Below the pieces are notes generated by a model. It did no database searches, had not been told where the DNA came from, and worked only from the letters and a program-made list of their open reading frames with translations. The translations under genes and the position numbers were made by a program. This document shows positions 1 through 64,000 of a stretch of 64,000 nucleotides of DNA, piece by piece. Positions within the stretch are counted from its first letter, which is position 1. Each line of letters begins with the position of its first letter. Source of the stretch: a virus. The stretch lies in the IMG/VR virus record IMGVR_UViG_3300000553_000030, positions 1 to 64,000 of that record. The stretch is one strand, 5' to 3'.

Positions 1-139
1 CTACCAATACACATTTTTCAGGGGTGGTGGTAAGGGTTGATAACAATGTATTTTTTGAATCAATTACCAGTATTGTCGCTTCAACTTCTCCGCGTAGATT
101 GTATTTTTCAATGAAAGTTTCTAATATTTGCTTCTTCAT
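1..139 (-). CDS. Hypothetical protein, N-terminal part (runs off the window)
   Basis: A minus-strand ORF starts at an ATG at 139 and stays open to the window edge, giving 46 residues that begin MKKQILETF. A GGAT-less but purine-rich leader (AAGATAACAAT) precedes the start. A good sigma70-type promoter lies at 151-179, so this is probably the first gene of an early transcription unit continuing to the left. I do not recognise the family. Confidence 0.55.
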   Translation of the reverse strand, partial: MKKQILETFIEKYNLRGEVEATILVIDSKNTLLSTLTTTPEKCVLV

Positions 140-150
140 ATTGTTATCTT

Positions 151-179
151 AATATACCACAATCCGTATAAGTTGTCTA
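151..179 (-). promoter_or_regulatory. Sigma70-type promoter for the gene at 139
   Basis: On the minus strand TAGACA (179-174) and TATATT (156-151) are separated by 17 bp, with TGTGG directly before the -10 box as in extended -10 promoters. The predicted start of transcription is only about five bases before the ATG at 139. Confidence 0.55.
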
Positions 180-182
180 CAA

Positions 183-983
183 TTATATTTCAGTATTTTC
201 GGCAGGTTCCTTCAGACATCGCAAAAGATTTCCAATGTTTTCATCATTGTAAAATGGATCTAATTGAGGATCGCTTCTGATTGAATTGGCTATATCTGGA
301 TACAGTTCAAATAAAGCATTAAACAGTGTTTGTCCCTGTCTCCAATCTGGATTTGCTGTCAACATTAAGTCGGCAATTCTAAGTAATGCTTCCATTTCAA
401 ATTCGTTTAATTTCATATTAAGTTTCCCATTTCCAATTTGTGACATTTCTTCCGGTGACACTAAATCGTGAACAATTCCTATCCACTTACAATTTCCACA
501 ACATGCTTCATTGCTATCTACATATTCCACATCGTCACGCCAAACATAACCAAAAAGTGTCTGACTAATGTTAGTACAAAAACATTGTGGACAGCATCGG
601 TGATGTTTGTGGTATTCAGAAGAGTTTTTAAATTTGTTCATAAGTTTGTCTGCACCAATTTTTAAAAAGGGTTTAACACTTTTAGACCGCTTTTTATACG
701 TCATATATTTTTCAAAGTATTTTAGTGCCGTATCATTTGTTAGTTTATTCCACCTAAACACTTCTATTGTTCTATCAAATGAATTTCTAATATACATTTT
801 TGTATATTCATAGGTTTTGTAATGAATGTATCCAACACTTGTTATAGACTCATTACAACTTGATTGAATCCGTTTTGGGGTTTCTGTTTTATACATTCTA
901 TAATATAACAAATTATCTGGAAGAATTCGTTTTTTTCTATGTAACACTCCACCTAAAAATAGATACTCTTTATCAATTGTCAT
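183..983 (-). CDS. Hypothetical zinc-ribbon protein (266 aa)
   Basis: The protein has a basic N-terminal half and two CxxC pairs, CPQC at about residues 131-134 and CGNC at about 162-165, spaced as in a structural zinc ribbon. This suggests a small DNA-, RNA- or protein-binding fold in the middle of the chain. The start codon at 983 overlaps the end of the next upstream gene (stop at 973), so the two are probably co-translated. No catalytic motif was seen and I do not recognise the family. Confidence 0.6.
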   Translation of the reverse strand: MTIDKEYLFLGGVLHRKKRILPDNLLYYRMYKTETPKRIQSSCNESITSVGYIHYKTYEYTKMYIRNSFDRTIEVFRWNKLTNDTALKYFEKYMTYKKRSKSVKPFLKIGADKLMNKFKNSSEYHKHHRCCPQCFCTNISQTLFGYVWRDDVEYVDSNEACCGNCKWIGIVHDLVSPEEMSQIGNGKLNMKLNEFEMEALLRIADLMLTANPDWRQGQTLFNALFELYPDIANSIRSDPQLDPFYNDENIGNLLRCLKEPAENTEI

Positions 984-1170
984 ATCTGCTCAAATTTTGA
1001 TAAATTGCCCAACAAACGTCACAATCACATCCTGGTTTTCTAATGGCTTTATATTTAGGATGTTTCTTACACTTTTTTGAAATGATTTGAAGTTCTTTTT
1101 TAACTTCCTCTGTATACATTTTTCGTATTAGTGGTTCTGATATTTCCTTGCCAAGTTCAACGTTTTTCAT
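973..1170 (-). CDS. Small Cys-rich hypothetical protein (65 aa)
   Basis: The C-terminal half contains HPKYKA followed by CDCDVCWAIYQ, a clustered-cysteine motif that could bind zinc. It lies 2 bp from the gene upstream (stop at 1173) and overlaps the gene downstream, consistent with one operon. Function unknown. Confidence 0.6.
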   Translation of the reverse strand: MKNVELGKEISEPLIRKMYTEEVKKELQIISKKCKKHPKYKAIRKPGCDCDVCWAIYQNLSRYDN

Positions 1171-1172
1171 AA

Positions 1173-1826
1173 TTAGTCCTCTCTTCGTTTATAAATTGTA
1201 TATCCACCACATTCGGGTGTATTAGTAATACAATCAGAGCACAAAGTTTTATACCAATCATAATTACCACGAACACAAAGATTTCCAGGTTTGCCACAAA
1301 CTTCACAAATTTTATATGACATTGCTGAAGCCATGCTAATCATTCCGTTTAATTCATCATTACTATAGTCTGGATATATGGTCAATTGTCCGAATTTCTC
1401 TTTAACTTGACCAAATTCCAACGGTTTAACATTTGGCTTAATATATGTTTCTTTAAACATTGGAAGCAATCCGCCGAGTTTTCTAAGAATCCTTGTTAAT
1501 GCCGGTAATTTATCATATTGGCCATCATAATATACATGACATCTATTTGGGTCTTCTTTAGCAATTTTATAACTAATATAAAATAAACAATTATTAATTT
1601 TAACGATTACCCAATTAATACTCTTTTTATACCACGGAGTAGCGTTAATATATTGAGGATTATCAATTCTAAACTGAATAGTAGAACACAATGTATCAAT
1701 TATTTGATACCACCCATCACCACACTCGAACAATCTAGCCATACAACTATCATGTATGGACAAATGTGCTTGTCTAAAAATATTGGGATATTTTTCCAAT
1801 AATTTCTTAGTATTTTCTTTATTCAT
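1173..1826 (-). CDS. Hypothetical protein with C-terminal zinc finger (217 aa)
   Basis: Near the C terminus it has CEVCGKPG and, after about 20 residues, CSDC, a likely treble-clef or zinc-ribbon site. The rest is mixed alpha/beta with no motif I recognise. Its start at 1826 overlaps by four bases (ATGA) the stop of the HNH endonuclease gene upstream, so the endonuclease cassette sits directly in front of it and probably feeds ribosomes into it. Confidence 0.6.
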   Translation of the reverse strand: MNKENTKKLLEKYPNIFRQAHLSIHDSCMARLFECGDGWYQIIDTLCSTIQFRIDNPQYINATPWYKKSINWVIVKINNCLFYISYKIAKEDPNRCHVYYDGQYDKLPALTRILRKLGGLLPMFKETYIKPNVKPLEFGQVKEKFGQLTIYPDYSNDELNGMISMASAMSYKICEVCGKPGNLCVRGNYDWYKTLCSDCITNTPECGGYTIYKRRED

Positions 1827-2590
1827 ATAATGATATTATCACGATTATTCTGTGATGTCAATAATTTTTTCCAATGATGTCTATTAAAATTTGTTTTTGG
1901 ATGACAACTACAACATAATGTTATTAAATTTTTAATTGTATTATTTAGTTTGTTATAATCAATATGGTGAATTACCAGATTTCTTTTAAATTTTTGCTTA
2001 GATTTATTTTCATCTATAAAGCATACTTGACACCTGTAATTATCTCTTGTTTTTATTATATTTTTTAGTGTGTTATTAAATTCTATAGAATATTCTCCAA
2101 AACTACTTCCACCATTCCAACAAGGGTTTCTTTCTCCCATTTTACTAACTTTTATTTTTTCTCGTGCCTCCGATTTTTTAGCGGGATTTGTTTTTGGATT
2201 TTTTAATCTAACCGAATTAGCTTTATTTAAACATTTTTTACACAATTCGCTCGTATAATATATTTTAGCATTGCAAAGTTTACATTTTCCAGTTTTGCGA
2301 TTTCCAGAGGTTTTCCCATCTTTAAAATTTGGATTGTTTATCCCAACATATTTGCCAAGTTTAACTATGCTTTGTTGTTTTTTACTTGTATCTGTATGGA
2401 ACTTTTTATAAAACCCATTTCTATCCCCAATGCTTGCACACCGTCTACAAAATGTTCCGGCCGGGTGAATCCATGTATCACAATCTTTACATTTCTTTTT
2501 ATATCCATATGTTCTTCCACTAATTCTAAATCGTTTTTCCTTTGTTTTTATAATATCTGGAAAGGTTGATTTTTCTAAATCTTTTTGCAT
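1823..2590 (-). CDS. HNH homing endonuclease with zinc fingers
   Basis: Two or three CxxC zinc-binding modules (CKDC...CRRC; CKLC...CKKC) precede a C-terminal HNH domain: YRCQVC, then VIHHIDYNKLNN, NLITLC and CCSCH, which supplies the His-Asn-His metal site and the structural Cys pairs. Such proteins make a site-specific double-strand break in endonuclease-free alleles so that the gene is copied by recombination. The frame is open upstream to 2686, but the DNA from 2672 to 2526 encodes the MGRK leader in another frame, so I place the start at the ATG at 2590. The last four bases overlap the next gene's start. Confidence 0.8.
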   Translation of the reverse strand: MQKDLEKSTFPDIIKTKEKRFRISGRTYGYKKKCKDCDTWIHPAGTFCRRCASIGDRNGFYKKFHTDTSKKQQSIVKLGKYVGINNPNFKDGKTSGNRKTGKCKLCNAKIYYTSELCKKCLNKANSVRLKNPKTNPAKKSEAREKIKVSKMGERNPCWNGGSSFGEYSIEFNNTLKNIIKTRDNYRCQVCFIDENKSKQKFKRNLVIHHIDYNKLNNTIKNLITLCCSCHPKTNFNRHHWKKLLTSQNNRDNIII

Positions 2591-2672
2591 TTTTCCAATA
2601 ATATCGCATTTGCCTATCACGGCGTTCTGCAATGAGTTCTTCAATTGGCCTGTTAAGTTTTTTTCTTCCCAT
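2526..2672 (-). CDS. MGRK-type basic leader ORF (48 aa) before the HNH endonuclease
   Basis: This ORF begins MGRKKLNRPIEEL and continues with a strongly basic helix containing RYYWKN and RYYKNKGK. Three other endonuclease cassettes in the window (32439-32597, 45663-45803, 58401-58562) start with an ORF sharing MGRK, EE and the RYYxKN pattern, which shows that this frame, and not the overlapping one, is the conserved coding frame. It overlaps the endonuclease by tens of bases in the +1 frame. A late-type box CTATTTATTA lies just upstream at 2691-2700. Role unknown; a DNA- or RNA-binding peptide that regulates or couples translation of the nuclease is my inference. Confidence 0.65.
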   Translation of the reverse strand: MGRKKLNRPIEELIAERRDRQMRYYWKNAKRFRKINLSRYYKNKGKTI

Positions 2673-2690
2673 AAATTTTTATTCATATAC

Positions 2691-2700
2691 TAATAAATAG
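2691..2700 (-). promoter_or_regulatory. CTATTTATTA box before HNH cassette
   Basis: The minus-strand sequence reads CTATTTATTAGTATATG. The same box, in the same orientation relative to the gene, precedes most endonuclease cassettes here, and I interpret it as the core of a phage-specific (late) promoter. Confidence 0.5.
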
Positions 2701-2753
2701 TATATAGAAAATTAAAAGTATAAAAAAATGTATGAAAATTTTGTTGTAATTCT

Positions 2754-3068
2754 TTACGCATATGTTAATTCTTTCTTTGGTTTGTGTCTAAATATTTTCT
2801 TCTCAATAAAATCTTCTAATTCATCTTCAAGTCTCTCTAAAAATTCTTGTTCTACTTCATATCGAGTAGTCTGTTTTGTGTTTTCTTTTACTATCTTCAA
2901 AACATCGGTAATTGTTTCTGGTGGATGTTTTACATCTATGTAAAGTGCTCCAAATGGATAGTTTGACCAAACAGAATCCACTGAAATCGAAGTTTGTAAT
3001 CTAAATCCCAACGATTCCAGAAACTTTTCAGATTTTTCCGGTAAATGTATTTGTGTTAAGTGCGCCAT
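2754..3068 (-). CDS. Hypothetical protein (104 aa)
   Basis: A short acidic-then-basic protein with a central segment rich in Glu and Lys (EFLERLEDELEDF) that is likely helical. It shows no known motif. It precedes the endonuclease cassette in the same direction. Confidence 0.5.
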   Translation of the reverse strand: MAHLTQIHLPEKSEKFLESLGFRLQTSISVDSVWSNYPFGALYIDVKHPPETITDVLKIVKENTKQTTRYEVEQEFLERLEDELEDFIEKKIFRHKPKKELTYA

Positions 3069-3153
3069 ATTAAATCCAAATAATCGCTACAGAATTTACA
3101 TTCATCTTTTATGACGGAAGGAAACCCAATCGCCAATTGTATGTAAATCTTTA

Positions 3154-3219
3154 GGAAAGCCTAGAGTATTACAAGCACAATCCCTTTAGGGGTTGTGTGG
3201 TTGACTACAGAGTCTTTCC
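3154..3219. repeat. Interrupted inverted repeat / stable hairpin
   Basis: An inner stem GCACAATCCC (3175-3184) pairs with GGGGTTGTGT (3189-3198) around a TTTA loop. An outer helix GGAAAG (3154-3159) pairs with CTTTCC (3214-3219). It lies directly after the stop codon of the minus-strand gene ending at 3205 and overlaps its last codons. There is no U-run on either side, so it may be an RNA-stabilising or factor-dependent end structure; it is not a tRNA. Confidence 0.45.
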
Positions 3220-3393
3220 CTTTGATTCGTGTTCTACGACAAATTTTCGCAATGAATTAAAAAAATTGTCAGCAAACATATCTAATGTTTCATCACTGAC
3301 ACAAGTAAATTTTCCATTTCGTAAATCACGGCTTAATGCCATTAATGTTTTCTTTGTTTGTGCTGTATTGATGTGTTTTCGATTTTCATTCAT
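3205..3393 (-). CDS. Small hypothetical protein (62 aa)
   Basis: A helical, charged 62-residue protein beginning MNENRKHINTAQ. No motif recognised. Its 3' end lies in the hairpin at 3154-3219. Confidence 0.45.
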   Translation of the reverse strand: MNENRKHINTAQTKKTLMALSRDLRNGKFTCVSDETLDMFADNFFNSLRKFVVEHESKGKTL

Positions 3394-3425
3394 ATTTTAT
3401 ATTTCCTTAATCTTTAATTACTTTA

Positions 3426-3680
3426 TCAGATTTTTTCAACCTTGTCAATCTTTATTCCTTTCCACTCATAATCTATAATTTTATAATTATTGTCGAATAT
3501 GGTGTCCAAATCTACATCGTGGTGAATAAGTCTCAATTTACACGCATAATGTTTTGACAACCAATCTTGAATATTTTGGTCATTTACTGACAAATAATGA
3601 GAAGTGCAACTAGGATTACTTACAAATATATGACACGCTTCTTTGTGTTCATCACAAACAGCTCTATACCATGTTTTCAT
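3426..3680 (-). CDS. Hypothetical protein (84 aa)
   Basis: An 84-residue ORF beginning MKTWYRAVCDEHKEACHIF with Cys/His residues in the first half (C...H..C.H) that might bind a metal. It is 9 bp downstream of the next gene and probably belongs to the same operon. Function unknown. Confidence 0.5.
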   Translation of the reverse strand: MKTWYRAVCDEHKEACHIFVSNPSCTSHYLSVNDQNIQDWLSKHYACKLRLIHHDVDLDTIFDNNYKIIDYEWKGIKIDKVEKI

Positions 3681-3688
3681 ATTAACTC

Positions 3689-3952
3689 TTATTTTTTTTT
3701 CAAAACTATTTCCATTTCATCTTTTGTAGGTTCATCGTTTATCCCACAAATCTTACATTGGTCATCTAATAAAAAATCTCCCTGTTTCAACAATTTACAA
3801 TTTGCCCGATATCCAGAACCATCATAATATGGGCAGGGATTGGTCTTAATTATAAACCCATACGTTTCATCAGGAACAATTTTCTTAATCGTATAACAAT
3901 ACATTCCACTGGGCACTCTAAATTTTGCTATTAATCGCTTTATTAGTTTCAT
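3689..3952 (-). CDS. Hypothetical Cys-containing protein (87 aa)
   Basis: Contains CPYYDGSGYRANC followed by CKICG, four cysteines spaced like a zinc-binding module. The N terminus overlaps the end of the upstream gene by 35 bp. I do not recognise the family. Confidence 0.5.
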   Translation of the reverse strand: MKLIKRLIAKFRVPSGMYCYTIKKIVPDETYGFIIKTNPCPYYDGSGYRANCKLLKQGDFLLDDQCKICGINDEPTKDEMEIVLKKK

Positions 3953-4259
3953 TTATTCCTTTATAACACTTGTTGCCTGTTGCATACTTAAAATCCACAT
4001 AAAATACTAGTGATGTCGGGGTGTCCATAGGTTGAACACTTATCAAGTCCCTCACTACAATATTATAATTCGCTTTTAGTATAATTGGAAATGCTATTTT
4101 TCTAAATGGTCCACGTTTGAAAATATCATACCAAACACATCTAATTAAACGACTTAAATATGGTATTCCAAAAAGCAGTGTACTGCCAATCTTATATTTT
4201 AATCGTTTATACCACGGATATTTAACTGGTTCTATTGATATAATACCGATATCCCTCAT
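3918..4259 (-). CDS. Hypothetical protein (113 aa)
   Basis: A basic protein with aromatic patches (YPWYKRLKYK; CVWYDIFKRG). It starts 8 bp after the stop of the polymerase C-terminal ORF, so it is likely co-transcribed with the polymerase. No known domain seen. Confidence 0.5.
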   Translation of the reverse strand: MRDIGIISIEPVKYPWYKRLKYKIGSTLLFGIPYLSRLIRCVWYDIFKRGPFRKIAFPIILKANYNIVVRDLISVQPMDTPTSLVFYVDFKYATGNKCYKGINETNKAINSKI

Positions 4260-4266
4260 ATTTTCC

Positions 4267-5214
4267 TTAAAATGTAAAAAACTGTTCTGCTATTCTGACA
4301 CTAATCGATGGATATTTCCAACCAAGGACATCGAACAATCCCCTTTTCTTTGGTTTGTTTGTGGTAAATTTGCTTTTTAACTCCTGTTCGTACATCCCGC
4401 GACGATCTACGTATTCTGTGATAAAGTCCAATATTTCCTTCGGATCAGTTCCGTCACTCTTTAACGCTAAACAATCAATTCCATATTGGTTTTCTTTGAG
4501 ATATACATATCGAATCTTTTGCCCAGTATAAATTGGTTCAACCGTTTTACTAAGACCAAGTTTAGCCAACAAATCGTTATAATGTAACGCGGCTTTTACT
4601 TGGGCAGGGGACCCCCCGATGATTTCAAAACGCTGCCTTCCTTTAGGATTATAATCTTTATCCCCCTTCCTAGACATGAATTTAACAGAGGTTGATTTAG
4701 CACCATCAAATAGTTCAATATCCTTTAATCCCTCTTCAAATTTGATAATTTTGTCGTCAATCTCTTTTTGGTCTTTATTAGTCAAAATCATTTCCATGAT
4801 TTCTTTCATAAAGTTACTAAATTTTGGTGGGAATGATGAACGGACAACATCGATGCCCTTAACATCCATCTTACTACAGTTGTTGCCGCCTTCATTTACA
4901 ATCCATTGACAATATCTTTTCTTGGCTATCCAAATGGCAGATTCTGCAACCATTTCCTGTTTAATAAAGAATTTATGAACCTTAACATTAAATAATCGTT
5001 TGGCTAACACATCGACCATCCCGTTGATATGAGATTGGACATCTCCTGTAATTGCCAGTGTCGCTTTAATCATTTCCTCGCGGTTTTTACGGTCAATATT
5101 TGGATACCGTTTTTCAATTAATGGTATAGATGATGCAAACGCTGAATCTGTGTCGCTGTAAATTACGTGGTCCGTATTACATGGTAATTCTTCAATTGTT
5201 ATTATTTTCTTCAC
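4267..5214 (-). CDS. DNA polymerase family B, C-terminal fragment (palm motif C and thumb)
   Basis: The 315-residue ORF carries the catalytic motif C as YSDTDSAF within its first 30 residues, followed by the family B thumb-type region and a C-terminal tail. It continues where the ORF at 5192-6964 stops, so together they form one T4 gp43-like replicative polymerase. It starts with GTG at 5214, preceded by GAGG six bases upstream, inside the last codons of the N-terminal ORF. That spacing fits coupled re-initiation; a frameshift giving one chain is the alternative. Polymerase genes split near this region are known in some T4-like phages. There is no intein motif at the break. Confidence 0.85.
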   Translation of the reverse strand: MKKIITIEELPCNTDHVIYSDTDSAFASSIPLIEKRYPNIDRKNREEMIKATLAITGDVQSHINGMVDVLAKRLFNVKVHKFFIKQEMVAESAIWIAKKRYCQWIVNEGGNNCSKMDVKGIDVVRSSFPPKFSNFMKEIMEMILTNKDQKEIDDKIIKFEEGLKDIELFDGAKSTSVKFMSRKGDKDYNPKGRQRFEIIGGSPAQVKAALHYNDLLAKLGLSKTVEPIYTGQKIRYVYLKENQYGIDCLALKSDGTDPKEILDFITEYVDRRGMYEQELKSKFTTNKPKKRGLFDVLGWKYPSISVRIAEQFFTF

Positions 5215-6964
5215 ATTTCACCTCATAAACAATTTCGTATGTGCCATCATCATATGTTACCTTATATTTTTTACCGAGTTCTTTTTTGTAATAATTGTTT
5301 AATACATTACCAGCAAATTTAATAATCTCTTGACCTGAAATAGTGACTGCTTCTGCGCAATAATGGTTGTAAAATCTAAAGCTTGGAAGCCCAGTAACAC
5401 CATAAATACTATTGGACAAAATCTTCAATGTCATCTGCTTTCTATTCAACACAATATATTCATCATGCTTACCAGCCCTTTTCAGAACATCGGCTTTCTT
5501 TCTTACGACTTTTCTATCTTCAATCCATCTCTCAATTACGGTAGGAATAACTCCGGGAGTAGTTAGATTGAATAATGCCCCGTTAGATGCTACTGAATAA
5601 TTCCCCCTGGCAATCAATTCCTTAAATTGTTCAATGGTATACTTTGTTCCGCTTACAGAAACTTCTGTCAACTTATTATTCAAATAATCGTCAGGTTTCC
5701 ACTTATCTACAACACCAACTAGCGTTTCTGGACTTATGTTCAGGCTTTGGATAATACTCGGATATAGGGATTGCATATCCAAATCGTACACCCAATCGTA
5801 TTTTCCGGGAACCGGTTCCTTAACAAATGCTCCAATAAACGTAGGACCATCTTCATCACCATCTTCACTTTCTTCAATGTCAAGTTCTACATCAATTTGT
5901 AGTGTAGGTTTGTTACAGGCAATCAAATTGTTGCGTTTCAAATATGTCAAAATAGCACCTTCCAAGAACCTCGAAGATTTTTCAAAATATTCATAAGGAA
6001 CATGGCAAAAGTGACAAATTTCTCTGGCTTGGTCAATGTAATTATATTTCTTATCCAATTCAACAACGATTTTAACGTCATTCAAGTTATATTCGATATA
6101 TTTTTTGATATCGGTTTTGTAAAGATTGTTCAAACTACCAGTGTATTCTGTTTTACCAATACCAACTTCTTTCTTACCAATTTTTCCCAGTTGATATGAT
6201 GCTTCGTTGACACCGCTATACCGCTTATACATAGGATAATAATCTAATGCGGTACATACACCAGCAATAATCACTTCGTCTTTGTACTTTGATTGATATG
6301 TTACTCCAATCGGAGATAATCGATTGACTTCACGACTTCCCATTGTATTCTTAATACGATTATAAAGATATGGAATATCAAATCCAATTGATTCAATTCC
6401 GGGAGTAGAACTATGGGTGCCTCTCGAATTCCACCCGGTAACAATCGTTGGTTGGATTTCTTCCCAAACATTCAAAAATGCATATAATAATGACTGTTCA
6501 TCCTTAAATGAACGCAATTTCAATTCGTTTGTATCGGAATCTTCGATTAGACCATCAGCATCCAAGATTAATGATGTATATTTCTGAGTGGTTTTATCAT
6601 ATAAAGAAATTGCCGTGATTTTCTTATCGGCAAGCTTCATATTGGCAAAACCACCTTCAACATCAGTTTCAATATCAAGAACAACTATATTATGCCCGGT
6701 GGAAATTTCATCACTATCATAATACCCTTCAATCAAAGCTCTTACAGACAAATCAACATCTGATTCAAATAATGATGGATCTTTTGGGTTTGCATACGTA
6801 GTTCGTTCAAGTTTATCACCAAATACGGATGTATATGTACCAACAGGAGAACGGCGATAGGCATAATTTAATTGGGCATGAGGAATGACCATTGGATCGG
6901 GCAATTGGTCATCAAATATATAAATTCTCTCATTTCTCTTATCGTTATATACCGTTTTGTACAT
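5192..6964 (-). CDS. DNA polymerase family B, N-terminal fragment (exonuclease, palm, fingers)
   Basis: The proofreading exonuclease has Exo I DIE (about residues 97-99), Exo II ending FDIPYL (195-200) and Exo III YNLND (292-296). Polymerase motif A is DLDMQSLYPS (about 394-403) and motif B has KILSNSIYG (514-522). The chain ends with a hydrophilic tail just before motif C, which lies in the next ORF. Exo II has about 14 extra residues between the Asn and FDIPYL (RGTHSSTPGIESIG). The ATG at 6964 begins six bases after a -10 box, so the message may be leaderless. Role: replicative chain elongation. Confidence 0.9.
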   Translation of the reverse strand: MYKTVYNDKRNERIYIFDDQLPDPMVIPHAQLNYAYRRSPVGTYTSVFGDKLERTTYANPKDPSLFESDVDLSVRALIEGYYDSDEISTGHNIVVLDIETDVEGGFANMKLADKKITAISLYDKTTQKYTSLILDADGLIEDSDTNELKLRSFKDEQSLLYAFLNVWEEIQPTIVTGWNSRGTHSSTPGIESIGFDIPYLYNRIKNTMGSREVNRLSPIGVTYQSKYKDEVIIAGVCTALDYYPMYKRYSGVNEASYQLGKIGKKEVGIGKTEYTGSLNNLYKTDIKKYIEYNLNDVKIVVELDKKYNYIDQAREICHFCHVPYEYFEKSSRFLEGAILTYLKRNNLIACNKPTLQIDVELDIEESEDGDEDGPTFIGAFVKEPVPGKYDWVYDLDMQSLYPSIIQSLNISPETLVGVVDKWKPDDYLNNKLTEVSVSGTKYTIEQFKELIARGNYSVASNGALFNLTTPGVIPTVIERWIEDRKVVRKKADVLKRAGKHDEYIVLNRKQMTLKILSNSIYGVTGLPSFRFYNHYCAEAVTISGQEIIKFAGNVLNNYYKKELGKKYKVTYDDGTYEIVYEVKCEENNNN

Positions 6965-6970
6965 TGACCC

Positions 6971-6999
6971 AATATAACCGATTCCCGTTTAATTGTCAA
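6971..6999 (-). promoter_or_regulatory. Sigma70-type promoter of DNA polymerase B
   Basis: On the minus strand TTGACA (6999-6994) and TATATT (6976-6971) are 17 bp apart. The -10 box is six bases from the ATG at 6964, so transcription should start at or next to the start codon. The -35 box overlaps the 3' end of the FecR-like gene. Confidence 0.65.
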
Positions 7000-7700
7000 T
7001 TTGTTTTAACACCAAAAACCTTTCCATCTATTATAACAAATATAACGTCTTTCAGTGATTCTGACAATTTGTTAAATGTGGTTTTCAGTGAAAGCAAGTC
7101 ATCATCTGCAATTGGTTTAGTGGAAATGGTTGATTTTTCAACCGAATAGAAATTGGCATCCTTGGTGGATAATGGTATATGCTTTGTTATAATACCAACA
7201 GTATTCTCAGACAATTTATACTTTTTACCTTCAAGCACATTCAATACATCGGCTTCTCCCTTATAAACAGCTATAATCGTGGTTCCCTTATCAGTAATGA
7301 CTCTAAACTGTCCACAATTTAGTATTATATTAATTCTGGGAGTATGTACTATTAGGTTATTCTCAATATTGTTGGTATTGCCATTGATTATATCAACAGT
7401 ACCGGACATTAAAGAGAATGTATATTTAGTTTTAATAGATTTTAATGTTGCTGGAAGTTCTGGTTTGGAATAATCAGCATATGTCTGGTTAACAAGGAAC
7501 TGAGAATTTTCATTAATTGATATAAAAACGTTATTGAAATATGCTATATCGGTTATCGTATTGCTGCCGACATTATAAGTAATCTGTTCTTCAAATGATT
7601 CATATGTCTTACCACCAATAAAATAATTGGAAGGCATATCTTTAGCGTATAATGTATAGCAGAATAATAACGGCAATAGAATTTTTATAAGTTTGGTCAT
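6996..7700 (-). CDS. Exported FecR-domain-like protein (234 aa)
   Basis: The N terminus is a classical signal peptide: a basic MTKLIK start, a hydrophobic stretch LLPLLFCY, then a probable cleavage region near YAKD. The body is beta-rich, and the middle (SGTVDIINGN... TPRINIILNCGQFRVITDKG) resembles FecR-type domains, which are periplasmic. A CTATTTATA box lies just before the start, suggesting late expression. A phage-encoded exported FecR-like protein could act at the host envelope, for example in superinfection exclusion or lysis timing, but this is inference. Lipobox not seen. Confidence 0.6.
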   Translation of the reverse strand: MTKLIKILLPLLFCYTLYAKDMPSNYFIGGKTYESFEEQITYNVGSNTITDIAYFNNVFISINENSQFLVNQTYADYSKPELPATLKSIKTKYTFSLMSGTVDIINGNTNNIENNLIVHTPRINIILNCGQFRVITDKGTTIIAVYKGEADVLNVLEGKKYKLSENTVGIITKHIPLSTKDANFYSVEKSTISTKPIADDDLLSLKTTFNKLSESLKDVIFVIIDGKVFGVKTN

Positions 7701-7704
7701 ATAC

Positions 7705-7713
7705 TATAAATAG
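7705..7713 (-). promoter_or_regulatory. CTATTTATA box before the FecR-like gene
   Basis: The minus strand reads CTATTTATAGTATATG with the ATG at 7700. Same box and spacing as at several endonuclease cassettes; candidate late promoter. Confidence 0.5.
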
Positions 7714-7733
7714 CCACAAAAGATTAAAATAAG

Positions 7734-7761
7734 TTGTCATTTAATTGACTTATGGTAAAGT
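7734..7761 (+). promoter_or_regulatory. Candidate promoter for the RecB-like nuclease gene
   Basis: TTGTCA (7734-7739) and TAAAGT (7756-7761) are 16 bp apart, and the -10 box is followed by six bases and then the ATG at 7768. The match is moderate, but the six-base distance to the start codon is the same as at both DNA polymerase genes. Confidence 0.4.
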
Positions 7762-7767
7762 AGATAA

Positions 7768-8667
7768 ATGGAAGAAATTAAAAAGAAGAAAATATCATAT
7801 AGTCAATACTCTACTTGGAGTTCATGTTCATACCGTTGGTTCTTAGATTATGCATTAGGATTAAGAAAATTCGATGCATCAATTAATACCTGTTTTGGAA
7901 CTGCGATTCACTTTGCAATTCAGACATATCTTAAAGCCCTATATACCGAAGGCGCAGAAGCCGCTGATAAGATCGAGGTATTCAAAATGTTCAAACAGGA
8001 ATTTGAAAAGGAATTGGGTAAAAAGGATAATGATGGGAAACAGGTAGTCACTTATACCGACGATGAATATACCGAATTTGTTTTTGATGGAGAAGACCTT
8101 CTTAAAGCATTTCTTGATACTTCCACGAGAATTAAACATTTCCCCAGTAAGAAATATGAATTTATTGGTGTAGAAACTCCAGTGGAAATGGACATCAAGA
8201 ATAACCTGAAATTCATAGGTTATTTAGACTTAATCCTAAAAGAAAAATCCAGTGGAGTATACAAAATTATTGATTTCAAGACTTCTTATAATGGGTGGAA
8301 CCAGTACCAACGTGAGGATACTCTCAAGGCGGAACAGTTGTTATTGTACAAGGCATTCTATGCGAACATGCTAAATGTGCCACTTGATAAGATTGAAGTG
8401 GAGTTTTTTATTTTGAAACGAAAGCTATATGAGAATGTCGCATATCCTCAAAGCCGTATCCAAAAATTATCACCCACTCAAAATAAACCGATGATTACCA
8501 AGGCGGTAAATAATTTAATCGAATTCATTAATAATTGTTTTACGGAAAACGGGGAATATAATAAAGATGGTGTCTATTATAAGAATCCCGGCAAGGCAAA
8601 GAAGAACTGTAAATATTGCAAACATTACAAGACCGAAAATTGTGATGGTAGAGAAGACAAAGAATAA
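7768..8667 (+). CDS. PD-(D/E)XK nuclease of the RecB/Cas4-like superfamily with Fe-S cysteines
   Basis: The N-terminal YSQYSTWSSCSYRW matches the start of RecB/AddB-type nuclease domains. The core has GYLDLI followed by IIDFKTS, the metal-binding Asp and D-x-K of the PD-(D/E)XK fold, then QLLLYKAFY, the usual Q..Y motif. One early Cys (about residue 20) plus C-terminal CKYCKHYKTENC could hold a 4Fe-4S cluster, as in Cas4 and AddB. Likely role: DNA end processing or recombination in replication. It is the first plus-strand gene, divergent from the FecR-like gene. Confidence 0.85.
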   Translation: MEEIKKKKISYSQYSTWSSCSYRWFLDYALGLRKFDASINTCFGTAIHFAIQTYLKALYTEGAEAADKIEVFKMFKQEFEKELGKKDNDGKQVVTYTDDEYTEFVFDGEDLLKAFLDTSTRIKHFPSKKYEFIGVETPVEMDIKNNLKFIGYLDLILKEKSSGVYKIIDFKTSYNGWNQYQREDTLKAEQLLLYKAFYANMLNVPLDKIEVEFFILKRKLYENVAYPQSRIQKLSPTQNKPMITKAVNNLIEFINNCFTENGEYNKDGVYYKNPGKAKKNCKYCKHYKTENCDGREDKE

Positions 8668-8773
8668 TTTCCCGCCTTTACATTCTCACCACAAAATATA
8701 AATAACATTTTACCAAAATAAATTGTTGTTTACATCAGTTTACTGATATGTATGTTTATGGGCAATCATACAA

Positions 8774-8953
8774 ATGAAAGAAAATAAACGACACATGGTT
8801 AATTTGACCGCAGAGGATTACAAGAAAATTCAAGATTATTGTAAACCGAGGAATCTCATTGTTAGTAAGTGGATAGCTACTGCGTGTGCACAGGCAATAA
8901 ACGAAATTATTAGCGGATCTGGTTCGGTTAATAAACAAATACTTCACGGATAA
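8774..8953 (+). CDS. Orphan ribbon-helix-helix protein (59 aa)
   Basis: After a basic N terminus comes a short strand (MVNLT), helix A (YKKIQDYCKPRN), a turn and helix B beginning SKWIATAC. This matches the RHH proteins that precede homing endonucleases at 11054, 15568, 18742 and 27976, including the YC pair and the Ser-x-Trp at the start of helix B. Here no endonuclease follows; a 77-residue unknown protein starts one base after the stop. It may be a transcription repressor or the remnant of a lost cassette. This ORF is too short for routine calling but its pattern supports it. Confidence 0.7.
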   Translation: MKENKRHMVNLTAEDYKKIQDYCKPRNLIVSKWIATACAQAINEIISGSGSVNKQILHG

Positions 8954-8954
8954 T

Positions 8955-9188
8955 ATGAAAAAGAAAACCAATACCGAATGCTACAAGTTCACATTAAATA
9001 CAAATGACGTAAATACGCCGATTACATTTAAACGTAACGAAGATGTATTGATTGCCGGACTAAAGGTGAGTGGTTTTATTGATGACGTTTGGGGACACAA
9101 GGGTGGCACACAATATTCGGTAATATATTATGCTGACGATAAGAGACAAAGTGCGTGGTTCTATGGTCGAGAATTGGAATTATTATGA
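8955..9188 (+). CDS. Hypothetical protein (77 aa)
   Basis: Beta-rich small protein with GLKVSGFIDDVWGHKGG, which looks like an SH3-like barrel. The stop overlaps the next start (ATGA at 9185-9188). Likely a small accessory protein; family not recognised. Confidence 0.55.
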   Translation: MKKKTNTECYKFTLNTNDVNTPITFKRNEDVLIAGLKVSGFIDDVWGHKGGTQYSVIYYADDKRQSAWFYGRELELL

Positions 9189-9808
9189 ACAACGACTTAT
9201 CTTTGGTAAAATTGATGAATAGTGATGAAGATTTCATTAAACGAATGGAAACCAAGAAGGTTAATGTAAAACAAGATAAAATTCGATTGGAGGCTGCGGC
9301 CAATGAATATAGTAAAAAATATGAAAAGGTCATTGAACAAGGTACAATAGAGAAACAATTACTATTGGAAGATGGTAGAAAACGTGGTTTAACAGAAGAA
9401 CAAGTTTATGGTAAATTATCTAAATATATACCGGCAAAAGATACACCAATCCTTAATATGTTATACTTCTTACTTAATGAATATAAAAACGAAGCATCAG
9501 CAGTTCAATTTTTAAGAGAACAAAAAGACCAAGGCAAAGATTATGAATTGTTAAAAGAACAAATGGATAAGTCTTATGGTCATTTAACAGAGAAAGATGC
9601 AGAACAAGCTTTACCAGATTTATTAGAATACGTTTATAATAACGTTACATTAGATATTTTTGCTACTATCAAAAAATTAAAAGCGTTATCAACCAGTGAA
9701 AATGATAGTGAAGCATCAAGAGCATTTATCAAAGGCAGAGAATTGTGTAAAAAATACAATCTCGATTGGGATAGGATTCCCTGCAACGTTGATGAAGAAG
9801 TAAACTAA
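9185..9808 (+). CDS. Hypothetical, largely helical protein (207 aa)
   Basis: The start at 9185 (MNNDLSLVK) is chosen because it overlaps the upstream stop by four bases. The chain is highly charged and alpha-helical, with a likely coiled coil over the first 100 residues and a C-terminal helical domain. No catalytic motif found. Confidence 0.55.
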   Translation: MNNDLSLVKLMNSDEDFIKRMETKKVNVKQDKIRLEAAANEYSKKYEKVIEQGTIEKQLLLEDGRKRGLTEEQVYGKLSKYIPAKDTPILNMLYFLLNEYKNEASAVQFLREQKDQGKDYELLKEQMDKSYGHLTEKDAEQALPDLLEYVYNNVTLDIFATIKKLKALSTSENDSEASRAFIKGRELCKKYNLDWDRIPCNVDEEVN

Positions 9809-9823
9809 AAGGAAAACAAACAT

Positions 9824-9991
9824 ATGGCAACAAAGTTAACAAAACAACAAGCAGAAGAAAAGGTATATCAATTAACAGAGCGTCTTATCAAACTGAAATT
9901 GGATGCTAAGGATACAATGACAGGTTATAAGGATAAGATGAAAGACGTTGAAAGTGAAATTAAGGCAGTTATCGAAGAACAAAACGCTTAA
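9824..9991 (+). CDS. Small helical protein (55 aa)
   Basis: An ORF starting MATKLTKQQAEEK, preceded by AAAGGAAAAC seven or so bases upstream, a good ribosome binding site. It is one amphipathic, heptad-like helix. It follows the 207-residue helical protein and may be its partner. Function unknown. Confidence 0.6.
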   Translation: MATKLTKQQAEEKVYQLTERLIKLKLDAKDTMTGYKDKMKDVESEIKAVIEEQNA

Positions 9992-10071
9992 AATATAAAG
10001 GTTATAATAAGTAAGAAATAGTAAGATTTTTCATACTTTGAAATTTCTATTTGATATGTATTAATAAGCAT

Positions 10072-10239
10072 ATGAAACGGCAAGAAACTAAATTAAATGA
10101 TAAATGGTCAATCCAAATATCCAAAGAATTAAAAATAAAGGTTAAAGAATTCTGTAAAGCCAATGGATATTCTCTAAGTGGTTATATAGAACAAGCCATT
10201 CATAAAGCTATATCGGGTAGCGTTAAACCAAATGAATAA
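10072..10239 (+). CDS. Ribbon-helix-helix protein (55 aa) coupled to an unknown ORF
   Basis: The strand WSIQIS, helix A (KIKVKEFCKANG) and helix B (LSGYIEQAIHKAI) fit the RHH fold of Arc/CopG-type repressors. The FC pair aligns with YC in the endonuclease-linked family, but helix B has Tyr in place of Trp. It is preceded by spaced T-runs (about 10026-10051) and a TATTAATA box, and its stop overlaps the next start by eight bases (ATGAATAA), the same join as in the endonuclease cassettes. Confidence 0.7.
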   Translation: MKRQETKLNDKWSIQISKELKIKVKEFCKANGYSLSGYIEQAIHKAISGSVKPNE

Positions 10240-10438
10240 GATATTAGATAAAGAATCTGTTAAAACACTCGTTTTTAAGCATAAAGATAGTTTTACACAA
10301 GTGTTCAAATCCGATTATACATTCAATACGAATAAAATAGAAACAATTTTAAAACACAGCGCGTGTATAAACCTGGGATTTAAACATGAAGTATGGATTT
10401 TCGATAGGAATAAAAATTTACAGGAAATTATTAAATAA
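10232..10438 (+). CDS. Hypothetical protein after RHH gene (68 aa)
   Basis: A 68-residue protein whose ATG lies within the last codons of the RHH gene, so translation is probably coupled. It has no endonuclease motif and may be cargo that has replaced the nuclease, or a partner of the RHH protein. It ends one base before the glycosyltransferase fragment. Confidence 0.5.
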   Translation: MNKILDKESVKTLVFKHKDSFTQVFKSDYTFNTNKIETILKHSACINLGFKHEVWIFDRNKNLQEIIK

Positions 10439-10439
10439 T

Positions 10440-11000
10440 ATGAATGAACAAATTACTAAGAAAAAAAAGATTCTTTTTATATGCGATGACATCAGATTTT
10501 TTTCAGGCATCGCTGTAATGGCCCGTGAGTTGGTAATGGGAACTATTCACAAATACGATTTTTGTGTTTTAGCAGGTTCGGTAAAACACCCCGAAGCTGG
10601 TAAGGTCATTGATATGAGTCCCGCTGCCAAGGCACAAACTGGTATTCAAGATGCATATCTTCGCTTATATCCAACAGATGGTTATGGTAATGAAGAATCA
10701 TTAATGGCAATTATGAATATCGAGAAGCCCGATGCATTACTATTTTTAACAGATCCACGATATTTTGTGTGGCTTTTCCAGTTGGAAAGACAAATTCGGG
10801 ATAAGATTCCAATGATTTATTGGACAGTGTGGGACAATCTTCCATATCCCATGTGGAACAATAGTTTTTATCAAAGTTGTGATACATTATTGGGGTTTAG
10901 TAAACAATCTGATAATATTCATAAGTGGACATTGAGACCAGAGAACTGTATATCTATAGATGGAGAATTTGACACACTGGGAAACTTAATAAAAGAATAG
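10440..11000 (+). CDS. Glycosyltransferase (GT-B type), N-terminal fragment of a split gene
   Basis: Residues 1-186 form the N-terminal Rossmann half of a family 1/4-type glycosyltransferase (FICDDIRFFSGIAVMARELV; a DNLPYPMW segment; LLGFSKQSDNI). The frame ends ...GNLIKE-stop where an RHH-endonuclease cassette begins. The continuation is at 12098. The sequence ATAAAA occurs on both sides of the insertion (codons I-K before the stop, and I-K after MS in the C-part), and joining there gives a smooth GNLIKNKHLIHPV, so this is a clean insertional break, not an intein. Likely role: transfer of a sugar to phage or host glycan. Confidence 0.8.
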   Translation: MNEQITKKKKILFICDDIRFFSGIAVMARELVMGTIHKYDFCVLAGSVKHPEAGKVIDMSPAAKAQTGIQDAYLRLYPTDGYGNEESLMAIMNIEKPDALLFLTDPRYFVWLFQLERQIRDKIPMIYWTVWDNLPYPMWNNSFYQSCDTLLGFSKQSDNIHKWTLRPENCISIDGEFDTLGNLIKE

Positions 11001-11008
11001 ATTTTAAT

Positions 11009-11033
11009 TGAACTTTTTTGAACTTTTTTGAAT
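11009..11033 (+). repeat. Tandem T-tract repeat before RHH-endonuclease cassette
   Basis: GAACTTTTTT occurs twice in tandem followed by a partial GAAT, with a 10-bp period, just upstream of the CTATATATTA box. In-phase T-tracts bend DNA and tandem repeats are typical operators for RHH repressors; that use is inferred. Confidence 0.6.
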
Positions 11034-11041
11034 GTTACTTA

Positions 11042-11051
11042 CTATATATTA
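11042..11051 (+). promoter_or_regulatory. CTATATATTA box of RHH-endonuclease cassette
   Basis: Variant of the CTATTTATTA box, two bases before the RHH start codon (11054). Candidate late promoter producing a message with almost no leader. Confidence 0.45.
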
Positions 11052-11053
11052 GT

Positions 11054-11203
11054 ATGAAAGAAAAATACAAAGATCGTAGAATAATTAATATAGACAAAGT
11101 GGCGTATGATATAATTAAATCATATTGCATTAAAAATGCATTAGACATGCCCAAGTGGATTGTAAAAATTGTATTACTTGCGATAAATAATAAGGATGTT
11201 TAG
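11054..11203 (+). CDS. Ribbon-helix-helix leader protein of homing cassette 1 (49 aa)
   Basis: The chain has strand RRIINID, helix A (AYDIIKSYCIKNA), then DMPKWIVKIVL as helix B, the RHH fold of small dimeric DNA-binding proteins. The endonuclease follows at once: an ATG within the last codons (11196) and another one base after the stop (11205). I infer autoregulation of the cassette through the T-tract repeat upstream. It has no role in the split glycosyltransferase that surrounds it. Confidence 0.75.
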   Translation: MKEKYKDRRIINIDKVAYDIIKSYCIKNALDMPKWIVKIVLLAINNKDV

Positions 11204-11204
11204 T

Positions 11205-12101
11205 ATGTCAAAAAAACTAATCCATTCTGAATTTATAACGAGGTCTAATAACATTCACGCTTCAGTTTATAATTATTCTCAAACATATTATAAAAATTCA
11301 AGAACAAAAGTTATAATACTGTGTAATAAACACGGCGAATTTACACAGCGACCACATGAACATTTAAGTGGACAGGGATGCCCAAAATGTGGAATGTCAC
11401 GAGCAGGATCAAAAAATACATCCACAACAGAAATGTTTGTCAATAAGGCCAATGAAATACATAATAATAGTTATGATTATTCTCGCGTAATATATATAAA
11501 ATCCAATATTAAAATAAAAATAAACTGTAAATGTCATGGTGAATTTTTACAAACACCAAACCATCATTTACAAAACCACGGCTGTCCGAAGTGTAAAAAT
11601 TTATATACTACGAAAGAATTTGTTGATAGATGTAATAAAATACACAATAATAGATATGACTATTCTAAAACAAAATATTCGGGTATTAAAACAAAGGCTG
11701 AAATTGTTTGCCGTAAACATGGAAGTTTTTTTCAATCTCCCGAACATCACATCAACGGAAAGGGGTGTCCACGTTGTAATGTTTCAAAAGGAGAACAGAA
11801 AATATCCCAATGGTTAGATGCTCGTGGTATAAAGTTTGTTCCACAAAAAGAATTTCAAGATTGTAGAAATCCAAAAACAAACAGAAAATTAAAATTTGAT
11901 TTTTATGTTCCCGAAAAAAATTTATTAATAGAATATGATGGATTCCAACATTTTAATAAAGTATTTGTAGATATAACGTTAGTTCAGTATAGAGATGAAA
12001 TTAAAAATCAATATTGTAAAGATAACAATATTAAATTAATACGGATACCATATACAAAAATAAAAAATATGGATGATATTTTATCTAAGGAGATACAATG
12101 A
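11205..12101 (+). CDS. Homing endonuclease, triple HG-finger plus Vsr-like (EDxHD) domain
   Basis: Three repeats of about 60 residues each have IHxxxYDYSxxxY and CxxHGxFxQxPxxHLxGxGCPxC, a zinc-finger-like DNA-binding module (DUF723-type). The C-terminal nuclease has FDFYVP and IEYDGFQHF, the signature of Vsr-related EDxHD nucleases such as I-Bth0305I. It splits a glycosyltransferase gene. Its last codons contain AAGGAG and the stop TGA overlaps the ATG of the glycosyltransferase C-part, so it supplies the restart signal for the broken gene. An alternative start at 11196 adds three residues. Confidence 0.85.
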   Translation: MSKKLIHSEFITRSNNIHASVYNYSQTYYKNSRTKVIILCNKHGEFTQRPHEHLSGQGCPKCGMSRAGSKNTSTTEMFVNKANEIHNNSYDYSRVIYIKSNIKIKINCKCHGEFLQTPNHHLQNHGCPKCKNLYTTKEFVDRCNKIHNNRYDYSKTKYSGIKTKAEIVCRKHGSFFQSPEHHINGKGCPRCNVSKGEQKISQWLDARGIKFVPQKEFQDCRNPKTNRKLKFDFYVPEKNLLIEYDGFQHFNKVFVDITLVQYRDEIKNQYCKDNNIKLIRIPYTKIKNMDDILSKEIQ

Positions 12102-13075
12102 GTATAAAAAACAAGCACCTAATACACCCCGTCCTACTTGGTTCAGATTCCAATGTATTTAAACCAATTGATAAGAGTGATAAGAAGTTATTGGAGTTCA
12201 AGAAGAAAATTCTTGGTGATGTATCATATGACTTTATTGTATTCTATAATAGCCGTAATATCAATCGTAAGAGAACATCCGATTTATTATTGGCATATCG
12301 TATGTTTTGTGATAATCTTACCAAGGAAGAAGCCGATAAGTGTTTATTGATTATGCACACCGAAAAGGTTTTGGATGCCGGCACTGATTTGGGGGCTGTT
12401 AGCGAAGCTTTTGCCAGTATGTATAATACCAAGGTTGTTGAAGAACGATTCTTACCGGAAGATATGAACCTTCTATACAATTTGTGCGATATAACCTGTA
12501 ATATTAGTAGTAATGAAGGATTTGGTCTGTCTTGCAATGAATCAATGATGTGTGGTTTACCTGTTGTTGTTAATGTTACCGGAGGATTGCAGGACCAGAT
12601 TGGCCAAACTAAAGATGATGGTAGCCCAGTTATGTTTACACATGATTTTGGTACTAATCAAATTGGCAAATATAAGAAGTGTGGATGTTGGGCATATCCA
12701 GTATGGCCAACTACTAGATATATTCAGGGTTCTCCGGCGACCCCATATATCATAGACAGTGTATGTAAGTGGGAAGATGTAGCGGAAGGTATCATGTATT
12801 GGTATTTAATGGACAAAGAAACTCGTATTAAGTGTGGCTTGGAAGGTCGTCGGTGGGCAATGAACGAAGGTGGTACTAATACTAAGAATATGTGCGAACA
12901 ATTTATTAAGGCCATGGATTTTACATTGGAAAACTTTGAACCAGAGTCTAAGTTTAGTATACATACAGACAAGGAACATATGGGTCACTCCATGCCATTT
13001 AATAGTCTAGGATTTGAAATTCCTAAGATTGATAAAGATGGTATTAAGAAACAAACAGAAGAGGTTGAGATATGA
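12098..13075 (+). CDS. Glycosyltransferase (GT-B type), C-terminal fragment
   Basis: This half carries the nucleotide-sugar-binding domain with FYNSRNINRKR near its start and the characteristic SNEGFGLSCNESMMCGLPVV motif of family 1/4 glycosyltransferases. The first residues MS come from the cassette; from IKNKHLIHPV onward the sequence continues the N-terminal fragment ending at 11000. The ribosome binding site AAGGAG lies inside the endonuclease gene. Both halves are intact, so a two-chain enzyme is plausible. Confidence 0.8.
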   Translation: MSIKNKHLIHPVLLGSDSNVFKPIDKSDKKLLEFKKKILGDVSYDFIVFYNSRNINRKRTSDLLLAYRMFCDNLTKEEADKCLLIMHTEKVLDAGTDLGAVSEAFASMYNTKVVEERFLPEDMNLLYNLCDITCNISSNEGFGLSCNESMMCGLPVVVNVTGGLQDQIGQTKDDGSPVMFTHDFGTNQIGKYKKCGCWAYPVWPTTRYIQGSPATPYIIDSVCKWEDVAEGIMYWYLMDKETRIKCGLEGRRWAMNEGGTNTKNMCEQFIKAMDFTLENFEPESKFSIHTDKEHMGHSMPFNSLGFEIPKIDKDGIKKQTEEVEI

Positions 13076-13380
13076 TAACCAAACACGAATTAATTAAGGG
13101 CACCACACAAGAATTGGCAGAGTATTTCCACAATCTTACGGAGAATACTAGAAATGTTCGTGGTAATGATGAAAATACTGCAAAGATGACCGATGATAAG
13201 GCTAATCTATTACTTACCAAAGAAGGTTTCTTATTGCAATTAGAAAAAATCAATACATTGGTTAGTTTGTTATTCTATCTAAATGTTACTGAAAAGAAAT
13301 TGGATAATGGTGATGTAGAGACTAATATGGAATTGAAATCAGCATATGTTCACATTGAAGATAAAAAGGTAAAGAAATAA
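13072..13380 (+). CDS. Hypothetical protein (102 aa)
   Basis: Its start overlaps the end of the glycosyltransferase gene (ATGA). Mostly helical, with a hydrophobic patch in the middle (LVSLLFYL). No known motif. Confidence 0.5.
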   Translation: MITKHELIKGTTQELAEYFHNLTENTRNVRGNDENTAKMTDDKANLLLTKEGFLLQLEKINTLVSLLFYLNVTEKKLDNGDVETNMELKSAYVHIEDKKVKK

Positions 13381-13382
13381 TT

Positions 13383-13706
13383 ATGGATAATATTACAGAT
13401 GATAAAATTAATAGTGTTGATTACACATCATATCAACCAAGATATTCTGAAAAAGAAACATTTGAAGATATGCATGAACGGTTGCTTGGAAAATACATTG
13501 AAAAGTGTTACAAGTCTACCAATGACGTAATTGAGTATATTCAACCCAACATTGTTAATATAATGAAGATGTCTAATGTTTTAAATTCAGACACTAAGTA
13601 TGTTTTTATAACAAAATGTGGGGGAATAGAACAGATATCTCACGAAATTCCAACATACAAGAAAGTTGTTGGTAAATTGTTTGGTGATAAGTATATTAAG
13701 GTATAA
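13383..13706 (+). CDS. Hypothetical protein (107 aa)
   Basis: An acidic-to-neutral protein, starting two bases after the upstream stop and ending three bases before dUTPase. Family not recognised; probably in the same operon as dUTPase. Confidence 0.5.
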   Translation: MDNITDDKINSVDYTSYQPRYSEKETFEDMHERLLGKYIEKCYKSTNDVIEYIQPNIVNIMKMSNVLNSDTKYVFITKCGGIEQISHEIPTYKKVVGKLFGDKYIKV

Positions 13707-13709
13707 AGT

Positions 13710-14219
13710 ATGGTTATAAAAATTAAGAGACTAACAGAGGATGCCATTATTCCCACACAGGGGAGTAAAGAAGCGGCCGGTTATGATTTATATAGTATTG
13801 AAACCAAGGAATTGAAGCCATTGGAGAGATATCCATATAAAACAGGATTAACTATGGAAATACCATCTGTTGTATATGGTAGAGTGGCACCTAGAAGTGG
13901 ATTAGCTGTTAAGAAGGGTATTGATGTATTGGCGGGTGTCGTTGATTGTTTTTCAGAAAACAGTAGTATAAGAACGCAAGCCGGAGACAAATTAATCAAA
14001 GAATTAAAAATAGATGATGTTATATATTCTGTTAATGAAAATTTAGAAATAGAACGAGATTTTGTTTCTGCCATTGTTAATTTGGGAGAGAAAGAAACAT
14101 TAAAAATAGAAACGGATAATGGAGAATTGGAGATAACTCCGGGAACCATGGTTTATACAGAAACAGGGATAAAAAGAGCCGACGAACTAAAAATAGGAGA
14201 AAAAATATTAAATATTTGA
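13710..14219 (+). CDS. dut: dUTPase N-terminal fragment fused to a split-intein N-half
   Basis: Residues 1-79 hold dUTPase motif 1 (AAGYDLYS) and motif 2 (PRSGLA) and stop in motif 3 at GVVD. Cys80 starts an intein N-half of 90 residues (CFSENSSIRTQAGDK... LKIDDVIYS...). The rest of dUTPase is at 15145-15504. In block B the usual TxxH is TPGT: the histidine that helps the first acyl shift is replaced by Thr. After splicing the enzyme would hydrolyse dUTP to dUMP, keeping uracil out of phage DNA and feeding dTMP synthesis. Confidence 0.85.
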   Translation: MVIKIKRLTEDAIIPTQGSKEAAGYDLYSIETKELKPLERYPYKTGLTMEIPSVVYGRVAPRSGLAVKKGIDVLAGVVDCFSENSSIRTQAGDKLIKELKIDDVIYSVNENLEIERDFVSAIVNLGEKETLKIETDNGELEITPGTMVYTETGIKRADELKIGEKILNI

Positions 14220-14239
14220 TGCTTTCACTTCCGTAATCA

Positions 14240-14249
14240 CTATTTATTA
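14240..14249 (+). promoter_or_regulatory. CTATTTATTA box before dUTPase-intein endonuclease
   Basis: The box is followed after about 18 bases by AGGAGTGATAAT and the ATG at 14277, leaving room for a short leader with a ribosome binding site. Confidence 0.5.
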
Positions 14250-14276
14250 ATAGACAGAGATTATAGGAGTGATAAT

Positions 14277-15188
14277 ATGATAAACTGTAAAATATGCGGA
14301 CATGCTGTACAATATAGATTAATAGAACATTTGGTAAAAACACACAAAATGGATGTGGAAGAATATAAGTTAAAATATGGCCCGGTTATTAGTGCCGAAT
14401 ATCACGCCAAGGTTTCTAAAAAATCGAAAGAAATGTGGAAGGATGATGATTATAGAAATAAAACTAATATCGCAAGAAATGAATCATGGACAGATGAACT
14501 TAAAGATAAACAAAGTACTATCATAAAAAATGTATATAAAAATGGATTTAAATGTTGGAACGACGGATTAACTAAAGAGAATCATCCTAGTTTAGTATTA
14601 ATTGGAGAAAAAAACAAAAAAAATCTAACCGGAAGAACCAAAGAAGAATATCCATATCTAGAAAATAAGTCTAAATTAATGACAGCAAGGCTTAATGAAT
14701 ATTGGGAGGAAGCTGGTTTGTTTAGAAAATATTTTTCTAACAAGGAAAATTTTGATAATTGGAGAGATAAAATATCAAAAACAATATCTGCTAAATGCAG
14801 GAGTGGAGAAATAAAATGTATATCTGGTCATTTTAAAACCGGCTATTATAACGGAACATTTTATCAAAGTGGATTAGAATTGGAAACAATGAAATTATTA
14901 GATTCTATTAATGATGTTAAAAAATGGGAAAGAAATTTTGATGCCGTAGATTATATTGATGTTAAAGGAAAAACTCGTAGATATTTACCCGACTTTAAAA
15001 TTACATTAAATGATGATGATGTCGTTGTATTAGAAATGAAAGGGTTTCCTGACAAATATCTACAAGAAAAAATTACATACGCAAAGAAAAAATATAAGCA
15101 TTATATGGTTTGTTATACTATAGAAGAAGCCAAGGAAAAGTTATATGAAATTATCAACAATAAAAAACATAACCAAATCAAAAAATAA
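14277..15188 (+). CDS. Putative homing endonuclease within the dUTPase split intein
   Basis: The N terminus is a CxxC...H...H zinc finger (CKICGHAVQYRLIEHLVKTH), a DNA-binding module. The C-terminal part has RYLPDFK and, after a short loop, VVLEMKG, the PD...ExK motif of restriction-type nucleases. It differs from the Vsr-like nucleases of the other inteins. It overlaps the dUTPase C-part by 44 bases, and its codons provide GGAAAAG ahead of the start at 15145. Confidence 0.8.
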   Translation: MINCKICGHAVQYRLIEHLVKTHKMDVEEYKLKYGPVISAEYHAKVSKKSKEMWKDDDYRNKTNIARNESWTDELKDKQSTIIKNVYKNGFKCWNDGLTKENHPSLVLIGEKNKKNLTGRTKEEYPYLENKSKLMTARLNEYWEEAGLFRKYFSNKENFDNWRDKISKTISAKCRSGEIKCISGHFKTGYYNGTFYQSGLELETMKLLDSINDVKKWERNFDAVDYIDVKGKTRRYLPDFKITLNDDDVVVLEMKGFPDKYLQEKITYAKKKYKHYMVCYTIEEAKEKLYEIINNKKHNQIKK

Positions 15189-15504
15189 AGTATATGATAT
15201 TACCGTAGAAAATAATCATAATTTTTTCTGTAATGGTCACTTGCTACATAATTGTGATTACCGTGGTGAAATTATGGTGGCTTTAATCAACTTAGGTCAA
15301 GAGCCAGTTACTATTAATAAAGGCGACAAGATAGCACAGATCATATTTGAATACTTTGCTTCTGTGTCATTCTCCGAAACCAAGGAATTAACCAATACAC
15401 AGAGAAATGATGGTGGTTTTGGATCTACTGATAAAATAAACAGACAAAACAGCGATTTAGGTGTATCATTAGAAGACATCAACAAAGATTTGTCAATAAA
15501 GTAA
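15145..15504 (+). CDS. dut: Split-intein C-half fused to dUTPase C-terminal fragment
   Basis: Residues 1-36 are an intein C-half with block F (VYDITVENNHNFFCNG) and block G ending LLHN. Cys37 is the first extein residue, then DYRGEIMVALIN (rest of motif 3), KIAQIIFEY (motif 4) and RNDGGFGSTD (motif 5, which closes over the substrate). A tail of about 25 residues follows. Trans-splicing with the product of 13710-14219 would restore a full dUTPase. Confidence 0.88.
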   Translation: MKLSTIKNITKSKNKVYDITVENNHNFFCNGHLLHNCDYRGEIMVALINLGQEPVTINKGDKIAQIIFEYFASVSFSETKELTNTQRNDGGFGSTDKINRQNSDLGVSLEDINKDLSIK

Positions 15505-15548
15505 GGAATAATAAATGAACATTTTTGATTGTTTTTGTATTCATTTTA

Positions 15549-15558
15549 CTATTTATTA
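15549..15558 (+). promoter_or_regulatory. CTATTTATTA box of RHH-endonuclease cassette 2
   Basis: Ten bases before the RHH start at 15568, preceded by spaced T-runs (ATTTTTG, GTTTTTG, CATTTTA) at about 15519-15548. Confidence 0.5.
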
Positions 15559-15567
15559 ATTAGACAC

Positions 15568-15708
15568 ATGAAATCTAAACGAAACGTTGTTAATATTAAT
15601 GAAGCAGTATATAATAAACTTAAAGATTATTGTAAGAAAAATGGTCTTAAAATTGTATGGGTCATAGAAAAATTAATTACGGAATTTACGAATAAAAATG
15701 AAAATTAA
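15568..15708 (+). CDS. Ribbon-helix-helix leader protein of cassette 2 (46 aa)
   Basis: Strand RNVVNIN, helix A (VYNKLKDYCKKNG) and helix B (IVWVIEKLITEF) match the RHH family of the other cassettes. The stop overlaps the endonuclease start (15698) by 11 bases, in the +1 frame. Likely DNA-binding and probably regulatory. Confidence 0.72.
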   Translation: MKSKRNVVNINEAVYNKLKDYCKKNGLKIVWVIEKLITEFTNKNEN

Positions 15709-16594
15709 ACGAAATTGCAAAACTTGTAGTAAGGAATTTTATACCATCGAAAGCAAAATAAAAGCTGGTAAAGGATTGTATTGTTGCAAGCAATGTTATA
15801 CGGATTATAAAAATTTAAATGGTATAAAAAACTTAATAACCGATCATTGTATTATTTGTGGTAAAGGGATTCACTTAACTGAATATTTAAGAGAAATTGG
15901 AAGAAAATGTTGTTCTAGAAAATGTTCTGGGATATTACAGACACGGAGAAACACCAGAACCACATCGTGTAAATTTTGTAAAAAAGAATTAAAGACAAAG
16001 ATATCGGAAATTAAAATTTTTTGTAATTGGGAGTGTCGTAGAGATTTTCTGGATGCTTCTAAGACAACATATATATGCGAATGTTGCAATAAATCGTTTA
16101 GAGCAAACAAAAGAGAACGACGAAATAATAGAAAACATTATTTTTGTTCAAATACTTGTAAATTTACATGGCATAATGGAAAGCCACACCCCGCGATGTC
16201 TGAGTGGTTAGCGGAAAATATATCTAATGGAAATTTCATACCAAGGCATCAATCATATTACATTCAAGGATATTTATTGAATACGTCTACAGATAAAAAA
16301 GAGTGGTATTCAAGTTCATATGAAAAGGAAAGAATGTTACAATTAAATTCTCAAAATATTAAGTGGACAAAAAATCACGGAATAAAAATTCCATATGTAG
16401 ATGTAAACGGAAGAAATCATTATTATATTCCGGATATATTGGTAGGGGACAAAATTTTGGAAGAGATTAAACCAGTTAGATTAATACATTTGGATAATAA
16501 TCCAGAAAAATTTTTTGCCGCAAAAAAATATTGTTCAAAAAACAATTTAACATTTAAAATAATTACAGAAAAGGAATTGGGTATAAAATTATGA
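15698..16594 (+). CDS. Free-standing putative homing endonuclease, multi-zinc-finger type
   Basis: At least four Cys4-type fingers lie in tandem (CKTC...CCKQC; CIIC...CCSRKC; CKFC...CNWEC; CECC...CSNTC). The C-terminal nuclease has YYIPDIL and EEIKP, a PD...ExK core. Unlike the other RHH-linked nucleases it lacks the HG-finger repeats, so RHH leaders pair with more than one nuclease type. The stop overlaps the next gene's ATG (ATGA). Confidence 0.78.
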   Translation: MKIKRNCKTCSKEFYTIESKIKAGKGLYCCKQCYTDYKNLNGIKNLITDHCIICGKGIHLTEYLREIGRKCCSRKCSGILQTRRNTRTTSCKFCKKELKTKISEIKIFCNWECRRDFLDASKTTYICECCNKSFRANKRERRNNRKHYFCSNTCKFTWHNGKPHPAMSEWLAENISNGNFIPRHQSYYIQGYLLNTSTDKKEWYSSSYEKERMLQLNSQNIKWTKNHGIKIPYVDVNGRNHYYIPDILVGDKILEEIKPVRLIHLDNNPEKFFAAKKYCSKNNLTFKIITEKELGIKL

Positions 16595-17919
16595 ATAACA
16601 AACCAGTGTTTATTTTTGAATCGAGTTTATTTGTCAGAGCAGGATATGGAGATTGGAGTATGGCGTTGGCAAAATCTTTATTACGATATAATAAAATACA
16701 TAATGACAAATATGATATTAAAATAGTTCCTACTAGATGGGGAGCATGTCCATCTAAACATAGTATCGACGAATTAAAAGATGATGAAGAACGAGAATTA
16801 TTTACTATGATTCTAAAACAACAACTCCAGAAAATCCCAGAGGTTTATATGAAGGTATCCATATCAAATGAATTTAAAAAAATGGGCAAATTTAATATTG
16901 GCGCATCGGCATTCGTGGAAGTAACAATTCCCCCTACCGAATTTATTGAGGGTGTAAATAATATGGACGCGGTGTTTACTATGAGTAAATTTAGTAAAGA
17001 TGTAATGGAAAAAGCAGCATTCAATAAAAAATTCCAAGACGGGCACACAGAACCATTGAAGGTGAACAAATCTATTGATATAGTTCCGTGGGGGGTTAAT
17101 ACTAATATATTTAAAAAGACAGATGAAACTATTAATTCAATTGATAATATTATGTCCAAAATACACGAAGAACATTGTTTTCTTTTTTGTGGGCAATGGA
17201 CTCATGGAAATGGTCTATATATTGATAGAAAGGACATCGGCATGTTAATCAAAACATTCTTATCTACATTTAAGAACGAAAAAATTAAACCAGCATTAAT
17301 ATTAAAGACAAGTGGTGTCAACTTCTCCAAGATTGATAAAGCAGACATTCTCAACAAAATTCATCTTATTAAACAAGATGTTGGGGATATTGGTTTACCC
17401 GAAGTATATTTAATTCATGGAGAATTATCAGATTCAGAACTTAACGCACTATATAATCATAAAAAAGTTAAAGCACATATTAATTTTACACATGGAGAAT
17501 CTTGGGGAATGTCGTTATTACAAGCATCATTATCAGGAAAACCAATATTGGCAACAAATTGGGGAGGTCATTTAGATTACCTTAATAAGGATAATTGTAA
17601 CTTATTAGACGCTGAAATTAAACAGATATCTGGGGGATCTGTAAACGACTACTACATGAAAGAGAGTTCGTGGGCATATGTAAATTATGACCAAGCAGGA
17701 AGAAAGATGAAAGGTCTATTGGATCCAGACATTTATGAGAAGTTGTTAGTCAAGGCTGACAATTTGAGAATTGAAAATGAACAGAAATTTAGTTTGCAGG
17801 CAATGGATAATGAGTTCCATGCTTTCTTGGATAAAATTCCAGAATTTGCAATGGAATCCAAGATTGTCCTTCCAAAATTAACGAAAATACAATTGCCCCA
17901 ATTGAAAAAGATAGAATAA
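16591..17919 (+). CDS. Glycosyltransferase, GT-B type (442 aa)
   Basis: Full-length GT-B enzyme: N-terminal FESSLFVRAGYGDWS, a linker with IVPWGVNTNIF, and in the C domain THGESWGMSLLQASLSGKPILATNWGG, the donor-binding motif of family 1/4 enzymes. It probably transfers an activated sugar in surface-glycan or virion-glycan synthesis. It starts inside the 3' end of the endonuclease gene. It seems intact. Confidence 0.8.
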   Translation: MNNKPVFIFESSLFVRAGYGDWSMALAKSLLRYNKIHNDKYDIKIVPTRWGACPSKHSIDELKDDEERELFTMILKQQLQKIPEVYMKVSISNEFKKMGKFNIGASAFVEVTIPPTEFIEGVNNMDAVFTMSKFSKDVMEKAAFNKKFQDGHTEPLKVNKSIDIVPWGVNTNIFKKTDETINSIDNIMSKIHEEHCFLFCGQWTHGNGLYIDRKDIGMLIKTFLSTFKNEKIKPALILKTSGVNFSKIDKADILNKIHLIKQDVGDIGLPEVYLIHGELSDSELNALYNHKKVKAHINFTHGESWGMSLLQASLSGKPILATNWGGHLDYLNKDNCNLLDAEIKQISGGSVNDYYMKESSWAYVNYDQAGRKMKGLLDPDIYEKLLVKADNLRIENEQKFSLQAMDNEFHAFLDKIPEFAMESKIVLPKLTKIQLPQLKKIE

Positions 17920-17920
17920 T

Positions 17921-18124
17921 ATGGTTAAACTTAATATACTTATTACATTAGAATTGAACAGAAAACCATCTGAACACGAATCCAATTTAATAGTAAAGCA
18001 TATTGCAGACGTTCTTGATGTTGGAGATACTGGTTTATATGACAATGGGTATATTTGGTCACAAAAATTTAGTTGCGATTCTCCATTAATTATAAACCAT
18101 CATTTTGTAGAAATTAAGAAATAA
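17921..18124 (+). CDS. Small hypothetical protein (67 aa)
   Basis: A 67-residue protein starting one base after the glycosyltransferase stop and ending three bases before the next gene. Its tight packing supports it as a gene; family unknown. Confidence 0.5.
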   Translation: MVKLNILITLELNRKPSEHESNLIVKHIADVLDVGDTGLYDNGYIWSQKFSCDSPLIINHHFVEIKK

Positions 18125-18127
18125 TAT

Positions 18128-18700
18128 ATGAACAGAATTTATACTCCACTTATATCATTTTTGGTAACTTGTCATAATGAAGGCGAGCAATTAAAAAAAT
18201 TATTAGATTTATTAGAAAAATATGATAATTATGATGAAAATTCTTCAAATAATAATTATGAATGTGTTGTTTTAGATGATTTTAGTGATGATAAAGATAC
18301 TATTGATATATTAGAAGATATAAAAGATAGTGGAGAAGTATTCGGGTTTTATAAAGTATATAAACATCATTTAAGTAATGATTATGGTAGTCACAAAAAT
18401 TATGGTATTCAAAAATGTTCTGGGAAATATATTTTTCAAATTGATGCTGATGAGGTTCCAAATGAAATATTATTGGCAAATTTGCCAGAGATATTTCTAT
18501 CAAATCCCGACATAGAATTGTTCTGGGTTCCAAGAATTAATGATTTTAATGGTGTATATCCATACATTGCCAGTCAATATGGATGGAATCTTTCCCCATC
18601 AACATCAATTATTAGAGAAAAGATTATAGATGATACATCTGAAGAATATAAGTTTTTAAAAGAAAACGGTTATATTGTTGAAGAAACCAAAATAAATTAA
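18128..18700 (+). CDS. Glycosyltransferase family 2, N-terminal fragment of a split gene
   Basis: GT-A fold: ISFLVTCHNEGEQL at the start, VVLDDFSDD, and the metal-binding region FQIDADEVP, followed by a probable acceptor loop. The frame stops at EETKIN where a second RHH-endonuclease cassette begins; the last 80 residues of the enzyme are at 19788-20048. AAATAAA is present on both sides of the insertion, so joining at K-I gives EETKIKYKVPLVNWPDYQ. Confidence 0.8.
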   Translation: MNRIYTPLISFLVTCHNEGEQLKKLLDLLEKYDNYDENSSNNNYECVVLDDFSDDKDTIDILEDIKDSGEVFGFYKVYKHHLSNDYGSHKNYGIQKCSGKYIFQIDADEVPNEILLANLPEIFLSNPDIELFWVPRINDFNGVYPYIASQYGWNLSPSTSIIREKIIDDTSEEYKFLKENGYIVEETKIN

Positions 18701-18710
18701 ATATTTTTAC

Positions 18711-18726
18711 ACTTTTCTACTTTTCT
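18711..18726 (+). repeat. Tandem 8-bp repeat before RHH cassette 3
   Basis: ACTTTTCT occurs twice in direct tandem, four bases upstream of the CTATTTATTA box. It takes the place of the 10-bp T-tract repeats of cassettes 1 and 4; candidate operator. Confidence 0.55.
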
Positions 18727-18729
18727 ATA

Positions 18730-18739
18730 CTATTTATTA
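18730..18739 (+). promoter_or_regulatory. CTATTTATTA box of RHH-endonuclease cassette 3
   Basis: Two bases before the RHH start codon at 18742; candidate late promoter with near-leaderless start. Confidence 0.5.
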
Positions 18740-18741
18740 AT

Positions 18742-18897
18742 ATGAAGCAACCAATCTACAAAACGTTAAAGATTAAAGAAGATACCCATAAATTGTTAAA
18801 AATTTATTGTGCAAAAAATTCTTTAATGATAAATGAGTGGGTAGATGAATTGATTAAAGAAAAAATTGCCAATCATGCCAAGAAAATTAACAGCTAA
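18742..18897 (+). CDS. Ribbon-helix-helix leader protein of cassette 3 (51 aa)
   Basis: Strand YKTLKIK, helix A (THKLLKIYCAKNS), and helix B (INEWVDELIKEKI) define an RHH protein with the conserved YC and W positions. The endonuclease start at 18875 lies within its last eight codons in the +1 frame. Confidence 0.74.
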   Translation: MKQPIYKTLKIKEDTHKLLKIYCAKNSLMINEWVDELIKEKIANHAKKINS

Positions 18898-19783
18898 AGA
18901 ATTTATTAACAAAGCACGACTTATACACGGGGATAAATATGATTATAATTCTGTTGTATATATAAATTCGATCAATAAGATTGAAATTACATGTTATACT
19001 CATGGAAAGTTCTTGCAATTTCCATATCATCATCTTAGAGGTCAGGGGTGTCCAATTTGTCATGGAAATCCCAAATATACTACACAAAGTTTTATACAAA
19101 AATCAAATAAAATACACAATAATATTTATGATTATTCAAAAACTAATTATAAAAAATCTAATATAAAGGTAATAATAAAGTGTCCAATACACGGAGAGTT
19201 CTCACAAACACCATCGCACCATTTAAACGGAGAAATTTGTGGCAAGTGTGAATCAGATTCTACTAGGTTGACATTGTTAGAATTTTATGACAGAGCAAAT
19301 AAAATACATAACAATTTTTATGATTATTCATTGGTAAAATATATAAATTGTAGAACAAAGGTCGAAATTGTTTGCCCAAAACACGGTTCATTTTTTCAAA
19401 CTCCTAACGCACATTTACACAATAAAAGAAATTGTCCAAATTGCACATATCACATTTCCAAACCCGAAATTGAATTTTTAAATCATTTGAATATAAGTTC
19501 GTCTAATAGACAAAAATATGTTAAACCATACAAAGTAGACGCTATTTGCGGAAATATAATATATGAATTTCTTGGCGATTTTTGGCACGGTAATCCGACA
19601 CGATTTAACAGAAATGATATTAATAAAATTACTAAAGAATCATTTGGAAAATTGTATGGTGATACCTTCAAAAAATTTAATGATTTGACGGCCAGCGGTT
19701 ACACTATTAAATATGTTTGGGAAACAGATTGGAACAATTTTAAACGAGGTGTAGACAAAGAACTAAAACTTTTAACTTACTAA
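18875..19783 (+). CDS. Homing endonuclease, triple HG-finger plus Vsr-like domain
   Basis: Three IHxxxYDYS / CxxHGxFxQxPxxHLxG repeats, then KPEIEFLNHL, a short DNA-binding linker, and the nuclease core IYEFLGDFWHGNP with YVWETDW near the end, i.e. the E, D, W-H residues of EDxHD nucleases. It splits a family 2 glycosyltransferase. The C-part of that gene starts five bases after its stop, but here no Shine-Dalgarno sequence is visible. Confidence 0.85.
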   Translation: MPRKLTAKEFINKARLIHGDKYDYNSVVYINSINKIEITCYTHGKFLQFPYHHLRGQGCPICHGNPKYTTQSFIQKSNKIHNNIYDYSKTNYKKSNIKVIIKCPIHGEFSQTPSHHLNGEICGKCESDSTRLTLLEFYDRANKIHNNFYDYSLVKYINCRTKVEIVCPKHGSFFQTPNAHLHNKRNCPNCTYHISKPEIEFLNHLNISSSNRQKYVKPYKVDAICGNIIYEFLGDFWHGNPTRFNRNDINKITKESFGKLYGDTFKKFNDLTASGYTIKYVWETDWNNFKRGVDKELKLLTY

Positions 19784-19787
19784 ATAT

Positions 19788-20048
19788 ATGGCACTAATAA
19801 AAATAAAATATAAAGTTCCTCTGGTAAACTGGCCTGATTATCAGACTCGCATATTTAAGAATCTCCCATCTATCCGTTGGAGAAATCGTCTACATGAACG
19901 GATTAGTGGTAATACCAATTATGTATTCTTTCCAAAAGAGGAAGAATACGCGTTATACCATAACAAAACAATCGAAAAGCAGATTGAAACCAATTTAAGG
20001 TATAACAAAGAGTTTACAGCAAATGACAATTTGGGGAAACATGAATAA
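19788..20048 (+). CDS. Glycosyltransferase family 2, C-terminal fragment
   Basis: The 86 residues include VNWPDYQTRIFKN and RWRNRLHERISG, the typical C-terminal segment of phage and bacterial GT2 enzymes with the conserved HE. It continues the fragment at 18128-18700. On its own it cannot be an enzyme. It overlaps the epimerase gene by eight bases. Confidence 0.75.
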   Translation: MALIKIKYKVPLVNWPDYQTRIFKNLPSIRWRNRLHERISGNTNYVFFPKEEEYALYHNKTIEKQIETNLRYNKEFTANDNLGKHE

Positions 20049-20964
20049 AGATAGTAGAATTTATGTGGCCGGACATAAGGGACTGGTAGGGTCATCCCTA
20101 ATGAGAAACTTAAAAGAACTTGGGTATACCAATTTATTTACATCAGATAAGTCTACGGTAGATTTACGAGATATGGTATCTACACATGAATGGTTTTATC
20201 AAAATAGACCGGAATATGTATTTTTGGCAGCAGCAAAAGTTGGTGGTATTCATGCAAATGATACATACCCCGCCGAATTTATTTATGATAATTTACAAAT
20301 TCAAAGTAATGTTATTGAATCATGTAGAAAATTTAATGTTAGAAAATTGTGTTTTTTGGGGAGCGTCTGTATTTATCCCAAATATGCTCCGGTCCCAGTC
20401 AAGGAAGAATCGTTATTGACCGGTGAGTTAGAGCCTACGAATCAGTGGTATGCAATCGCTAAAATTGCTGGTATTAAGATGTGCCAAGCATATAAAAAAC
20501 AATTCAATCTCAATTCTATATCAGTAATGCCCTGTAATTTATATGGAATTAATGACAATTTTCATCCAACCAATTCCCATGTAATTCCGGCATTGATTAG
20601 GCGCTTCCACGAAGCAAAACTGAATAACTTGGATAGTGTAACCGTGTGGGGAACAGGGAACGCTCGCCGTGAATTTTTGAATGTTGATGATTTAACAGGC
20701 GCCTTGGTATTTTTGATGAACAATTACAATTCCTATGAAATAATCAACATTGGTTCCGGACAAGATTATACCATCAGAGAAATTGTCAGCATCATTAAAA
20801 ACATTGTTGGTTATAAGGGCGAAGTATTATGGGACACATCAAAGCCTGATGGCACACCGTCACGATTGTTGGATAGTAGCAAGTTATTTGCAATGGGATG
20901 GCGGCCCAATATATCTCTTGAATCTGGACTCAAGAGTACCTATGAGTGGTACATCAAGAAATAA
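20041..20964 (+). CDS. fcl: GDP-L-fucose synthase-like NAD(P)-dependent epimerase/reductase
   Basis: Extended SDR fold with GHKGLVGSSL for NAD(P) binding, VGGIHAN, LGSVCIYP and the catalytic YAIAKIAG (Y-x3-K). This matches GDP-4-keto-6-deoxymannose epimerase/reductase in length (307 aa) and motif order. I start at 20041 because GGGGAAAC lies just upstream; an ATG at 20023 adds six residues. It would make GDP-fucose or a related sugar nucleotide for the surrounding glycosyltransferases. Confidence 0.85.
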   Translation: MNKDSRIYVAGHKGLVGSSLMRNLKELGYTNLFTSDKSTVDLRDMVSTHEWFYQNRPEYVFLAAAKVGGIHANDTYPAEFIYDNLQIQSNVIESCRKFNVRKLCFLGSVCIYPKYAPVPVKEESLLTGELEPTNQWYAIAKIAGIKMCQAYKKQFNLNSISVMPCNLYGINDNFHPTNSHVIPALIRRFHEAKLNNLDSVTVWGTGNARREFLNVDDLTGALVFLMNNYNSYEIINIGSGQDYTIREIVSIIKNIVGYKGEVLWDTSKPDGTPSRLLDSSKLFAMGWRPNISLESGLKSTYEWYIKK

Positions 20965-21716
20965 TGAAAAAATACCTCTTAAATTTTGCCGACAAAAACT
21001 ATGAATTGCAACAGAAACTACAAATAGTTTCTACCAAAGACTATTTTGATGAAATCATAAGTGTGTCTCCAGATGATATTGAACCCGATTTTAAGGAGAA
21101 AAATAAAGCAATATTCAATTTTTCCAAGGGCAGTGGTTATTGGCTATGGAAAGCCTATTTTATATCTCGTTCATTGGATTATATTGCTAATGGTGATATA
21201 TTATTTTATGTGGATTCTGGTAATGAATTCATCAGAAATCCCTCTGAAATATTCAAGCTGTTAGATTCACAGGACATCATATTGTTTAATAATCGGGACG
21301 GTCATCCAACAGGAGATATGTGGAAGAACTCGACATGGACCAAGGCGGATTGTTTTAATTTGATGGGATGTAATGATGAAAAATATAAACAAGGTCATCA
21401 GGTAGATGGCGCTTATATTCTACTCAAAAAAACAGAGAACAGCATAAAATTTGTAAATGAATATCTCAAATGGTCATGTAACAAAAATGTTATAACGGAT
21501 ATGGACAATGTAACTGGTAAAAATGAAGACGATTTTCGTGACCATAGACATGACCAGTCAATATTATCGTTATTGGCAATAAAATATGGCCTAACATTAT
21601 GTGAGGCTCCATGCCAGCACGCGAATCATGTAACTGATAGACCATATAACCAAATTTTAAACCATTTTAGAAAAAACATATCGTGGTCAATAATTTACAA
21701 TAGAATCGAAAAATAA
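20964..21716 (+). CDS. Putative glycosyltransferase (GT-A-like, 250 aa)
   Basis: Begins MKKYLLNFADKNY and contains GSGYWLWKAYFI and ILFYVDSGNEF, a Y-W-L-W-K and D-x-G pattern seen in capsule/LPS glycosyltransferases. HRHDQSILSLL near the C terminus is also typical. The start overlaps the epimerase stop (TAATG). Donor and acceptor unknown. Confidence 0.6.
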   Translation: MKKYLLNFADKNYELQQKLQIVSTKDYFDEIISVSPDDIEPDFKEKNKAIFNFSKGSGYWLWKAYFISRSLDYIANGDILFYVDSGNEFIRNPSEIFKLLDSQDIILFNNRDGHPTGDMWKNSTWTKADCFNLMGCNDEKYKQGHQVDGAYILLKKTENSIKFVNEYLKWSCNKNVITDMDNVTGKNEDDFRDHRHDQSILSLLAIKYGLTLCEAPCQHANHVTDRPYNQILNHFRKNISWSIIYNRIEK

Positions 21717-21717
21717 T

Positions 21718-22488
21718 ATGAAAACATTTCCCTTGGCTAGAGTAATTTTAGTACTAACAGACAATCCATTATATGCTGATTTTTGGCCCTATGTTGCAAA
21801 TATTTGGAAAAACAAGTTTGGTGTAATTCCCACGTTATTCTTTTATGGAAATGGGTGGGAAAAATATAATTTAGATGTCCATGGGGAGGTCTATCATTTA
21901 CCATTTGTTCCAGAAGTTTCCATAAATCCTGCCAGAGATTGGGCATGTACTTGGGGATTGTTTTATGGAGCATCAAAATTTGAAAATGATATTTGTATTA
22001 CCTGTGGAATAGACCAAGCCCCATTGTCAGATTATTTTTTCAAGACAATATCACATTATGACTTTAACAAAGACTATGTTGTTGGACTATCAGATGCTAG
22101 ACCAGATTGGTTTTTCTCTTCACACCATGTCGCCAAAGGAAAAATATACAAACAAGCTCTTCAAATTGACAATAGCTGGGAGATTGAGGTCAAAAAAGTT
22201 TTTGCCGCTAGAAATAATTATTCCCAAATATATATGGGCGGGGATTATTGGGGGCTCGATGAACTACATTCTACATTTTTGTTAAAATCCTCTCCACATC
22301 TCAAACGACATACTGGGGTATATCACCAATATCTCCTACCAAATAGGATAGACCGTGGATATCAACCAACTTATGATATTAATCGGTTAAAAGCCGGGGG
22401 ATATTCAGAATTACATGCTCCGCGACCATTCAAGGATTATAAAGAATATCTACAAACAATTAGTGATAATATACCGAGCTATTTATGA
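21718..22488 (+). CDS. Putative glycan-synthesis protein (256 aa)
   Basis: Contains VILVLTDNPLYADFWPYVANIW at the start and DICITCGIDQAPLSDYF, suggesting a GT-A-like nucleotide-sugar binding fold, but no DxD was identified with certainty. It sits between sugar-modifying genes with overlapping ends. Function uncertain. Confidence 0.5.
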   Translation: MKTFPLARVILVLTDNPLYADFWPYVANIWKNKFGVIPTLFFYGNGWEKYNLDVHGEVYHLPFVPEVSINPARDWACTWGLFYGASKFENDICITCGIDQAPLSDYFFKTISHYDFNKDYVVGLSDARPDWFFSSHHVAKGKIYKQALQIDNSWEIEVKKVFAARNNYSQIYMGGDYWGLDELHSTFLLKSSPHLKRHTGVYHQYLLPNRIDRGYQPTYDINRLKAGGYSELHAPRPFKDYKEYLQTISDNIPSYL

Positions 22489-22982
22489 ACATATTTACCC
22501 ACCCAACGACAATAATTGATGACAACGTACAGATTGGTGAGGGAACTAAGATATGGGCGTTTTCACATATATCTTCCGGAACAATCATTGGCAAAAACTG
22601 TATGATTGGTGAGGGTGTACACATTGGAAACAATGTAATAATTGGGGACGATTGTAAAATACAAAACCATTCTCTGGTATATCACGGAGTTACTCTTGAA
22701 AATGAAGTATTCTTGGGGCCAAACACAATTACAACAAACGATTTATATCCCCGCGCTAAAGGAAATTGGGAAGACCGTTTTAGAAAAACACTATTCAAAT
22801 ATCGAGCAGCGGTGGGGGCAAATTGTACAATTCTTTGTGGAATAACTATGTATGAAAATTCCATGGCTGCGGCTGGTTCAATGGTTTGTACGGATGTAAT
22901 GAAAAACTCTTTGGTCAAGGGGAATCCAGCTCGACACATTCGATTCTTTTCTGATGGACCATTTGGAGACGAATACAAATAA
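22485..22982 (+). CDS. Left-handed beta-helix acyl/acetyltransferase
   Basis: Multiple hexapeptide repeats ([LIV]-G-x4), e.g. IGEGTKIWAFSHIS, IGKNCMIGEGVHIG and IIGDDCKI, form a left-handed beta helix as in sugar O- or N-acetyltransferases (WbpD/WlbB-like). HSLVYHG carries a candidate catalytic His. C-terminal VKGNPARHIRF is the usual end of such enzymes. It probably acetylates a nucleotide sugar made in this cluster. Confidence 0.82.
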   Translation: MNIFTHPTTIIDDNVQIGEGTKIWAFSHISSGTIIGKNCMIGEGVHIGNNVIIGDDCKIQNHSLVYHGVTLENEVFLGPNTITTNDLYPRAKGNWEDRFRKTLFKYRAAVGANCTILCGITMYENSMAAAGSMVCTDVMKNSLVKGNPARHIRFFSDGPFGDEYK

Positions 22983-23761
22983 TGACATTCTTTCAACAAA
23001 ACCAATTGTGTAATATAGTTCATAATGGCAATGCCGTTTGGTTTTGCAAATTTGAATATATGTTAAACGATTTCGTAGAAATTTCAAAATTAAATCATGA
23101 AGTCACATTTATATGTGGTAATAGCGATTATCCATTTACAGAAGAATATGCTGGTCGAGCACCACAAAATATTACCAGAATATTTGCAACAAATTCAATG
23201 TGTTCTGATAATAAAAGAGTGTTCAGCCTACCCATAGGGATTGAGAGCACGTTTCCTACCAATCGTCCCGGGCATGGGGTTGGGTTTGGATTTGCCTCTA
23301 CTAAAACAGAACAACTAAATATCAAGGCACTTCCATGCGCCACAAAGAACCTTATCTATGCAAATTTTAATGTTAACACTAACCAAAATATTAGATTGCC
23401 GCTATTAAACAACATAAAAAACTCACATCACATTACTGTTTCAACACCAACACTGGATATAGAATCATATTTTAACAATATTAAAACACATGAGGCTGTG
23501 TTATGTCCAATAGGAAACGGTCTTGACACCGTTAGAACTTATGAGACATTATACTGTAATCGTATTCCAATCATCTATGGGTCAGACATAATTTATAATC
23601 AATTATTTAAAGATTTACCATGTGTTTATGCAAAAACCATTAATGAGATATTGGACCGCGAATTTATTTCGTCTGAAATAGAACGAGTCAAACCAAAATT
23701 CGCCAATATCAGAATGGCGTATTTGGAGTATTGGATACACAAAATATCAAGGAATATATGA
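22982..23761 (+). CDS. Putative exostosin-like glycosyltransferase (259 aa)
   Basis: The C-terminal half has CPIGNGLDTVRTYETLYCNRIPIIYG, which resembles the donor-binding part of exostosin/GT47-type and DUF-type phage glycosyltransferases (PxGxGxDTxRxxExLxxGxIPI). Its start overlaps the upstream stop (TAATG). Confidence 0.65.
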   Translation: MTFFQQNQLCNIVHNGNAVWFCKFEYMLNDFVEISKLNHEVTFICGNSDYPFTEEYAGRAPQNITRIFATNSMCSDNKRVFSLPIGIESTFPTNRPGHGVGFGFASTKTEQLNIKALPCATKNLIYANFNVNTNQNIRLPLLNNIKNSHHITVSTPTLDIESYFNNIKTHEAVLCPIGNGLDTVRTYETLYCNRIPIIYGSDIIYNQLFKDLPCVYAKTINEILDREFISSEIERVKPKFANIRMAYLEYWIHKISRNI

Positions 23762-24321
23762 ACGAAATACTAAATAAATTAAATAGTGTAGCCCCGATTG
23801 GAGAGGGGTCTACCTATAGTTGGTCCCCACATGAGGAAGATGACAAACAAAAAACGTTGGGATTTTTACGGCAATATTTGACAGATGGGAAATTTAATAC
23901 GATATTAGAAACGGGAACACACAAGGGACATTTCTGTTTTTTCTGCAAACAGGTTCTTCCAAATGTAAAAATTTTTACATTTGGAATTGATAACTTTAGT
24001 ATAAATGCGACAGAAATTTTAAATACGGAATTTGGTAAATATATTTGGTTTACACTTGGCGATAGCAAACATACATTGACCACATTTCAACCAGATGAGA
24101 AAATTGACCTAGCATGGATAGACGGGGGACATGATTACAATACGGCATATCATGACCTACTAAATTGCCACAGATTGCGAATACCAGCAATTCTTATTGA
24201 TGATTGTTCTTTAATTCGCGATGTAAATTCTGCCGTTTCGGATTTTCTAAAACTTGGATATCATATCAGTGGGAAGTTTAAATCTAGCCGGGGAATTGTT
24301 GAGTTAAAACTAAATGATTAA
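23758..24321 (+). CDS. SAM-dependent methyltransferase (187 aa)
   Basis: ILETGTHKGHFCFF is motif I of a class I methyltransferase and DLAWIDGGHDYNTAYHDL is the characteristic D-G-x-H-x-Y of the Methyltransf_24 family. The start at 23758 overlaps the upstream gene by four bases and has GGA upstream. It likely methylates a sugar in glycan assembly. Confidence 0.72.
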   Translation: MNEILNKLNSVAPIGEGSTYSWSPHEEDDKQKTLGFLRQYLTDGKFNTILETGTHKGHFCFFCKQVLPNVKIFTFGIDNFSINATEILNTEFGKYIWFTLGDSKHTLTTFQPDEKIDLAWIDGGHDYNTAYHDLLNCHRLRIPAILIDDCSLIRDVNSAVSDFLKLGYHISGKFKSSRGIVELKLND

Positions 24322-25789
24322 CACGTTAAATAATGACTTTAATAAGTTCTCAAAAGAATGGACAAATACTTTCCAGTATAACGAGTTTATTTATGACCAT
24401 TTTCTTTTGATGGTATCTAATTTTCCAATATTAGAAAACCATTTTCGTATTGTCGAGCAAACCCGCTCTGGTTTCGGAGAGAAGGCTTTCAGATATCTTT
24501 GGGCGTTGGTTGCGTCACAAATTCCCAAGAATGGAAAATTTCTTGAAATTGGGGTCTATAAGGGGTCGATAATGAGTTTGATGCAAGTCCTATCGGACAG
24601 TTTGGACAAGAACATTGAAATACATGGTCTAACTCCATTAAGTACGGCGGGTGACAAATATTCAAATTATGAGCAACAGGACTATTTTCAATGTATACAA
24701 AATTTATACAAAAATCTCAACATTCCTACTGATAAGATAAAAATTTATCGCGGCTTATCCACTGACCCGATACTCCAAGAACTAGTGTTGAGAGATGGGC
24801 CATTTAATGCAATTTATGTTGATGGTGGCCATGACTATCAGACAGTTTGTAGTGATATAAAATTTGCTGCTTCCATTTTGGCTGATGGTGGACTATTAAT
24901 TATGGATGATGCGTCGTCACTGTTGAATATCAACCATCACAATGATAGGACTGTTGGACATGAAGATGTCGCGTTAGCTATAAAAGACAAACTCGACACA
25001 AGTTTCGAGTTTAGGCATCTTTTTGCGTGCGGGCATAATAGAATATGGAGAAAAGAAACCCGAAATGTCCCGAAAATACATTTATTAATAGACTATTACA
25101 AGAATCCACGACCAGAACGGTCAGCGGAAATAGATTTTTGTTTTAATGAGAATATCAATACCAAAGAATTTGATTTTATTCATATCTTCAAGTCCTCAGA
25201 TTTGCCAGATACGGAAATACCAAAAAATGTAATTATCAATGAGGTAAATACTAGACTGACATATCAATATTATTTTGAGTATGCTAAGAACAATATTCCC
25301 AGCGATGATATTGTGGTATTAAGCAATTCCGATATATTCTTTGATGAATCAATATTAAAAACAAAAGACATTGATTTGTCTGACAAGGTGCTGGCGTTGA
25401 CAAGATTTTGCCCATACTTGGGACATTGGACAAATGATAACAACATTTTGATACCATATCATAGCCATGATAGGTCGCAAGACGTATGGGTTTGGAAAAA
25501 TCCGCTCAAATATACTGGTGATGATTTTAATTTTGGTATAGGTATAATTGGGTGTGATAACAAACTGGCATTTCAATTGCACAAACATGGCTATCAGGTT
25601 TGGAACCCAAGTTTCTCCATAATAACGTATCACAAACATGCAGAACGAAATGATAGCTCCGACCAAGGACCTGCAAATAAACGATTACCCGGAACATATA
25701 TGTTCGTAAATGCGTGTTTTTTAGAAAATATTAACAAAGCCAATTACAAAAAATATATATATGTTAATAAGATTATAGGGACAAAATGA
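24314..25789 (+). CDS. Two-domain protein: methyltransferase plus glycosyltransferase-like domain (491 aa)
   Basis: Residues 1-255 form a methyltransferase (FLEIGVYKGSIMSLM; AIYVDGGHDYQTVCSDI). Residues 260-491 contain IVVLSNSDIFFDES and FNFGIGIIGCDNKLA, a pattern of phage and eukaryotic-virus glycosyltransferase-like domains. The fusion couples sugar transfer and methylation in one chain. Start overlaps the upstream gene by eight bases. Confidence 0.68.
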   Translation: MINTLNNDFNKFSKEWTNTFQYNEFIYDHFLLMVSNFPILENHFRIVEQTRSGFGEKAFRYLWALVASQIPKNGKFLEIGVYKGSIMSLMQVLSDSLDKNIEIHGLTPLSTAGDKYSNYEQQDYFQCIQNLYKNLNIPTDKIKIYRGLSTDPILQELVLRDGPFNAIYVDGGHDYQTVCSDIKFAASILADGGLLIMDDASSLLNINHHNDRTVGHEDVALAIKDKLDTSFEFRHLFACGHNRIWRKETRNVPKIHLLIDYYKNPRPERSAEIDFCFNENINTKEFDFIHIFKSSDLPDTEIPKNVIINEVNTRLTYQYYFEYAKNNIPSDDIVVLSNSDIFFDESILKTKDIDLSDKVLALTRFCPYLGHWTNDNNILIPYHSHDRSQDVWVWKNPLKYTGDDFNFGIGIIGCDNKLAFQLHKHGYQVWNPSFSIITYHKHAERNDSSDQGPANKRLPGTYMFVNACFLENINKANYKKYIYVNKIIGTK

Positions 25790-26640
25790 ATGATATAATA
25801 AAATCTACAGACATTTATAGAGAACAATTCATAAGCGTTTTGAAACAAACCAAGAACCATTATGAATCAGTGTACACAGAATATACCACACCTTCCAATA
25901 GATACACAATAAAATATTATAAATGGATGCATCCATATCAAGGAGATTGGGAAAAGCGGGAAGCATTCACCGATGGTATTCTTGATTTTTTGAAGGCCAA
26001 CATAAAACCAAATAGCGTGGTATTAGATGTGGGCGCTCAAGCTGGTATACTTTCGGTAGCCTTTGCTCAATTTGCAAAAAAGGTCATATCATTTGAGCCG
26101 AATCCAGCCGTCTTTGAAGTAGTGGCTAAAAATTGTGAAATATACAAGAATATTGTTCCATACAATCTGGCCTGCTCTAGAAACGAAGAAATTCTTGAGT
26201 TTCACTACTCCGATAATGGGTTTTGTAATGGTGGCTTTGCAACTGAATGTGAAGCTGGGGTAGGTGTTACCGGGCACGTTATTCCAATGGATGTATACGC
26301 AACAAATTTGAATGATTTTATGAATGAACATCATCTTGAAGATATTGATAAAATATCCTTAATCAAAATTGATGCTGAAGGCCATGACAAGGAAATCATA
26401 AAGACAATATATCCAATCCTAAACAAAGTAAGACCGATAATGATGGCAGAGCTTTATTCTGGACTACACGCGGCCGAAATCGTGGATTTAATCAAAACAA
26501 TCCGTGACATCAAATATGATATGTATGATATCAACATAAACAATGAGGGGTTGGAAGATATCTCACATAGAAAACTGATAAATAGTATCAACGATGTTAA
26601 AGTCGGGTCATTATGCAATTTATTATGTCTTCCGAGGTAA
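25786..26640 (+). CDS. FkbM-family methyltransferase (284 aa)
   Basis: VVLDVGAQAGILSVAFAQFAKKVISFEPNP is the FkbM SAM-binding motif, followed later by LIKIDAEGHDKEII, the family's second signature. These enzymes methylate hydroxyls of sugars or natural products. Overlaps the upstream stop by four bases (ATGA). Confidence 0.83.
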   Translation: MNDIIKSTDIYREQFISVLKQTKNHYESVYTEYTTPSNRYTIKYYKWMHPYQGDWEKREAFTDGILDFLKANIKPNSVVLDVGAQAGILSVAFAQFAKKVISFEPNPAVFEVVAKNCEIYKNIVPYNLACSRNEEILEFHYSDNGFCNGGFATECEAGVGVTGHVIPMDVYATNLNDFMNEHHLEDIDKISLIKIDAEGHDKEIIKTIYPILNKVRPIMMAELYSGLHAAEIVDLIKTIRDIKYDMYDININNEGLEDISHRKLINSINDVKVGSLCNLLCLPR

Positions 26641-26641
26641 T

Positions 26642-27820
26642 ATGCTTATAAGTTTTATCATACCAACAAAAAACAATCTACAATATTTAAAAAATGCGTA
26701 TAATAGTATTAGAAAATATTACACTCAACATGAAATTGTAATACTGGATGATGCATCCTCCGATGGTACAGGGGAATGGTTAAAGTGTTTAAATGATAAA
26801 AATCTTACAATACACTTAAATACAAACGCGCCTGTAGGACACACGATATTATACAATATTGGCGTTAAGATGTGTAGGTATAATGTATTCAGCATTTTTC
26901 ACGCGGATATGATATGTGGCCCAAATTATATTGAAAATTTAACAAAACATCTTCGAGATAAAACGGTAGTATCTGCCACTAGAATTGAGCCCCCTTTACA
27001 TCCTACAGGAAAAGAAAAAATTACAAAAAATTTTGGCATGAATCATGACGACATCAATTTTAAAGAATTTAAAGATTTTTGTCTAATAACACAAAAAGAA
27101 AACGAAAATGTTACTACCAAAGGAATTTTTGCTCCATGGCTGATGTACAAAAATGATTTTTTAATCATTGGTGGACATGATGAAGTATTTGCGCCCTTCC
27201 CATTTGAAGACAGTGATATATTTCAACGGTTTATATTGAATGGTTATAATATCATCCAAAGCCGGGATTCTCTGGTATATCATTTAACATGTCGCGGGCA
27301 TAGATGGACAGAACAAATCCAAAAAGATGATGATTATTATAAACAATGTGTTGATAGAAATTCTAAAAATTTTTTGAGAAAATGGGGAAGCTGGATTAAA
27401 AATGACGAATATTCTTACCCAATTATAAAAAACAAATATGACATCGGTCTTATAATCAGAAATTGTAATGAACAATTATTGGCAGCATTGGAGCCAATGT
27501 TTTCAACCATATATACCGACTGCCAGTTCAATGATTACATAAAATTTAACCAACCAAACACAAAATTCAATTTGACAAAACGCATACAATCCATTAATAC
27601 AGATAAAACAAATGACATTATTATAGAGTTTGATGCCAAACAATTGAATCAAGAGAATTTCTCATTTTTAACCACACAACTAACGGACGTTATCATTGAG
27701 TCCGGTGAAGTTGGTACATTAGAGTACGATATCTTCAAATTCACTATAAATCAGTTAAATCCTCTACAAAATAGACTAATTACAACGACAGACCCACACT
27801 ATACATCACAGCTATTATGA
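26642..27820 (+). CDS. Glycosyltransferase family 2 (392 aa)
   Basis: LISFIIPTKNNLQYL, EIVILDDASSDGTGEW and SIFHADMICGPNY mark the nucleotide-sugar-binding GT-A domain, with FEDSDIFQRFILNG as the acceptor-site region and a C-terminal extension of about 130 residues of unknown fold. I use the ATG at 26642, immediately after the upstream stop. Last gene of the glycan operon. Confidence 0.8.
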   Translation: MLISFIIPTKNNLQYLKNAYNSIRKYYTQHEIVILDDASSDGTGEWLKCLNDKNLTIHLNTNAPVGHTILYNIGVKMCRYNVFSIFHADMICGPNYIENLTKHLRDKTVVSATRIEPPLHPTGKEKITKNFGMNHDDINFKEFKDFCLITQKENENVTTKGIFAPWLMYKNDFLIIGGHDEVFAPFPFEDSDIFQRFILNGYNIIQSRDSLVYHLTCRGHRWTEQIQKDDDYYKQCVDRNSKNFLRKWGSWIKNDEYSYPIIKNKYDIGLIIRNCNEQLLAALEPMFSTIYTDCQFNDYIKFNQPNTKFNLTKRIQSINTDKTNDIIIEFDAKQLNQENFSFLTTQLTDVIIESGEVGTLEYDIFKFTINQLNPLQNRLITTTDPHYTSQLL

Positions 27821-27920
27821 TTATTCGTATAACAGTAACAGTTACGCTAATCCTCTCTCGTTAGGCAAAAACCCCCGCACCTATTAAAATCATCATGCTA
27901 CTATTTCATTTAAATTAATA

Positions 27921-27950
27921 TTATCTTTTTTTATCTTTTTTTATCTTTTC
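27921..27950 (+). repeat. Tandem 10-bp T-tract repeat before RHH cassette 4
   Basis: TTATCTTTTT occurs three times in direct tandem (last copy ends C). It lies in the 155-bp gap between the glycan operon and the RHH gene, about 13 bp upstream of the CTATTTATTA box. The rest of the gap (27821-27920) shows no gene and only a weak GTAACAGTTAC inverted repeat. Confidence 0.65.
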
Positions 27951-27963
27951 AGTGTTCAAGATA

Positions 27964-27973
27964 CTATTTATTA
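27964..27973 (+). promoter_or_regulatory. CTATTTATTA box of RHH-endonuclease cassette 4
   Basis: Two bases before the RHH start codon at 27976 and downstream of the tandem repeat; candidate late promoter. Confidence 0.5.
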
Positions 27974-27975
27974 GT

Positions 27976-28149
27976 ATGAAAAACATAAAAATATCAGACG
28001 GAACACATACAATGTTAAAAGAATATTGCAAACAAAAATCTCTTAAAATAAGCAATTGGGTAGATGGTGTATTAAATTACATTGTTACAAACAACACCAA
28101 AAATGAAAAGGAGAAGGAATGCCCAAATATACAACCAAAAAATTTATAA
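27976..28149 (+). CDS. Ribbon-helix-helix leader protein of cassette 4 (57 aa)
   Basis: Strand KNIKIS, helix A (THTMLKEYCKQKS) and helix B (ISNWVDGVLNYIV) give the clearest RHH pattern of the set. The endonuclease start at 28119 lies 31 bases inside its 3' end, behind GGAGAAGGA encoded by the RHH codons. Confidence 0.76.
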   Translation: MKNIKISDGTHTMLKEYCKQKSLKISNWVDGVLNYIVTNNTKNEKEKECPNIQPKNL

Positions 28150-29246
28150 AAAAATCAAAATTAATTCATCAACTGAGATATGATTATTCTCATGTAAACT
28201 ATGTTAATAGTCAATTGATGGTAAAAATAATTTGTCCAAAACACGGTAGTTTTTTACAAACACCGAACAACCACTTGGCGGGCCATGGATGCGCCAAATG
28301 TGGGTGGAAAATTCCTAGAAAACTTAAAACTCTCGGAATAGATGAATTTATACGAAAGTCAAAATTAATTCATAAAAACAAATATTTGTATGATAAATTT
28401 ATTTATATCAACGCGCACACTAAAGGAATACTTCAATGCCGACTTCATGGGAAATTTTTGCAATCCCCAAATAACCATTTGAGCGGGAAGGGCTGTTACC
28501 GTTGTAGAAAATCGCGGCCAACATTTACAACGGAAGATTTTATAAAAAAAGCAAGCCAGTGTCACAAAAATAAATATGATTACACAAAAACAAAATACAT
28601 TAATTACAAACACAAAGTAATTATTAGTTGTCCAATTCATGGGGAGTTTTTACAAACACCATCCGGACATTTAAATGGAAGAGGATGTTTGAAATGTTTT
28701 TGTTCTCGAAGAACATTTACCATAGACGAATTTAAAGAAAGGGCAAAAATTGTTCATAACTCAAAATATGACTATTCCAAAATATTTTACATAAACACAA
28801 CAACACATATTAGTATAATATGCCCAATTCATGGAATTTTCAGTCAAACGCCAAACAAACATCTGTCTGGTAGGGGGTGTAAGAAATGTGGTAGAGAGAA
28901 CATGAGAACAGGCTCGGTATCAAAAGCAGAAACCGCGTTTCTTGATTATATGAAAATTGAGAAACACAACAGAAATAAATATATAAACGGTTATTATGTT
29001 GATGGTATAAAAAACAACACAATTTACGAGTTCCTTGGAGATTATTGGCACGGCAACCCCAACAAATTTAATCACAAAAAATTAAATAAATCTGTAAAAA
29101 TAACATTTGGAAGTTTGTATGAAAAAACATTCAAAAGACTTAATGAATTAAAAAAAGGCAATTTTACCGTAAAATACATATGGGAATCAGATTGGTATAG
29201 GTTTGTTAAAAATCCCGATTCAAAACTAAAAATATTGGAATTATAA
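28119..29246 (+). CDS. Homing endonuclease, four HG-finger repeats plus Vsr-like domain
   Basis: Four tandem modules each contain IHxxKYDYSxxxY and CPxHGxFxQTPxxHLxGxGCxKC. A linker with SKAETAFLDYM leads to IYEFLGDYWHGNP and YIWESDW, the EDxHD core. With 375 residues it is the longest of this type here. It lies after the glycan operon and before a membrane protein, so no broken host gene is evident. Its stop overlaps the next ATG by one base. Confidence 0.85.
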   Translation: MPKYTTKKFIKKSKLIHQLRYDYSHVNYVNSQLMVKIICPKHGSFLQTPNNHLAGHGCAKCGWKIPRKLKTLGIDEFIRKSKLIHKNKYLYDKFIYINAHTKGILQCRLHGKFLQSPNNHLSGKGCYRCRKSRPTFTTEDFIKKASQCHKNKYDYTKTKYINYKHKVIISCPIHGEFLQTPSGHLNGRGCLKCFCSRRTFTIDEFKERAKIVHNSKYDYSKIFYINTTTHISIICPIHGIFSQTPNKHLSGRGCKKCGRENMRTGSVSKAETAFLDYMKIEKHNRNKYINGYYVDGIKNNTIYEFLGDYWHGNPNKFNHKKLNKSVKITFGSLYEKTFKRLNELKKGNFTVKYIWESDWYRFVKNPDSKLKILEL

Positions 29247-29590
29247 TGAATGTCCTCATAACAGTCATAACTACAAATGTTATATGTCTTATACTTTTTT
29301 TCAATACCGACGTTTTGGTTGAATATGGGCGTATATTTAAATTAATAAAGAAATGGCTCAAAATCGACCAATTTGACGAAGCCTATAAGAATGACTTTGA
29401 ATTGACTTACCACCAATATCTACGAATTAACTACAATTGCTTCTTCGTCAGATTAATAACATGTCCGATTTGTTTGGCGTTTTGGATATCCTTAATTGGA
29501 TGTATAATTTGTGGTATTATAACAAGTCTACCGATTGTCTACCTATTATCTATATTTTTGTACTATTTATTTGTAAAGATACAAAGATGA
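29246..29590 (+). CDS. Small membrane protein (114 aa), DUF1360-like
   Basis: An N-terminal hydrophobic segment (VLITVITTNVICLILFF) and two C-terminal ones flank a polar region. RLITCPICLAFWISLIGC is the motif of a phage/bacterial membrane family with a CPxC pair. Likely three membrane spans. Its stop overlaps the next start. Confidence 0.6.
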   Translation: MNVLITVITTNVICLILFFNTDVLVEYGRIFKLIKKWLKIDQFDEAYKNDFELTYHQYLRINYNCFFVRLITCPICLAFWISLIGCIICGIITSLPIVYLLSIFLYYLFVKIQR

Positions 29591-29868
29591 TTATAAATAA
29601 TTTCTCCGAATTTTCAAATTTAGTAATGCGATGCAATCTACAAGGAATATCGCCATTTTCGTCGTTTATATCTCTTGTTAATGATTATAAGGCACATTGT
29701 AATTGTATTAACCCAACAGAAAAGAGTATAAAACGAGATAGATGTGTTGATGCTTATGTTAGACTAGTAAACACTACACTATCTAGTTATATGACAATGA
29801 TTAAGAGTGTATTTAAATCTGGACCAATAACATTTTCAAATAATGGAAAAGTTATTAAAACTTACTAG
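29587..29868 (+). CDS. Hypothetical protein (93 aa)
   Basis: Start chosen at 29587 because ATGA overlaps the upstream stop. Mostly helical. It converges with the minus-strand gene ending at 29855; the two coding regions overlap by 14 bases with no room for a terminator. Confidence 0.5.
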   Translation: MIINNFSEFSNLVMRCNLQGISPFSSFISLVNDYKAHCNCINPTEKSIKRDRCVDAYVRLVNTTLSSYMTMIKSVFKSGPITFSNNGKVIKTY

Positions 29869-30328
29869 AATGTAACAATTTCTGTGCGGTTTTCTTTACC
29901 AAATCATTAATATCTTTTGCCATAGTAACACCGTATCTATGACACACAATATCAACATTGCCTTTACGATAAAACCCATCTGGACAACATACCACCATCT
30001 TATCTAAAAATAAACCCATTTCTAAAAGTGTTATAGGACTTTTGGTGGCAGGGTCAATATAACACGAAATAACTGTAGCTGCTTCTTGACCAGCCAATTC
30101 CCATTCCACCTGTTCTCTAAATTGTGGATTAGACATTTCTTGAGTCCAACTAGAATTCCAATCGTTTCTTCTTGGATTTAAAATTACAAGATTTTTAACA
30201 TCTTTCATTTTATTAGAAATTTTATCTTGCCAATCGACAGCGTTACCCATCTCTATACTACCACACAAAAATATGGCCTTTTCATTTTTGTCCAACACGA
30301 AATTTTCTGGTGCTTTCAATAGTCTCAT
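29855..30328 (-). CDS. Nucleoside 2-deoxyribosyltransferase-like protein (157 aa)
   Basis: AIFLCGSIEMGNAVDWQ, ILNPRRNDW and a later VEWELAG with ITLLEMGLF match the nucleoside deoxyribosyltransferase-like family found in many phages. The start at 30328 has GGAT upstream. A role in nucleotide metabolism or base modification is likely; substrate unknown. Confidence 0.7.
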   Translation of the reverse strand: MRLLKAPENFVLDKNEKAIFLCGSIEMGNAVDWQDKISNKMKDVKNLVILNPRRNDWNSSWTQEMSNPQFREQVEWELAGQEAATVISCYIDPATKSPITLLEMGLFLDKMVVCCPDGFYRKGNVDIVCHRYGVTMAKDINDLVKKTAQKLLHSSKF

Positions 30329-30329
30329 A

Positions 30330-30800
30330 TTAATAATCCTTATCCACATTGTTATAAATGTCTATTATTCTGATAAATCGTCCATCATATCCCATACAGG
30401 TCGCAATTTGTTCTAATCTTCCAACAAACATAAACGTTAATTGTATTTGTTTATCATTAAACTTATATGATTTTAACAAGTTTACCAAAAATTTCCATTT
30501 TTTATCATGATTTTTTACATTTTGATCATCAGTTAATTTCGAGCTAAAATTAAACACAATATCATCAATTGAATCGTATATTTTATCTCTATGTTCATCT
30601 TCTAAATCCATATAACCAAATATAAAATCATTTAAATTCTCATGAAAGTCTTTAATAATAGCATCTGCCAATTGTTCTTTAAAAACCACACATGTACATT
30701 TCTCATCTGTACATTTATTTTCTTCTTTATTATTTAAATTTACTGTGTGATCATAAATAAACCCATTATCAGAATTTTTATTATCGGTTTCGTTGTTCAT
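30330..30800 (-). CDS. Hypothetical acidic protein (156 aa)
   Basis: Begins with an Asn/Asp/Glu-rich segment and has a CTDEKCTCVVF cysteine cluster at about residues 35-45; the rest is helical and acidic. It overlaps the upstream gene's stop by four bases. Not recognised. Confidence 0.5.
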   Translation of the reverse strand: MNNETDNKNSDNGFIYDHTVNLNNKEENKCTDEKCTCVVFKEQLADAIIKDFHENLNDFIFGYMDLEDEHRDKIYDSIDDIVFNFSSKLTDDQNVKNHDKKWKFLVNLLKSYKFNDKQIQLTFMFVGRLEQIATCMGYDGRFIRIIDIYNNVDKDY

Positions 30801-31039
30801 ATTATCCTATTATTTTGTTGAGATTGGTGTTCTAGTAATACATCCGAAAATGGCCGTTGTTCTTTAAACGATTTATCCATTAACTTTTGGTGTAATATCA
30901 ATTCATCTATAGTTTTATCTTTATTTTGTTTAACAATATTTCTTAACATTCTTTTTCGTAAGTTCATAGGAAAATTAGAATCTGTCAAAGAAAGCAATTC
31001 CTGATATTGTTTGGATGATGTTGACAGTTTAATTTTCAT
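30797..31039 (-). CDS. Small hypothetical protein (80 aa)
   Basis: A basic, helical 80-residue protein ending in a Gln/Asn-rich tail. Overlaps genes on both sides by four bases, so it belongs to a translationally coupled operon with the dNMP kinase. Confidence 0.5.
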   Translation of the reverse strand: MKIKLSTSSKQYQELLSLTDSNFPMNLRKRMLRNIVKQNKDKTIDELILHQKLMDKSFKEQRPFSDVLLEHQSQQNNRII

Positions 31040-31644
31040 AGTTTATCCATTGCTGATTTAACGATATCACGAAGTTTTTCATCTTTCAACATTGCCATAT
31101 AACTGTCACCATTATATGTTTGCCACTCAACTGCTACATCCGCATTTCTCTTTACAATTGGGTCATTAAATGTTTCATGTTCGTTTGCTGGTTCTGTGAA
31201 AATCCTGGTGATTCCTTTTAAGTCATATTTAGATACATGAATTAATTTACCACCCATAACAGTTTTAATCCATTCCACTTCATCACAAGGATAAATTGAA
31301 TAACGGATATCAGTAATAATATTAACATTTGCATCACTCTTATCCAAATCCTCTTTAAGCTTGGAAGTCCAATATTTACCTTCCGATTGTTTCCTTTTAA
31401 CATCACCATACCATACTAAAAATTCCCTAAATATGTTCTTTTCTTCGGTTTTCTCTGTCCAAATACTAAGTCCTAAATTTTTTTGAACAAACTCCTCACA
31501 ATCTTTTTTTAATTGATATGCTAACGCAAATGTTTTAGTAGATATCCCCCTCTCTTTGTAAATATCACACATTATATCCGCAAACGAATTTTTTCCACTG
31601 CGAGCAACCCCGCTAATGCCTATATATTTTTTAGTTGTTATCAT
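31036..31644 (-). CDS. Deoxynucleoside monophosphate kinase-like P-loop protein
   Basis: GISGVARSGKNSFAD is a P-loop (GxxxxGKN-S) typical of phage dNMP kinases (T4 gp1/T5 type), with IITDIRYSIYPCDEVEW as the D-x-R motif further on. It would phosphorylate dNMPs for phage DNA synthesis. The start at 31644 lies inside the 3' end of the GIY-YIG endonuclease gene, whose codons supply GGAAAG as ribosome binding site; an ATG at 31671 would lack one. Confidence 0.75.
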   Translation of the reverse strand: MITTKKYIGISGVARSGKNSFADIMCDIYKERGISTKTFALAYQLKKDCEEFVQKNLGLSIWTEKTEEKNIFREFLVWYGDVKRKQSEGKYWTSKLKEDLDKSDANVNIITDIRYSIYPCDEVEWIKTVMGGKLIHVSKYDLKGITRIFTEPANEHETFNDPIVKRNADVAVEWQTYNGDSYMAMLKDEKLRDIVKSAMDKL

Positions 31645-32617
31645 ATATTCTTTCCAATTTCCAACCAACACTATTTTTGTTATATCGAATCATACCGATT
31701 GTTATTTTAGTGTTATGTTTTTTGTTATAATCATCTATAAATTCTCTAAGTATTTTCCCACCTTTAATATTAATACTTTTCCCATCATATGTCAACTTAT
31801 ATAAAACTCTGTGTTGGTCGGCGATTTTTTCAATTACTTCGGGTGGATGAGATTTACCGTAAAATGGATTATTTTCTCCGTTAAAATTCGCATGATTATC
31901 TTTTAAACTCTTTCTCCATATATCAAAATCCATCCAATCCTTGTTATACATGTAATGAGTTTTACCTTTATTTTTATCACTGGTTTTTCTAGTATTACTA
32001 ATATTTTGTTTCCATTCTTCAGTCTTAACAATTCTAGACAACCGTTTCTTTCGTTCTTTTGTTAGTGTTATTCCTCTAACATACTTGTCTATCATTAATG
32101 CGTGGTTAATTCTAAGTTTTTTAAGTATTTCTTCTTTATTAGGATTATTGGTTAAATTATCCCCGCCTTCTCCACCGTGGCCGATATTACATAAGTTTGG
32201 ATTTATTAGTCTAATATCAGTTATTTCTTTGATTTCTCGTTTATATGCAGATGTTTCGTCTACATTTTCTAATATTTTTTTATATATGACGTTTCCATTT
32301 CTATTTAAAATTTGTTTAATTTTATTAAACAAGTGTCTATTATTATTGGGTATTTTATTCTTTTTTACCAGTTGTTCATGTTTATACATTCTCCTACCAA
32401 ACCCCTTTCCTACATAAAAAACAACGCCATTCATAGAATCAATTAGATGATAAACATAATATTTTTTTCTTTCTATAATAATAGTCGAGTCGTTCTTTAT
32501 TAAGTTTGATTTTGTTTTTTTCGTAATATCTTCTTTGCCTTTCCCTGTGTTGTTTAGCAAGTTCTTCTTTGGTTCTGTTAAGTTTTTTTCTTCCCATAAT
32601 GTTTCCATATCATTCAT
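31631..32617 (-). CDS. GIY-YIG homing endonuclease
   Basis: YYVYHLIDSMNGVVFYVGKGFGRRMYKHE is a GIY-YIG nuclease domain (Y-x-Y...Y-V-G, then the conserved Arg), followed by ExNxE-like VDETSAYKREIKEI. The C-terminal half carries repeats of NUMOD-like DNA-binding sequence (ENNPFYGKSHPPEVIEK). The ORF is open from 32617 with AGGAATAAA before its ATG, but 32439-32597 also encode an MGRK leader in another frame, and the true nuclease start may be internal. It sits just before the dNMP kinase gene. Confidence 0.82.
   Translation of the reverse strand: MNDMETLWEEKNLTEPKKNLLNNTGKGKEDITKKTKSNLIKNDSTIIIERKKYYVYHLIDSMNGVVFYVGKGFGRRMYKHEQLVKKNKIPNNNRHLFNKIKQILNRNGNVIYKKILENVDETSAYKREIKEITDIRLINPNLCNIGHGGEGGDNLTNNPNKEEILKKLRINHALMIDKYVRGITLTKERKKRLSRIVKTEEWKQNISNTRKTSDKNKGKTHYMYNKDWMDFDIWRKSLKDNHANFNGENNPFYGKSHPPEVIEKIADQHRVLYKLTYDGKSINIKGGKILREFIDDYNKKHNTKITIGMIRYNKNSVGWKLERIYDNN
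32439..32597 (-). CDS. MGRK-type basic leader ORF (52 aa) before the GIY-YIG endonuclease
   Basis: Starts MGRKKLNRTKEELAKQ, then RRYYEKNKIKLNKERL and YYYRKKK. The first 23 bases are the same as in the leader at 2526-2672 apart from the last base, and the protein pattern is shared with those at 45663 and 58401, where the alternative frame is not open. GGAAACATT before the ATG could serve as a ribosome binding site. Confidence 0.65.
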   Translation of the reverse strand: MGRKKLNRTKEELAKQHRERQRRYYEKNKIKLNKERLDYYYRKKKILCLSSN

Positions 32618-32672
32618 ATTTTATTCCTATACATATAAATATTAAGTCACGGAATAAAACGTCACGAAAATG

Positions 32673-32945
32673 TCAATTATTTTTTTGTAATTTATATCCT
32701 ACCACTTCATTATTTTTATTATATTTAAATGTATATTTATCACCGTCGCTTAAAAAGTCAGTGGCGCTAGATGAAAATGGAATACATTCTCCGGGATGAT
32801 GCTTTCTTAATTTTTTCAATACATTATCCATGTCTTTTATTGGATTTCCTGTGTTTGATTTGTACAATTGATTTCCATTATCAAACACATATACACCGGC
32901 ATAAGTTTCTGGTTTAAATTCTTCATAATCCACACATATCATCAT
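32673..32945 (-). CDS. Hypothetical protein (90 aa)
   Basis: A small beta-rich protein with YAGVYVFDNGNQLYKS and KYTFKYNKNNEVVGYKL, suggesting a compact beta sheet. Follows the P-loop gene with a 3-bp gap. Function unknown. Confidence 0.5.
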   Translation of the reverse strand: MMICVDYEEFKPETYAGVYVFDNGNQLYKSNTGNPIKDMDNVLKKLRKHHPGECIPFSSSATDFLSDGDKYTFKYNKNNEVVGYKLQKNN

Positions 32946-32948
32946 AAA

Positions 32949-33578
32949 TTATCTCCCAATTTTCTTCATCAAATTATCCAAACATTTTTTATAGTCTAAC
33001 ATATTTTCACTTTTAGGTGTAGTGCCGTAATATCCTTTAGGCATTACAAAATATGGTTCCATTTTATCAATATATTGATCAAATTCATCATAATGAAACA
33101 TATATTCCCAATCAGGAATTCCTATAAGACAATGGCAGTTTGGTATCATTGCCTTAACATAAACAGTCTCTCTATTTTTTATTTCAAATGTTGTATCTTC
33201 TCTGTGATGTTGAAATTTACCAAACAAATCTCTATCATTAATTTCTTTTCTAATTCGTTGCATAATACCCTTTGCGGTTTCATTGTTACAACAAACAATA
33301 ATGCTCTTTTTGTCATTTACAAGTCTATCCAATACATTATTAATTAATTTAGTAGTTTTTCCACTTCTCCGAGGACCAATATCTACAACGATATTACGAG
33401 TATTACTTGATTTAGATGCTATTTTCAGAGAAATCATATTTTCTAAATCTGTATATAGTTCATAAGCAGCATCCATTGTCAAGATAATATTTTTATCATT
33501 GTGCTTATTAATCATAAAATTTTCACCGTTCTTACAACACACAATATCTGACTTTTCTAAAATAATATATTCTTTCAT
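32949..33578 (-). CDS. P-loop ATPase/helicase-like protein (209 aa)
   Basis: VVDIGPRRSGKTTKLIN is a Walker A motif and MFHYDEFDQY fits Walker B with the catalytic Glu. The rest lacks helicase motifs III-VI, so it is a minimal ATPase, perhaps related to terminase- or Sf1/2-type ATPase domains. Adjacent to the clamp-loader gene. Confidence 0.6.
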   Translation of the reverse strand: MKEYIILEKSDIVCCKNGENFMINKHNDKNIILTMDAAYELYTDLENMISLKIASKSSNTRNIVVDIGPRRSGKTTKLINNVLDRLVNDKKSIIVCCNNETAKGIMQRIRKEINDRDLFGKFQHHREDTTFEIKNRETVYVKAMIPNCHCLIGIPDWEYMFHYDEFDQYIDKMEPYFVMPKGYYGTTPKSENMLDYKKCLDNLMKKIGR

Positions 33579-33580
33579 AT

Positions 33581-34063
33581 TTAATCCTTTATAATAACCA
33601 ATTTATCTGTTTCCTTGTCTGTAAGACCATAATTTTTACATATAGATTTTAATTCCTCTATTCCACCATCAATGGAATACAAAATCCTACAATATTCATC
33701 GGCAATTCTAGTTCCAACGTCAAATTTCTTACAAACATATTCTAACAAATCACTATTGATTTTTACACCTTTACGTTTGATATATGGGAAGAATGCTCTG
33801 CCGCCTTTAGGCACTATCTTGCAGCACAACTTGTAAAACGAATTCGAGTCCATTTTATTAAAATACTTAGAGATTATAGTCATTTCTTCGATTATAGACT
33901 GGTCCATGCTCAAACATCGACAAATCATATAATGATTAAATGATTTCAATTCTCCATCAGTAAGCGTTGACATATAATCATCGCTCTTTTCCTGTCGGAT
34001 ATGATTAACGTGGTCGAACAGACTTCGTTGCTTTATCGAGCTTGTTTTCTTGGACTTTGGCAT
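33581..34063 (-). CDS. Clamp-loader small subunit, gp62-like
   Basis: SLFDHVNHI, a segment LTDGELKSFNHYMICRCLSM, YKLCCKIVPKGGRAFFPYIK and a C-terminal helix with VCKKF follow the order seen in T4-like gp62 proteins. gp62 works with the gp44 ATPase to load the sliding clamp on DNA. I set the start at the ATG at 34063. It overlaps the upstream gene by 59 bases. No gp44 or gp45 gene was found in this window. Assignment is by pattern only. Confidence 0.6.
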   Translation of the reverse strand: MPKSKKTSSIKQRSLFDHVNHIRQEKSDDYMSTLTDGELKSFNHYMICRCLSMDQSIIEEMTIISKYFNKMDSNSFYKLCCKIVPKGGRAFFPYIKRKGVKINSDLLEYVCKKFDVGTRIADEYCRILYSIDGGIEELKSICKNYGLTDKETDKLVIIKD

Positions 34064-34337
34064 GTCGTTCAATGTCTTTCTTAATAGCAGTAATATTAGA
34101 GTCTAACATCTTTTGATTTTTATTCAAGTCAAAAATGTTTTCATCATTAATATCAAAGTATTTGTTGATTTCCTTTGCGTAATGTTCAAAATCACTTCTA
34201 ACAAAAAGTACAGCAAACCATGTTACAAATATTGATAATGGTATCGTAGGAGGATACTTGTAATTGAGGAACACCATCAATATTGGAATGCCGAATACAA
34301 AGAACCACTTAACCATTCTTATCAATATCAGATTCAT
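34005..34337 (-). CDS. Small membrane protein (110 aa)
   Basis: Two hydrophobic stretches near the N terminus (WFFVFGIPILMVFL and IPLSIFVTWFAVLFV) are probable membrane helices, followed by a charged helical tail. The ATG at 34337 has GGAG four bases upstream and is preferred over the one at 34316. Confidence 0.6.
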   Translation of the reverse strand: MNLILIRMVKWFFVFGIPILMVFLNYKYPPTIPLSIFVTWFAVLFVRSDFEHYAKEINKYFDINDENIFDLNKNQKMLDSNITAIKKDIERHAKVQENKLDKATKSVRPR

Positions 34338-34473
34338 CTGTCTCCGTTGGTTTTAATGTCGTAACTTTGTGTTTGTCAAAGAATTTCTTCAATTTCTTGG
34401 ACTTATTGATTTCATCTCTCTTGATTTTCCGAAAATTGTTGTTATCGGAACCTCGTCTGAATGTTTTTTCCAT
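34309..34473 (-). CDS. Small basic protein (54 aa)
   Basis: MEKTFRRGSDNNNFRKIKR followed by a Lys-rich helix and an acidic C-terminal tail. It overlaps the membrane protein's start, in keeping with coupled translation. Too short for firm calling; the tight fit supports it. Confidence 0.5.
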   Translation of the reverse strand: MEKTFRRGSDNNNFRKIKRDEINKSKKLKKFFDKHKVTTLKPTETDESDIDKNG

Positions 34474-34537
34474 TATTATACCTTAAAATTTTGATATGGG
34501 AGATTATTAGTCTCCCAATATCATTAAGTTTCCACAA

Positions 34538-34750
34538 TTAAGCGGAAAGCTTCGTAGCCTTGTCCAACACTGAACGAAGAATGCGAACTTGACGACCATT
34601 CAAATCTACACGCGAACCATCGGTAGAACGAATTGTCAACTTTGTTGCTTTCTTTGCTCCCTTAAATGGGGTAGAGATAAATGTTTCCACATTACCATAA
34701 ACCTCATATAAGAAGTGGGTACGATTCTTGTTGTTTTTTCTAATAACCAT
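34538..34750 (-). CDS. Small hypothetical protein (70 aa)
   Basis: Start at 34750 chosen for the strong AAGGAAATAAT ribosome binding site. Beta-rich, basic. A strong sigma70-type promoter (34803-34829) and a palindrome precede it, so it is probably highly expressed early. Confidence 0.58.
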   Translation of the reverse strand: MVIRKNNKNRTHFLYEVYGNVETFISTPFKGAKKATKLTIRSTDGSRVDLNGRQVRILRSVLDKATKLSA

Positions 34751-34778
34751 ATTATTTCCTTTTTCCTTTTTCCTTTTA

Positions 34779-34793
34779 CAGTATTTATTACTG
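34779..34793 (-). promoter_or_regulatory. Palindrome in the leader of the gene at 34750
   Basis: CAGTA-ATAAA-TACTG, perfect 5-bp arms, lies at about +3 to +17 of the predicted transcript. It could be an operator or a small RNA hairpin. Confidence 0.4.
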
Positions 34794-34802
34794 TAGATAT
34801 AC

Positions 34803-34829
34803 ATTATACCAAAACCATTATGATGTCAA
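34803..34829 (-). promoter_or_regulatory. Strong sigma70-type promoter
   Basis: Minus strand TTGACA (34829-34824), 15-bp spacer, TGG directly before TATAAT (34808-34803). Consensus boxes with an extended -10; likely an early promoter using host RNA polymerase. Confidence 0.65.
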
Positions 34830-34838
34830 CCAATTTAA

Positions 34839-35081
34839 TTATTTTAATTTCTTCCTTAATAAGAGTTTAAAATCTATTTTCAGCTTCTGTCTAAAATCAT
34901 CATTGTCGCCAATTTTTTCTGCTTTCTTAATTTCCCATCTTTCTATGATATCATGGGGATTTTTCAATGCCTTTGTATCAATGTATTCGATAGGAATATC
35001 CATATTTTTAATAGAATCCACGGAATCATAGCGTAGATGATTTTTCTTCGTCTTTGTTAAATATAAAATTACCTGTTTCAT
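34839..35081 (-). CDS. Hypothetical basic protein (80 aa)
   Basis: Begins MKQVILYLTKTKK and is Lys/Asp-rich. One of a run of four short genes with 0-5 bp gaps or overlaps. Not recognised. Confidence 0.5.
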   Translation of the reverse strand: MKQVILYLTKTKKNHLRYDSVDSIKNMDIPIEYIDTKALKNPHDIIERWEIKKAEKIGDNDDFRQKLKIDFKLLLRKKLK

Positions 35082-35082
35082 A

Positions 35083-35313
35083 TTACTTATTATTTCTAAT
35101 TAAATTGGATAGTGCTATTGCCAACTGTTCTCTAAGCCAAAGTGCCTCGGCGGCCGTAAAGTCTTCATCACAATCTCTACCAGTATCTATCCTAAATGTT
35201 TGGTTGCCGATGGTTATACCAACAGACATTACTCGTTGTTTTCCTGTCTTTTTCGGCGGATACATCCATGTATTTTCTTTAAATACCTTATCAAATAGCT
35301 TTCCCGTCTTCAT
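35083..35313 (-). CDS. Hypothetical protein (76 aa)
   Basis: Contains VGITIGNQTFRIDTGRDCDEDF, probably a small beta barrel, then a helical C terminus. Overlaps the upstream gene by four bases. Confidence 0.5.
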   Translation of the reverse strand: MKTGKLFDKVFKENTWMYPPKKTGKQRVMSVGITIGNQTFRIDTGRDCDEDFTAAEALWLREQLAIALSNLIRNNK

Positions 35314-35522
35314 TTTATCTTCTCAAATTCAAGTGAAATGCTACCCTTCAAATACGTCACCTTTTTTATAATCCACTGCTCATCAATATCATTCACTCTC
35401 TGTAATGGTAATGTGGTGCAATCGAACGGTTCCTGAAGGTCCATAAGATCGGCCAGCGTTGAATAAATAATATAACACTTTTTCTTTTTATCCAGAAAAA
35501 GCACTATCTTCTTGTCGTCCAT
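35310..35522 (-). CDS. Hypothetical protein (70 aa)
   Basis: Starts MDDKKIVLFLDKKKK; mixed alpha/beta. Two bases from the upstream stop. Family unknown. Confidence 0.48.
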   Translation of the reverse strand: MDDKKIVLFLDKKKKCYIIYSTLADLMDLQEPFDCTTLPLQRVNDIDEQWIIKKVTYLKGSISLEFEKIK

Positions 35523-35523
35523 A

Positions 35524-35718
35524 TTAATCTTCTATATATAGAACTTCTACCAATTCCATATTATTAACCATTTTAATCTCGTCATTGACAGATAATGCAC
35601 TACCAGACCCATAATCTGAGACAACAAATCCCGGATATACATTTTTAGTATATTGGTGTTCGTCCAGAATAAATACCGTTCCATATGGTAAACTACCAAA
35701 ATTTGCTATTGTATTCAT
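35524..35718 (-). CDS. Hypothetical protein (64 aa)
   Basis: I use the ATG at 35718 (MNTIANFGSL); the frame is open to a GTG at 35748 but neither has a clear ribosome binding site. Beta-rich, with LPYGTVFILDE. Confidence 0.45.
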   Translation of the reverse strand: MNTIANFGSLPYGTVFILDEHQYTKNVYPGFVVSDYGSGSALSVNDEIKMVNNMELVEVLYIED

Positions 35719-35773
35719 AATTATAATAGAGGCGTGTTTTATTTCCACACCCCTATTTTAGTTACCTTATCGT

Positions 35774-36175
35774 TTAGACCGTTACTTTAGTTGCCTTTTC
35801 CAATGCAGCATCAACCGCTTCGATGGTCTTGACTGTTTCTGGCTTGGTTCCATTAACTGTGGCAACCTTTACAGAATTAAAAGATTCGTCAAGAGTGACA
35901 CCGGCAGTTCGAGCAGATTCAAGCACAGCATCAGTTACAGGAGCACATGTAAAAACCAAGTTTGGTCGTCCCTTGCTCGCCTTCAATGCTCCGAGTTGGA
36001 CAATGGTCTTATCTTCAATCGCATTGTTCAATCGAACACGAAGTGTGATTTCAATAAACCCCGCATTTTGCTGCCACAATTGCTTAATTGTAAAATATCC
36101 TGTGGGCCATGTCACTGTCTGTTTAGTGCGATTCTTCCGTCCGGTCTTTTTCGTTGTATCTTTTGTATTTGTCAT
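35774..36175 (-). CDS. Basic-tailed hypothetical protein (133 aa)
   Basis: A Thr/Lys-rich, disordered N terminus (TKKTGRKNRTKQ) precedes a compact domain with WPTGYFTIKQLW and a C-terminal Val/Ala-rich part. The basic tail suggests nucleic-acid binding. Preceded by AAAGGAAAT and a consensus-like promoter at 36205-36233, so probably abundant early. Confidence 0.55.
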   Translation of the reverse strand: MTNTKDTTKKTGRKNRTKQTVTWPTGYFTIKQLWQQNAGFIEITLRVRLNNAIEDKTIVQLGALKASKGRPNLVFTCAPVTDAVLESARTAGVTLDESFNSVKVATVNGTKPETVKTIEAVDAALEKATKVTV

Positions 36176-36204
36176 TTTATTTATATATTTCCTTTATATT
36201 AATC

Positions 36205-36233
36205 AGTATAATACAAACATATAAAATTGTCAA
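36205..36233 (-). promoter_or_regulatory. Sigma70-type promoter for the gene at 36175
   Basis: Minus strand TTGACA (36233-36228), 17-bp spacer, TATACT (36210-36205). Followed by about 29 bases of leader with AAAGGA. Confidence 0.6.
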
Positions 36234-36261
36234 CAACTATTTTTAAAACACAAAAATTTTG

Positions 36262-36705
36262 TTAAACATTGCCAGGATTTGGCTTTAACTTGATACTGTT
36301 AAACAGCTTAGATGCAGCAGTATACGTTTTTAATGAGGTGGGATCGGTTTTGTCGGGGAGTAAATCGTTTGCTGTAATTTTTTGATTCATTACGATGGTT
36401 CTAATATCTTCGCGTTCTTTATCAAACATTCTGGAAATATTGGACCATTCTGTGTTTCCAGTCCTTTCCTGTCTAGCATGAAACGCTGCGATTTTATCTT
36501 TCATAGTAGATGATGGTCCAGATGGTAATGGTTCAGACTGAACACGCAAATATTCATCATGTTCTTTTTTATATGTCGTTGATTTTGCCAAATCTTCTTT
36601 TTTTTGAATTATTCCAAGTTTTGTCCATAATATCCTTTGAAATAAATATGTATCTACCAAATTAAATAAATCTTGTAATGGACGTTCTTCATAATTTCGT
36701 GTCAT
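36262..36705 (-). CDS. Hypothetical protein (147 aa)
   Basis: Start at the ATG at 36705 (MTRNYEERPL), overlapping the upstream gene's end at 36689. Charged helical protein with a Pro/Ser-rich turn near residue 60. Likely belongs with the two upstream candidate head genes. Confidence 0.5.
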   Translation of the reverse strand: MTRNYEERPLQDLFNLVDTYLFQRILWTKLGIIQKKEDLAKSTTYKKEHDEYLRVQSEPLPSGPSSTMKDKIAAFHARQERTGNTEWSNISRMFDKEREDIRTIVMNQKITANDLLPDKTDPTSLKTYTAASKLFNSIKLKPNPGNV

Positions 36706-36907
36706 CCCATACACGTTGCCAAAAATATAAATTAATATATGAAGTTTTGTCTTGAAAATCTTTTAAAGTAAGTCCGACAAACTTTTTAAGGAAATCTTGA
36801 AATGTCGAGGACTTCTCAACTTGCATAAGTCCCATGTCAGCAGCCTCTTGTAAAAGTTGATAGGAAACTATTTCTTTAATTAATAGTTTTAACTCCGATT
36901 TCTTCAT
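36689..36907 (-). CDS. Small protein with MKKSEL-type N terminus (72 aa)
   Basis: Begins MKKSELKLLIKEIVSY, which it shares with proteins at 36909, 46024, 54240 and 53949. In T4, head-internal proteins share a short N-terminal targeting peptide cleaved after a Glu by the prohead protease; this shared N terminus may serve the same purpose (inference). The remainder is helical. Confidence 0.55.
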   Translation of the reverse strand: MKKSELKLLIKEIVSYQLLQEAADMGLMQVEKSSTFQDFLKKFVGLTLKDFQDKTSYINLYFWQRVWDDTKL

Positions 36908-36908
36908 G

Positions 36909-38054
36909 TTAAGACTTTAATTTCTTGCCTTTCAACTTTTCAACATGGGGAGTTTTGGCTTTCTTACCAATTTTATTTTCGGATTTACTTGGGTATTCAT
37001 ATTTTGCCTTTTCCCCCTTGATATTATGGTCAATCTGCTTTTTAATGGTTTTAACCGGTGCCATTGGTTTATCTGGTTGGTCATCTTCGGTCAACACTGC
37101 CTTTTCATTGAAATCTTTGTTTTCGTTTTTTGTGTCCCCAACCTTTTTTGGTGTCAACCCGTTTGTATTATTGGGCAAATCAGCTACTTTCTTAACCTGA
37201 TCTTTCTGATTTTCTGCATTTTTGTTGAATGCATTTAATACATAAGCACCTTCGTTTGTGAGCTTTGCTTTAACGTATTCTTTTAATTCCTTTTTATCCA
37301 AGTTGAACTTTTTTTCCCTGTCGGCTTTATTTTTGATATAAACCACATCAAAGGAGCCTTCCCACATAGGGCGAATGTCAAAATGGTGATTGCCACAATT
37401 TTCGACGAAGAAATTTCCACGAGGAGTTGCCACCATTTCAGCCGATTTGCTATGTTTCTGGACTTCTTTAAGCAATTCTTCCATAATTTCTGTGGTTTCT
37501 TCTTCCTTTTCAATTTTAACCTCTTCCAACGATTCTTTAATCAGATTTCGCAATGAACGTTTAATCTTTTCAGTGAGTTCTGCTGTTGTGGGTTCTGTGG
37601 GTTCTTCTGTTCGTTCAGGTCGAGCATATCTTGCAATGCCTTTAAGTGGGGCGGAAACAACTGTTGATGCGACTGGATCATTGCCAAGTTTTGCAGAAAT
37701 CAAGTCTCGAATAAAAACATCCTTATCCCCGATCTGTTTAATTATTGGGTTGGCATTCATAAATGTCACAGCATTTGATTTTCCGATATTCATGAACATT
37801 TTCTTCATTCTACTAAACAATACATCAGAAACCATTACCGGTCTGCTTTGATCTTCCTTATCTTCCGCAGCGTCCGCCAGCTCAGAACTTTCGATCTTTT
37901 CCCCAGCATTGTAGTCATTTACTATACTAGTGATAGAATTTACAACCACTTTTCTGGCAGTTTGGTCCTCATTTGGGTCTGCATTTGGGTTCGCTTTAGT
38001 GCGATATTCGTTCATACATTCTTTGATAATGTTAATAAGTTCGGTTTTCTTCAT
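36909..38054 (-). CDS. Candidate head-associated protein with MKKTEL N terminus (381 aa)
   Basis: Starts MKKTELINIIKECMNEY. A long acidic, Lys/Glu-rich middle, a compact domain around residue 205-245 (RGNFFVENCGNHHFDIRPMW) and a basic C-terminal tail follow. ATATTTATA lies upstream of AGGAACAAATT and the ATG. The N-terminal tag and the composition suggest an internal or scaffold-like virion protein; not proven. Confidence 0.5.
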   Translation of the reverse strand: MKKTELINIIKECMNEYRTKANPNADPNEDQTARKVVVNSITSIVNDYNAGEKIESSELADAAEDKEDQSRPVMVSDVLFSRMKKMFMNIGKSNAVTFMNANPIIKQIGDKDVFIRDLISAKLGNDPVASTVVSAPLKGIARYARPERTEEPTEPTTAELTEKIKRSLRNLIKESLEEVKIEKEEETTEIMEELLKEVQKHSKSAEMVATPRGNFFVENCGNHHFDIRPMWEGSFDVVYIKNKADREKKFNLDKKELKEYVKAKLTNEGAYVLNAFNKNAENQKDQVKKVADLPNNTNGLTPKKVGDTKNENKDFNEKAVLTEDDQPDKPMAPVKTIKKQIDHNIKGEKAKYEYPSKSENKIGKKAKTPHVEKLKGKKLKS

Positions 38055-38130
38055 AATTTGTTCCTAAAAATGGTTAGTCAAGTATAAATATTATACAAAC
38101 TAGCAAATGTATTGATTATTTTGGACTAAT

Positions 38131-40488
38131 TTAGGAGCACTTAGAGTATCCGCACGTTGGAGATGAACATTTAGCACACCCCTCTATTCTAATAAGCTTA
38201 CTATTACATACTGGACACGTTTCACCACTAATAAGAGTATTATCTTTAATATATTTTTTAAGTGTTCTAGCTAATACTTTACTAAATGATGTCATTGGCC
38301 CACTAGTTTTTTCGATCTGATGAACTGCGTGTTCAATTCCACCACCATGCCGTAATCCCCATGACAAGCTTCTAGTAATAACATCAGCAGAATCATCACT
38401 ATGTCCATTGGTTAATGAAAACTTCTCTTTATCCTCGCCAATAAATATATAATCACCACGAGACATTTTTCTAATTATACCCTTCTCCGGTTCGGTGAAA
38501 ACTTCATCCTTCTTACCTTCATTGAACCCAGTGAATACTTCATATGGATTTCCTTCATCATCTACCCCAATAGCAGTATAATACTTGTGTTTACCAATTG
38601 TAAACAAATGCAACTCACCATTTACATCTTTTGGACGCTTAATAGCTTGTGTCTTGGATATAACGAATTTATTTTTGGTTTCATGAACTAAGATTCCCTT
38701 GCGACTACCATCACGATATACAGTAACACCAATAATACCAAGCTCTTGTGCCTTTAAGAATACGTCGCCCAATTCTTTTTCAGAACAATCGTTTGGCAAA
38801 TTAATAGTTTTGCTTACTGATAAACTTATATTATTAGCAACTTCGGCTAATACTTTTAAATGCCCCATCGGAGTAATATCTCCAGCGACTTTAAATGCAA
38901 CTTGTTCTTCCTTTGTTAAGAACGGACAACCCTGACAACTACCATTATGAGAGGCAACATAGTGATAAATAATATCTTTATCTTTCTGATAAGTTGTCTC
39001 AACAAATTCTTCAAACACAGGATCAACTATATAAACGTGTTCGTATGTCTTATTTTCTTTTTCAATCTTTCTGGTAAATACCAACCCAAACACCGGCTCA
39101 ATTCCGCTCGATGTATCGGCAATATAACTAATTGTTCCGGTTGGAGCAATTGATGTAAAGCAACTGTTATGAACACCATATTTTTTAATGTCTGCTTTCA
39201 GTTGAACAATATCAATCCCCATGAATGTATCTTCGGTAAAAAATCTCTTGTTTGCATCCATGAATACATCATGATTATAATATTTGTAAGTCTTACCAAG
39301 TTTCTTTGCTAATTGCATACTTCTACGCATTGAAACTAAAGTAATAAATTTGCTAATATTTCGTGTTAATTCACAGGCTTTATCCGAATCATAACATATC
39401 CCCAATTTGAAAAACGTATGAGCCAATCCCATCATCCCCAATCCAATCGGTCTAACCGCATGCGTTTCATCATGAATTTTTTGAACGGGGTAGCTATTAT
39501 TATCAATGATTCCATTTAGATAGATTGTTGCTTCTTCTGTAATGGTTTCTAATCTTTTCCAATTAATATCTTTTTTATCTAAGTCTACAAGGTGGGATAG
39601 ATTAATAGAACCAAGATTACAACTTGTATATGGAATGTGTACATATTCGCTGCACGGATTGGAATAGACTTCGTCCGTTATATGTTTACATGTGCATCTT
39701 TCAACCGCTAATTCACCATTAAAGATTCCGGGTTCAGCGAAGTCCCATGCGTTATGAATAATTTTATCCCATAACATTTTATATGTATATTCAGTTCCAG
39801 CGTCATCTTTAAGAACGTTTTCCTTACCATCCACAACATTTCTTGTTTTAAATATTCTGTCGGGGGTTTTCTTTAGTACTTCATAAAACTTTTTGTCCGG
39901 TCTAACTGAAAAATTACTGCGACTGTACTTCTCATCGGAGTCATCATCACGTTTCTTCTTTTTGGTCAGTGCCTTTGCTTCAATAAATTTTAGGATATCC
40001 GGGTGATATATAGACAGCATACTCATTCCAGCACCACGACGCTTACCGCCTTGTCTAACACCATCCAATACTGCATCAAAAATTCCAATGAAGGACATCA
40101 CCCCACCTGAGTTTGCGCTTATGGATTTTACATTTTCATTGGAACCACGAAGTTTAGACCAATCATAACCAACTCCTCCGGCGGCCTTTGTAACTAGTGC
40201 TGCTTCGTGCATCGATTCCATAATGTCATCAATACTATCCTTCACTCCCAAAATGAAACACGATGAGAGGGTTCCGTTTCTCTCGCCTTTTGTATTTAAA
40301 TTCATTATTGTTGGTGTACTTGGGATGAATGTTCTTGATTGGATATAATCATACATTGGTAAGTGTATTTCTGACAACCGTTTAGAGATTTGATCCCAGC
40401 TTGCTTCTTGTTTTAGGTAATATCTCTCTGTTAAAATGTTTTCAATGTGTGGTTTTAATTTCGTAACTGCTTCAATTTTTTCTGTCAT
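38131..40488 (-). CDS. nrdJ: Adenosylcobalamin-dependent (class II) ribonucleotide reductase
   Basis: 785 residues with FIPSTPTIMN, GTLSSCFIL (redox Cys about 77), GGVGYDWSKLR, NPCSE (277-281, active-site Cys and Glu), TSCNLGSINL (Cys about 290) and PTGTISYIADTSSGIEPVF. The C terminus has CPVC...CAKC and CGYSKC, the zinc or redox tail of the NrdJ family. It converts ribonucleotides to deoxyribonucleotides with vitamin B12, so it needs no separate small subunit. A 113-bp leader (40489-40601) without genes separates it from the helicase fragment upstream. No intein found in it. Confidence 0.92.
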   Translation of the reverse strand: MTEKIEAVTKLKPHIENILTERYYLKQEASWDQISKRLSEIHLPMYDYIQSRTFIPSTPTIMNLNTKGERNGTLSSCFILGVKDSIDDIMESMHEAALVTKAAGGVGYDWSKLRGSNENVKSISANSGGVMSFIGIFDAVLDGVRQGGKRRGAGMSMLSIYHPDILKFIEAKALTKKKKRDDDSDEKYSRSNFSVRPDKKFYEVLKKTPDRIFKTRNVVDGKENVLKDDAGTEYTYKMLWDKIIHNAWDFAEPGIFNGELAVERCTCKHITDEVYSNPCSEYVHIPYTSCNLGSINLSHLVDLDKKDINWKRLETITEEATIYLNGIIDNNSYPVQKIHDETHAVRPIGLGMMGLAHTFFKLGICYDSDKACELTRNISKFITLVSMRRSMQLAKKLGKTYKYYNHDVFMDANKRFFTEDTFMGIDIVQLKADIKKYGVHNSCFTSIAPTGTISYIADTSSGIEPVFGLVFTRKIEKENKTYEHVYIVDPVFEEFVETTYQKDKDIIYHYVASHNGSCQGCPFLTKEEQVAFKVAGDITPMGHLKVLAEVANNISLSVSKTINLPNDCSEKELGDVFLKAQELGIIGVTVYRDGSRKGILVHETKNKFVISKTQAIKRPKDVNGELHLFTIGKHKYYTAIGVDDEGNPYEVFTGFNEGKKDEVFTEPEKGIIRKMSRGDYIFIGEDKEKFSLTNGHSDDSADVITRSLSWGLRHGGGIEHAVHQIEKTSGPMTSFSKVLARTLKKYIKDNTLISGETCPVCNSKLIRIEGCAKCSSPTCGYSKCS

Positions 40489-40601
40489 ATGTGGAAACTC
40501 CGTTGTAGGAATAATTATGTTTCCGTTTCATCAAACCTTTGTTTTTACAGAAATATTCATAAATTTTTTATGTATGTTTTCGTATTGTGTTTACTATAAA
40601 A

Positions 40602-41069
40602 TTATTCGTCATCATCCATGTGTTTTTTCCATTTATTACTGAGCAATTTCTTCACAATGTTTTCACTATCACCCATTTGCCCCATGATACCAACACCCTC
40701 TTGTGATTTTTCATCAAATAACTGAATATCTCCACAACCAGCATTCATTTTACTGGGGAATGTAATACCATCTGGACCAAATCGGTTTTTAATAATGTGA
40801 AATCTTGCGGTATTGCTGACTTTATCAGTAACTTTTCTGCTCAATGATAATACAAAGTCTGCCGTCATAATTTTTCGATAGCTATCTGCAATACCATCGG
40901 CCTGAATAATATCATCATCCATAGCGGAATTGTGCGTGTAAATGTCATTAGCGAAAAACATATGAGTATCATCTACTGTAATGTCTATGGTTTCTTTGTC
41001 TCCAATACATTCTATGCTTACTATTTCATCTAATTTAAAATCGTTTGGGTTAAGATTGTGTTCTTTCAT
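40602..41069 (-). CDS. Split-intein C-half fused to gp41-like helicase C-terminal fragment
   Basis: Residues 1-47 are an intein C-half (ETIDITVDDTHMFFAND, ending YTHN). Ser48 begins the extein SAMDDD and continues with the last RecA-fold strands of a DnaB-type helicase (VLSLSRK, IIKNRFGPDG). The junction SNR/SA corresponds to the known gp41-8 split-intein site. It needs trans-splicing with the middle fragment (42212-43327). Separated from the endonuclease gene by 59 bp with its own AGAGGAAA. Confidence 0.88.
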   Translation of the reverse strand: MKEHNLNPNDFKLDEIVSIECIGDKETIDITVDDTHMFFANDIYTHNSAMDDDIIQADGIADSYRKIMTADFVLSLSRKVTDKVSNTARFHIIKNRFGPDGITFPSKMNAGCGDIQLFDEKSQEGVGIMGQMGDSENIVKKLLSNKWKKHMDDDE

Positions 41070-42484
41070 ATTATATTTTCCTCTGTGTTGTTTAAAAGTT
41101 TGCCAAGTTCCAAGTCATAATGGAGACTTTACCGCCATTCCATATTTTCCTCTATAAATTTAATACATTTTTCTGTTGTTTGTTGTTTGTTCTGAAGATA
41201 TTCCTGTTCTTTTATTCTCAATAATGAATATCCATTTCTAATTAAAAATTTATCCTTTATTTTGTCTCGTTTTTTTGCGTGTGTAAACGAATGCCAGTAT
41301 TCTCCGTCAAATTCTATTATTACATTTCCACACTTAAAGTCAACAAAAATAATTTTTTGAGGTTCGGTATCCATATAAAATTTTTGTTCTTCATTTAATG
41401 TGAAATATTTGGTTTCTTTCTTATAATCACTTGATAAGTCTTTATAAATATCATCAAATAATTGTTGTGATATTTTACTATACGGATTTCCTTTTCTACA
41501 ATTACTAATCATATTATCAATGTGTTGATAATATTTTTTTATACCTTTATTTTTTCCAAATCGTTTTACAAATCCTTCTAATGATAATGTATGTTTTCGT
41601 TTTTCTATTTTATTTTTCCACAATTTATATCCGTTTTTTATTCCATGTCTATCTTGAAATTCTTCTAGTGTTTGTCCATTTTTTCTATTTCCAAGTTGTG
41701 TAGTTTTATCCATACTATTTTTCCATTTAGAATAATATTCATTCCACCTTTTTGCGCCTTCTTCTTTGCCATATTTTTCAATATAACCATCCAATCCAAG
41801 ATTGCTTTTCTTCTTATTACACAACTCTTTCCATTCTTTTTTGGTATAATCTTCTTTTTTTGTCTTTACCTTTTCAGCTCTTTCATTAAATAATATTTTA
41901 GCAACATTTTCTCCATATTTAATGGTTAATGCATCCAAAGAAAATCCATCTCTTTTAAATTTATCACCACCATTAAGTCGTTCTATCCAATTACCATCAA
42001 CATTATACTTCATCATATTTTGAATGACTTCTTTTCTATTATTCAAAATATATCGTTTGTCAAATACATTAATGATGTTTTTTATTTGTTCTAGGGAATG
42101 TTCATTTAGAGTATTAACAAAATTTTTAAATGGTTTTTGATTCAAAAACTGTTCAATATTATTAAAATTTTTATTCATATACTATAAATATATGGAAAGC
42201 ATCCCAAAGTGTCATTTTTTTACAAATAATTTATCCCCAATGGATAATCCCGATTCGATGCTCCTCAATTTTCCATATTGTGTTGGAAATCTATGTTTTA
42301 TCGAACATTCAATGTATTTACCACTCTTCAACTTTATTCTATAAACCGGCTGTTTTTCAACAGGAAATATGAAAGACACTGTTTTATATCCGTCGATAGT
42401 CAATATTTTGTCACCAATCTTTAAATTTGACACCTCTATTTTCCCTCTAACCTCTTCATCTACAACGGTTTGTAAAGAAAAACA
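40929..42484 (-). mobile_element. Split intein plus endonuclease inserted at the gp41-8 site of the helicase
   Basis: IntN (42215-42484) is 90 residues beginning CFSLQT with block B SIKH; IntC (40929-41069) is 47 residues. An EDxHD endonuclease gene (41129-42178) lies between. The fragment lengths and sequence style fit the gp41-8/gp41-1 class of split inteins. Confidence 0.88.
41129..42178 (-). CDS. Vsr-like homing endonuclease within the gp41-8-type split intein
   Basis: A long N-terminal basic region with repeated LNRHGxxxGYKLWKxK-like units (e.g. FQDRHGIKNGYKLWKNK; FVKRFGKNKGIKK) probably reads the target site. The nuclease core is VIIEFDGEYWHSF with RDKIKDKFLIRNGYSLLRIKE, i.e. the E, D, W-H of EDxHD enzymes. 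ATATTTATAGTAT precedes the ATG at 42178. Confidence 0.82.
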   Translation of the reverse strand: MNKNFNNIEQFLNQKPFKNFVNTLNEHSLEQIKNIINVFDKRYILNNRKEVIQNMMKYNVDGNWIERLNGGDKFKRDGFSLDALTIKYGENVAKILFNERAEKVKTKKEDYTKKEWKELCNKKKSNLGLDGYIEKYGKEEGAKRWNEYYSKWKNSMDKTTQLGNRKNGQTLEEFQDRHGIKNGYKLWKNKIEKRKHTLSLEGFVKRFGKNKGIKKYYQHIDNMISNCRKGNPYSKISQQLFDDIYKDLSSDYKKETKYFTLNEEQKFYMDTEPQKIIFVDFKCGNVIIEFDGEYWHSFTHAKKRDKIKDKFLIRNGYSLLRIKEQEYLQNKQQTTEKCIKFIEENMEWR

Positions 42485-43327
42485 CCTGTTACTTTGTGAT
42501 GCTGTCCAAATCGGTATTTGCAGTTCTCCTGCTACGCCACGAAGTTCTTCGTAAATTCCTCCTGCCTCTTGATAACTATTACTATTTTTATCTGATGTGG
42601 ATGGTCTCAGAATATCAGCGTAATCAACAATAATCATATCAACTTTAGTGCCCAGCATCATTACTCGTTCAGCATGAGCCTTAATTGATAGTGGTGATAT
42701 GGTTTTGATTGGATAATATTTGATAATCAATTTCCCAGAGATTTCAGAAATCTTGGCCTTGACGATATCAATGTTTTTTCTAATTTGTTGAAAATCAATT
42801 CCTGTAAAACACGCATCATATCTCAACCCAACATAATTTTCATTTAGTTCCAGTGTATAATGAATTACATTCTTGCCCTGTCTAAGTGCCTCGGCACCAA
42901 TTCGTGACAAAACCCAGGAATTATGTGATAAAATTCCATTACTATAATAACAATGAACATCTTCTACGGAAATGTCATATAGAACCTCCAGTTTTCCCAT
43001 TCGTTTGGACACGAGTTTCGTATTGCCACATTCAGTTTCAATCAATTCATTTTTCTTTATATCCTCTACATATTTCCACTGGCCATTCACTTTTAACCGA
43101 TGTTTTCCCGACGTTTTAAGTGTCTTATTATTTCCAAAATAACTTGTCACGGATTTTTGATTTTCCGTTCTAAATACTGTTACTATGTTTTTATATCCAT
43201 ATGGAGTCTTCACTTTTACTGGAAATTGTAGTTGTTTAGTGGCATGCGCTTTATCATCAACTAATAATCTGTCAAACAAATCCTTCATTTTTATTTTTTC
43301 ATTTATAACCCTAATTAATTTTTTCAT
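42212..43327 (-). CDS. gp41-like helicase middle fragment between two split-intein halves
   Basis: Residues 1-136 are the C-half of intein 1 (block B SGKH near 73-76, block F YDISVEDVHCYYSNG, end LSHN). Extein residues 137-281 start SWVLSRIGAEALRQ, just after the Walker A lysine, and include MIIVDYADIL (Walker B) and WTASQSNR. Residues 282-371 are the N-half of intein 2 starting CFSLQT. Both splicing events are needed to make a helicase. The start at 43327 lies inside the endonuclease gene, whose Lys-Glu codons form AAGGA. Confidence 0.9.
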   Translation of the reverse strand: MKKLIRVINEKIKMKDLFDRLLVDDKAHATKQLQFPVKVKTPYGYKNIVTVFRTENQKSVTSYFGNNKTLKTSGKHRLKVNGQWKYVEDIKKNELIETECGNTKLVSKRMGKLEVLYDISVEDVHCYYSNGILSHNSWVLSRIGAEALRQGKNVIHYTLELNENYVGLRYDACFTGIDFQQIRKNIDIVKAKISEISGKLIIKYYPIKTISPLSIKAHAERVMMLGTKVDMIIVDYADILRPSTSDKNSNSYQEAGGIYEELRGVAGELQIPIWTASQSNRCFSLQTVVDEEVRGKIEVSNLKIGDKILTIDGYKTVSFIFPVEKQPVYRIKLKSGKYIECSIKHRFPTQYGKLRSIESGLSIGDKLFVKK

Positions 43328-44282
43328 AATATTCCTTTATAATCTTTATACATTCTTCGTTATTTTTTTTCCAATCTTCTTCCCAAATCACTAACACATT
43401 ATATCCGACAGACTTCAAATATTCAATGCGTTTTTTGTCATACTCCCAAAGCTCTTTTGCGGTTTTGTTAATATTAAATGACTTTATTAAATCGGCTTCT
43501 TCATAGAATTTCGGATTTGCGTGCCAAAAATCACCATAAAATTCAATAATATAATTTTTGTATAATATATCCACCACATATCTATCTATTGGGACATTAG
43601 CCTGAATATCATTATTAATATTTTCCTTAATATACAAATAAAATTCCTTTTCTATTTTGGAATTTCCATTGAATTCTCCGAAGTGTCTCACCCACTTTCC
43701 GATTCCAATATTCGCAATTTTTTTCTTCATTGAATTTGAAATTTTCACCTTTTGTTCATCGGTTCGCGTCTTTCCTAAATATTTGGTTGACCTAGCCGAT
43801 AGTTTAGATTGCAAATTTCGTATTTCTTCAATGGCCGCGTCTTCTGACATTCCCTTTCTAATCATCCAATATTCTTTTTTAAAACATGAATTTTCAGGCT
43901 TTATTTTTGATACAGATTTCCTCGCGTTTTCTTTTTGTATATCTGTTACTTTGGCTTTGGCGGCTTCTTCTGTCATGCCATTTTGCATCCAATATTGATA
44001 TCGATATATAGAAAATTCTTTCTTTTGTTTCATATACATAAATAGTATCCAATAATCATAAAAAGTCAATTTTTTATGTTATTTTTCCACAACCACTGAT
44101 TTTTTATATTTTTCAATTTCAAAAAAAACATTTTCAACTTGCCATCCAAATAATTCTTTATCATCAATTTTATAAATTTCAAACGGATTAATCCATAAAA
44201 TATAAGGATTGCCAGAATTTCCGACGATTTCTATACCAAATTCATGATATTGAATTTCAATTTCCGTGTTTGGACCAACACA
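42920..44282 (-). mobile_element. Split intein plus endonuclease inserted in the helicase Walker A motif
   Basis: IntN (44082-44282, 67 residues, CVGPNTEIEIQ...) follows AGAGK; IntC (42920-43327, 136 residues) ends LSHN before SW. The block B histidine is in IntC and not IntN, so the break is early, as in atypical split inteins. A Vsr-like endonuclease gene (43311-44033) lies between. Confidence 0.85.
43311..44033 (-). CDS. Vsr-like homing endonuclease within the Walker A split intein of the helicase
   Basis: The N-terminal half has two YWMxxGMxEEAAxxxxxxxQ repeats, probably DNA-binding. The nuclease core is IIEFYGDFWHANPKFY with VLVIWEEDW. I start at the ATG at 44033 (MKQKKEFSIYRY), which follows a CTATTTATG box; the frame is open further. 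The last codons contain AAGGA used by the next gene. Confidence 0.83.
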   Translation of the reverse strand: MKQKKEFSIYRYQYWMQNGMTEEAAKAKVTDIQKENARKSVSKIKPENSCFKKEYWMIRKGMSEDAAIEEIRNLQSKLSARSTKYLGKTRTDEQKVKISNSMKKKIANIGIGKWVRHFGEFNGNSKIEKEFYLYIKENINNDIQANVPIDRYVVDILYKNYIIEFYGDFWHANPKFYEEADLIKSFNINKTAKELWEYDKKRIEYLKSVGYNVLVIWEEDWKKNNEECIKIIKEYYEKIN

Positions 44283-44897
44283 TTTTCCTGCTCCGGCACA
44301 AGCAGTAACAATTCCCAATTCTCCGGGTGCCAATCCACCATCCATTGCAACATCAATCACTGGCCAATTTGTTTTAATTGTATTACGGGCCATTACGCTC
44401 ATCCGTTTATCAACATCAATGATATAATCATGCCCAACATTTCTTTCCATACCAGCTTTCAAAGCATTATCAACACGGACCTTAATTTTTTCATACTCAC
44501 CACTTTTCAGATGTTCAACACTATCAACAATTGCACTTTTCAGTGTCTGATTTTTACAAAATTCCAAAAATTCATTTTTTATAAAGGTAATATCAGAATC
44601 AGATATTTTCTGGTATACCTGCCGCAATTGATCTACAATAGATGCCCTCAATATTTCCGACTGAAGCTCTCCTGTCTTTATCTTGAATACTTGTGGCGTG
44701 GGAATATCCTTATATTGATTGAAGTATGTAATGATTACATTTACAATCCATTTATGAGCATCACTTTCCCAATAATCTTCTTTTATAATATCATAAATTC
44801 TTTCCAAAAATGTCTTTTCACCTAATAGACATGAAATGCTCTTTACTTGAAAATCTGTTCCGAATTTGGTCAACGTGTCATTGTTATTGTTATTCAT
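44079..44897 (-). CDS. gp41-like helicase N-terminal fragment with intein N-half
   Basis: Residues 1-205 form the N-terminal domain and the start of the RecA core of a DnaB/gp41 replicative helicase, ending in the Walker A AGAGK. Cys206 starts the intein N-half (67 residues). The ATPase site is therefore complete only after protein trans-splicing. A possible promoter (TTGAAC, 17 bp, TAACAT) and AGGAATAC lie upstream. Confidence 0.85.
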   Translation of the reverse strand: MNNNNNDTLTKFGTDFQVKSISCLLGEKTFLERIYDIIKEDYWESDAHKWIVNVIITYFNQYKDIPTPQVFKIKTGELQSEILRASIVDQLRQVYQKISDSDITFIKNEFLEFCKNQTLKSAIVDSVEHLKSGEYEKIKVRVDNALKAGMERNVGHDYIIDVDKRMSVMARNTIKTNWPVIDVAMDGGLAPGELGIVTACAGAGKCVGPNTEIEIQYHEFGIEIVGNSGNPYILWINPFEIYKIDDKELFGWQVENVFFEIEKYKKSVVVEK

Positions 44898-45017
44898 AAT
44901 TTAGTATTCCTAATGTTACTACAAGAACGAAAATAGTTCAACATTTTATAAAACTTTTTTCTGTGGGTAATAATAGATAGTTATTATAAACACGGACAAA
45001 ATTTTTTAATTGTTCTT

Positions 45018-45682
45018 TTATTTTTTGTGTCGGTGTTCGTATATAATATCTACCAACTTAAAAAACTCCGATTCTTGAAAATTAGATTTCAATGAATTTA
45101 TATCCTTATGAATCCATTGCACGTTTTCTTCTGTATATCCAATGGATGAATCTATTCTATCTAATGAAGCTGTTGTGGGAGTGCCTAGATATTTATTACC
45201 AAAAAATATTTCCCATCCACTAATAACACATCTTTTATTCTGTTTTAAAAACAGTTTCCATAAAAATTCCTGCGACACATCATATACAATACCTCTGCGC
45301 TTGGCATTATTTCTCAACTGTCCAAAATATGAACCGGGGATGTCACCACATTTTGTTCTCCGTTTGCACCCACAAGATACGGCATCATTTTGTAACAATG
45401 GTGTTTTGTAAAATTTCGTGTGTTTCCACATTCACATCTACATATCCAACATGTTCCTCTATTTTTGTTTTCTGTTCTACCCAATACAATCAATTTTCCG
45501 AATTTTTTACCAATAAATTTTTTAGTTTCTAAGTCAACAATTTCCCGCTTAGTTCTAGTTTTAATATTGTATAACCTAAACAACTTTGATATTTTCCCTA
45601 GATGTGTATTATTTTCAGATGCAATTTCCTTTAATGTCTTCGCCATTGAAAAATATTGGTTTTCAAGATACTCTTTTGTCAT
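45018..45682 (-). pseudogene. Frameshifted HNH-type homing endonuclease
   Basis: The N-terminal part (ATG at 45682, MTKEYLENQYF) has a small helix-turn-helix-like region and GKKFGKLIVLG with CRCECGNTRNF, the start of a zinc-binding HNH family common in phages. After about residue 95 the frame shifts; the rest (KFYKTPLLQNDAVSCGCKRR, then KRCVISG, LDRIDSSIGYTEENVQWIH) continues in the 45018-45431 frame. A single indel near 45420 would join them. GGAAAGG precedes the start. Preceded by an MGRK leader. Confidence 0.7.
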
Positions 45683-45803
45683 AATACCTTTCCATTCGTT
45701 TTTTTCTAATAATGTCTCCGTTTTTTGTATAATATCGTTTTTGTCGTTTTTTTCTAGCATATATTTGTTCCTCTTTAGTTGTGTATAACAGTTTTCTTCC
45801 CAT
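45663..45803 (-). CDS. MGRK-type basic leader ORF (46 aa) before the broken HNH endonuclease
   Basis: MGRKLLYTTKEEQIYARKK followed by RYYTKNGDIIRKKRMERYY. AAAGGAT lies upstream of the ATG at 45803. Its last codons overlap the endonuclease start at 45682 in the +1 frame. Confidence 0.68.
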   Translation of the reverse strand: MGRKLLYTTKEEQIYARKKRQKRYYTKNGDIIRKKRMERYYDKRVS

Positions 45804-45876
45804 AGTATTATTGTATCCTTTGTTATATAAGTAGTTACATAAAAGTAGAAACATTAAATTTAAATTAATATATTAT

Positions 45877-45957
45877 ATGAAACAAGAGGGTAAAGTTAAT
45901 CTACCAAAGAGTTTTCCGGGTGGATTTGCTAAACCACCGGTAGGATGGAAACCTTAA
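45877..45957 (+). CDS. Candidate plus-strand mini-protein (26 aa)
   Basis: A 27-codon ORF starting MKQEGKVNLPKSFPGG and ending in KPPVGWKP, on the opposite strand to its neighbours, ending 20 bases before a strong terminator. The placement supports a real short transcript, but the peptide could also be a chance ORF in a small RNA gene. Confidence 0.35.
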   Translation: MKQEGKVNLPKSFPGGFAKPPVGWKP

Positions 45958-45977
45958 TCTAATTAAGGCACAAAAAA

Positions 45978-46009
45978 GAGGCTTATGTTAATTCGTAAGC
46001 CTCTTTTTT
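45978..46009. terminator. Bidirectional intrinsic terminator
   Basis: GAGGCTTA (45978-45985) pairs with TAAGCCTC (45996-46003) around a 10-base loop, flanked by A6 before and T6 after. It would end the plus-strand mini-gene transcript and, on the minus strand, the transcript of the gene ending at 46024. Confidence 0.85.
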
Positions 46010-46023
46010 GTATATTGTGTTAC

Positions 46024-46317
46024 TTAGCTAACTTCTTCGTCGCCGGCGGCTTCGGGAGCACCAGCACCGACTTCGGGAGCTTCTTCTCCAGCTTCTCCAC
46101 CCTCTTCTCCCTGTCCCTGTGTCATAGCAGCAGAAAGGATAGACGATAATTGAGTAGCCAATTCCATGGGAATAGTGATGGTAATTTCGGCCGGAGCTTC
46201 CTGTTCTCCGCCTTCACCAGCTCCAACTTCTGGACCTACGCCAGCATCCATGTCAGTCTCGCCTTCAACTTCCTTAATTACTTCACTGATTAATCGCTTC
46301 AACTCTGATTTCTTCAT
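46024..46317 (-). CDS. Acidic candidate head protein with MKKSEL N terminus (97 aa)
   Basis: MKKSELKRLISEVIKEVEGE is followed by a Gly/Glu/Ala-rich acidic linker, a predicted beta/alpha segment (EITITIPMELATQLSSIL) and another acidic Gly/Glu/Ala-rich tail. Its own CTATTTATA box, AAGGAATTTATT leader and terminator make it a one-gene late unit. Probably a small internal or decoration-type virion protein; inferred. Confidence 0.6.
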   Translation of the reverse strand: MKKSELKRLISEVIKEVEGETDMDAGVGPEVGAGEGGEQEAPAEITITIPMELATQLSSILSAAMTQGQGEEGGEAGEEAPEVGAGAPEAAGDEEVS

Positions 46318-46340
46318 AAATAAATTCCTTGTATGTTACA

Positions 46341-46349
46341 TATAAATAG
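46341..46349 (-). promoter_or_regulatory. CTATTTATA box of the acidic MKKSEL gene
   Basis: Minus strand CTATTTATA, then a leader of about 23 bases carrying AAGGA before the ATG at 46317. This leader length supports the box as a real promoter element. Confidence 0.55.
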
Positions 46350-46372
46350 TAAATACTTGGTTTAAAAGATGA

Positions 46373-47332
46373 TTATTTAACAAAGTTATCTAATCTTCCA
46401 AAGCACTCCGATAACCATACTCCACTATTAGGTAAATTATTCCACGCCCTATCTTCCGTTAGTAATTTTATAAATTCAAAGCGATTAAGTTTATTCAATG
46501 GTTTCTTTACAATTTCATCAATTCTCAATTGACTAAAACTTTGAATTTGAGTGTCAAACAATTGCATCAATTCATAATTACGCTTTACAATATCCTTATT
46601 ATCAAGAATGTTTTGATGTAATTTATACTTACCTTTATGAGTATCGGCATAATTGAATAATTCATCGACCGAATACCGATGATGATCCGCCAATATAGGA
46701 AAACACTTTTTAATGGTTATTAGTCCGGCACCTTTGACACCATTAATATTATCACTGGTATCACCTTCAAGAATACGATAATTAATGAAATTCTCACAAC
46801 TAATACCATATTCAGAAACTACTTCCGCACAACCATACAATTTCTTTTTAGTGGGTGACCACACTTTAACTCTGTCATCAATCAATTGAAGGAAATCCTT
46901 ATCGGATGACATTATATATACATCATTATCCTTACAGGATTGATTGGATAGATATGCTATTGCATCATCTGCCTCAATATTATCAATGGACATTATCGAT
47001 ACAGGAAGGCAATCGAGATATTTGATAGTTCTAAATAGCTCATGCTTTAGACTATCTTCCTCTCCTCGATTTGTAGAATTATCGGCATATGCCCTATTAA
47101 TACGCATTTTATTGGTGCGGTGTTTTTTGTAGTCGGGGTATATTTTTTTTCTTTTTTGACTACCACCAGCACCATCAAATGCAATTATACATCTCGTTGG
47201 ATTGAACAATTTAATTGCATATCCAATACTCTTTAGAAATCCAGTTATTCCACCGGTATGAATACCATTTTCATTTAGCGTTGGACTAACTGACCAGGAA
47301 CGAATAAACGTGTTTTTTCTATAGGCCGTCAA
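46373..47332 (-). CDS. FEN/RNase H-type 5'-3' exonuclease, main part (lacks first catalytic Asp)
   Basis: NTFIRSWSVSPTLNENG with GGITGFLKSIG, IIAFDGAGGSQKRKKIYPDYK, IEADDAIAYL, MSSDKDFLQL and EGDTSDNINGVKGAG (helix-3-turn-helix) give the order of the flap-endonuclease/T4 RNase H family. The first metal ligand, in VVDG, lies in the separate ORF 47319-47444. The only start in this frame ahead of the conserved part is a TTG at 47332 with no ribosome binding site, so a +1 shift from the upstream ORF, or inactivity, is likely. Role if active: RNA-primer removal. Confidence 0.8.
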   Translation of the reverse strand: MTAYRKNTFIRSWSVSPTLNENGIHTGGITGFLKSIGYAIKLFNPTRCIIAFDGAGGSQKRKKIYPDYKKHRTNKMRINRAYADNSTNRGEEDSLKHELFRTIKYLDCLPVSIMSIDNIEADDAIAYLSNQSCKDNDVYIMSSDKDFLQLIDDRVKVWSPTKKKLYGCAEVVSEYGISCENFINYRILEGDTSDNINGVKGAGLITIKKCFPILADHHRYSVDELFNYADTHKGKYKLHQNILDNKDIVKRNYELMQLFDTQIQSFSQLRIDEIVKKPLNKLNRFEFIKLLTEDRAWNNLPNSGVWLSECFGRLDNFVK

Positions 47333-47444
47333 CGACTAATACAGAATTACAAACTTTAGTATTAGCATCGACGGCCTTGTTCTCCTTTATATTTTGAAAT
47401 AAACGCCAAAGTTTACTCTTATCATTATTGTTTAGTTGTTCCAT
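47319..47444 (-). CDS. FEN-type exonuclease, N-terminal fragment (41 aa)
   Basis: MEQLNNNDKSKLWRLF leads to SVLVVDGL and then a UAG stop. In this family VDGLNTFIR is expected; the DNA reads GGC CTA TAG A AAA AAC ACG, so about seven extra bases bring in a stop and a +1 shift. GAGG encoded inside the endonuclease gene serves as its ribosome binding site. Confidence 0.65.
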   Translation of the reverse strand: MEQLNNNDKSKLWRLFQNIKENKAVDANTKVCNSVLVVDGL

Positions 47445-48309
47445 TTAATACCTCATTTAAATAACTATTTTTGTCAGTTTGATTTTCCCAATCATTTTGC
47501 CATATCACTAATACAGTGTAACCCATTTGTTTAGCCTTGTCAAGTTTTTCTATATCCTTTTTCCAAATATTTTTAGCATAACATTTTCTTGTTTTATCAT
47601 AATAATCTTTATCATAAAATCTAGGGTCTAAATGCCAATACGTTCCGTTAAATTCTATAATTAAGTTTTTCTTTCTTATAAAAATATCATATGGTTTTGT
47701 TGTAATTCTAAATTCATCTTCTACATCATATCCAAGTTGTTTAATACATTTAATTACTTCTAATTGTCCTTTACTTTTTAATGTTGGTTTTCTGTTATCA
47801 TATTTACCATTATTCCACCTGTCTGATGTAGCGTTGGAAAACTTTTTCTTCTGTTCTTCGGTTCGTGTTGACCATCCCTTTCCTGACCGTCTCGATTCAA
47901 TTCTTTTTTTCTTAGTTTCTTCTGATTGGCATTTGGGAATACAATATTTAATCATTGATCGTTTGGATTTCTCTCTCGCTTCATTATTATTTTCCCAATA
48001 TTTTTCTAATGATTTTTTTCTTTTTTCTTTTTCAGTGTGTGTTTGTTTATATCCACTTTTAGAAAATGCCACACCGCCTTTCTTAGCAAGTCTATATCTA
48101 AAAATTTTCTTTACATTTTCTTTTCCGTGTTTTTCATATAATATATTTGTTATTCTTCTAGAAGTCTTGCTTCCCATTTTATATTTCTTATAAAGATTAT
48201 TTAACCCAACAAAACTAATATCATTCACAAATTCGTTGTAAATTTTATCGGCTAATGGTTTCAATCTTTCGTTGATGATTTCATTCTGTTTAATATGTTT
48301 ATCGTTCAT
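47425..48309 (-). CDS. Vsr-like homing endonuclease next to the exonuclease
   Basis: N-terminal DNA-binding part rich in Lys/Arg with NUMOD-like units (KRKKSLEKYWENN; SKRSMIKYC), then LIIEFNGTYWHLDPRFYD and VLVIWQNDW, the EDxHD nuclease core. An AT-rich ATATTTATATAT box precedes the ATG at 48309. Its 3' codons overlap the start of the exonuclease N-fragment by 20 bases. Confidence 0.82.
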   Translation of the reverse strand: MNDKHIKQNEIINERLKPLADKIYNEFVNDISFVGLNNLYKKYKMGSKTSRRITNILYEKHGKENVKKIFRYRLAKKGGVAFSKSGYKQTHTEKEKRKKSLEKYWENNNEAREKSKRSMIKYCIPKCQSEETKKKRIESRRSGKGWSTRTEEQKKKFSNATSDRWNNGKYDNRKPTLKSKGQLEVIKCIKQLGYDVEDEFRITTKPYDIFIRKKNLIIEFNGTYWHLDPRFYDKDYYDKTRKCYAKNIWKKDIEKLDKAKQMGYTVLVIWQNDWENQTDKNSYLNEVLNGTTKQ

Positions 48310-48364
48310 ATATATAAATATATGGATATACAGTCAAACATCCAATAAAAGCGTAATTTATTTA

Positions 48365-48626
48365 TTATCCATTTTTATAATCGGTTATAATCTGTTGTTT
48401 CAACGTGCTATCACTTAAATATGAATCACATAATTCTTTCATACCGGCTACAACTGGACCAATCCTTTGCATTAATTCAATTTCATGTATATCATCATCG
48501 CCGGCGAGTTGGGAAGCTTCCTGTGAATTTCTTGCCAATACACAACATCTGACTTTATCACCTTTGGTTCTTTCACGATTCCAACAAACTTGGTCAATTA
48601 TATAACAATAATATAAGTCTTTCCAT
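48365..48626 (-). pseudogene. Small gene with apparent frameshift after recA
   Basis: An ATG at 48626 overlaps the recA stop (TAATG) and gives MERLILLLYN before a stop. In the next frame an ORF of about 80 residues (CYIIDQVCWNRERTKGDK... ending TDYKNG) continues without a usual start codon. One fewer base near 48611 would make one smooth protein of about 85 residues. Function unknown. Confidence 0.45.
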
Positions 48627-49435
48627 TATTCCTCTGTACTGGAGTCAACTTCGACATCTTCTCTGATCAAACTATTTGGTTCTTTATATCGCATAATAAC
48701 AGCATCACAGATTTTGAGATACAATTCTTCCTTCAATTCTGGTCTTTCAACCATCATCTTAACAAAATCAGATGATTGGAATTTTTCATCATTATATGTA
48801 TAATATGCTCCGCCCTGTTGAATAATACCATTATCCTTCAATACTCGTAACCAACTTGCATAATCTGCAATACCAGAATCATAATAAATATCGAATTCAG
48901 CGGTTCGATTGGGTGGTCCCATGCGATTTTTAACAACCACTGCCTTGCATTTATTACCAACCACAACTTCACCTTTCTTCAATTTACCAACACTATTCAA
49001 GCGAACACGAACTGAACAATGATATGCTAATGCTTTACCACCACTAACCGTATTATGGTTTAGTCTGCCATTCGCGTAATAATTTTCAGAATTTTCTACT
49101 TCAAAATCTACAACTTTGATTGGTTCATCCACCTTCTTAAAATCAATATGGTCCTTCAAATGAATATCATTCCCATTTTCAATTATTCTGTGTAAATTGG
49201 TTCCTTTCAATTGACCATCTGTATAATGTTCAAAAACTTCAGGTTTAACAATAAATTTAGTAATTTTATTATAACAATCAGTTCCCATTTTTAAATCCTT
49301 ACCAAAAATTTCAACATCGGATTCTTCAATATTAAATTCCATTGGTGTAGAAAAGTCTGCCAATGATAAAAATCTTTCAGCAAACTCTGCAATTGTAATT
49401 TCTTCTTCAATATATTCATTTTGTGTTGTATTCAT
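48626..49435 (-). CDS. recA: Split-intein C-half fused to RecA C-terminal fragment
   Basis: Residues 1-128 are the C-half of the second RecA intein, containing block B (GTNLH about 79-82) and ending LNHN. Thr129 begins the extein TVSGGKALAYHCSVRV, equivalent to the TTGGNALKFYASVR region of bacterial RecA, and the C-terminal domain follows (AEFDIYYDSGIADYASWL). Ends in an acidic tail. AAGGA for its start is encoded in the endonuclease gene. Confidence 0.9.
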   Translation of the reverse strand: MNTTQNEYIEEEITIAEFAERFLSLADFSTPMEFNIEESDVEIFGKDLKMGTDCYNKITKFIVKPEVFEHYTDGQLKGTNLHRIIENGNDIHLKDHIDFKKVDEPIKVVDFEVENSENYYANGRLNHNTVSGGKALAYHCSVRVRLNSVGKLKKGEVVVGNKCKAVVVKNRMGPPNRTAEFDIYYDSGIADYASWLRVLKDNGIIQQGGAYYTYNDEKFQSSDFVKMMVERPELKEELYLKICDAVIMRYKEPNSLIREDVEVDSSTEE

Positions 49436-50573
49436 TTATTTGTTCCTTTATTTTATCCAAAGTATTAATTATATCATCTTCCCAAAAATATAAATATGTA
49501 TATCCATTTTCTTCAAATGTCAGTTTTCTCTTATAGTCATATTCTCTAACTTGTTTAACGGTTCTATTTTTGTGAGTATATCCGCCATCACCAAAAAATT
49601 TAGGATTAGCATGCCAAAAATCTCCATAACATTCAATAATAATCTTCTTAGATTCTACATAAAAATCTGGCAAATAACAAGATATTTTAAAATTGAAAAG
49701 TTTATCATGTTCCCATTTAATATCAAAATCATTTAAAATTTTACCAACAAGATATTCAATGTTGTTTAGTTTATACCCATTCAATTCAAAATTTTTATTT
49801 TTTGATGAATTTATCATTTTATAAAATAAATTACTATTATTCGTTTTTGCATTATTCCACATGTTCTTCGCTGCTTTGCTTATCTTCGATACCCGATTAG
49901 GAGCATTCATTATATTGTGAATAAACTCACTATTTTCTGGGTTTTTGTAAAATTCACTGACTTTTTTTCCGTGGTTTTCGTATGAATAATCCCTCGCTCC
50001 CATTGTTTTTTTCACATATTCGTCAGTTTTCCACAATTCTATATTTTGTTTGGAAATTTGATTGGCGTGAAGATTTCCCCAATCAGATTGTTTCTTCCTT
50101 ACTATATCACCAATTTCAGAAGAATACATTTTTATAAGACCCTGACTATTATTAATGTGTAATGTATTCAAATATACCAACAATTTTTCTTTATATCCAT
50201 CGAAATTTTTGATATAAAATGGAATCAGTGAATATAAACTAAATAACTTCTTTCTTTGTTTATATATTTCCTTCCCAACAATTTCACCGAGATAATGTGT
50301 ATAATATGACTCCCCTGTTTTAGATATTCGTTTATTTTTATACATACATTTCAGTGGAAATTCAGTTGTTATCTTCTTTTCCTCTTTTATTTTAAATTTA
50401 AATTTTGGTATATTACTTTTCCATTTTAATTCAATATCTATATAATCTAATATATTCATTTTGTCCCCTCGCACCATATACTTCTATGATATAAATATAT
50501 AGTAAAAGTTGGAAACGCAATAAATTTACACTTTATATCTAATTTTAATTTTAGTGGTGAATGGATCAACACA
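49052..50573 (-). mobile_element. Second atypical split intein plus endonuclease in recA
   Basis: IntN is only 15 residues (50529-50573, CVDPFTTKIKIRYKV), IntC is 128 residues (49052-49435). It is inserted after MFGDKY of RecA, before TVSGGKA. A Vsr-like endonuclease gene (49416-50459) lies between. Confidence 0.87.
49416..50459 (-). CDS. Vsr-like homing endonuclease within the second recA split intein
   Basis: Long N-terminal region with NUMOD-like elements (MNAPNRVSKISKAAKNMW). The nuclease core is IIIECYGDFWHANPKFFGDGG, ending TYLYFWEDDI. I use the ATG at 50459 with GAGGGGACAAA upstream. Last codons Lys-Glu contribute AAGGA to the next gene. Confidence 0.83.
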   Translation of the reverse strand: MNILDYIDIELKWKSNIPKFKFKIKEEKKITTEFPLKCMYKNKRISKTGESYYTHYLGEIVGKEIYKQRKKLFSLYSLIPFYIKNFDGYKEKLLVYLNTLHINNSQGLIKMYSSEIGDIVRKKQSDWGNLHANQISKQNIELWKTDEYVKKTMGARDYSYENHGKKVSEFYKNPENSEFIHNIMNAPNRVSKISKAAKNMWNNAKTNNSNLFYKMINSSKNKNFELNGYKLNNIEYLVGKILNDFDIKWEHDKLFNFKISCYLPDFYVESKKIIIECYGDFWHANPKFFGDGGYTHKNRTVKQVREYDYKRKLTFEENGYTYLYFWEDDIINTLDKIKEQINEYNTK

Positions 50574-51386
50574 ATATTTATCTCCAAACATCATTGCATT
50601 CAAATTAACACGCAATTGATTTGTATAAACAATCAGTACCTTTTGACGGCCAATCATATTAGTAATCTTACGCATTGCTTTACTAATAATAATAGCTTTT
50701 CCAGTTGCATAACCATCCTTACCATGTTCACTTTCTTGCTCGGCCTTTGTGGATGCACCGGCCACTGAATCGACTACAATCGTAACCAATGAATCAGAAT
50801 TATTTTTTCTAATGTATGCAATAGCAGATTCCATCACTTCAAAGATTTCTTCAACAGTTTCTCGTTGAATATATAGCAATGATGATAAATTGACACCAAG
50901 ACTCTTCCAAAATTCAGGAGCAGCAGAATTTTCAGTATCAATAACAATGGCTTTACCACCCTTACGTTGTGTTTCAGCACAAATATGCGCGGCAATCAAT
51001 GATTTGCCGGTATTGTGATTAAGCATACCATTGCCAAAATAACAATGTTCGTTATCCTTAACTGTAATATCTACGATTCGTTCTTTTCCAATATAATCAA
51101 TAGATGTTATCTGATAATACTTCTTATCTTCACAATAAACTTTTGTTTGTGCCGGAATAATTTCTTTTGTTTCTAACCATCCCAAATTAGTAAAAAATTT
51201 ATGTTCTTTGCTAACTTTTATAGAATTTCCATTTTCTAATGTAACCTTATATGTATCCAATAACCCCTTGTCAACAAAATCTGTTATTTCTGTGAATATA
51301 TCACCTTTGGTTAATACTTTAACCCGTTTTCCTTCAAACATTAAGTTTAAAACTTCACCAATTGTTATTTCTTTTATTTCTGTCAT
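50526..51386 (-). CDS. recA: RecA middle fragment between two split-intein halves
   Basis: Residues 1-125 are the C-half of intein 1 (block B SKEH about 59-62, ending LNHN). Extein residues 126-271 start TGKSLIAAH, completing the Walker A motif, and include IVIDTENSAAPEFW, TIVVDSVAGA (Walker B) and VLIVYTNQLRVNLNAMMFG. Residues 272-286 are a 15-residue intein N-fragment and then a stop. AAAAGGA before the ATG is part of the upstream endonuclease gene. Confidence 0.92.
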   Translation of the reverse strand: MTEIKEITIGEVLNLMFEGKRVKVLTKGDIFTEITDFVDKGLLDTYKVTLENGNSIKVSKEHKFFTNLGWLETKEIIPAQTKVYCEDKKYYQITSIDYIGKERIVDITVKDNEHCYFGNGMLNHNTGKSLIAAHICAETQRKGGKAIVIDTENSAAPEFWKSLGVNLSSLLYIQRETVEEIFEVMESAIAYIRKNNSDSLVTIVVDSVAGASTKAEQESEHGKDGYATGKAIIISKAMRKITNMIGRQKVLIVYTNQLRVNLNAMMFGDKYCVDPFTTKIKIRYKV

Positions 51387-52465
51387 TTTATGTTCCTTTT
51401 TAGTTTGTCGTGATTTTTATCATCAATTGTGATAATTTTTTTATTTATAAAATTTTCAATATATTCTAAATTATACTTTGATATGTCAAACGTATTTTCT
51501 GTTATATACTTACAAGTTAAATTATACTCTTTACAATATTCTTTCAGTGCATTATACTTTAACACATTTTCATCAGTAGTCAACAATTTATATGGTTTTA
51601 TTTCACAAATTTCGATGCCATTTATTACAATATCGGGACAATATGTTCTATGAATATTCTTCATTTTATATTTTATTCTATGTTTGGATGGGGCAAATTT
51701 AATATTATTTTCCATTAAATATAAAAATATTTTAAGTTCTAATGTTGATCTACAAAAATATATATTTCCCACGCGATTGATATGACATTTTACTCCTATT
51801 CCAGCTTCTTTTCCGGGAGATTTTCCGTACATTGGATTTAACTTTCCAGTTTGTGGATTGTCTTTTGGATAACCATATCGTTCACATAATTGTTTACATT
51901 TTTTTTCACCAAACCCAAATTCTTTTTTAAGTTGTTTGTATACCATTTCTTTATAAATTAATCTGAATTTTAATTCTTCAAATCGTTTAATTATTTCAGG
52001 TGTTATTGGTTTTAATTCTTTATTTTTTAATGTTAATGCTGACAATTTTCCGTTTACTCGTGCAAGTTTGGCTTTCTTTTTTTTACCATTCTCTACAGCA
52101 ATATCATACAATCCAACAAAAATCAAATAATTGTTAACCTGTTTAATCGGTATATTTATCAATTTCCAAACATCATATGTTGTATAACCTTCATTTTGTA
52201 TGCCGTTTCTTATTTTTTCACCAAAAGTATCGTGAACATTTAAATTTTGAAAATAATGACGGTTATCAACATCTTGTTTTGATTTATTAGATTTATACAA
52301 TTGATTATTTTCTTTTAATTTATTATATACACCATTGGCCTTTGCTATTCTATGTATCGGTTTTATCCCAATCAACATGCTATTTGCAATGTCTACCTGT
52401 CCCATTCCACAATTTATAAAATTAATCAATTTTTGCTCATCTACTATTGTTTTTTTCATATACAT
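51383..52465 (-). CDS. Putative homing endonuclease within the first recA split intein
   Basis: The C-terminal nuclease has TYCPDIVI and EICEIKP, a PD...ExK core unlike the Vsr-type nucleases of the neighbouring intein. The N-terminal two thirds include several helix-turn-helix-like segments (MGQVDIANSMLIG; YTTYDVWKLINIPIKQV). ATG at 52465 or 52459; CTATTTATA lies at 52492-52500. Overlaps the RecA middle fragment by four bases. Confidence 0.78.
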   Translation of the reverse strand: MYMKKTIVDEQKLINFINCGMGQVDIANSMLIGIKPIHRIAKANGVYNKLKENNQLYKSNKSKQDVDNRHYFQNLNVHDTFGEKIRNGIQNEGYTTYDVWKLINIPIKQVNNYLIFVGLYDIAVENGKKKKAKLARVNGKLSALTLKNKELKPITPEIIKRFEELKFRLIYKEMVYKQLKKEFGFGEKKCKQLCERYGYPKDNPQTGKLNPMYGKSPGKEAGIGVKCHINRVGNIYFCRSTLELKIFLYLMENNIKFAPSKHRIKYKMKNIHRTYCPDIVINGIEICEIKPYKLLTTDENVLKYNALKEYCKEYNLTCKYITENTFDISKYNLEYIENFINKKIITIDDKNHDKLKRNIK

Positions 52466-52491
52466 TCCATTGGTCGTATACTATAAATAGT

Positions 52492-52500
52492 AGGATAGGT
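52492..52500 (-). promoter_or_regulatory. CTATTTATA box before the recA-intein endonuclease
   Basis: Minus strand CTATTTATAGTATACG, about 26 bases before the endonuclease start. It lies just past the stop of the RecA N-terminal fragment, so the endonuclease and the later recA fragments could be transcribed separately from recA-N. Confidence 0.5.
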
Positions 52501-52505
52501 AACGA

Positions 52506-52823
52506 TTATTCAATAATAACTTTAATTTTTGTGTCTTCGGTGACACAGCCTTCCAAACCATTTAATTCAACCATACGACCCACAGGCAAACCGCCATGCG
52601 GCTTATTACTAATTGCCAAATCCAATAATGCATTTCCTGTTGATACCCAATCTGTTATAGTAGAGGGATCGTCTTGTTCATCCAAGAAATATGCCATTTT
52701 TCCACCATCTTTATTTGATTTATTTAATACATCGGCCAAGTCAGATAACAATTCATCCTTGGTATCTGGTTTTACGTCAACATTTATATTTTCTGTGATA
52801 TTTTCGCATTTCTTTTTAGCCAT
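52506..52823 (-). CDS. recA: RecA N-terminal fragment with 13-residue intein N-half
   Basis: Residues 1-92 contain VSTGNALLDLAISNKPHGGLPVGR and VELNGLEG, the standard RecA start of the core up to the P-loop. Cys93 begins a 13-residue intein fragment and the gene ends. Its partner is the 125-residue C-half in 50526-51386. RecA pairs homologous DNA for recombination-dependent replication, which is also the process homing uses. Confidence 0.9.
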   Translation of the reverse strand: MAKKKCENITENINVDVKPDTKDELLSDLADVLNKSNKDGGKMAYFLDEQDDPSTITDWVSTGNALLDLAISNKPHGGLPVGRMVELNGLEGCVTEDTKIKVIIE

Positions 52824-52908
52824 AAAATTTTCCTTTTGTTTTAAATCTGGAGAGGTGGGATTGGCCCACTCTCTCCGATTTATTTTGTAACCTTATTATT
52901 TACTACTA

Positions 52909-53745
52909 TTACTTGCCGAACAGATCATCGAAAGCTTTATTCAAGTCTTCCTTTGCTGCTGGGGCCGCTTTTACAACTGGTGTTGCGGGAGCAGCTTCCT
53001 GTTTAACTTCTTCCTGTGCTGCTTCTGCCGGAGCATTATATGCCTTTCCAACTTCTGCTGCCGGAATGTTATCTGTATCTTCCACTTCTGGGTGCAGATA
53101 TGCAATCATAACACTCTTTAATTCATCATAACTCAACTCCGGCCAACATTCGAGAATGTCCGGTTGGTTCTTAATCTTTTCAATCAAATCCTTGCGAGAA
53201 GGATCGACTGCGGGAGTTTGATTTGGCTTGCAACGAATAGTGGTTTCCGGGAAGTCTTTCTTGGCTTCTTCGGCGGATTTAAATTCGACAACAATATCAC
53301 GACCATTCGCCAAGTCCGTAATATCACCGTAATCCGGGTCTGCGATAATCGAGAGAATGCTCTCATAAACTCGCTTACCAAATCCCCAAAAACGAACACC
53401 CTTTTCTTCCTCGCCACGCACAATGATAGGAACATATGTTCGCATCTTTGGTTCCAATTTCTTACCTTCCTTCCAATCTTCCTTATTACCAGCAGTCTTC
53501 AACTTATTGGAAAACTCCACAATAGGATCGGGACGATTAAACGTATCAGGTGAGAGATAGGTCTTTCCATTCAAGTTATAGTGAAACTTTAACTCAACGA
53601 ATGGGTTTCCGGGAGACTTCGCGTTGGGTACAATACGAATTTGCTTCGAGCCGGGGGTTGGTTTCCAAACCATTGCAGATTTGGGGTTATTTGTGTTTGA
53701 AAGAGAACTCAAACGATTCTTAATTTTTTCAATGTCTAATGCCAT
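52909..53745 (-). CDS. Single-stranded DNA-binding protein, gp32-like
   Basis: An N-terminal basic segment, an OB-fold core (KSAMVWKPTPGSKQIRIVP; FHYNLNGKTYLSPDTF; RFWGFGKRVYESIL), an Ala/Pro/Glu linker and an acidic C-terminal DLNKAFDDLFGK match T4-like gp32. I see no CxH-type zinc site as in T4 gp32. AAGGAATTATTAATT precedes the ATG. It coats replication intermediates and recruits partners through the acidic tail. Confidence 0.88.
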   Translation of the reverse strand: MALDIEKIKNRLSSLSNTNNPKSAMVWKPTPGSKQIRIVPNAKSPGNPFVELKFHYNLNGKTYLSPDTFNRPDPIVEFSNKLKTAGNKEDWKEGKKLEPKMRTYVPIIVRGEEEKGVRFWGFGKRVYESILSIIADPDYGDITDLANGRDIVVEFKSAEEAKKDFPETTIRCKPNQTPAVDPSRKDLIEKIKNQPDILECWPELSYDELKSVMIAYLHPEVEDTDNIPAAEVGKAYNAPAEAAQEEVKQEAAPATPVVKAAPAAKEDLNKAFDDLFGK

Positions 53746-53826
53746 AATTAATAATTCCTTAATTAATTTTACTGAGCTAATTGGACCAGTTATAGGTCGG
53801 TTCTCAGTGTTACTAATACATATCTA

Positions 53827-53854
53827 ACTATATAGGAAAAATTAATCTTTGCAA
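53827..53854 (-). promoter_or_regulatory. Candidate promoter of the SSB gene
   Basis: Minus strand TTGCAA (53854-53849), 16-bp spacer, TATAGT (53832-53827), about 80 bases upstream of the start codon. Moderate match. The remaining gap 53855-53948 is AT-rich with no gene seen. Confidence 0.4.
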
Positions 53855-53948
53855 CAGAAATATTAATTTTATTTTGAACTATTTTTATAACAACTTACTA
53901 TAAGAATTATTATTTTAATTCAGTAACAAGTATACCATTTTCCAAATT

Positions 53949-54234
53949 TTACAACGAGAGTTTATTAATCAATTGTTCTAGAATTTTTAATTCCGACATA
54001 ATAATCTGTGCATGTTTTGATGTCTCGTGGTACGTTTTTAGGAACGAATCCTCTGCGTAATCATCCACCAATTCTTTAATATGTGCCAGAGATTTGTAAG
54101 ATTTTGTGATTCTATTCCACTCCGTTACAATTGCTATTGCAGAGGAGTGACAATACATAATTGGAGAAACTGTTGAGGCATTGTTCTCTGACAATAACTT
54201 CCTCGATTAATTGTTTCAATTCACTTTTATTCAT
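53949..54234 (-). pseudogene. MKKSEL-type gene with apparent frameshift
   Basis: The ATG at 54234 gives MNKSELKQLIEEVIV, the tag shared by the candidate head proteins, but that frame closes after 40 residues (stop at 54112). The long frame 53949-54194 (SENNASTVSPIMYCHSSAIAI... ending LEQLINKLSL) has only a TTG start inside the tag. One indel near 54190 joins both into a protein of about 95 residues. Confidence 0.5.
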
Positions 54235-54239
54235 GTAAT

Positions 54240-54797
54240 TTATTCCTCGAAATATGCTTTATAATTATCTACGGATTCGTGTAATGAATCATGTGCTTTA
54301 TCATTAACAATTTCAGGATGTTCATTGTTGAGCCAATCCAATTCATCATCTGTCAATGGTCTACCTTCATATGATGCGGCTGAAATATAAGCATCACAAA
54401 AATCTGGATAATCACTGCGATCAATTCCGTCCACTTCAATATCTTGTAATTTATTTACATCAATATTGATTGGTTGTTGAGAATCTCGTTGGTCTTGATG
54501 AATCTGATCGATATCCCCTGTTTGAATAGGATCCTTAATTTCTGAATTCTGAGAAGCAAATCTATTCTCATCAACAACATGACCGAGGGATTTTAATTTG
54601 GCTTGGATAGCCCAGTATTGTTTCTTAGCATCACCGGCACCTTTCAAGTCCTCCTTATCTTCGAGATAGCCAATTACATTATCAAAATATGCCAATTGTT
54701 TCTTTAAATTGTCAACATTGTTATCTAGAACGGGAGCACCGGCATCCGTTTCGTTAAGACATTCATTAATTAGTTGTTTAAATTGTTCTTTTTTCAT
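54240..54797 (-). CDS. Candidate head-associated protein with MKKEQF N terminus (185 aa)
   Basis: MKKEQFKQLINECLNETDAG is followed by a helical segment and an acidic Asp/Gln-rich C-terminal half. CTATTTATA (54832-54840) and a leader with AAGGAT precede it. Grouped with the other MKKSEL proteins; virion role inferred. Confidence 0.55.
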   Translation of the reverse strand: MKKEQFKQLINECLNETDAGAPVLDNNVDNLKKQLAYFDNVIGYLEDKEDLKGAGDAKKQYWAIQAKLKSLGHVVDENRFASQNSEIKDPIQTGDIDQIHQDQRDSQQPINIDVNKLQDIEVDGIDRSDYPDFCDAYISAASYEGRPLTDDELDWLNNEHPEIVNDKAHDSLHESVDNYKAYFEE

Positions 54798-54831
54798 ATT
54801 GTTATCCTTGCGGTATAATTGTCGTGTAATA

Positions 54832-54840
54832 TATAAATAG
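54832..54840 (-). promoter_or_regulatory. CTATTTATA box of the MKKEQF gene
   Basis: Minus strand CTATTTATA, leader of about 34 bases with AAGGATAAC before the ATG at 54797. Confidence 0.5.
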
Positions 54841-54858
54841 ATAATTAAACTATAAAAG

Positions 54859-55290
54859 TTACGATAATTCTGTACTTACTGATGTTGCTGGTATTATACC
54901 TTCATCAATTTGGTTGACATACCCAGTCGACTTAATACCCTGACCAGAAGAATTTGCCATTACTTTTATCTTTGGGTTAAAATTGTGCCAATCTCCTAAA
55001 TGCCCATGTTTTAAATGGCAGTCAATACCAGGACACTCGCATAATGTAATTAAATTGGCATCTATCAATTCGTCTGCCTCATTTAAGTGGAAAGGAATCA
55101 TATGATGTACCTGTAAATCCGTCACTCCTCCACACATTCTACAGTATGGTTCTTCTATTATATGATGCTTTCTCACAGTTTTCCATTTGTCCGATCTTGG
55201 AGGTTCTCCCAGAAATTTTGGGGTAAATATTATTGGGGCATCTGTCAATATTTCCACAGAACTTGTTATTTCTTGTGTCGAATCTTCCAT
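54859..55290 (-). CDS. HNH endonuclease-domain protein (143 aa)
   Basis: YCRMCGG, LQVHHMIPFHLNE, LITLCECPGIDCHLKHGHLGDWHNFNP: paired cysteines and HH...N...H of an HNH nuclease. It lacks the leader and repeats of the homing cassettes and sits within structural genes, so it may be a packaging or DNA-processing nuclease instead of a homing enzyme. Confidence 0.72.
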   Translation of the reverse strand: MEDSTQEITSSVEILTDAPIIFTPKFLGEPPRSDKWKTVRKHHIIEEPYCRMCGGVTDLQVHHMIPFHLNEADELIDANLITLCECPGIDCHLKHGHLGDWHNFNPKIKVMANSSGQGIKSTGYVNQIDEGIIPATSVSTELS

Positions 55291-55692
55291 TTAAAACCTA
55301 ACTATATTTACCAAATTCAAATTGACTACTTTATAACCAATATCATTAGTTATGATTAGACAATTCTTATACAATTCCCAGTTAATTTTGAAATTCCTGT
55401 CAATTACACCATTATTTTCTTCTTTCACAATGCAATTCAAACTGTTTATGGTATAGAGTGTACCTGTTTCTTTTTTGCGGTGAATGGATATAGTCAGTGG
55501 GAATTTTTCTTGGATTTCTTTAAGTTTTACATTGTATGTCATTATTACTTCGTTCTTATTAGACACGTTTTCAAAGATGAAGATCGTTTTATCCGGTAGA
55601 AAATATACTTGTTTTATCGAAGATATGGCAGAGGTATATTCTTCCGGAGTGGAAAATGTACATAACAACTGATATCCGGTCCTATTAATCAT
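55291..55692 (-). CDS. Hypothetical protein (133 aa)
   Basis: Beta-rich protein (TIFIFENVSNKNEVIMTYNVKL and similar). Start overlaps the upstream gene's stop at 55685. Abuts the HNH gene. Not recognised. Confidence 0.5.
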   Translation of the reverse strand: MINRTGYQLLCTFSTPEEYTSAISSIKQVYFLPDKTIFIFENVSNKNEVIMTYNVKLKEIQEKFPLTISIHRKKETGTLYTINSLNCIVKEENNGVIDRNFKINWELYKNCLIITNDIGYKVVNLNLVNIVRF

Positions 55693-56476
55693 TTTTAATC
55701 AGCCGAATTAGTTGTCTATTTTTTTCTTCATTATATATGGTTTTGCCTACTACATAACCATCTTTATCATACCACAAATTATTCAAAGTGCACTTTAAAC
55801 CGATTTTTTTACCTTCGTCCAAAGTGATTTCTTCTGTTTTCAGCAATCTTTCAGTATATTCTTCCTCTGCCTTCTTTTGTTCCGGTGTCTTTTCGGGAGC
55901 AATTGGTGTTTCTGGAACAGCTTGGGCTGGAGGAGTTCCGGCGGGAGGAAGCGTTGGTAATGGATTGGATGCCACTGGAGGAGCAGGGGCAGGCACGGGA
56001 GCTGGTTGCAATTGTCCTTGAGGAACATTTGTTTGGTCTGCTTCCTTTCCCTTTGGAGAAGTTTGGGGCAATTCTGCCGGAGCAGCTGTGGGTGGGGCAG
56101 GTGCAGGGGCAGGAGCAACAGGAGCTGCCGGGGTTACTGCTTGTGCAGGTGCTGCTGGTTGTCCTTGAAATGATATATTAGGGGCTTTTTTTGTTGGGTC
56201 TTGTTCAAAGTGAGTGCCACGTTGGAGTGCTCGTTGTTTATATGCTGGTGTTGGAAATGTAACTAATAGACCATTCTTATTCCATGCCTGTCTGTCAGGA
56301 AAACGGCCTTCCAATATCTTGTTTCTGATTCCGATGGATTCTTCTTTGGTGATACCATATTTTTCAAGATATTCCTGGAGAATGTCCATATGTAAATCGT
56401 TTTCAAGCATGAAGGTTCCATCTTGAATTCTTTCATCAAGACATATTCTATTTAGTAACTTATCTGTTGTTTTCAT
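55685..56476 (-). CDS. Pro/Ala-rich structural-type protein (263 aa)
   Basis: A folded N-terminal domain of about 85 residues (FPDRQAWNKNGLLVTFPTPAYKQRA), then about 110 residues of Pro/Ala-rich linker, then a C-terminal domain (LKCTLNNLWYDKDGYVVG). The linker looks like a flexible spacer between two binding domains. Base composition of the linker is GC-richer than its surroundings, as expected from Pro/Ala codons. Confidence 0.55.
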   Translation of the reverse strand: MKTTDKLLNRICLDERIQDGTFMLENDLHMDILQEYLEKYGITKEESIGIRNKILEGRFPDRQAWNKNGLLVTFPTPAYKQRALQRGTHFEQDPTKKAPNISFQGQPAAPAQAVTPAAPVAPAPAPAPPTAAPAELPQTSPKGKEADQTNVPQGQLQPAPVPAPAPPVASNPLPTLPPAGTPPAQAVPETPIAPEKTPEQKKAEEEYTERLLKTEEITLDEGKKIGLKCTLNNLWYDKDGYVVGKTIYNEEKNRQLIRLIKND

Positions 56477-56481
56477 AAATG

Positions 56482-58227
56482 TTATTTACCCCAGTCTATA
56501 TCATCGTCCAAATTCAAATTCTTTCCCACCTGAGAAAAGTCTCCAACCCACTGTCCTTTTACCCATCGTAAATTGATATCGAATTGAATTATGGATCTAT
56601 TCCCAATAAATACCTCAATTTTAGAGGAAAAGTCTGAATAATCTTCTTTGGGGGTGGAGACTACTTTAAATTGTCCCGATTTTTCTTTCGTGGCAATCGC
56701 ATTATAAGAAGGTATCATATACACTTTCTTCCCACCTCTGGAAACATACATATAAGATGTCGCATTTTCCGATGCCAAGGATTTGGCCAAGAATAATGGA
56801 ATGTTTGCAGTCTTGTTGTTTTTATTATCATTGATATAGCGATTGATATTATCAGTCAAAAATTTCTTTTTATATTCTGTATATTTTCCGATAAAGTTTC
56901 TAATTTCACTGCTTGCTGCTGGATGAGATATGTTTTTTAGATCTCCGTATAGTTTAGAATAAAATTTTTCCATATTTGAATTCTGACTATATATAGGATA
57001 TGTTATTGTTTTAGGGTCAAATGGGGCTATGGAACCAAATTTTTTCTTATCATATTTCGTGTAAATGGAATTTAATCCACCTACGTAAAATCTTAATAGT
57101 GTATCAATATCTGTCGGATATCGCTTATATAATTCTTCCAAAAGACTTGTGTTCTCTCCATATACAATTCCACATAAATTTTGTAATGTTTCTCGTGTGG
57201 ATACATATCCCAGCTGTCCTGCCTGATATTTGAGAGAAATACTCAGTTTTTCTTCTGATGTTATCGTAATAATCGCGTCGGCTACAGTTTTCATCCCAGT
57301 TGCAAATACTCTGATAATAAATTGTGGTTGTTTTTCCCCATACAATTCATAAAATTTTTCGTATGCTCCGGCTGCACAATTAGCGGCGTCATCCCTGCGC
57401 AGCATTATCTCAGGGGAATATTCCGGAACACCTTTCAATACATCTTCAAATAGTGTCATTATTTTTTGTCTATTTTCCGGAGTAATTTTAATAGCAGAAT
57501 TCAATACCTTCCGTAGACTGTCATTATTTGTTACACTGGCAAGATTGTTTACTTTGGAATTTCCTTGATGGAGCATTTCAGATAGTGCTATTACAAAGAA
57601 GCATTCATGTAAATGTTCTGTTAACCCGACAATTGATATTTGTCCGGAAGTTTTCTTGGCGGGATTTATGAAAAATGTGTTTAATTGTTTCCCAATGGGA
57701 AGATAAAATAAAACATAATCAGAACCTTCTAGTTCCCATAATGACATCGTTTTATCTTCAGGACCATCATAAATTATGGGCCAATGACCAGAAATCTTAA
57801 TCTGAAGTTTTTCGTGGGTTGATGTTCCGGGTGGACATCTTTTTATTAACGAATTGTTATCAATGGAATCGAGAACCGATAGCATTTCCACTGCCCCTTC
57901 ATATGCCTTCTTTTCCTGGGGCGTTTCTTTTGGGATATCATTGAGATATTTTTGTTTAACAACTTTGAGTTTGTTAAGGAATGCCTGTTGGACCTTTAAT
58001 TCGGTGTATTCTGTAGTATCCCCTGGCATTAATGTTAGCTCATCTAATACCCCCGCACTTTCAAATAGAAAATTTAATTTGTTTATATCGAAATAGTGTT
58101 GGTATTCGTTTTCAATCAAGAAAGACTCAAAGTGATACAAGTCTTGACTATTTTTAATATCAAAGTATGCACCACCATCTTCTCTCTCGGCAAAATATTC
58201 GGTTAGTATGTTATCTAAAGTGACCAT
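56482..58227 (-). CDS. Large hypothetical protein (581 aa)
   Basis: Begins MVTLDNILTEYFAERED. It has an acidic N-terminal domain, a middle with EKLSISLKYQAGQLGYVSTRETLQNLCG and a beta-rich C terminus. The segment D-A-I-I-T-I ... S-L-K-Y-Q could be a PD-(D/E)XK-like core, but this is weak. An ATATTTATA box precedes it. It lies next to structural genes. Confidence 0.5.
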   Translation of the reverse strand: MVTLDNILTEYFAEREDGGAYFDIKNSQDLYHFESFLIENEYQHYFDINKLNFLFESAGVLDELTLMPGDTTEYTELKVQQAFLNKLKVVKQKYLNDIPKETPQEKKAYEGAVEMLSVLDSIDNNSLIKRCPPGTSTHEKLQIKISGHWPIIYDGPEDKTMSLWELEGSDYVLFYLPIGKQLNTFFINPAKKTSGQISIVGLTEHLHECFFVIALSEMLHQGNSKVNNLASVTNNDSLRKVLNSAIKITPENRQKIMTLFEDVLKGVPEYSPEIMLRRDDAANCAAGAYEKFYELYGEKQPQFIIRVFATGMKTVADAIITITSEEKLSISLKYQAGQLGYVSTRETLQNLCGIVYGENTSLLEELYKRYPTDIDTLLRFYVGGLNSIYTKYDKKKFGSIAPFDPKTITYPIYSQNSNMEKFYSKLYGDLKNISHPAASSEIRNFIGKYTEYKKKFLTDNINRYINDNKNNKTANIPLFLAKSLASENATSYMYVSRGGKKVYMIPSYNAIATKEKSGQFKVVSTPKEDYSDFSSKIEVFIGNRSIIQFDINLRWVKGQWVGDFSQVGKNLNLDDDIDWGK

Positions 58228-58238
58228 TATAGTATAAC

Positions 58239-58247
58239 TATAAATAT
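58239..58247 (-). promoter_or_regulatory. ATATTTATA box before the 581-aa gene
   Basis: Minus strand ATATTTATAGTTATACTATAATG with the ATG at 58227. The gap between this and the plus-strand box at 58389 (58248-58388) holds no gene I can see. Confidence 0.4.
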
Positions 58248-58388
58248 GGCCAGCATTAACAAAAATATCATTATAATTCGATGTAAATCATGTCATGATA
58301 GTTTTTTCCGGCATAACACTTAATAGGAAACTGGTCTTTAATCATTATCTGCTTAATTAATAAAATTGTCGTTTACAGTTTATCGTTT

Positions 58389-58398
58389 ATATTTATTA
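58389..58398 (+). promoter_or_regulatory. ATATTTATTA box of the decayed plus-strand cassette
   Basis: Two bases before the ATG of the MGRK leader, preceded by spaced GTTTA units (GTTTACAGTTTATCGTTTAT). Confidence 0.45.
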
Positions 58399-58400
58399 AC

Positions 58401-58562
58401 ATGGGAAGAAAACAAATATATAAAACGTATGAACAATTGCTTGCGGTTAATAAGCTTCGCGCAAATGAATATTATGCAAAAAATAAAGACGTTGTAAATA
58501 AGAAGCGACGAGAACGATATAAACAATTAAAGAATCAGTCGAGGTTGATTATCAATGAGTAG
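58401..58562 (+). CDS. MGRK-type basic leader ORF (53 aa) of decayed cassette
   Basis: MGRKQIYKTYEQLLAVNK, then YYAKNKDVVNKKRRERYKQ, a strongly basic helix. Its stop TAG overlaps the endonuclease start at 58555 by eight bases (ATGAGTAG), the same kind of join as in RHH cassettes. Confidence 0.68.
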   Translation: MGRKQIYKTYEQLLAVNKLRANEYYAKNKDVVNKKRRERYKQLKNQSRLIINE

Positions 58563-59098
58563 AAAATGGGATACTGAAAAATTTATTAAATTTGCTGATT
58601 CTATTAGGGGAAACGAATATAATTATAACAAATTTATTTATAAAAACAGTTATACTAAAGGGATAATCATACATAGAACGTGCGGGAATGAATTTTTACA
58701 AAGTCCAAATGCTCATATAAGTAAAAAATATGGTTGTCCAGTTTGTGGAGGGACGTTTAAATCTAATACTGTTAATTTTATAAATAATGCAAAAAATATA
58801 CACCAAAATAAATATGATTATTCAAAATTCGTGTATATTAACAATTCGACCATATGATTCTAAAGCCAATACAATCTATGAATTTCTAGGAGATTACTGG
58901 CATGGAAACCCAGTCAAATATGACAAAAACAATACAAACGAAAAATGTAAAAAAACATTTGGAGAATTGTATAAAAACACCTTTATACGATTAAACAAAT
59001 TGAAAGACTCTGGATACGTAGTTAAATATATTTGGGAATATGATTGGATTCTATTTAAGAACAAACTAGACAACTGTCCGAAAATTATAAATCTATGA
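58555..59098 (+). pseudogene. Decayed HG-finger / Vsr-like homing endonuclease
   Basis: One complete HG-finger repeat (EFLQSPNAHISKKYGCPVCGG) and the start of a second (IHQNKYDYSKFVYIN) are followed by a frame change near 58840 and directly by IYEFLGDYWHGNPVKYD and YIWEYDW, the end of the nuclease. The rest of repeat 2, its Cys-His knuckle and the linker are missing, so a deletion with frameshift has occurred. Its 3' end overlaps the polymerase-like gene on the other strand by 14 bases. Confidence 0.75.
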
Positions 59099-60473
59099 TG
59101 GCCATGTTATGATATGTTCTTCCTGCGTAACATTTAACGGGGAATTGCTCATTAACTAATATGTCTCTAACAGTTTTTAACATTTCTACACCATCACCAC
59201 TATACGCATCCACCAGTATAGAATCATATACATACAATACAACCCTACTTTGTTTAGTTTTCAAATATTCATTAATCCGTTTAATTAAAGGCATACCAAA
59301 TTCTATTTCACTTGATTGAAGAATATAATTAAACAATTTATTGGGATTTGCGTCAATAATGTGATTTTTGGTTATTCTTCTCTTGAAAATCGGTGTTTCA
59401 ACATATCCATTCTCATTGAAGAATTCCCAGCGGTGTTTAACATACTCATTAACCTTCTGAAAGTATGGTATATGCAGATATTCATCTTTAACACCACCGT
59501 ACAAATTCAAAAATGTCAATTGTTTGGCTTTCTTTAATAATTCAACATCAATAGTATCAGTATTGAAGAATTGTTTGCCAAGATATTCATAAATATTTAC
59601 ACCCATACCAATCGGATATTTAACCAAATTGGCAATAATTCGTGGATGATATGCACTATAATCCATTGTAATAAGCATTCCGTCGTTACCAAATCGGGAT
59701 ACAAAACTACGACGGCTCCCATCATCTTTCTTTAATGCAGCATAATTAATACCACCAAAATGGTTACTGGGTCTTCCTGTCGAAGTATATAAATTGTACT
59801 CAGTATAAACCATATCCAACTCAATCGGTTTATCTGAAAAATGTTTATTATATTCTTCCAAATTGACTTTCATACCATTTGCCTCAATATCACACAATGT
59901 TTCGGCAATAACTGTATTCATTTGTCGATATGCATCGCTTGTTATGAAATTTAACATATCATTTTTATAATAATCGAACTTATCTTCAAATGCTTCGAGA
60001 TGCTTGGCAAGCGGGACTATATTATTCAATTTATGTTGATTATACTGTTTGGTTTTGACAAAATCATGGTACTTTGTCGTAAAGTCCTCTGTATCATGTT
60101 CTATAAGACCTTCTTGGAATTTATATAGTATGATGTCATCCACTTCCTGATGCCCAAATATGTGCATAAATCGCTTTTTATCGGTTACAAACACATTTTT
60201 GGTCACTTTTACGATATCTGGTATGACATTTAGATGATTTAATTCAAAGTTATGAACATCTTGGTGCCAAATATTGATACAATATGTAACATTTGAGTCG
60301 ATGTTCTTTATAAAAATGGCAATTACTCTAGTATATGGTGCACTTGATACTGGATTCCCTTGATATTTGGGGTGTTTATCGGGGTCAGCAATAACATAAT
60401 CAACAAACACTTTTTGGAGTGCAATGTCACTTAAAAATTGTTGATATTGTTGTTCTGATTTTATAACTACCAT
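59085..60473 (-). CDS. Compact family A DNA polymerase-like protein (462 aa)
   Basis: The C-terminal half has TSTGRPSNHFGGINYAAL, MDYSAYHPRIIANL (motif A, D-Y-S), LKKAKQLTFLNLYGG (motif B, K...YG) and VLYVYDSILVDA (motif C, D in place of the usual HDE). The N-terminal half is diverged and lacks clear exonuclease motifs. At 462 residues it is much shorter than Pol I. A second polymerase beside family B could serve repair, translesion or a special step. TTGACA/TACAGT lie six bases before the ATG. Confidence 0.75.
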   Translation of the reverse strand: MVVIKSEQQYQQFLSDIALQKVFVDYVIADPDKHPKYQGNPVSSAPYTRVIAIFIKNIDSNVTYCINIWHQDVHNFELNHLNVIPDIVKVTKNVFVTDKKRFMHIFGHQEVDDIILYKFQEGLIEHDTEDFTTKYHDFVKTKQYNQHKLNNIVPLAKHLEAFEDKFDYYKNDMLNFITSDAYRQMNTVIAETLCDIEANGMKVNLEEYNKHFSDKPIELDMVYTEYNLYTSTGRPSNHFGGINYAALKKDDGSRRSFVSRFGNDGMLITMDYSAYHPRIIANLVKYPIGMGVNIYEYLGKQFFNTDTIDVELLKKAKQLTFLNLYGGVKDEYLHIPYFQKVNEYVKHRWEFFNENGYVETPIFKRRITKNHIIDANPNKLFNYILQSSEIEFGMPLIKRINEYLKTKQSRVVLYVYDSILVDAYSGDGVEMLKTVRDILVNEQFPVKCYAGRTYHNMAIIDL

Positions 60474-60479
60474 AACATG

Positions 60480-60508
60480 ACTGTATATGATTATGGTAAA
60501 TATGTCAA
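60480..60508 (-). promoter_or_regulatory. Candidate promoter of the family A polymerase-like gene
   Basis: Minus strand TTGACA (60508-60503), 17-bp spacer, TACAGT (60485-60480), then six bases and the ATG at 60473. Same geometry as the family B polymerase promoter, giving a leaderless message. Confidence 0.45.
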
Positions 60509-60514
60509 GATATT

Positions 60515-63151
60515 TTAACCAAACTTGGAAATATCACCAACTGGACGAATTGCACACACTACCGTTGTTTTCCACGAATTACTTTCTAGTTGATGTTTTA
60601 GTTCTTTTATTTGAAATACAAATTTGTTTGTGTATGGTTCTGGTAAATTTTTTACCGCAAGAATTTGGAATGTTTTGAATCCACCGAGACCGAGAATTTC
60701 AAATTCCACAGAAGTCCCCGGCATTACAGCATTATTTGAACTAGAATCTCCACCGGTTGGATTTGCCAATAATGACATGGCCTTTGATTTATAAATTTCT
60801 GGTATAGTTAATTGTGATTCCAAGATATGGTCACTTGCTGTGGCACTTGTACTTTCCACCCTTCTAAAAATAAGAGCACCCTCATTTATACTTTTTAACG
60901 CACCCGCTAACAATTCCTTTTGTTTGTCTGGATTTATTGCCAACTCTTTTTTACGATCTGCTATTTTTGTCAATTTCAGACTTATTGGGTCCCACACATC
61001 ATATGTTGGGCTTGTTATTAGTGCATTTTGTACAGTTAGTGGAGTTGCTGTTGCAGGATTTGCGGAGGCCGATGGAGAATTAATCTGAGATTGTCCATTA
61101 TCATGTTGAACGTGGTTTAGAATTGCCGATGCTATACTGTCTTTCATAGCCACTTCAAATTTAAAATTTTCTGATATTGATTCTTGTACAAATGGTTCCA
61201 AATAATATAAATATGTATCTGATGTGTCTACTCCAAACTGGGTTTTGTTATTTAAATCTTGCGGTTTTGTTGGAAAGAAATTTTCGTCGTTTATATATAC
61301 ATTATTAGAATCCTTTATTACTATTAAATTCCATTTATTTGGAAATAAATTGTTTAGTCTATTACATACATATTTTAATAAATCTTCTATACTTTCTGTT
61401 TGACATGCTTCCTTTACAAAGTCAGTACTTACATAGATATTTTCTAACAATCCTCTATCTGGGCTATCTATGCTCGGAAATGCCAATGGAGCTTGATCTG
61501 TTGTTCTATAATTTAGAACTTTATTTAAATTTTGTCTATGTGTAGACCGAAGAATTTTAAATACCTGTGCATCATCTTGATTGCTTATTTGAGAATCTGA
61601 TGTTGGCGGGGAAAATTTACCGGAAAGAAAAAATGGATTGCGTTGATCTAATATGGATGTACTCAATACGAGTCTTTCATCTAAAAAAGATTCTGGATAG
61701 TAAAACGGTGCCTTTGCATTTGGAATAAGAATATCGACATCCCAAGATATCATATTAATATCTCCGCCAATCATTTCCCCCCTAAATAAAATTTTACCAT
61801 ATGTTGGTGTTGTGTTTCTACCAGTCTTCGCCCAGTTAATAGCCTTTTGTGATATGATAAAATTATTGATCTCATTAAAAAATAATTTTAATGCTACATA
61901 TTTTTTCTTTTTATTTCCGATTGCTGTTGTATTGAAAAATGGCTGTGTACTTTTTATAACTAAAGAGTCGGAAATGGATCCAGCTTGCCAAGCCAAAGTA
62001 TACCCACTACCAAGAAATCCGCTTGGCTTGGCGACATAATCTGACGGAGAAAATACACAAAGTCTATCAGCCACATTTAAATTCTGTAATCCGTGTGTTT
62101 TCTCATAATCTGTTACATTAGAATCCGCATTGGCAAACATCTGTTGTTCAAAATACTTTTCAAAATATTCCTTAAAACTATTAGTCGATTTTTTGGTATC
62201 ATCTCCGCCATCAACCTTTGATTCATTGGTAAGATTATTCAATAACATTGCATTCACAAATTTTGAATTTGATGCTATTGTTGTAGTACAATTAAAACTA
62301 TTGTCTGAACTATCAAATGAAAACCCATAGTTTGTTATTCTTCCTATCATTCCATCATAGTTTCCGGATGATTTCTTCACGTTTCTTTCAAATATTTCTG
62401 GACAGGAGAATGCTGAAAATATTCCATTACCAACCTTAGTAACATTAAATCCACTTCCAGATATTGATATTTCTGATGTATTTTTATCAACTACTAACCC
62501 ATAATCGGCAGCATTCCATGGATCTATAAACTTATCATTAGCAGCATCTGGAGATAAATCTAATAAGCTATCCGAAGAAAAATTATTCCATCCCCATTCC
62601 ACTGTAACAGATATAACGGGGTTTAGAAAAAATGGTATCATTAACTCAAGTTGTGCCAATGAAAAGCATTTCCAATGAATTTCTGCCTGTCTATATACAT
62701 CTTTTTTTATATCTACTGATATGGATGCTATTACTGGCGGAGGTCTAAACTTCTGTAATACAGAATCATTTGTATTATCTATTTGGATTGGATTTCCTCT
62801 TCTATCATAACCAACAGTTTGCAATTTTCCTGGATTAACACTTCCAACATTATTATTAATTCCATATCTATCATAAAACCCAACATTTCCTTGAGAAAAA
62901 ACAAATCCTTCTATTATTTTGTTTACATTTTTATACGGAGAAGTCATTGAACCAAATTTTACCTCTGCCAATGATGCCACTCGTATCCACGAAGTTAATG
63001 GGCCTTTATATGCATCAGAATATACTGTTTGTGTATTTGGGGTTCCCGGAGAATTAAGCCCATAACTTGCTCTTCTTCTCAATTCTGTTCTTATATAACT
63101 AGGAATTGGAAAGTTTGACCACGGAGGTGACATTTGTTGCGTTGTTGCCAT
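60515..63151 (-). CDS. Large baseplate/virion structural protein (878 aa)
   Basis: Long beta-rich protein starting MATTQQMSPPWSNFPIP, with WKCFSLAQLELMIPFFLNPVISVTVEWGWN and many Asn/Ser-rich loops, a style seen in large baseplate wedge or tail-assembly proteins of T4-like phages. Its gene follows the gp53-like and tail-tube-cap-like genes. C-terminal part (SVEFEILGLGGFKTFQIL, YTNKFVFQIKEL) is also beta-rich. I cannot name the exact subunit. Confidence 0.6.
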   Translation of the reverse strand: MATTQQMSPPWSNFPIPSYIRTELRRRASYGLNSPGTPNTQTVYSDAYKGPLTSWIRVASLAEVKFGSMTSPYKNVNKIIEGFVFSQGNVGFYDRYGINNNVGSVNPGKLQTVGYDRRGNPIQIDNTNDSVLQKFRPPPVIASISVDIKKDVYRQAEIHWKCFSLAQLELMIPFFLNPVISVTVEWGWNNFSSDSLLDLSPDAANDKFIDPWNAADYGLVVDKNTSEISISGSGFNVTKVGNGIFSAFSCPEIFERNVKKSSGNYDGMIGRITNYGFSFDSSDNSFNCTTTIASNSKFVNAMLLNNLTNESKVDGGDDTKKSTNSFKEYFEKYFEQQMFANADSNVTDYEKTHGLQNLNVADRLCVFSPSDYVAKPSGFLGSGYTLAWQAGSISDSLVIKSTQPFFNTTAIGNKKKKYVALKLFFNEINNFIISQKAINWAKTGRNTTPTYGKILFRGEMIGGDINMISWDVDILIPNAKAPFYYPESFLDERLVLSTSILDQRNPFFLSGKFSPPTSDSQISNQDDAQVFKILRSTHRQNLNKVLNYRTTDQAPLAFPSIDSPDRGLLENIYVSTDFVKEACQTESIEDLLKYVCNRLNNLFPNKWNLIVIKDSNNVYINDENFFPTKPQDLNNKTQFGVDTSDTYLYYLEPFVQESISENFKFEVAMKDSIASAILNHVQHDNGQSQINSPSASANPATATPLTVQNALITSPTYDVWDPISLKLTKIADRKKELAINPDKQKELLAGALKSINEGALIFRRVESTSATASDHILESQLTIPEIYKSKAMSLLANPTGGDSSSNNAVMPGTSVEFEILGLGGFKTFQILAVKNLPEPYTNKFVFQIKELKHQLESNSWKTTVVCAIRPVGDISKFG

Positions 63152-63155
63152 ATTG

Positions 63156-63458
63156 TTAACTATTTAATTGATTAAATTGACTTATTATCTGTTCTACATT
63201 TGTAGGTATACGTAGTTGTAAACCAGGCTTAACACTCAATCTTCCTGTTCCTAAATTATTTGCCATCGCAATAATCCACCATAAACCAGAGTCATTATAA
63301 AATTTATATGCCATGTAATCAAGATAATCTGTATCGCCGGTTATATAAATAGTATCACTGTCTTGCGCATCTATAACAGGATATAGTCTAGAACCAAAAA
63401 ATATTTTACCATTGTTGCTAGCATTTATATTGTAATTTGAATTATATCTCGTTATCAT
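63156..63458 (-). CDS. Baseplate wedge protein, gp53-like with LysM-type end
   Basis: DTIYITGDTDYLDYMAYKFYNDSGLWWIIAMANN and LSVKPGLQLRIP match the gp53-type wedge protein, whose C-terminal half is LysM-like. I place the start at 63458 (MITRYNSNYN), overlapping the upstream stop at 63442, instead of the longer frame to 63476. Confidence 0.72.
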   Translation of the reverse strand: MITRYNSNYNINASNNGKIFFGSRLYPVIDAQDSDTIYITGDTDYLDYMAYKFYNDSGLWWIIAMANNLGTGRLSVKPGLQLRIPTNVEQIISQFNQLNS

Positions 63459-63999
63459 TTTTCTTTGCCTTAGCATGTGCTATCTTGGAATTTTTTGGGG
63501 CATCTCCTACCAACAATTTATCTGAGAATTTTCCGTCGTCTGGATTCATCGGATTATAACTACCAAAATTATGATCTCCCATTTGAGGAAGAGTTTGTTC
63601 TAAGAGTTTACTTTGAATTGTTATTTCTACTACCCGTGGAAATTGCGCTGCCATTCCATTAGCATGAGGTTTTCCGTATGGGTTTTTAACTGTTATAATT
63701 CCGTTAAAATAAGACCAATCGACTTGGGATGCTAAATTTTCAGATAATGTTTCCCATTGTGCTTCGTCTGGGATAGTAAGTCCAATATTATCAATAACAA
63801 TTGGTTGTTCTTTATACATATTACCAATTGTCACGGTCATCATTGGTGGTATTATAAAATGCGACACAATATTATTGGCAGAATTGGTTACATTTGTATA
63901 TCCAGACGGTTTGACAGATGTCATTAGATAATTGATTCTTTGCCACATTGGCATCAGTTCCAACAAACTACTGGCCACAACTATGAAGTTGAAGCCCAA
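63442..63999 (-). CDS. Baseplate / tail-tube cap-like protein, C-terminal part (runs off the window)
   Basis: PPMMTVTIGNMYKEQPIVIDNIGLTIPDEAQWET is the kind of sequence found in gp48/gp54-type tube-cap proteins, and RVVEITIQSKLLEQ follows. The frame is open to the window edge, so the true start is probably outside. Confidence 0.6.
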   Translation of the reverse strand: MGFNFIVVASSLLELMPMWQRINYLMTSVKPSGYTNVTNSANNIVSHFIIPPMMTVTIGNMYKEQPIVIDNIGLTIPDEAQWETLSENLASQVDWSYFNGIITVKNPYGKPHANGMAAQFPRVVEITIQSKLLEQTLPQMGDHNFGSYNPMNPDDGKFSDKLLVGDAPKNSKIAHAKAKKNDNEI

Positions 64000-64000
64000 T

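What the first reader, a model, noticed from the sequence alone, without database searches (positions are those of the whole stretch)
13710..15504. Fractured dUTPase whose split intein lacks the block B histidine
The dUTPase motif 3 is interrupted between GVVD and (C)DYRGEI by an IntN of 90 residues and IntC of 36 with a PD-ExK endonuclease gene between. In block B the expected TPxH is TPGT (codons ACT CCG GGA ACC), so the His that assists the N-S acyl shift is a Thr. The rest looks intact (Cys1, block F, HN, +1 Cys). Either this intein uses another residue or it splices poorly, leaving dUTPase in two chains. I do not recall a fractured dUTPase gene being described.
Basis: partly seen in the sequence, partly recalled or inferred. 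Interest (0 to 1): 0.85.

Follow-up and report, generated by a model that had tools for sequence, protein, structure and literature searches.

The report
Fractured dUTPase, split intein without histidine
A phage dUTPase gene is cut in two by a split intein (a self-splicing protein insert) and a DNA-cutting enzyme gene, and every copy of this insert found in other viruses also lacks the one histidine that almost all inteins use to start splicing, so it very probably splices by a modified chemistry that can now be tested.

Summary
Confirmed. Window 13710-15504 holds a dUTPase gene broken inside motif 3, after the catalytic Asp (GVVD | CDYRGEI). The pieces are IntN (90 aa), a PD-(D/E)xK endonuclease gene, and IntC (36 aa) plus the dUTPase C-half. 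Block B is TPGT and IntN has no His at all. Profile alignment puts Thr67 opposite His73 of the Ssp DnaB intein.

The missing His is not decay. About 50 IMG/VR contigs carry the same arrangement. Among 22 distinct dUTPase-site IntN sequences none has the His (Thr or Ser in 21, Lys in one divergent case); 189 of 193 inteins at other sites keep it. IntN is under strong purifying selection (dN/dS 0.06-0.21), even where the endonuclease gene is lost, so splicing is probably still required.

The arrangement is the known 'fractured gene' kind. The dUTPase host and the family-wide loss of His B:10 appear new; the reviews read here name only Tko CDC21-1 and one pseudogene as lacking it. Four CDC21-like control inteins carry a similar TxNT motif. 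Which residue compensates is unresolved: Asp(-1) is in all members, Cys(-8) of IntC in most. Splicing itself is inferred, not shown.

The parts
13710..13946 (+). dUTPase N-extein, 79 aa: motifs 1 and 2 and the first part of motif 3, ending in the catalytic Asp (residue -1)
   Evidence: PF00692 1.7e-14; TIGR00576 positions 2-81
13947..14219 (+). IntN, 90 aa (Cys1 ... ILNI) plus stop
   Evidence: Hint-type profile hits, family alignment A5, AlphaFold model and match to Npu DnaE IntN
14136..14147 (+). block B Thr64-Pro-Gly-Thr67; Thr67 stands at His B:10
14277..15188 (+). free-standing endonuclease gene, 303 aa: N-terminal Cys2His2 pattern and C-terminal PD-(D/E)xK nuclease, TnsA-like
   Evidence: invariant C4, C7, H18, H23, E201, P238-D239, E253, K255 in 15 relatives; model matches TnsA
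15145..15252 (+). IntC, 36 aa, ending block G His-Asn; Cys(-8) and His(-5) are family-typical
   Evidence: TIGR01443 3e-7; alignment A2
15253..15504 (+). dUTPase C-extein, 83 aa from Cys+1 (rest of motif 3, motifs 4 and 5) plus stop
   Evidence: PF00692 4.3e-16; TIGR00576 positions 82-141

Best explanation
A fractured dUTPase gene whose two halves are rejoined at the protein level by a class 1 split intein. IntN and IntC associate, Cys1 attacks the bond after the catalytic Asp, Cys+1 takes over the N-extein, Asn cyclises, and an intact dUTPase (GVVD-CDYRGEI) results. The intein activates its N-terminal junction without His B:10: Thr/Ser at B:10 with Thr B:7 probably holds and strains the scissile bond, and the remaining activation comes from elsewhere, most likely the Asp(-1) of the dUTPase active site, perhaps helped by Cys(-8) of IntC. 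The endonuclease between the halves spreads the element by homing into intein-free dUTPase genes. Shown: gene anatomy, absence of His across the family, purifying selection, fold, nuclease motif. Inferred: that splicing occurs, which residue compensates, and homing.
For: Complete dUTPase profile across the break. Cys1, block F Asp and His, His-Asn and Cys/Ser+1 kept through the family. No His at B:10 in 22 of 22 distinct sequences. IntN dN/dS 0.06-0.21 in 11 pairs, IntC 0-0.17 in six. Lineages without the endonuclease gene keep both intein halves (L009/L016 IntN dN/dS 0.065, IntC identical), so selection acts on the intein itself. Asp(-1) is present in every member including the divergent L110. 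Precedent: Tko CDC21-1 splices with Thr at this position (PMC5874633, PMC4031507), and bulky -1 residues rescued a His73Ala intein (PMC6333167). Intein dS is below extein dS in most pairs, consistent with homing.
Against: No splicing assay exists. Asp(-1) is imposed by the host enzyme, so its conservation proves little. Eight control inteins with Asp(-1) keep His, seven with Ser1 and one with Cys1 (L239). Cys(-8) is missing in L033 and L110. The main group is one clade, so the correlations are not independent events.
Confidence: 0.72

Rival explanations
1. The intein no longer splices, or barely does; dUTPase works as two chains held together by the associated intein fragments.
For: His B:10 is essential in many inteins (PMC6333167). 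In the window the intein lacks any His in IntN.
Against: Residues needed only for splicing (Cys1, terminal Asn, penultimate His, Cys/Ser+1) are kept in the family; strong purifying selection on the intein; the break lies inside the catalytic motif, next to the catalytic Asp.
Confidence: 0.1
2. The compensating residue lies in the intein, not the extein: Cys(-8) of IntC, with or without His(-5), took over activation of the N-terminal junction.
For: Cys(-8) in 16 of 18 family IntC against 0 of 33 relatives; His(-5) in 12 of 18, not seen among the listed residues of the relatives. Position -8 should face the same side of its strand as the block F His (inference).
Against: L033 (Ala) and L110 (Gly) lack Cys(-8); L001, L008 and L009 lack His(-5).
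Confidence: 0.2
3. Loss of His is a brake rather than a defect: with Asp at -1 and Cys at 1 a fast N-S shift would release the N-half by hydrolysis, so a slow first step was selected and splicing may be slow or conditional.
For: Asp at -1 is known to promote N-terminal cleavage in Sce VMA and Mxe GyrA constructs (own knowledge, not checked here). Seven of eight Asp(-1) control inteins use Ser1 instead of Cys1.
Against: One control with Asp(-1) and Cys1 keeps His (L239). No kinetic data.
Confidence: 0.2
4. Alignment or sequence error: a block B His exists but was missed.
For: None found.
Against: Profile alignment to 1MI8, MAFFT with four known inteins, zero His in IntN, 22 concordant sequences.
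Confidence: 0.01

Closest known systems
Fractured genes with split inteins in phages (gp41, NrdA, NrdJ, IMPDH; Dassa et al. 2009, from memory)
   Same: Host gene in two ORFs around an endonuclease gene, IntN of about 90 and IntC of about 36 aa, insertion at an active-site motif
   Different: dUTPase as host gene; His B:10 absent in the whole family; TnsA-like PD-(D/E)xK nuclease rather than the Vsr-like type I recall for the original fractured genes
Tko CDC21-1 intein and its orthologues (Tori et al. 2012, cited in PMC4031507, PMC5874633, PMC6333167)
   Same: Thr at His B:10, other class 1 residues kept; the CDC21-like controls found here read T-x-N-T, close to TPNT, TSNT and TENT of this family
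   Different: Archaeal, contiguous, Leu at -1; uses Lys58, for which no counterpart is conserved here
UvsW split intein of Salmonella phage S16 and relatives
   Same: Best IntN match in annotated phages (36% identity); fractured gene with a TnsA-like endonuclease between the halves
   Different: Helicase host, Glu at -1, keeps His (TGNH)
Ssp DnaB mini-intein, M86 variant with His73Ala (PMC6333167)
   Same: Same fold; shows that an intein can do the N-S shift without His B:10 when the -1 residue is bulky
   Different: Engineered; the natural Ssp DnaB intein needs His73

Membership tests
Class 1 intein | Cys or Ser at position 1 | tested here: met
   Cys1 invariant in 19 aligned members
Class 1 intein | Thr at B:7 | tested here: met
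   Thr64 in 18 of 19, Pro in L110
Class 1 intein | His at B:10 (highly conserved, known exceptions) | tested here: not met
   Thr67; 0 of 22 distinct members have His. Published exceptions show it is not strictly defining (PMC4031507)
Class 1 intein | Block F Asp and His, penultimate His, terminal Asn, Cys/Ser/Thr at +1 | tested here: met
   YDITV...HNFF...HN-C
Class 3 intein | No Cys1 and Cys at F:4 | tested here: not met
   Cys1 present; F:4 is Asp
Fractured gene with split intein | Extein and intein divided over two ORFs with a free-standing endonuclease gene between | tested here: met
   endonuclease lost in L009, L010, L012, L015-L017
Fractured gene with split intein | Trans-splicing restores the host protein | not testable with these tools
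   No assay; inferred from selection and complete dUTPase profile
Tko CDC21-1 type without block B His | Thr in place of His B:10 | tested here: met
   PMC5874633
Tko CDC21-1 type without block B His | Compensating Lys58 | tested here: inconclusive
   The only invariant Lys is K15, also common in inteins with His; exact counterpart of Lys58 could not be fixed without the Tko sequence
dUTPase | Five conserved motifs in the joined protein | tested here: met
PD-(D/E)xK homing endonuclease | PD-(D/E)xK catalytic signature | tested here: met
   TnsA match
PD-(D/E)xK homing endonuclease | Cuts the intein-free dUTPase site and spreads the element | not testable with these tools
   Indirect only: intein dS below extein dS in most pairs

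The most novel reading that the evidence does not exclude
A widespread phage family of natural split inteins has replaced the most conserved catalytic intein residue, using a configuration tied to the dUTPase site (Asp(-1) of the host enzyme's own active site, Thr/Ser at B:10, Cys(-8)) that amounts to a new mechanistic subclass of class 1 inteins, partly convergent with archaeal CDC21-1 (TxNT).
Probability: 0.45. Interest if true: 0.75.

Novelty: new variant of a known kind. Interest (0 to 1): 0.62.

Why it matters
His B:10 is called the most conserved intein residue, and a 2014 review knew two inteins without it, one of them a pseudogene (PMC4031507). [quoted passage not shown] It may also supply split inteins suited to Asp at -1, a junction that ordinary inteins handle badly (own knowledge). 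If splicing is shown, it adds dUTPase to the phage enzymes assembled by protein trans-splicing.

Tried and rejected
Misalignment of block B: rejected by profile alignment to 1MI8 and by MAFFT with four known inteins. Decay or sequencing error in this phage alone: rejected by 22 concordant sequences. Class 3 mechanism: rejected, Cys1 is present and F:4 is Asp. Lys58-type compensation: no conserved candidate. Asp(-1) as a strict cause of His loss: weakened by L239 and seven Ser1 inteins that have both Asp(-1) and His. A relative in cellular genomes: two scans of genome contigs found no dUTPase-site intein (the loci are other proteins). Annotated phages: no place covering 80% of IntC plus dUTPase C-half in 50,697 records; IntN found only the UvsW intein of Salmonella phages. 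Scan of viral contigs with the single N-half sequence gave nothing; alignments did. Rfam scan of the window: no match. The Fisher test printed used slightly different counts and ignores shared descent; it is not used.

Full report
OBSERVATION. The finding is real at the stated coordinates. dUTPase N-half plus IntN occupy 13710-14219, an endonuclease gene 14277-15188, and IntC plus dUTPase C-half 15145-15504. The dUTPase profile TIGR00576 is matched to position 81 by one half and from position 82 by the other, so the break is exact and the joined enzyme would have all five motifs. The break falls inside motif 3, right after the catalytic Asp. A viral dUTPase without the insert (L024) reads straight through the site: TPGTVD-GNFRGEIMVALINLG.

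BLOCK B. The codons at 14136-14147 read T-P-G-T. A profile of nine family members aligns this to T-A-N-H, His73, of the Ssp DnaB intein. IntN contains no His; the intein's only His residues are in IntC at -12, -5 and -2. The AlphaFold model of IntN (pLDDT 88) matches the Npu DnaE IntN crystal structure best, TM 0.80, so the fold is that of a normal intein.

RELATIVES. Five scans of IMG/VR contigs gave about 50 contigs (hand count) with a dUTPase-site split intein. Among 22 distinct IntN sequences, the window included, none has His: TPGT 8, TPNS 6, TSNT 2, TLNS 2, TENT 2, TPNT 1, and PLKK 1 in the divergent L110. Two of the scans used patterns outside block B, namely IntC and the N-junction, and gave the same answer. 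Residue -1 is Asp in all; +1 is Cys, or Ser in L033. L110 is a different dUTPase (TIGR00576 4e-14 in its N-half, NF010561) with another type of endonuclease, perhaps an independent invasion; the tree cannot place it. The other 20 members in that tree form one clade with support 100/98.

CONTROLS. Twenty-one other inteins in the fetched viral loci, the S16 UvsW intein and four reference inteins all have His (26 of 26). In a sample of 167 unique inteins drawn almost wholly from the phyla of an archaeal and a cyanobacterial genome, 163 have His. Together that is 189 of 193. The four without it all have Leu at -1 and read T-x-N-T. The solved structures matched by one of them are CDC21 inteins, and they fit the Tko CDC21-1 group, which has Thr instead of His (PMC5874633) and Leu at -1 (PMC6333167). 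In the window itself, the UvsX and DnaB split inteins read VSKEH, TNLH, TSGKH and CSIKH at block B (TNLH is my reading by eye), so the dUTPase intein is the exception within its own genome.

SELECTION AND MOBILITY. In 11 pairs of relatives IntN dN/dS is 0.06-0.21, and in six pairs IntC dN/dS is 0-0.17. Where the endonuclease gene has been lost (L009, L010, L012, L015-L017; 84 nt left between IntN and the IntC match in those measured), L009 and L016 still show IntN dN/dS 0.065 and identical IntC proteins. The endonuclease therefore does not explain the selection on the intein. In most pairs synonymous divergence is lower in the intein than in the exteins (L019/L025: IntC 0.05 and IntN 0.71 against 1.2 and 1.6), as expected if the element moves between dUTPase genes. 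These are small counts and rough Nei-Gojobori estimates.

ENDONUCLEASE. Fifteen relatives share Cys4, Cys7, His18 and His23 (a zinc-finger pattern) and E201, P238-D239, E253 and K255, the PD-(D/E)xK signature. The AlphaFold model (pLDDT 77) matches Tn7 TnsA best among solved structures, though only over the nuclease domain. It is probably the homing enzyme; activity is untested.

MECHANISM. Splicing is the best reading because the residues that only splicing needs (Cys1, Asn, penultimate His, Cys/Ser+1) are kept throughout the family. How the first step is driven is open. Features that set this family apart from His-containing relatives are: Thr/Ser at B:10; Asp(-1), universal but imposed by the host enzyme; Cys(-8) in IntC, 16 of 18 against 0 of 33; His(-5), 12 of 18; and Asp38 in IntN, 18 of 19 against 4 of 26. 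Published precedent exists both for another intein residue (Lys58 in Tko CDC21-1; PMC4031507) and for a bulky -1 residue (PMC6333167). I favour Asp(-1) with Thr/Ser at B:10, at low confidence. Against a strict link, eight control inteins with Asp(-1) keep His, seven with Ser1 and one with Cys1. Because most of the family is one clade, these correlations are not independent events.

LITERATURE. No open-access paper holding both 'split intein' and 'dUTPase' was found, and the papers holding 'intein' and 'dUTPase' that I opened do not describe an intein in dUTPase. Subscription papers and intein databases could not be searched, so novelty of the host gene is likely, not proven.

VERDICT. A known kind of arrangement in a new host gene, with a family-wide change of the most conserved intein residue: new variant of a known kind.

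Noticed in passing
48629-51416 (and nuclease-like ORF 51386-52480), minus strand: UvsX/RecA-like gene appears fractured twice by split inteins with endonuclease genes between. The second break leaves an IntN of only about 15 aa (FGDKY|CVDPFTTKIKIRYKV), an atypical split; the UvsX N-terminal piece was not identified.
   Followed up: partly
40605-44900, minus strand: DnaB/gp41-like helicase gene fractured twice: at the Walker A site (GAGK|C ... HN|S) and at the SQSNR|C site that resembles gp41-1, each with an endonuclease gene between.
   Followed up: partly
10386-13075, plus strand: A glycosyltransferase-like gene looks split by an HNH-type endonuclease gene (11196-12101); no Rfam intron match.
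   Followed up: no
L126:1814-4540 (Salmonella phage S16): UvsW of a cultured phage is a fractured gene with a split intein (NDE|C, block B TGNH) and a TnsA-like endonuclease (gp114.1); the record annotates the pieces as separate helicase and hypothetical genes.
   Followed up: partly
L009, L010, L012, L015, L016, L017: Fractured dUTPase genes that have lost the endonuclease gene but still keep IntN and IntC as separate reading frames.
   Followed up: yes
L062:2064-2243: C-half of this dUTPase is shortened (CSYNINDKDRG...), most of motifs 3-4 missing: a deletion or an assembly error.
   Followed up: no
L110:4533-6297: Divergent dUTPase with a split intein at the same site, a different endonuclease type, and PLKK in block B; possibly an independent invasion that also lacks the His.
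   Followed up: partly

Follow-up and report, generated by a model that had tools for sequence, protein, structure and literature searches.

Tandem T-tract repeats as candidate operators of small first genes in viral homing-endonuclease cassettes

Described systems and the cassettes of the window

Antitoxins of the CcdA and HicB types are often ribbon-helix-helix (RHH) proteins. The closest published statement to the arrangement considered here, as far as the excerpted text of that paper goes, is the pairing in moraphages of CcdA/HicB-like antitoxin genes with a PacI-like homing endonuclease, for which regulation was proposed in 2025 (PMC12619734). An antitoxin-type regulator paired with a homing endonuclease is common to both, but operator repeats, the MGRK family of small proteins and covariation go unmentioned in that excerpt. 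In T4, the available portion of the source describes I-TevI as repressing itself, its promoter being covered by an operator that limits expression; the other two intron nucleases are thought to be self-repressing, and several free-standing ones are without promoters of their own (PMC2988022). The likeness is a homing endonuclease promoter under an operator, but in T4 the nuclease is itself the repressor, a role for which the candidate in these cassettes is a small gene of its own in first place. The first-pass annotation of this DNA held that RHH repressors bind tandem short repeats, and omega of pSM19035 does so: in the text available, this RHH protein binds tandem WATCACW heptads that overlap its own promoters (PMC9499535). 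The cassettes described here share with omega a small RHH protein (profile E 0.0018) and short tandem direct repeats over its own promoter, but their units are 8, 10 or 11 bp long, T-tract based, cassette-specific and present in two to three copies, are candidate operators only, and the second gene is a homing endonuclease. ParG of TP228, another RHH protein, is the top fold match of the RHH model, although no ParF-type partner gene was noted in the cassettes. Finally, in the mobC–nic operon of plasmid RA3 an RHH first gene autoregulates an operon whose second gene cuts DNA, from an operator placed by the partial text between −35 and −10 (PMC4175270); that operator is one imperfect palindrome, and the second gene is a relaxase, not a homing endonuclease. 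Judged by title, none of the open-licence papers that bring homing endonucleases, ribbon-helix-helix proteins, phages and promoters together deals with such an arrangement.

The window is the whole stretch of 64,000 nucleotides analysed here, taken from a 65.8 kb IMG/VR virus record with a G+C content of about 32%. The closest relative of its DNA polymerase is that of Microcystis phage Mel-JY01 (38% identity), followed, among named isolates, by those of T4-like cyanophages. This polymerase lies in two overlapping minus-strand ORFs, 5192-6964 and 4267-5214 (phrog_262 positions 91-578 and 567-844), either a split gene or a frameshift. Window positions 20000-40000 had no DNA-level match in 50,697 phage records, tblastn for relatives in cultured phages, against the same number of records, returned zero matches for the MGRK proteins of outside loci L037 and L342, the RHH protein of L321 and that at 18742, and a search for relatives of the 15698 nuclease came up empty. 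The RHH genes and the genes behind them are as follows.

27976..28149, +: RHH protein, 57 aa
28119..29246, +: homing-endonuclease-like protein (phrog_681/559)
11054..11203, +: RHH protein, 49 aa
11196..12101, +: homing-endonuclease-like protein (phrog_559)
18742..18897, +: RHH protein of 51 aa; the Pfam Omega_Repress match (E 2.9e-6) falls short of the family cut-off
18884..19783, +: homing-endonuclease-like protein (phrog_681, DUF723)
15568..15708, +: RHH protein of 46 aa; the Pfam ParG match exceeds the family cut-off
15698..16594, +: endonuclease whose N-terminal part matches a TnsA-like nuclease domain
10072..10239, +: RHH protein of 55 aa, not followed directly by a recognised nuclease gene
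8774..8953, +: sixth RHH-like ORF, 59 aa

By family matches, the second genes at 11196, 15698, 18884 and 28119 encode homing-family nucleases, a pattern from which the 10072 cassette departs. The small proteins fit the RHH pattern, in which an N-terminal strand precedes two helices in 45-60 residues; RHH proteins are dimers and contact DNA through the paired strand. The model of the 27976 protein (mean pLDDT 78) has helices at 8-20 and 25-45 and, as a single chain, shows no strand; Foldseek placed ParG first (probability 0.93, E 0.45), with more RHH matches and every E above 0.4. Compared with solved chains, the RHH sequence profile matched 2kel (3.7e-8), which we take to be SvtR, omega 2bnw (0.0018) and ParG 1p94 (0.0081), and among 17 members Pfam gave ParG for five and Omega_Repress for four.

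The repeats and the promoter box

Five T-tract sites next to a promoter box had been proposed as RHH operators. They and the boxes are listed here with one further site.

27921..27949, +: TTATCTTTTT in 2.9 tandem copies, candidate operator for the RHH gene 27976-28149
27962..27978, +: promoter box TACTATTTATTAGTATG, which ends at the RHH start codon; −35-like TTTATC 16 bp upstream
11010..11032, +: GAACTTTTTT in 2.3 tandem copies, candidate operator for the RHH gene 11054-11203
11040..11056, +: promoter box, one mismatch; −35-like TTGAAC 16 bp upstream
18711..18727, +: ACTTTTCT in 2.1 tandem copies, candidate operator for the RHH gene 18742-18897
18728..18744, +: promoter box; −35-like TTTACA 16 bp upstream
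15519..15548, +: spaced T-runs, repetition not significant, including −35-like TTGATT and the box-proximal T-run
15547..15558, +: promoter box TACTATTTATTA; −35-like TTGATT 16 bp upstream
10026..10051, +: spaced T-runs, repetition not significant
2691..2702, −: promoter box of an MGRK/HNH cassette, with T-runs upstream, tandem repeat not significant; −35-like TTTATA
45825..45858, −: 14-bp T-rich tandem repeat (p = 0.055) upstream of the 45803 MGRK gene

At a minimum score of 30, Tandem Repeats Finder returned 47 rows across the 64 kb; the 27921 repeat scored highest (58), followed among these sites by 11008 (50) and 18711 (34), and there was no row at 15519-15548 or 10026-10051. When the 50 bases upstream of each gene were compared with 300 dinucleotide shuffles (the stretch of the 58401 gene being shifted by one base in this and the following test), p was 0.003 for the 11054 cassette, 0.003 for 27976 and 0.007 for 18742, and was not significant for 15568 (0.24) or 10072 (0.056). 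With wider lags the values were 0.003, 0.003, 0.030, 0.57 and 0.19, respectively. Three of the five named sites therefore count as repeats, being those at which the shuffle tests are significant, and in the same proportion the named cassettes have omega/ParG-type tandem short repeats over their own promoter; the sites at 15519 and 10026 turned out to be plain T-runs. The limits of the three shift slightly. The 27921 repeat, described as three units to 27950, comprises 2.9 copies to 27949, and a C at 27950 closes the third TTATCTTTTT copy; the GAACTTTTTT repeat is real and begins at 11010, one base later than claimed, with two full copies (11010-11029) and then GAA up to 11032; ACTTTTCT has two full copies at 18711-18726. 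The proposal that each cassette has its own unit is borne out by the sequences, with a (C/A)TTTT-like core common to all. Lags are 8, 10 and 11, with additional classes near 7, 14 and 15.

The box borne by the cassettes, TACTATTTATTARTATG, recurs across many viral contigs, often 5′ of homing-endonuclease genes. In the window, the form TACTATTTATTA occurs at 11040, 15547, 18728 and 27962 (+) and at 2702 (−) with at most one mismatch in 12 core bases, and weaker forms lie at 14238 and 44047 (−). The repeats thus adjoin the box as claimed, with only a weak box in the 10072 cassette. A matrix trained on 28 outside loci only ranked the five window boxes first (27.0 to 24.0), against a maximum of 17.2 in 20 simulated windows; three of the 28 training loci later moved from the endonuclease-only to the MGRK class, which leaves the matrix unaffected. 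An exact scan of viral contigs found at least 119 stretches with the box, and two scans pooled gave at least 124 matches, which form 59 clusters among the matches listed; the ORFs beginning at the box, among the same listed matches, include many nucleases and others that are structural genes. One box, in L008:4641-5246, stands exactly at the start codon of what is presumably an IS607-like transposase, and other mobile elements may use this promoter too.

In a sigma70-type promoter, −35-like and −10-like hexamers would stand 16-18 bp apart. In each of the window's seven box promoters, a hexamer resembling TTGACA lies at a distance of exactly 16 bp from where the box starts (TTGATG and TTGACT for the weak boxes at 14238 and 44047), with one or two mismatches in six and at least three at 27962, the weak one; by eye, it is not clear in the outside loci. 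This spacing would place the repeats over the putative −35 element and over the DNA next to it, upstream or in the spacer. Were TACTAT the −10 element, transcription would start about two bases ahead of the start codon. A T-run near the box, with TTT between −16 and −11 relative to it (background 0.12), precedes 15 of 19 endonuclease-only genes, as against 6 of 19 genes of other kinds (Fisher p 0.008). These classes were sorted by eye on translations with family counts as a check; 0 of 18 families matched by the 19 'other' proteins bears a nuclease name, and for the 19 endonuclease-only proteins the counts are per family rather than per protein, L008, L025 and L032 not being individually confirmed. 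The T-run is best seen as a part of the promoter that needs no small gene, and the T-richness of these regions is partly owed to the promoter, because the run also precedes nuclease genes without a small partner. At 2702 (−), 27962 and 11040 the box forms an inverted repeat, TACTA-5-TAGTA, with 8-bp arms ATATACTA/TAGTATAT at 2702, and could on these grounds itself be an operator. A T4 late promoter was considered and set aside, as the box is not TATAAATA; 'late promoter' with CTATTTATTA was absent from the open-licence papers searched. There may also be some resemblance to T4 middle promoters of the MotA type, in which a MotA box lies about 12 bp upstream of the −10 element and which go with a MotA gene.

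Two interrupted genes lie among these promoters. In one, a nuclease-like ORF at about 14277-15188, with its own weak box at 14238, divides a dUTPase into 13710-14219 (phrog_135 positions 146-226) and 15145-15504 (228-295), and a minus-strand DnaB-like helicase is split into 44079-44897 and 42212-43327, at profile position 366/367, by nuclease-like ORF 43311-44069 with the weak box at 44047. Group I introns around the split genes were rejected, Rfam at gathering thresholds giving no match in the window. The nuclease-like proteins 15698-16594 and 14277-15188 carry the PHROG label 'head closure' (phrog_218), which looks wrong because the former has a TnsA-like nuclease domain according to Pfam.

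Small first genes and covariation of the repeat unit

In many relatives of the 28119 nuclease the RHH gene is replaced by one for a protein of about 48 residues (46-56) beginning MGRK, and a profile search found four members in the window.

58401..58562, +: MGRK small protein, 53 aa, then a truncated endonuclease ORF 58555-58857
45663..45803, −: MGRK small protein, 46 aa, then HNH ORF 45314-45760
32439..32597, −: MGRK small protein, 52 aa, out of frame within nuclease-like ORF 31631-32617
2526..2672, −: MGRK small protein, 48 aa, out of frame within HNH ORF 1823-2686

With MGRK genes in these places, the reading of the repeats as belonging to RHH proteins only was dropped. The families matched by most MGRK downstream genes are endonucleases (22/24 cassettes scanned, outside and window together; the two downstream ORFs omitted from the scan are those of L007 and L081). 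None of 49 MGRK members matches Pfam, 12 match phrog_17714 (function unknown) and one matches phrog_19880, named a transcriptional regulator. The MGRK model, of high confidence (mean pLDDT 89), has two helices and an N-terminal arm; no solved chain and no PDB fold was matched, and comparison of the MGRK and RHH profiles gave no alignment. In five cases, 2526-2672 (−), 32439-32597 (−), L064, L092 and L093, a nuclease ORF that starts at the box contains the MGRK gene in another frame, within its N-terminal part, and the nuclease frame stays open across it in all five (chance per case 0.03-0.34 by synonymous shuffling).

A tandem repeat at p<0.05, scored by one procedure for all box promoters, was found at 8 of the 14 whose first gene is of the RHH or MGRK kind, at 2 of 21 endonuclease-only promoters and at 3 of 19 others (Fisher p = 0.0037 for the first two classes). 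In its first form, before sorting, the endonuclease-only count was 0/26, and the 2/21 follows cleaning: outside endonuclease-only loci fell from 22 to 19 on removal of L064, L092 and L093, which have an overlapping MGRK gene inside, and 2702 and 32618 of the window were likewise reclassified as MGRK. The proposed tie between repeats and RHH genes is accordingly kept as an association with a small leading gene and loses its RHH specificity, since many relatives have MGRK instead. In wider sets that were not box-selected, repeats at p<0.05 are less frequent, occurring with 18 of 57 MGRK and 5 of 16 RHH members. Marine MGRK genes of the L364-L412 type lack repeats and, by eye, seemingly lie within operons.

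The first-pass annotation had suggested covariation of repeat unit and protein as a check, and among MGRK cassettes this was found. In 25 of them, protein identity correlates with repeat similarity at r 0.74, against 0.21 for far-upstream DNA. For the 24 with a downstream ORF, the partial correlation of repeat with small protein, nuclease fixed, is 0.75 (p 0.0005), and that of repeat with nuclease, small protein fixed, is −0.02 (p 0.54); leaving out the doubtful L007 and L081, the Mantel r is 0.71 (p 0.0005, n = 23). Repeat-block identity is 0.59 below 40% protein identity, 0.76 at 50-65% and 0.89 above 65% (n = 23), and with shuffled partners it is 0.58-0.64, the chance level for T-rich blocks. 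Individual cases run the same way: L298 and L336/L337 have repeats and small protein (74-87%) in common with unrelated nucleases, L037 and L357/L358 have like repeats and unrelated nucleases, and L298 and L350 have nearly one nuclease, while small protein (52%) and unit differ. Contig 3300032324_000717 carries both CTAC and CTAAC units. The repeat unit tracks the MGRK small protein, not the nuclease and not the phage. Identity in the spacer from repeat to start is 0.46 (14 pairs) as against 0.81 in the repeats (47 pairs), and a diverged spacer beside kept repeats argues for selection.

For RHH the covariation is only suggestive. In seven cassettes r is 0.59 (Mantel p 0.019), but far-upstream DNA correlates too (0.80), so that this correlation alone is not evidence. 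Among RHH-like genes beside a nuclease, one of five has a repeat at p<0.05, and in the marine RHH group two of six do (L316, 0.007; L321, 0.025), with 0.052 at L318 and no significant repeat at L317, L328 or L333. By eye, three of the six marine proteins are N-terminally extended and go with CATAC or CTTAC units, and three are unextended and go with CTACC, one with CTTAC alongside. At L316 and L321 an RHH gene stands alone, without a nuclease, between genes of the other strand that were named by eye as tail-sheath-like and other structural genes of T4-like marine phages; both loci keep their own 11-bp T-tract repeat. At L329 an RHH gene is paired with an ORF that, by eye, looks like a LAGLIDADG nuclease. 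The best cross-family match is between RHH L316 and MGRK L358, whose repeats are near-identical (local score 18 over 23 bases).

The operator reading and its alternatives

We propose, at a probability of about 0.6, that the tandem T-tract repeats of each cassette serve as specific operators for the small protein encoded there, which would thereby autoregulate the nuclease. The case is strongest for MGRK and plausible for RHH. The repeats, their position, the link to small first genes and the MGRK covariation with small protein rather than nuclease are observed; binding, repression rather than activation, and orthogonality are inferred. In-phase T-tracts may in addition bend the DNA, as the first-pass annotation suggested. 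Lying over the −35 and upstream region of the promoter that each homing-endonuclease cassette carries, the repeats would most likely be bound cooperatively by the first-encoded small protein, RHH or, in sister cassettes, MGRK; the bound protein would block RNA polymerase and so limit its own expression and that of the nuclease. A unit that changes with the small protein would allow several cassettes in one phage without mutual silencing. Counting against this, two of the five named RHH cassettes, 39 of 57 MGRK and 11 of 16 RHH members have no repeat, neither fold nor family puts MGRK among DNA-binding proteins, and the repeats adjoin the small gene, so that linkage alone would couple unit and gene.

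An explanation that we consider rather unlikely, though the best placed of the alternatives, is that the T-tracts are promoter elements for RNA polymerase or a phage activator, a T-run by the −35 with extra copies one helical turn upstream as an UP element, and that the small proteins do not bind them. A reading as promoter only was favoured first, for the fixed T-run at −15, and was weakened by the partial correlation with small protein and not nuclease. It would account for the T-run of endonuclease-only promoters and for the hexamer at a fixed 16 bp, and it draws on near-identical units in RHH and MGRK cassettes: that two families unrelated by profile have such repeats would be odd if each recognised them separately, and speaks more strongly than anything else for a common, third factor acting on both. 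Spacer AT-tracts do activate −10 elements in Escherichia coli (PMC7229825), but in the accessible part of that paper the tract is at −17 to −23, closer to the start site than the repeats here, and we do not regard it as the same element. A promoter element would not be expected to follow the small protein rather than the phage, with two units in one contig; moreover, conservation of the unit extends to its non-T bases, promoters that lack a small gene seldom have tandem copies (2/21), and the L328 repeat abuts the start codon.

That the small protein binds the repeats and activates, rather than represses, seems improbable to us. A position at or just upstream of −35 fits an activator equally, and the RHH protein AmrZ, in the excerpt available, both activates and represses (PMC3325190); set against this, omega and MobC, both RHH proteins encoded by first genes, bind and regulate the promoters from which they are expressed, MobC by repression, in the partial texts of PMC9499535 and PMC4175270, and the 18711 copies extend into the spacer, which would favour occlusion. 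Chance or slippage repeats in AT-rich non-coding DNA, without function, are very improbable, even with the low G+C content, the 47 repeat rows and two of five listed sites not significant, as cassettes with 50-65% protein identity still have their repeats in common but not the spacer, and as the repeats are concentrated in particular gene classes.

More tentatively, and at somewhat less than even odds, the operators proposed here may form with their cognate small regulators an exchangeable module that reassorts with unrelated nucleases, in which at least two unrelated families serve, RHH and MGRK, the latter sometimes overprinted on the nuclease, and in which pairs within one phage would be blind to each other. 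Neither the operator repeats nor an MGRK family was found described in the open-licence papers searched. The parts are known, namely omega/ParG-type operators, I-TevI autorepression and the antitoxin–endonuclease pairing of 2025, and the arrangement is new. If true, such a swappable module would explain how free-standing homing endonucleases spare the phage that carries them and how many of them coexist, and it would be a source of many small, naturally orthogonal regulator–operator pairs.

Follow-up and report, generated by a model that had tools for sequence, protein, structure and literature searches.

A short overlapping leader protein as a candidate DNA-binding controller of mobile phage endonuclease genes

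In a 64,000-nucleotide stretch of viral DNA (positions 1 to 64,000 of IMG/VR record IMGVR_UViG_3300000553_000030, referred to below as the window), a short reading frame that begins with MGRK overlaps the start of a GIY-YIG endonuclease gene in a different frame. The locus raises two questions, namely which of the two frames is translated, and what a protein of about 50 residues would do in front of a nuclease. An earlier note made from the sequence alone had described four such frames in the window and had likened them to a portable module for control or DNA binding, able to accompany nucleases of any type. Leaders are named here by their lowest coordinate, and positions of all features are given in Table 1.

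The window leaders, their relatives and their mobility

All four MGRK reading frames were found where the earlier note had placed them, and each overlaps the start of an endonuclease in the +1 frame, the nucleases being of HNH (2526), GIY-YIG (32439), HNH/EndoVII-like (45663) and HG-finger (58401) type. When leader 32439 was used as a query against the whole 65.8-kb virus record, exactly these four leaders were recovered (E-values of 6e-24 to 9e-5). A gap-free alignment of 44 residues contains twelve invariant positions; the residues common to all four are MGRK, E11, R20, Y24, Y25, K27, N28, K34 and Y40. The HNH nuclease has an ATG 14 nt upstream of the ATG of leader 2526, and the GIY-YIG/NUMOD3 nuclease has one 20 nt upstream of that of leader 32439. 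These two nuclease frames run through the leader without a stop, as had been claimed; a third open one was found at 45663, but its ATG lies inside the leader.

Table 1. Positions of the leaders, the nuclease genes behind them and the putative promoter elements in the window
Feature	Positions	Strand	Basis or remark
MGRK leader, 48 aa	2526..2672	-	ORF and record search
HNH endonuclease, frame +1	1823..2686	-	PF01844 6e-5, phrog_8446 9e-17
Promoter block, TATTTAT and degenerate repeat TATAC/CTAT	2693..2724	-	before leader 2526; repeat alone not significant
MGRK leader, 52 aa, proposed DNA-binding controller	32439..32597	-	record search, family search, substitution test
GIY-YIG (LEM-3-like) and NUMOD3 endonuclease, frame +1	31631..32617	-	PF22945 2e-9, PF07460 5e-5
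TATTTAT, -10-like element	32635..32641	-	before leader 32439
Operator (putative), direct repeat CGTGAC-GTTTTATTC-CGTGAC, 15-nt spacing	32646..32666	-	before leader 32439
MGRK leader, 46 aa	45663..45803	-	ORF and record search
HNH/EndoVII-like endonuclease, N-terminal part, frame +1, ATG inside leader	45314..45760	-	
C-terminal (catalytic) EndoVII/HNH part of the preceding endonuclease, out of frame	45018..45431	-	phrog_3322 6e-27
Direct repeat CTAC..CTAC, 14-nt spacing, and TACTTAT	45827..45848	-	before leader 45663
MGRK leader, 53 aa, divergent	58401..58562	+	ORF and record search
HG-finger endonuclease, first part, ATG overlaps leader stop	58555..58857	+	phrog_681 3e-14
HG-finger endonuclease, C-terminal part, another frame	58787..59098	+	broken
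Direct repeat TCGTTTA..TCGTTTA, 14-nt spacing, and TATTTAT	58369..58396	+	misfits residue-word rule

Two of the four window nucleases (45018-45760 and 58555-59098) are broken by a frame change in the body of the gene, and their leaders are intact. Intact leaders before truncated or frame-broken nucleases were also seen at loci L033, L076 and L135, as in the decay phase of homing genes. Other nuclease-bearing genes occur in the window. A DnaB-type helicase extends over three ORFs at 42212-44897 (-), with an N part at 44079-44897, a DUF559-like nuclease ORF at 43311-44069, and an intein splicing motif followed by the helicase C domain at 42212-43327; this arrangement would be either a split intein or an intein whose nuclease is encoded in a frame of its own. 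A RecA N part (52506-52823, -) ends in an apparent intein start (GCVTEDTKIKV) and is followed by a nuclease-like ORF (51383-52465, -). A dUTPase with an intein (14277-15504, +; C-terminal splice motif HNC in 15145-15504) carries a TnsA-like nuclease ORF.

Relatives of the leaders were sought as the earlier note had suggested. An alignment of the four window leaders retrieved 80 loci from IMG/VR, to which further leaders were added by using a DNA pattern, a second alignment and a promoter-only pattern, giving about 95-100 distinct leaders in total, all from IMG/VR phages. A megablast search with a region of the window returned no relatives, two leader queries against INPHARED phages gave non-significant matches only, and no MGRK leader was found in GTDB genomes. 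The four window leaders are not due to chance, judging by the sequences, because 80 further viral loci carry the leader with synonymous-dominated change in its frame.

Nearly all leaders stop after 45-60 residues and a long ORF goes on in the +1 frame, the median ORF length past the leader being 220 aa in +1 versus 11 in +2. Among 90 such +1 ORFs, 46 matched Pfam GIY-YIG, 44 NUMOD3 and 49 the phrog_314 homing endonuclease; the remaining ones include HNH, EndoVII, Vsr and treble-clef types. The leader family as a whole precedes GIY-YIG, HNH, EndoVII-like, HG-finger and zinc-ribbon nucleases. A related GIY-YIG enzyme, gp595 of Bacillus phage G, begins right at the GIY region and has no leader. 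Natural fusions of leader and nuclease in frame 0 were found with HG-finger (L015/L016), zinc-ribbon (L029/L032) and YYxxN-repeat HNH (L088) enzymes, and L015 retains an operator of the form TATGAC..TATGAC; as far as sequences go, these fusions show that leader and nuclease can also form one chain.

Pfam and NCBIfam scans of 94 leaders gave no helix-turn-helix (HTH) family beyond one MerR_1 match at 0.0087 and no ribbon-helix-helix (RHH) family. No curated family covers the leader, and the best match among PDB sequences had an E-value of 0.27, so that no solved relative was identified there. Ten of the 94 leaders weakly matched phrog_17714 (best 1.6e-4). Several HNH nucleases carry N-terminal YYxxNK repeats resembling the leader helix (L013, L018, L019, L028, L061, L071), which suggests that the leader may be a single unit of that repeat.

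Empty sites were found for two cassettes (L078 and L053), in that the flanks are contiguous in related phages, which lack promoter, leader and nuclease all at once. The insert is about 795 nt long (gap -29 versus 766 and 14 versus 795), holds promoter, leader and nuclease only, with no methyltransferase, and adjoins the start codon of an opposite-strand gene. Judging from these sites, promoter, leader and nuclease are a unit that moves as one piece. Two marks of free-standing homing endonucleases were found, namely homing-type nucleases and presence or absence at intergenic sites (L078, L053). Since the operator lies inside the insert, it would not be the homing site. A search for relatives of the gene adjoining the 32439 cassette, made to look for an empty site, found none.

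Coding of the two overlapping frames

A codon-level comparison of both frames, also proposed in the earlier note, was carried out on 72 leader pairs that were 75-98.5% identical in DNA. Synonymous changes made up 54% of all changes in frame 0 (20% expected) and 15% in the +1 frame (17% expected). By this measure selection acts on the leader as a protein; the +1 frame is open, and its peptide is not selected. Relatives that conserve the other frame and not MGRK had been named as evidence against the leader, and the outcome was the opposite, with the leader frame conserved.

The leaders were then considered according to whether a +1 ATG lies between the -10-like element TATTTAT (see below) and the leader ATG. 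Where such an upstream ATG is present, a +1 stop occurs in 5 of 53 leaders versus 43.0 ± 2.7 expected from codon-randomised leaders, and in these five the ATG is only 5 nt upstream. Leaders that have no upstream +1 ATG contain an internal one after their last +1 stop in 28 of 29 cases, versus 14.5 ± 2.3 expected. All leaders contain a stop in the +2 frame. Codons for Leu6 also differ by class, being CTT or CTC with an upstream ATG and TTA or CTA, which create a +1 stop, with an internal ATG. In the window, leaders 2526 and 32439 belong to the upstream class and leaders 45663 and 58401 to the second.

It had been suggested that the open nuclease frame masks the leader and gives a false common N terminus (LWEEKNLT). 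That part of the earlier reading is not supported, given the avoidance of +1 stops and the internal ATGs. On these counts both frames are coding, and therefore the LWEEKNLT start is real, the nuclease would begin at its own ATG, and frameshifting is not needed. An early reading had been that programmed +1 ribosomal frameshifting, or slippage at the overlap, joins the leader to the nuclease as its N-terminal DNA-binding domain. Such joining would fit a nuclease frame that is always +1, the known frame-0 fusions of the same two parts, and the many GIY domains that start inside the overlap with no ATG nearby. However, almost every locus has a +1 ATG from which the frame stays open into the nuclease, no conserved site of slippage was seen, and the junction shifts in position from before residue 38 to past the leader stop; the avoidance of stops below an upstream ATG and the split in Leu6 codons match translation from that ATG. 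Frameshifting was made unnecessary by the start-codon and stop-avoidance tests, and we regard it as very unlikely. For the window copies, sequencing error at A-runs was weighed as a cause and rejected, since about 90 loci show the +1 relation.

The locus is a clear case of overprinting: one frame holds a small gene that is conserved, and the other an extension of the nuclease that is tolerated. Automatic annotation will keep one gene of such an overlap and lose the leader.

A repeated promoter word and the leader residues that track it

Most leaders are preceded by a block of the form (word)GTTTTAT..(word)....TATTTAT, in which a word of 4-6 bases is repeated 15 nt apart. One copy, in a -35-like position, precedes TATTTAT by about 18 nt, and the other is between that copy and TATTTAT, which itself is usually 4-6 nt before the first ATG. 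A Shine-Dalgarno sequence is seldom apparent before the leader (12 of 101). In a lag test anchored on TATTTAT alone, lags of 8 to 25 were tried; lag 15 alone showed clear within-locus repetition (3.49 of 5 versus 2.13 between loci; best of 20,000 permutations 2.57), with no comparable lag among the others. When viral contigs were scanned by using the promoter pattern and no leader sequence, 13 stretches were obtained, and the new ones all adjoin an MGR leader downstream.

A clear 15-nt repeat is missing from about a quarter of loci, and in some the copies are spaced 12 or 14 nt apart (L172/L173, L176 with a minus-strand leader, L078, L091 and L072); divergent leaders may bind with another geometry. 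Within the window, the operator is clear only at 32439-32597 and weak at the other three leaders. Residues E16, R17 and Q21 of leader 2526 would predict CTAC, and the repeat found there is degenerate. None of the window repeats is more than marginal by shuffling when considered alone (p 0.05-0.23), and so the case for an operator rests on the family.

Words vary between loci, even within one phage (CTAATG, CTCAC and CTAC in contig 3300011335_000809). Associations between 44 leader positions and the word were assessed position by position; permutation tests on related sequences, here and elsewhere, do not give exact probabilities. Positions 17 and 21 were the most strongly associated with word position 4, its most variable base (z 13.1 and 10.5), and residue 16 was associated with word position 6, the last base (z 5.0); weaker association was seen at leader positions 44, 23 and 9. 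If this segment is helical, residues 17 and 21 would lie one turn apart. The word locator made use of repeat similarity, which the lag test did not.

Several pairings recur. TGAC is found with Q17 and A or G at 21, and with T17 S21; TCAC with S17 S21 and with W17; TTAC with S17 M21; and TAAC or TAAT with N17. R17 Q21 goes with CTAC or CGAC, and K17 D21 with CGTC or CGAC. Leaders with Leu16 have a word that ends in T instead of C. Mixed words were found at Q17/S21 loci (L018 and L178). At loci found later with one of these residue pairs the word was as expected (TGAC for Q17/A21, twice, and for T17/S21, three times; CTAC for R17/Q21, once), and leave-one-out prediction from distant loci was correct in 35 of 46 cases versus 15 of 46.

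Related leaders share words and some loci are near duplicates, as would be seen if the correlation were a product of shared ancestry only and the repeat a sigma-factor element. When pairs were matched for relatedness in the rest of the leader, however, the word base was common to 83-90% of those sharing residues 17 and 21 versus 23-31% otherwise. In the most distant stratum, 5 of 7 pairs sharing both residues share the base, and below 55% identity it was shared in 57 of 70 same-residue pairs versus 312 of 1347 others. Together with the differing words of cassettes in one phage and the peak of the signal at positions 17 and 21, this makes an origin by ancestry alone very unlikely.

The protein that tracks the word could in principle be the nuclease, with the leader acting only as a translational attenuator. 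Autorepression of a late promoter by a homing endonuclease is established for I-TevI (PMC2988022), and a second start within an overlap is commonly seen in translational control. Against this, the partial correlation with the word was 0.41 for the leader (0 of 3000 permutations) and -0.02 for the nuclease; within GIY-YIG loci the terms were 0.58 and 0.13 (p 0.09), one GIY-YIG type occurs with many words, and sequence conservation like the leader's is not expected of attenuator peptides. We consider binding by the nuclease highly improbable. Two leader residues largely predict the word, and the leader looks like a portable on/off controller whose DNA code can be read.

Proposed control of the cassette and comparison with known systems

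Many nuclease classes, co-mobility and the covariation of residues 16, 17 and 21 with the word support the earlier proposal of a portable module. The MGRK leader is probably a stand-alone, sequence-specific DNA-binding autoregulator of about 50 residues, belonging to a mobile free-standing endonuclease cassette. We infer its fold, as well as binding, paired occupancy, the sign of control and the benefit, from the sequences. The leader would be made from frame 0, and the nuclease from its own +1 ATG, which lies inside the leader or up to about 50 nt before the leader ATG. Two leader molecules would contact the two words with one face of a helix (residues 16, 17, 20 and 21) and, once enough leader has been made, repress transcription of leader and nuclease. 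Such repression could keep a harmful nuclease in check once the cassette has arrived in a new phage genome, and different words could keep the cassettes of one phage from cross-control. With moderate confidence, we further propose a new family of very small DNA-binding proteins with a near-modular code (residues 16, 17 and 21 to a word of 4-6 bases), which overprints the 5' end of mobile nuclease genes and has diversified in a way that insulates the cassettes of one phage from each other. The natural pairs of leader and word would then supply, ready to use, the recognition code of a 50-residue protein.

Repression is favoured because the words interleave with promoter elements, and the leader most likely represses the cassette promoter. 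In the TGAC class the copy at the -35-like place resembles a -35 hexamer, and part of the repeat could serve RNA polymerase. In most words that copy departs from TTGACA, so a promoter in need of help is conceivable, and the controller (C) proteins of type II restriction-modification systems both activate and repress (PMC2997769); the leader might then be an activator, or an activator and later a repressor, that delays the nuclease as a C protein does. This alternative, which differs from repression in sign, is possible but rather unlikely, as both sites also lie where a bound protein would block RNA polymerase.

Two other small ORFs of the window stand in a similar place. The first (15568-15708, +) follows TATTTATTA, overlaps a TnsA-like nuclease (15698-16594) and matches ParG, a ribbon-helix-helix protein, at 5e-5. 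The second (27976-28149, +) also follows TATTTATTA and overlaps an HG-finger nuclease (28119-29246); it has a similar look and no Pfam match. They are probably the first leader family of the earlier note and a parallel controller system. The presence of an RHH leader in the same place before another nuclease supports the reading of the MGRK leader as a controller, and these phages may use small DNA-binding proteins of several kinds to control their nucleases.

No description of the MGRK leader was found in the open PMC literature, where absence is not proof. Over the N-terminal 40 positions of phrog_17714, where shown, the leader matches this longer protein of 129 aa. As with RHH autorepressors such as ParG, the leader would be a small DNA-binding autoregulator, but it matches no RHH family and its dual-coding +1 overlap is much longer. 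I-TevI, a phage homing endonuclease, represses its own promoter by binding an operator (PMC2988022). The MGRK cassettes likewise have, as in I-TevI and other T4 intron endonucleases, a homing-type nuclease with a putative operator in the promoter; whereas I-TevI itself binds, the MGRK operator is tracked by residues of a separate protein and not by the nuclease sequence.

The closest parallel in function may be that of the C proteins (C.PvuII and orthologues), small autoregulators whose gene overlaps or adjoins a nuclease gene, with sites in their own promoter, a transcript start at or very near the start codon, and natural regulator-nuclease fusions (PMC2997769, PMC3850674). The MGRK leader gene also overlaps the nuclease gene, has a repeated putative operator in its own promoter, would have a transcript that begins at or close to its start codon, and occurs in natural fusions. 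Unlike C proteins, the leader has no HTH match and about 50 aa, its direct repeats stand at 15 nt, and most or all of it overlaps the nuclease frame; the cassettes have no methyltransferase, carry homing-type nucleases and are phage-borne. A dedicated, transferable controller for free-standing phage nucleases is a role known from C proteins and unreported for homing endonucleases in the open papers searched. By this analogy, the MGRK leader would work like the C proteins while being unrelated to them by sequence.
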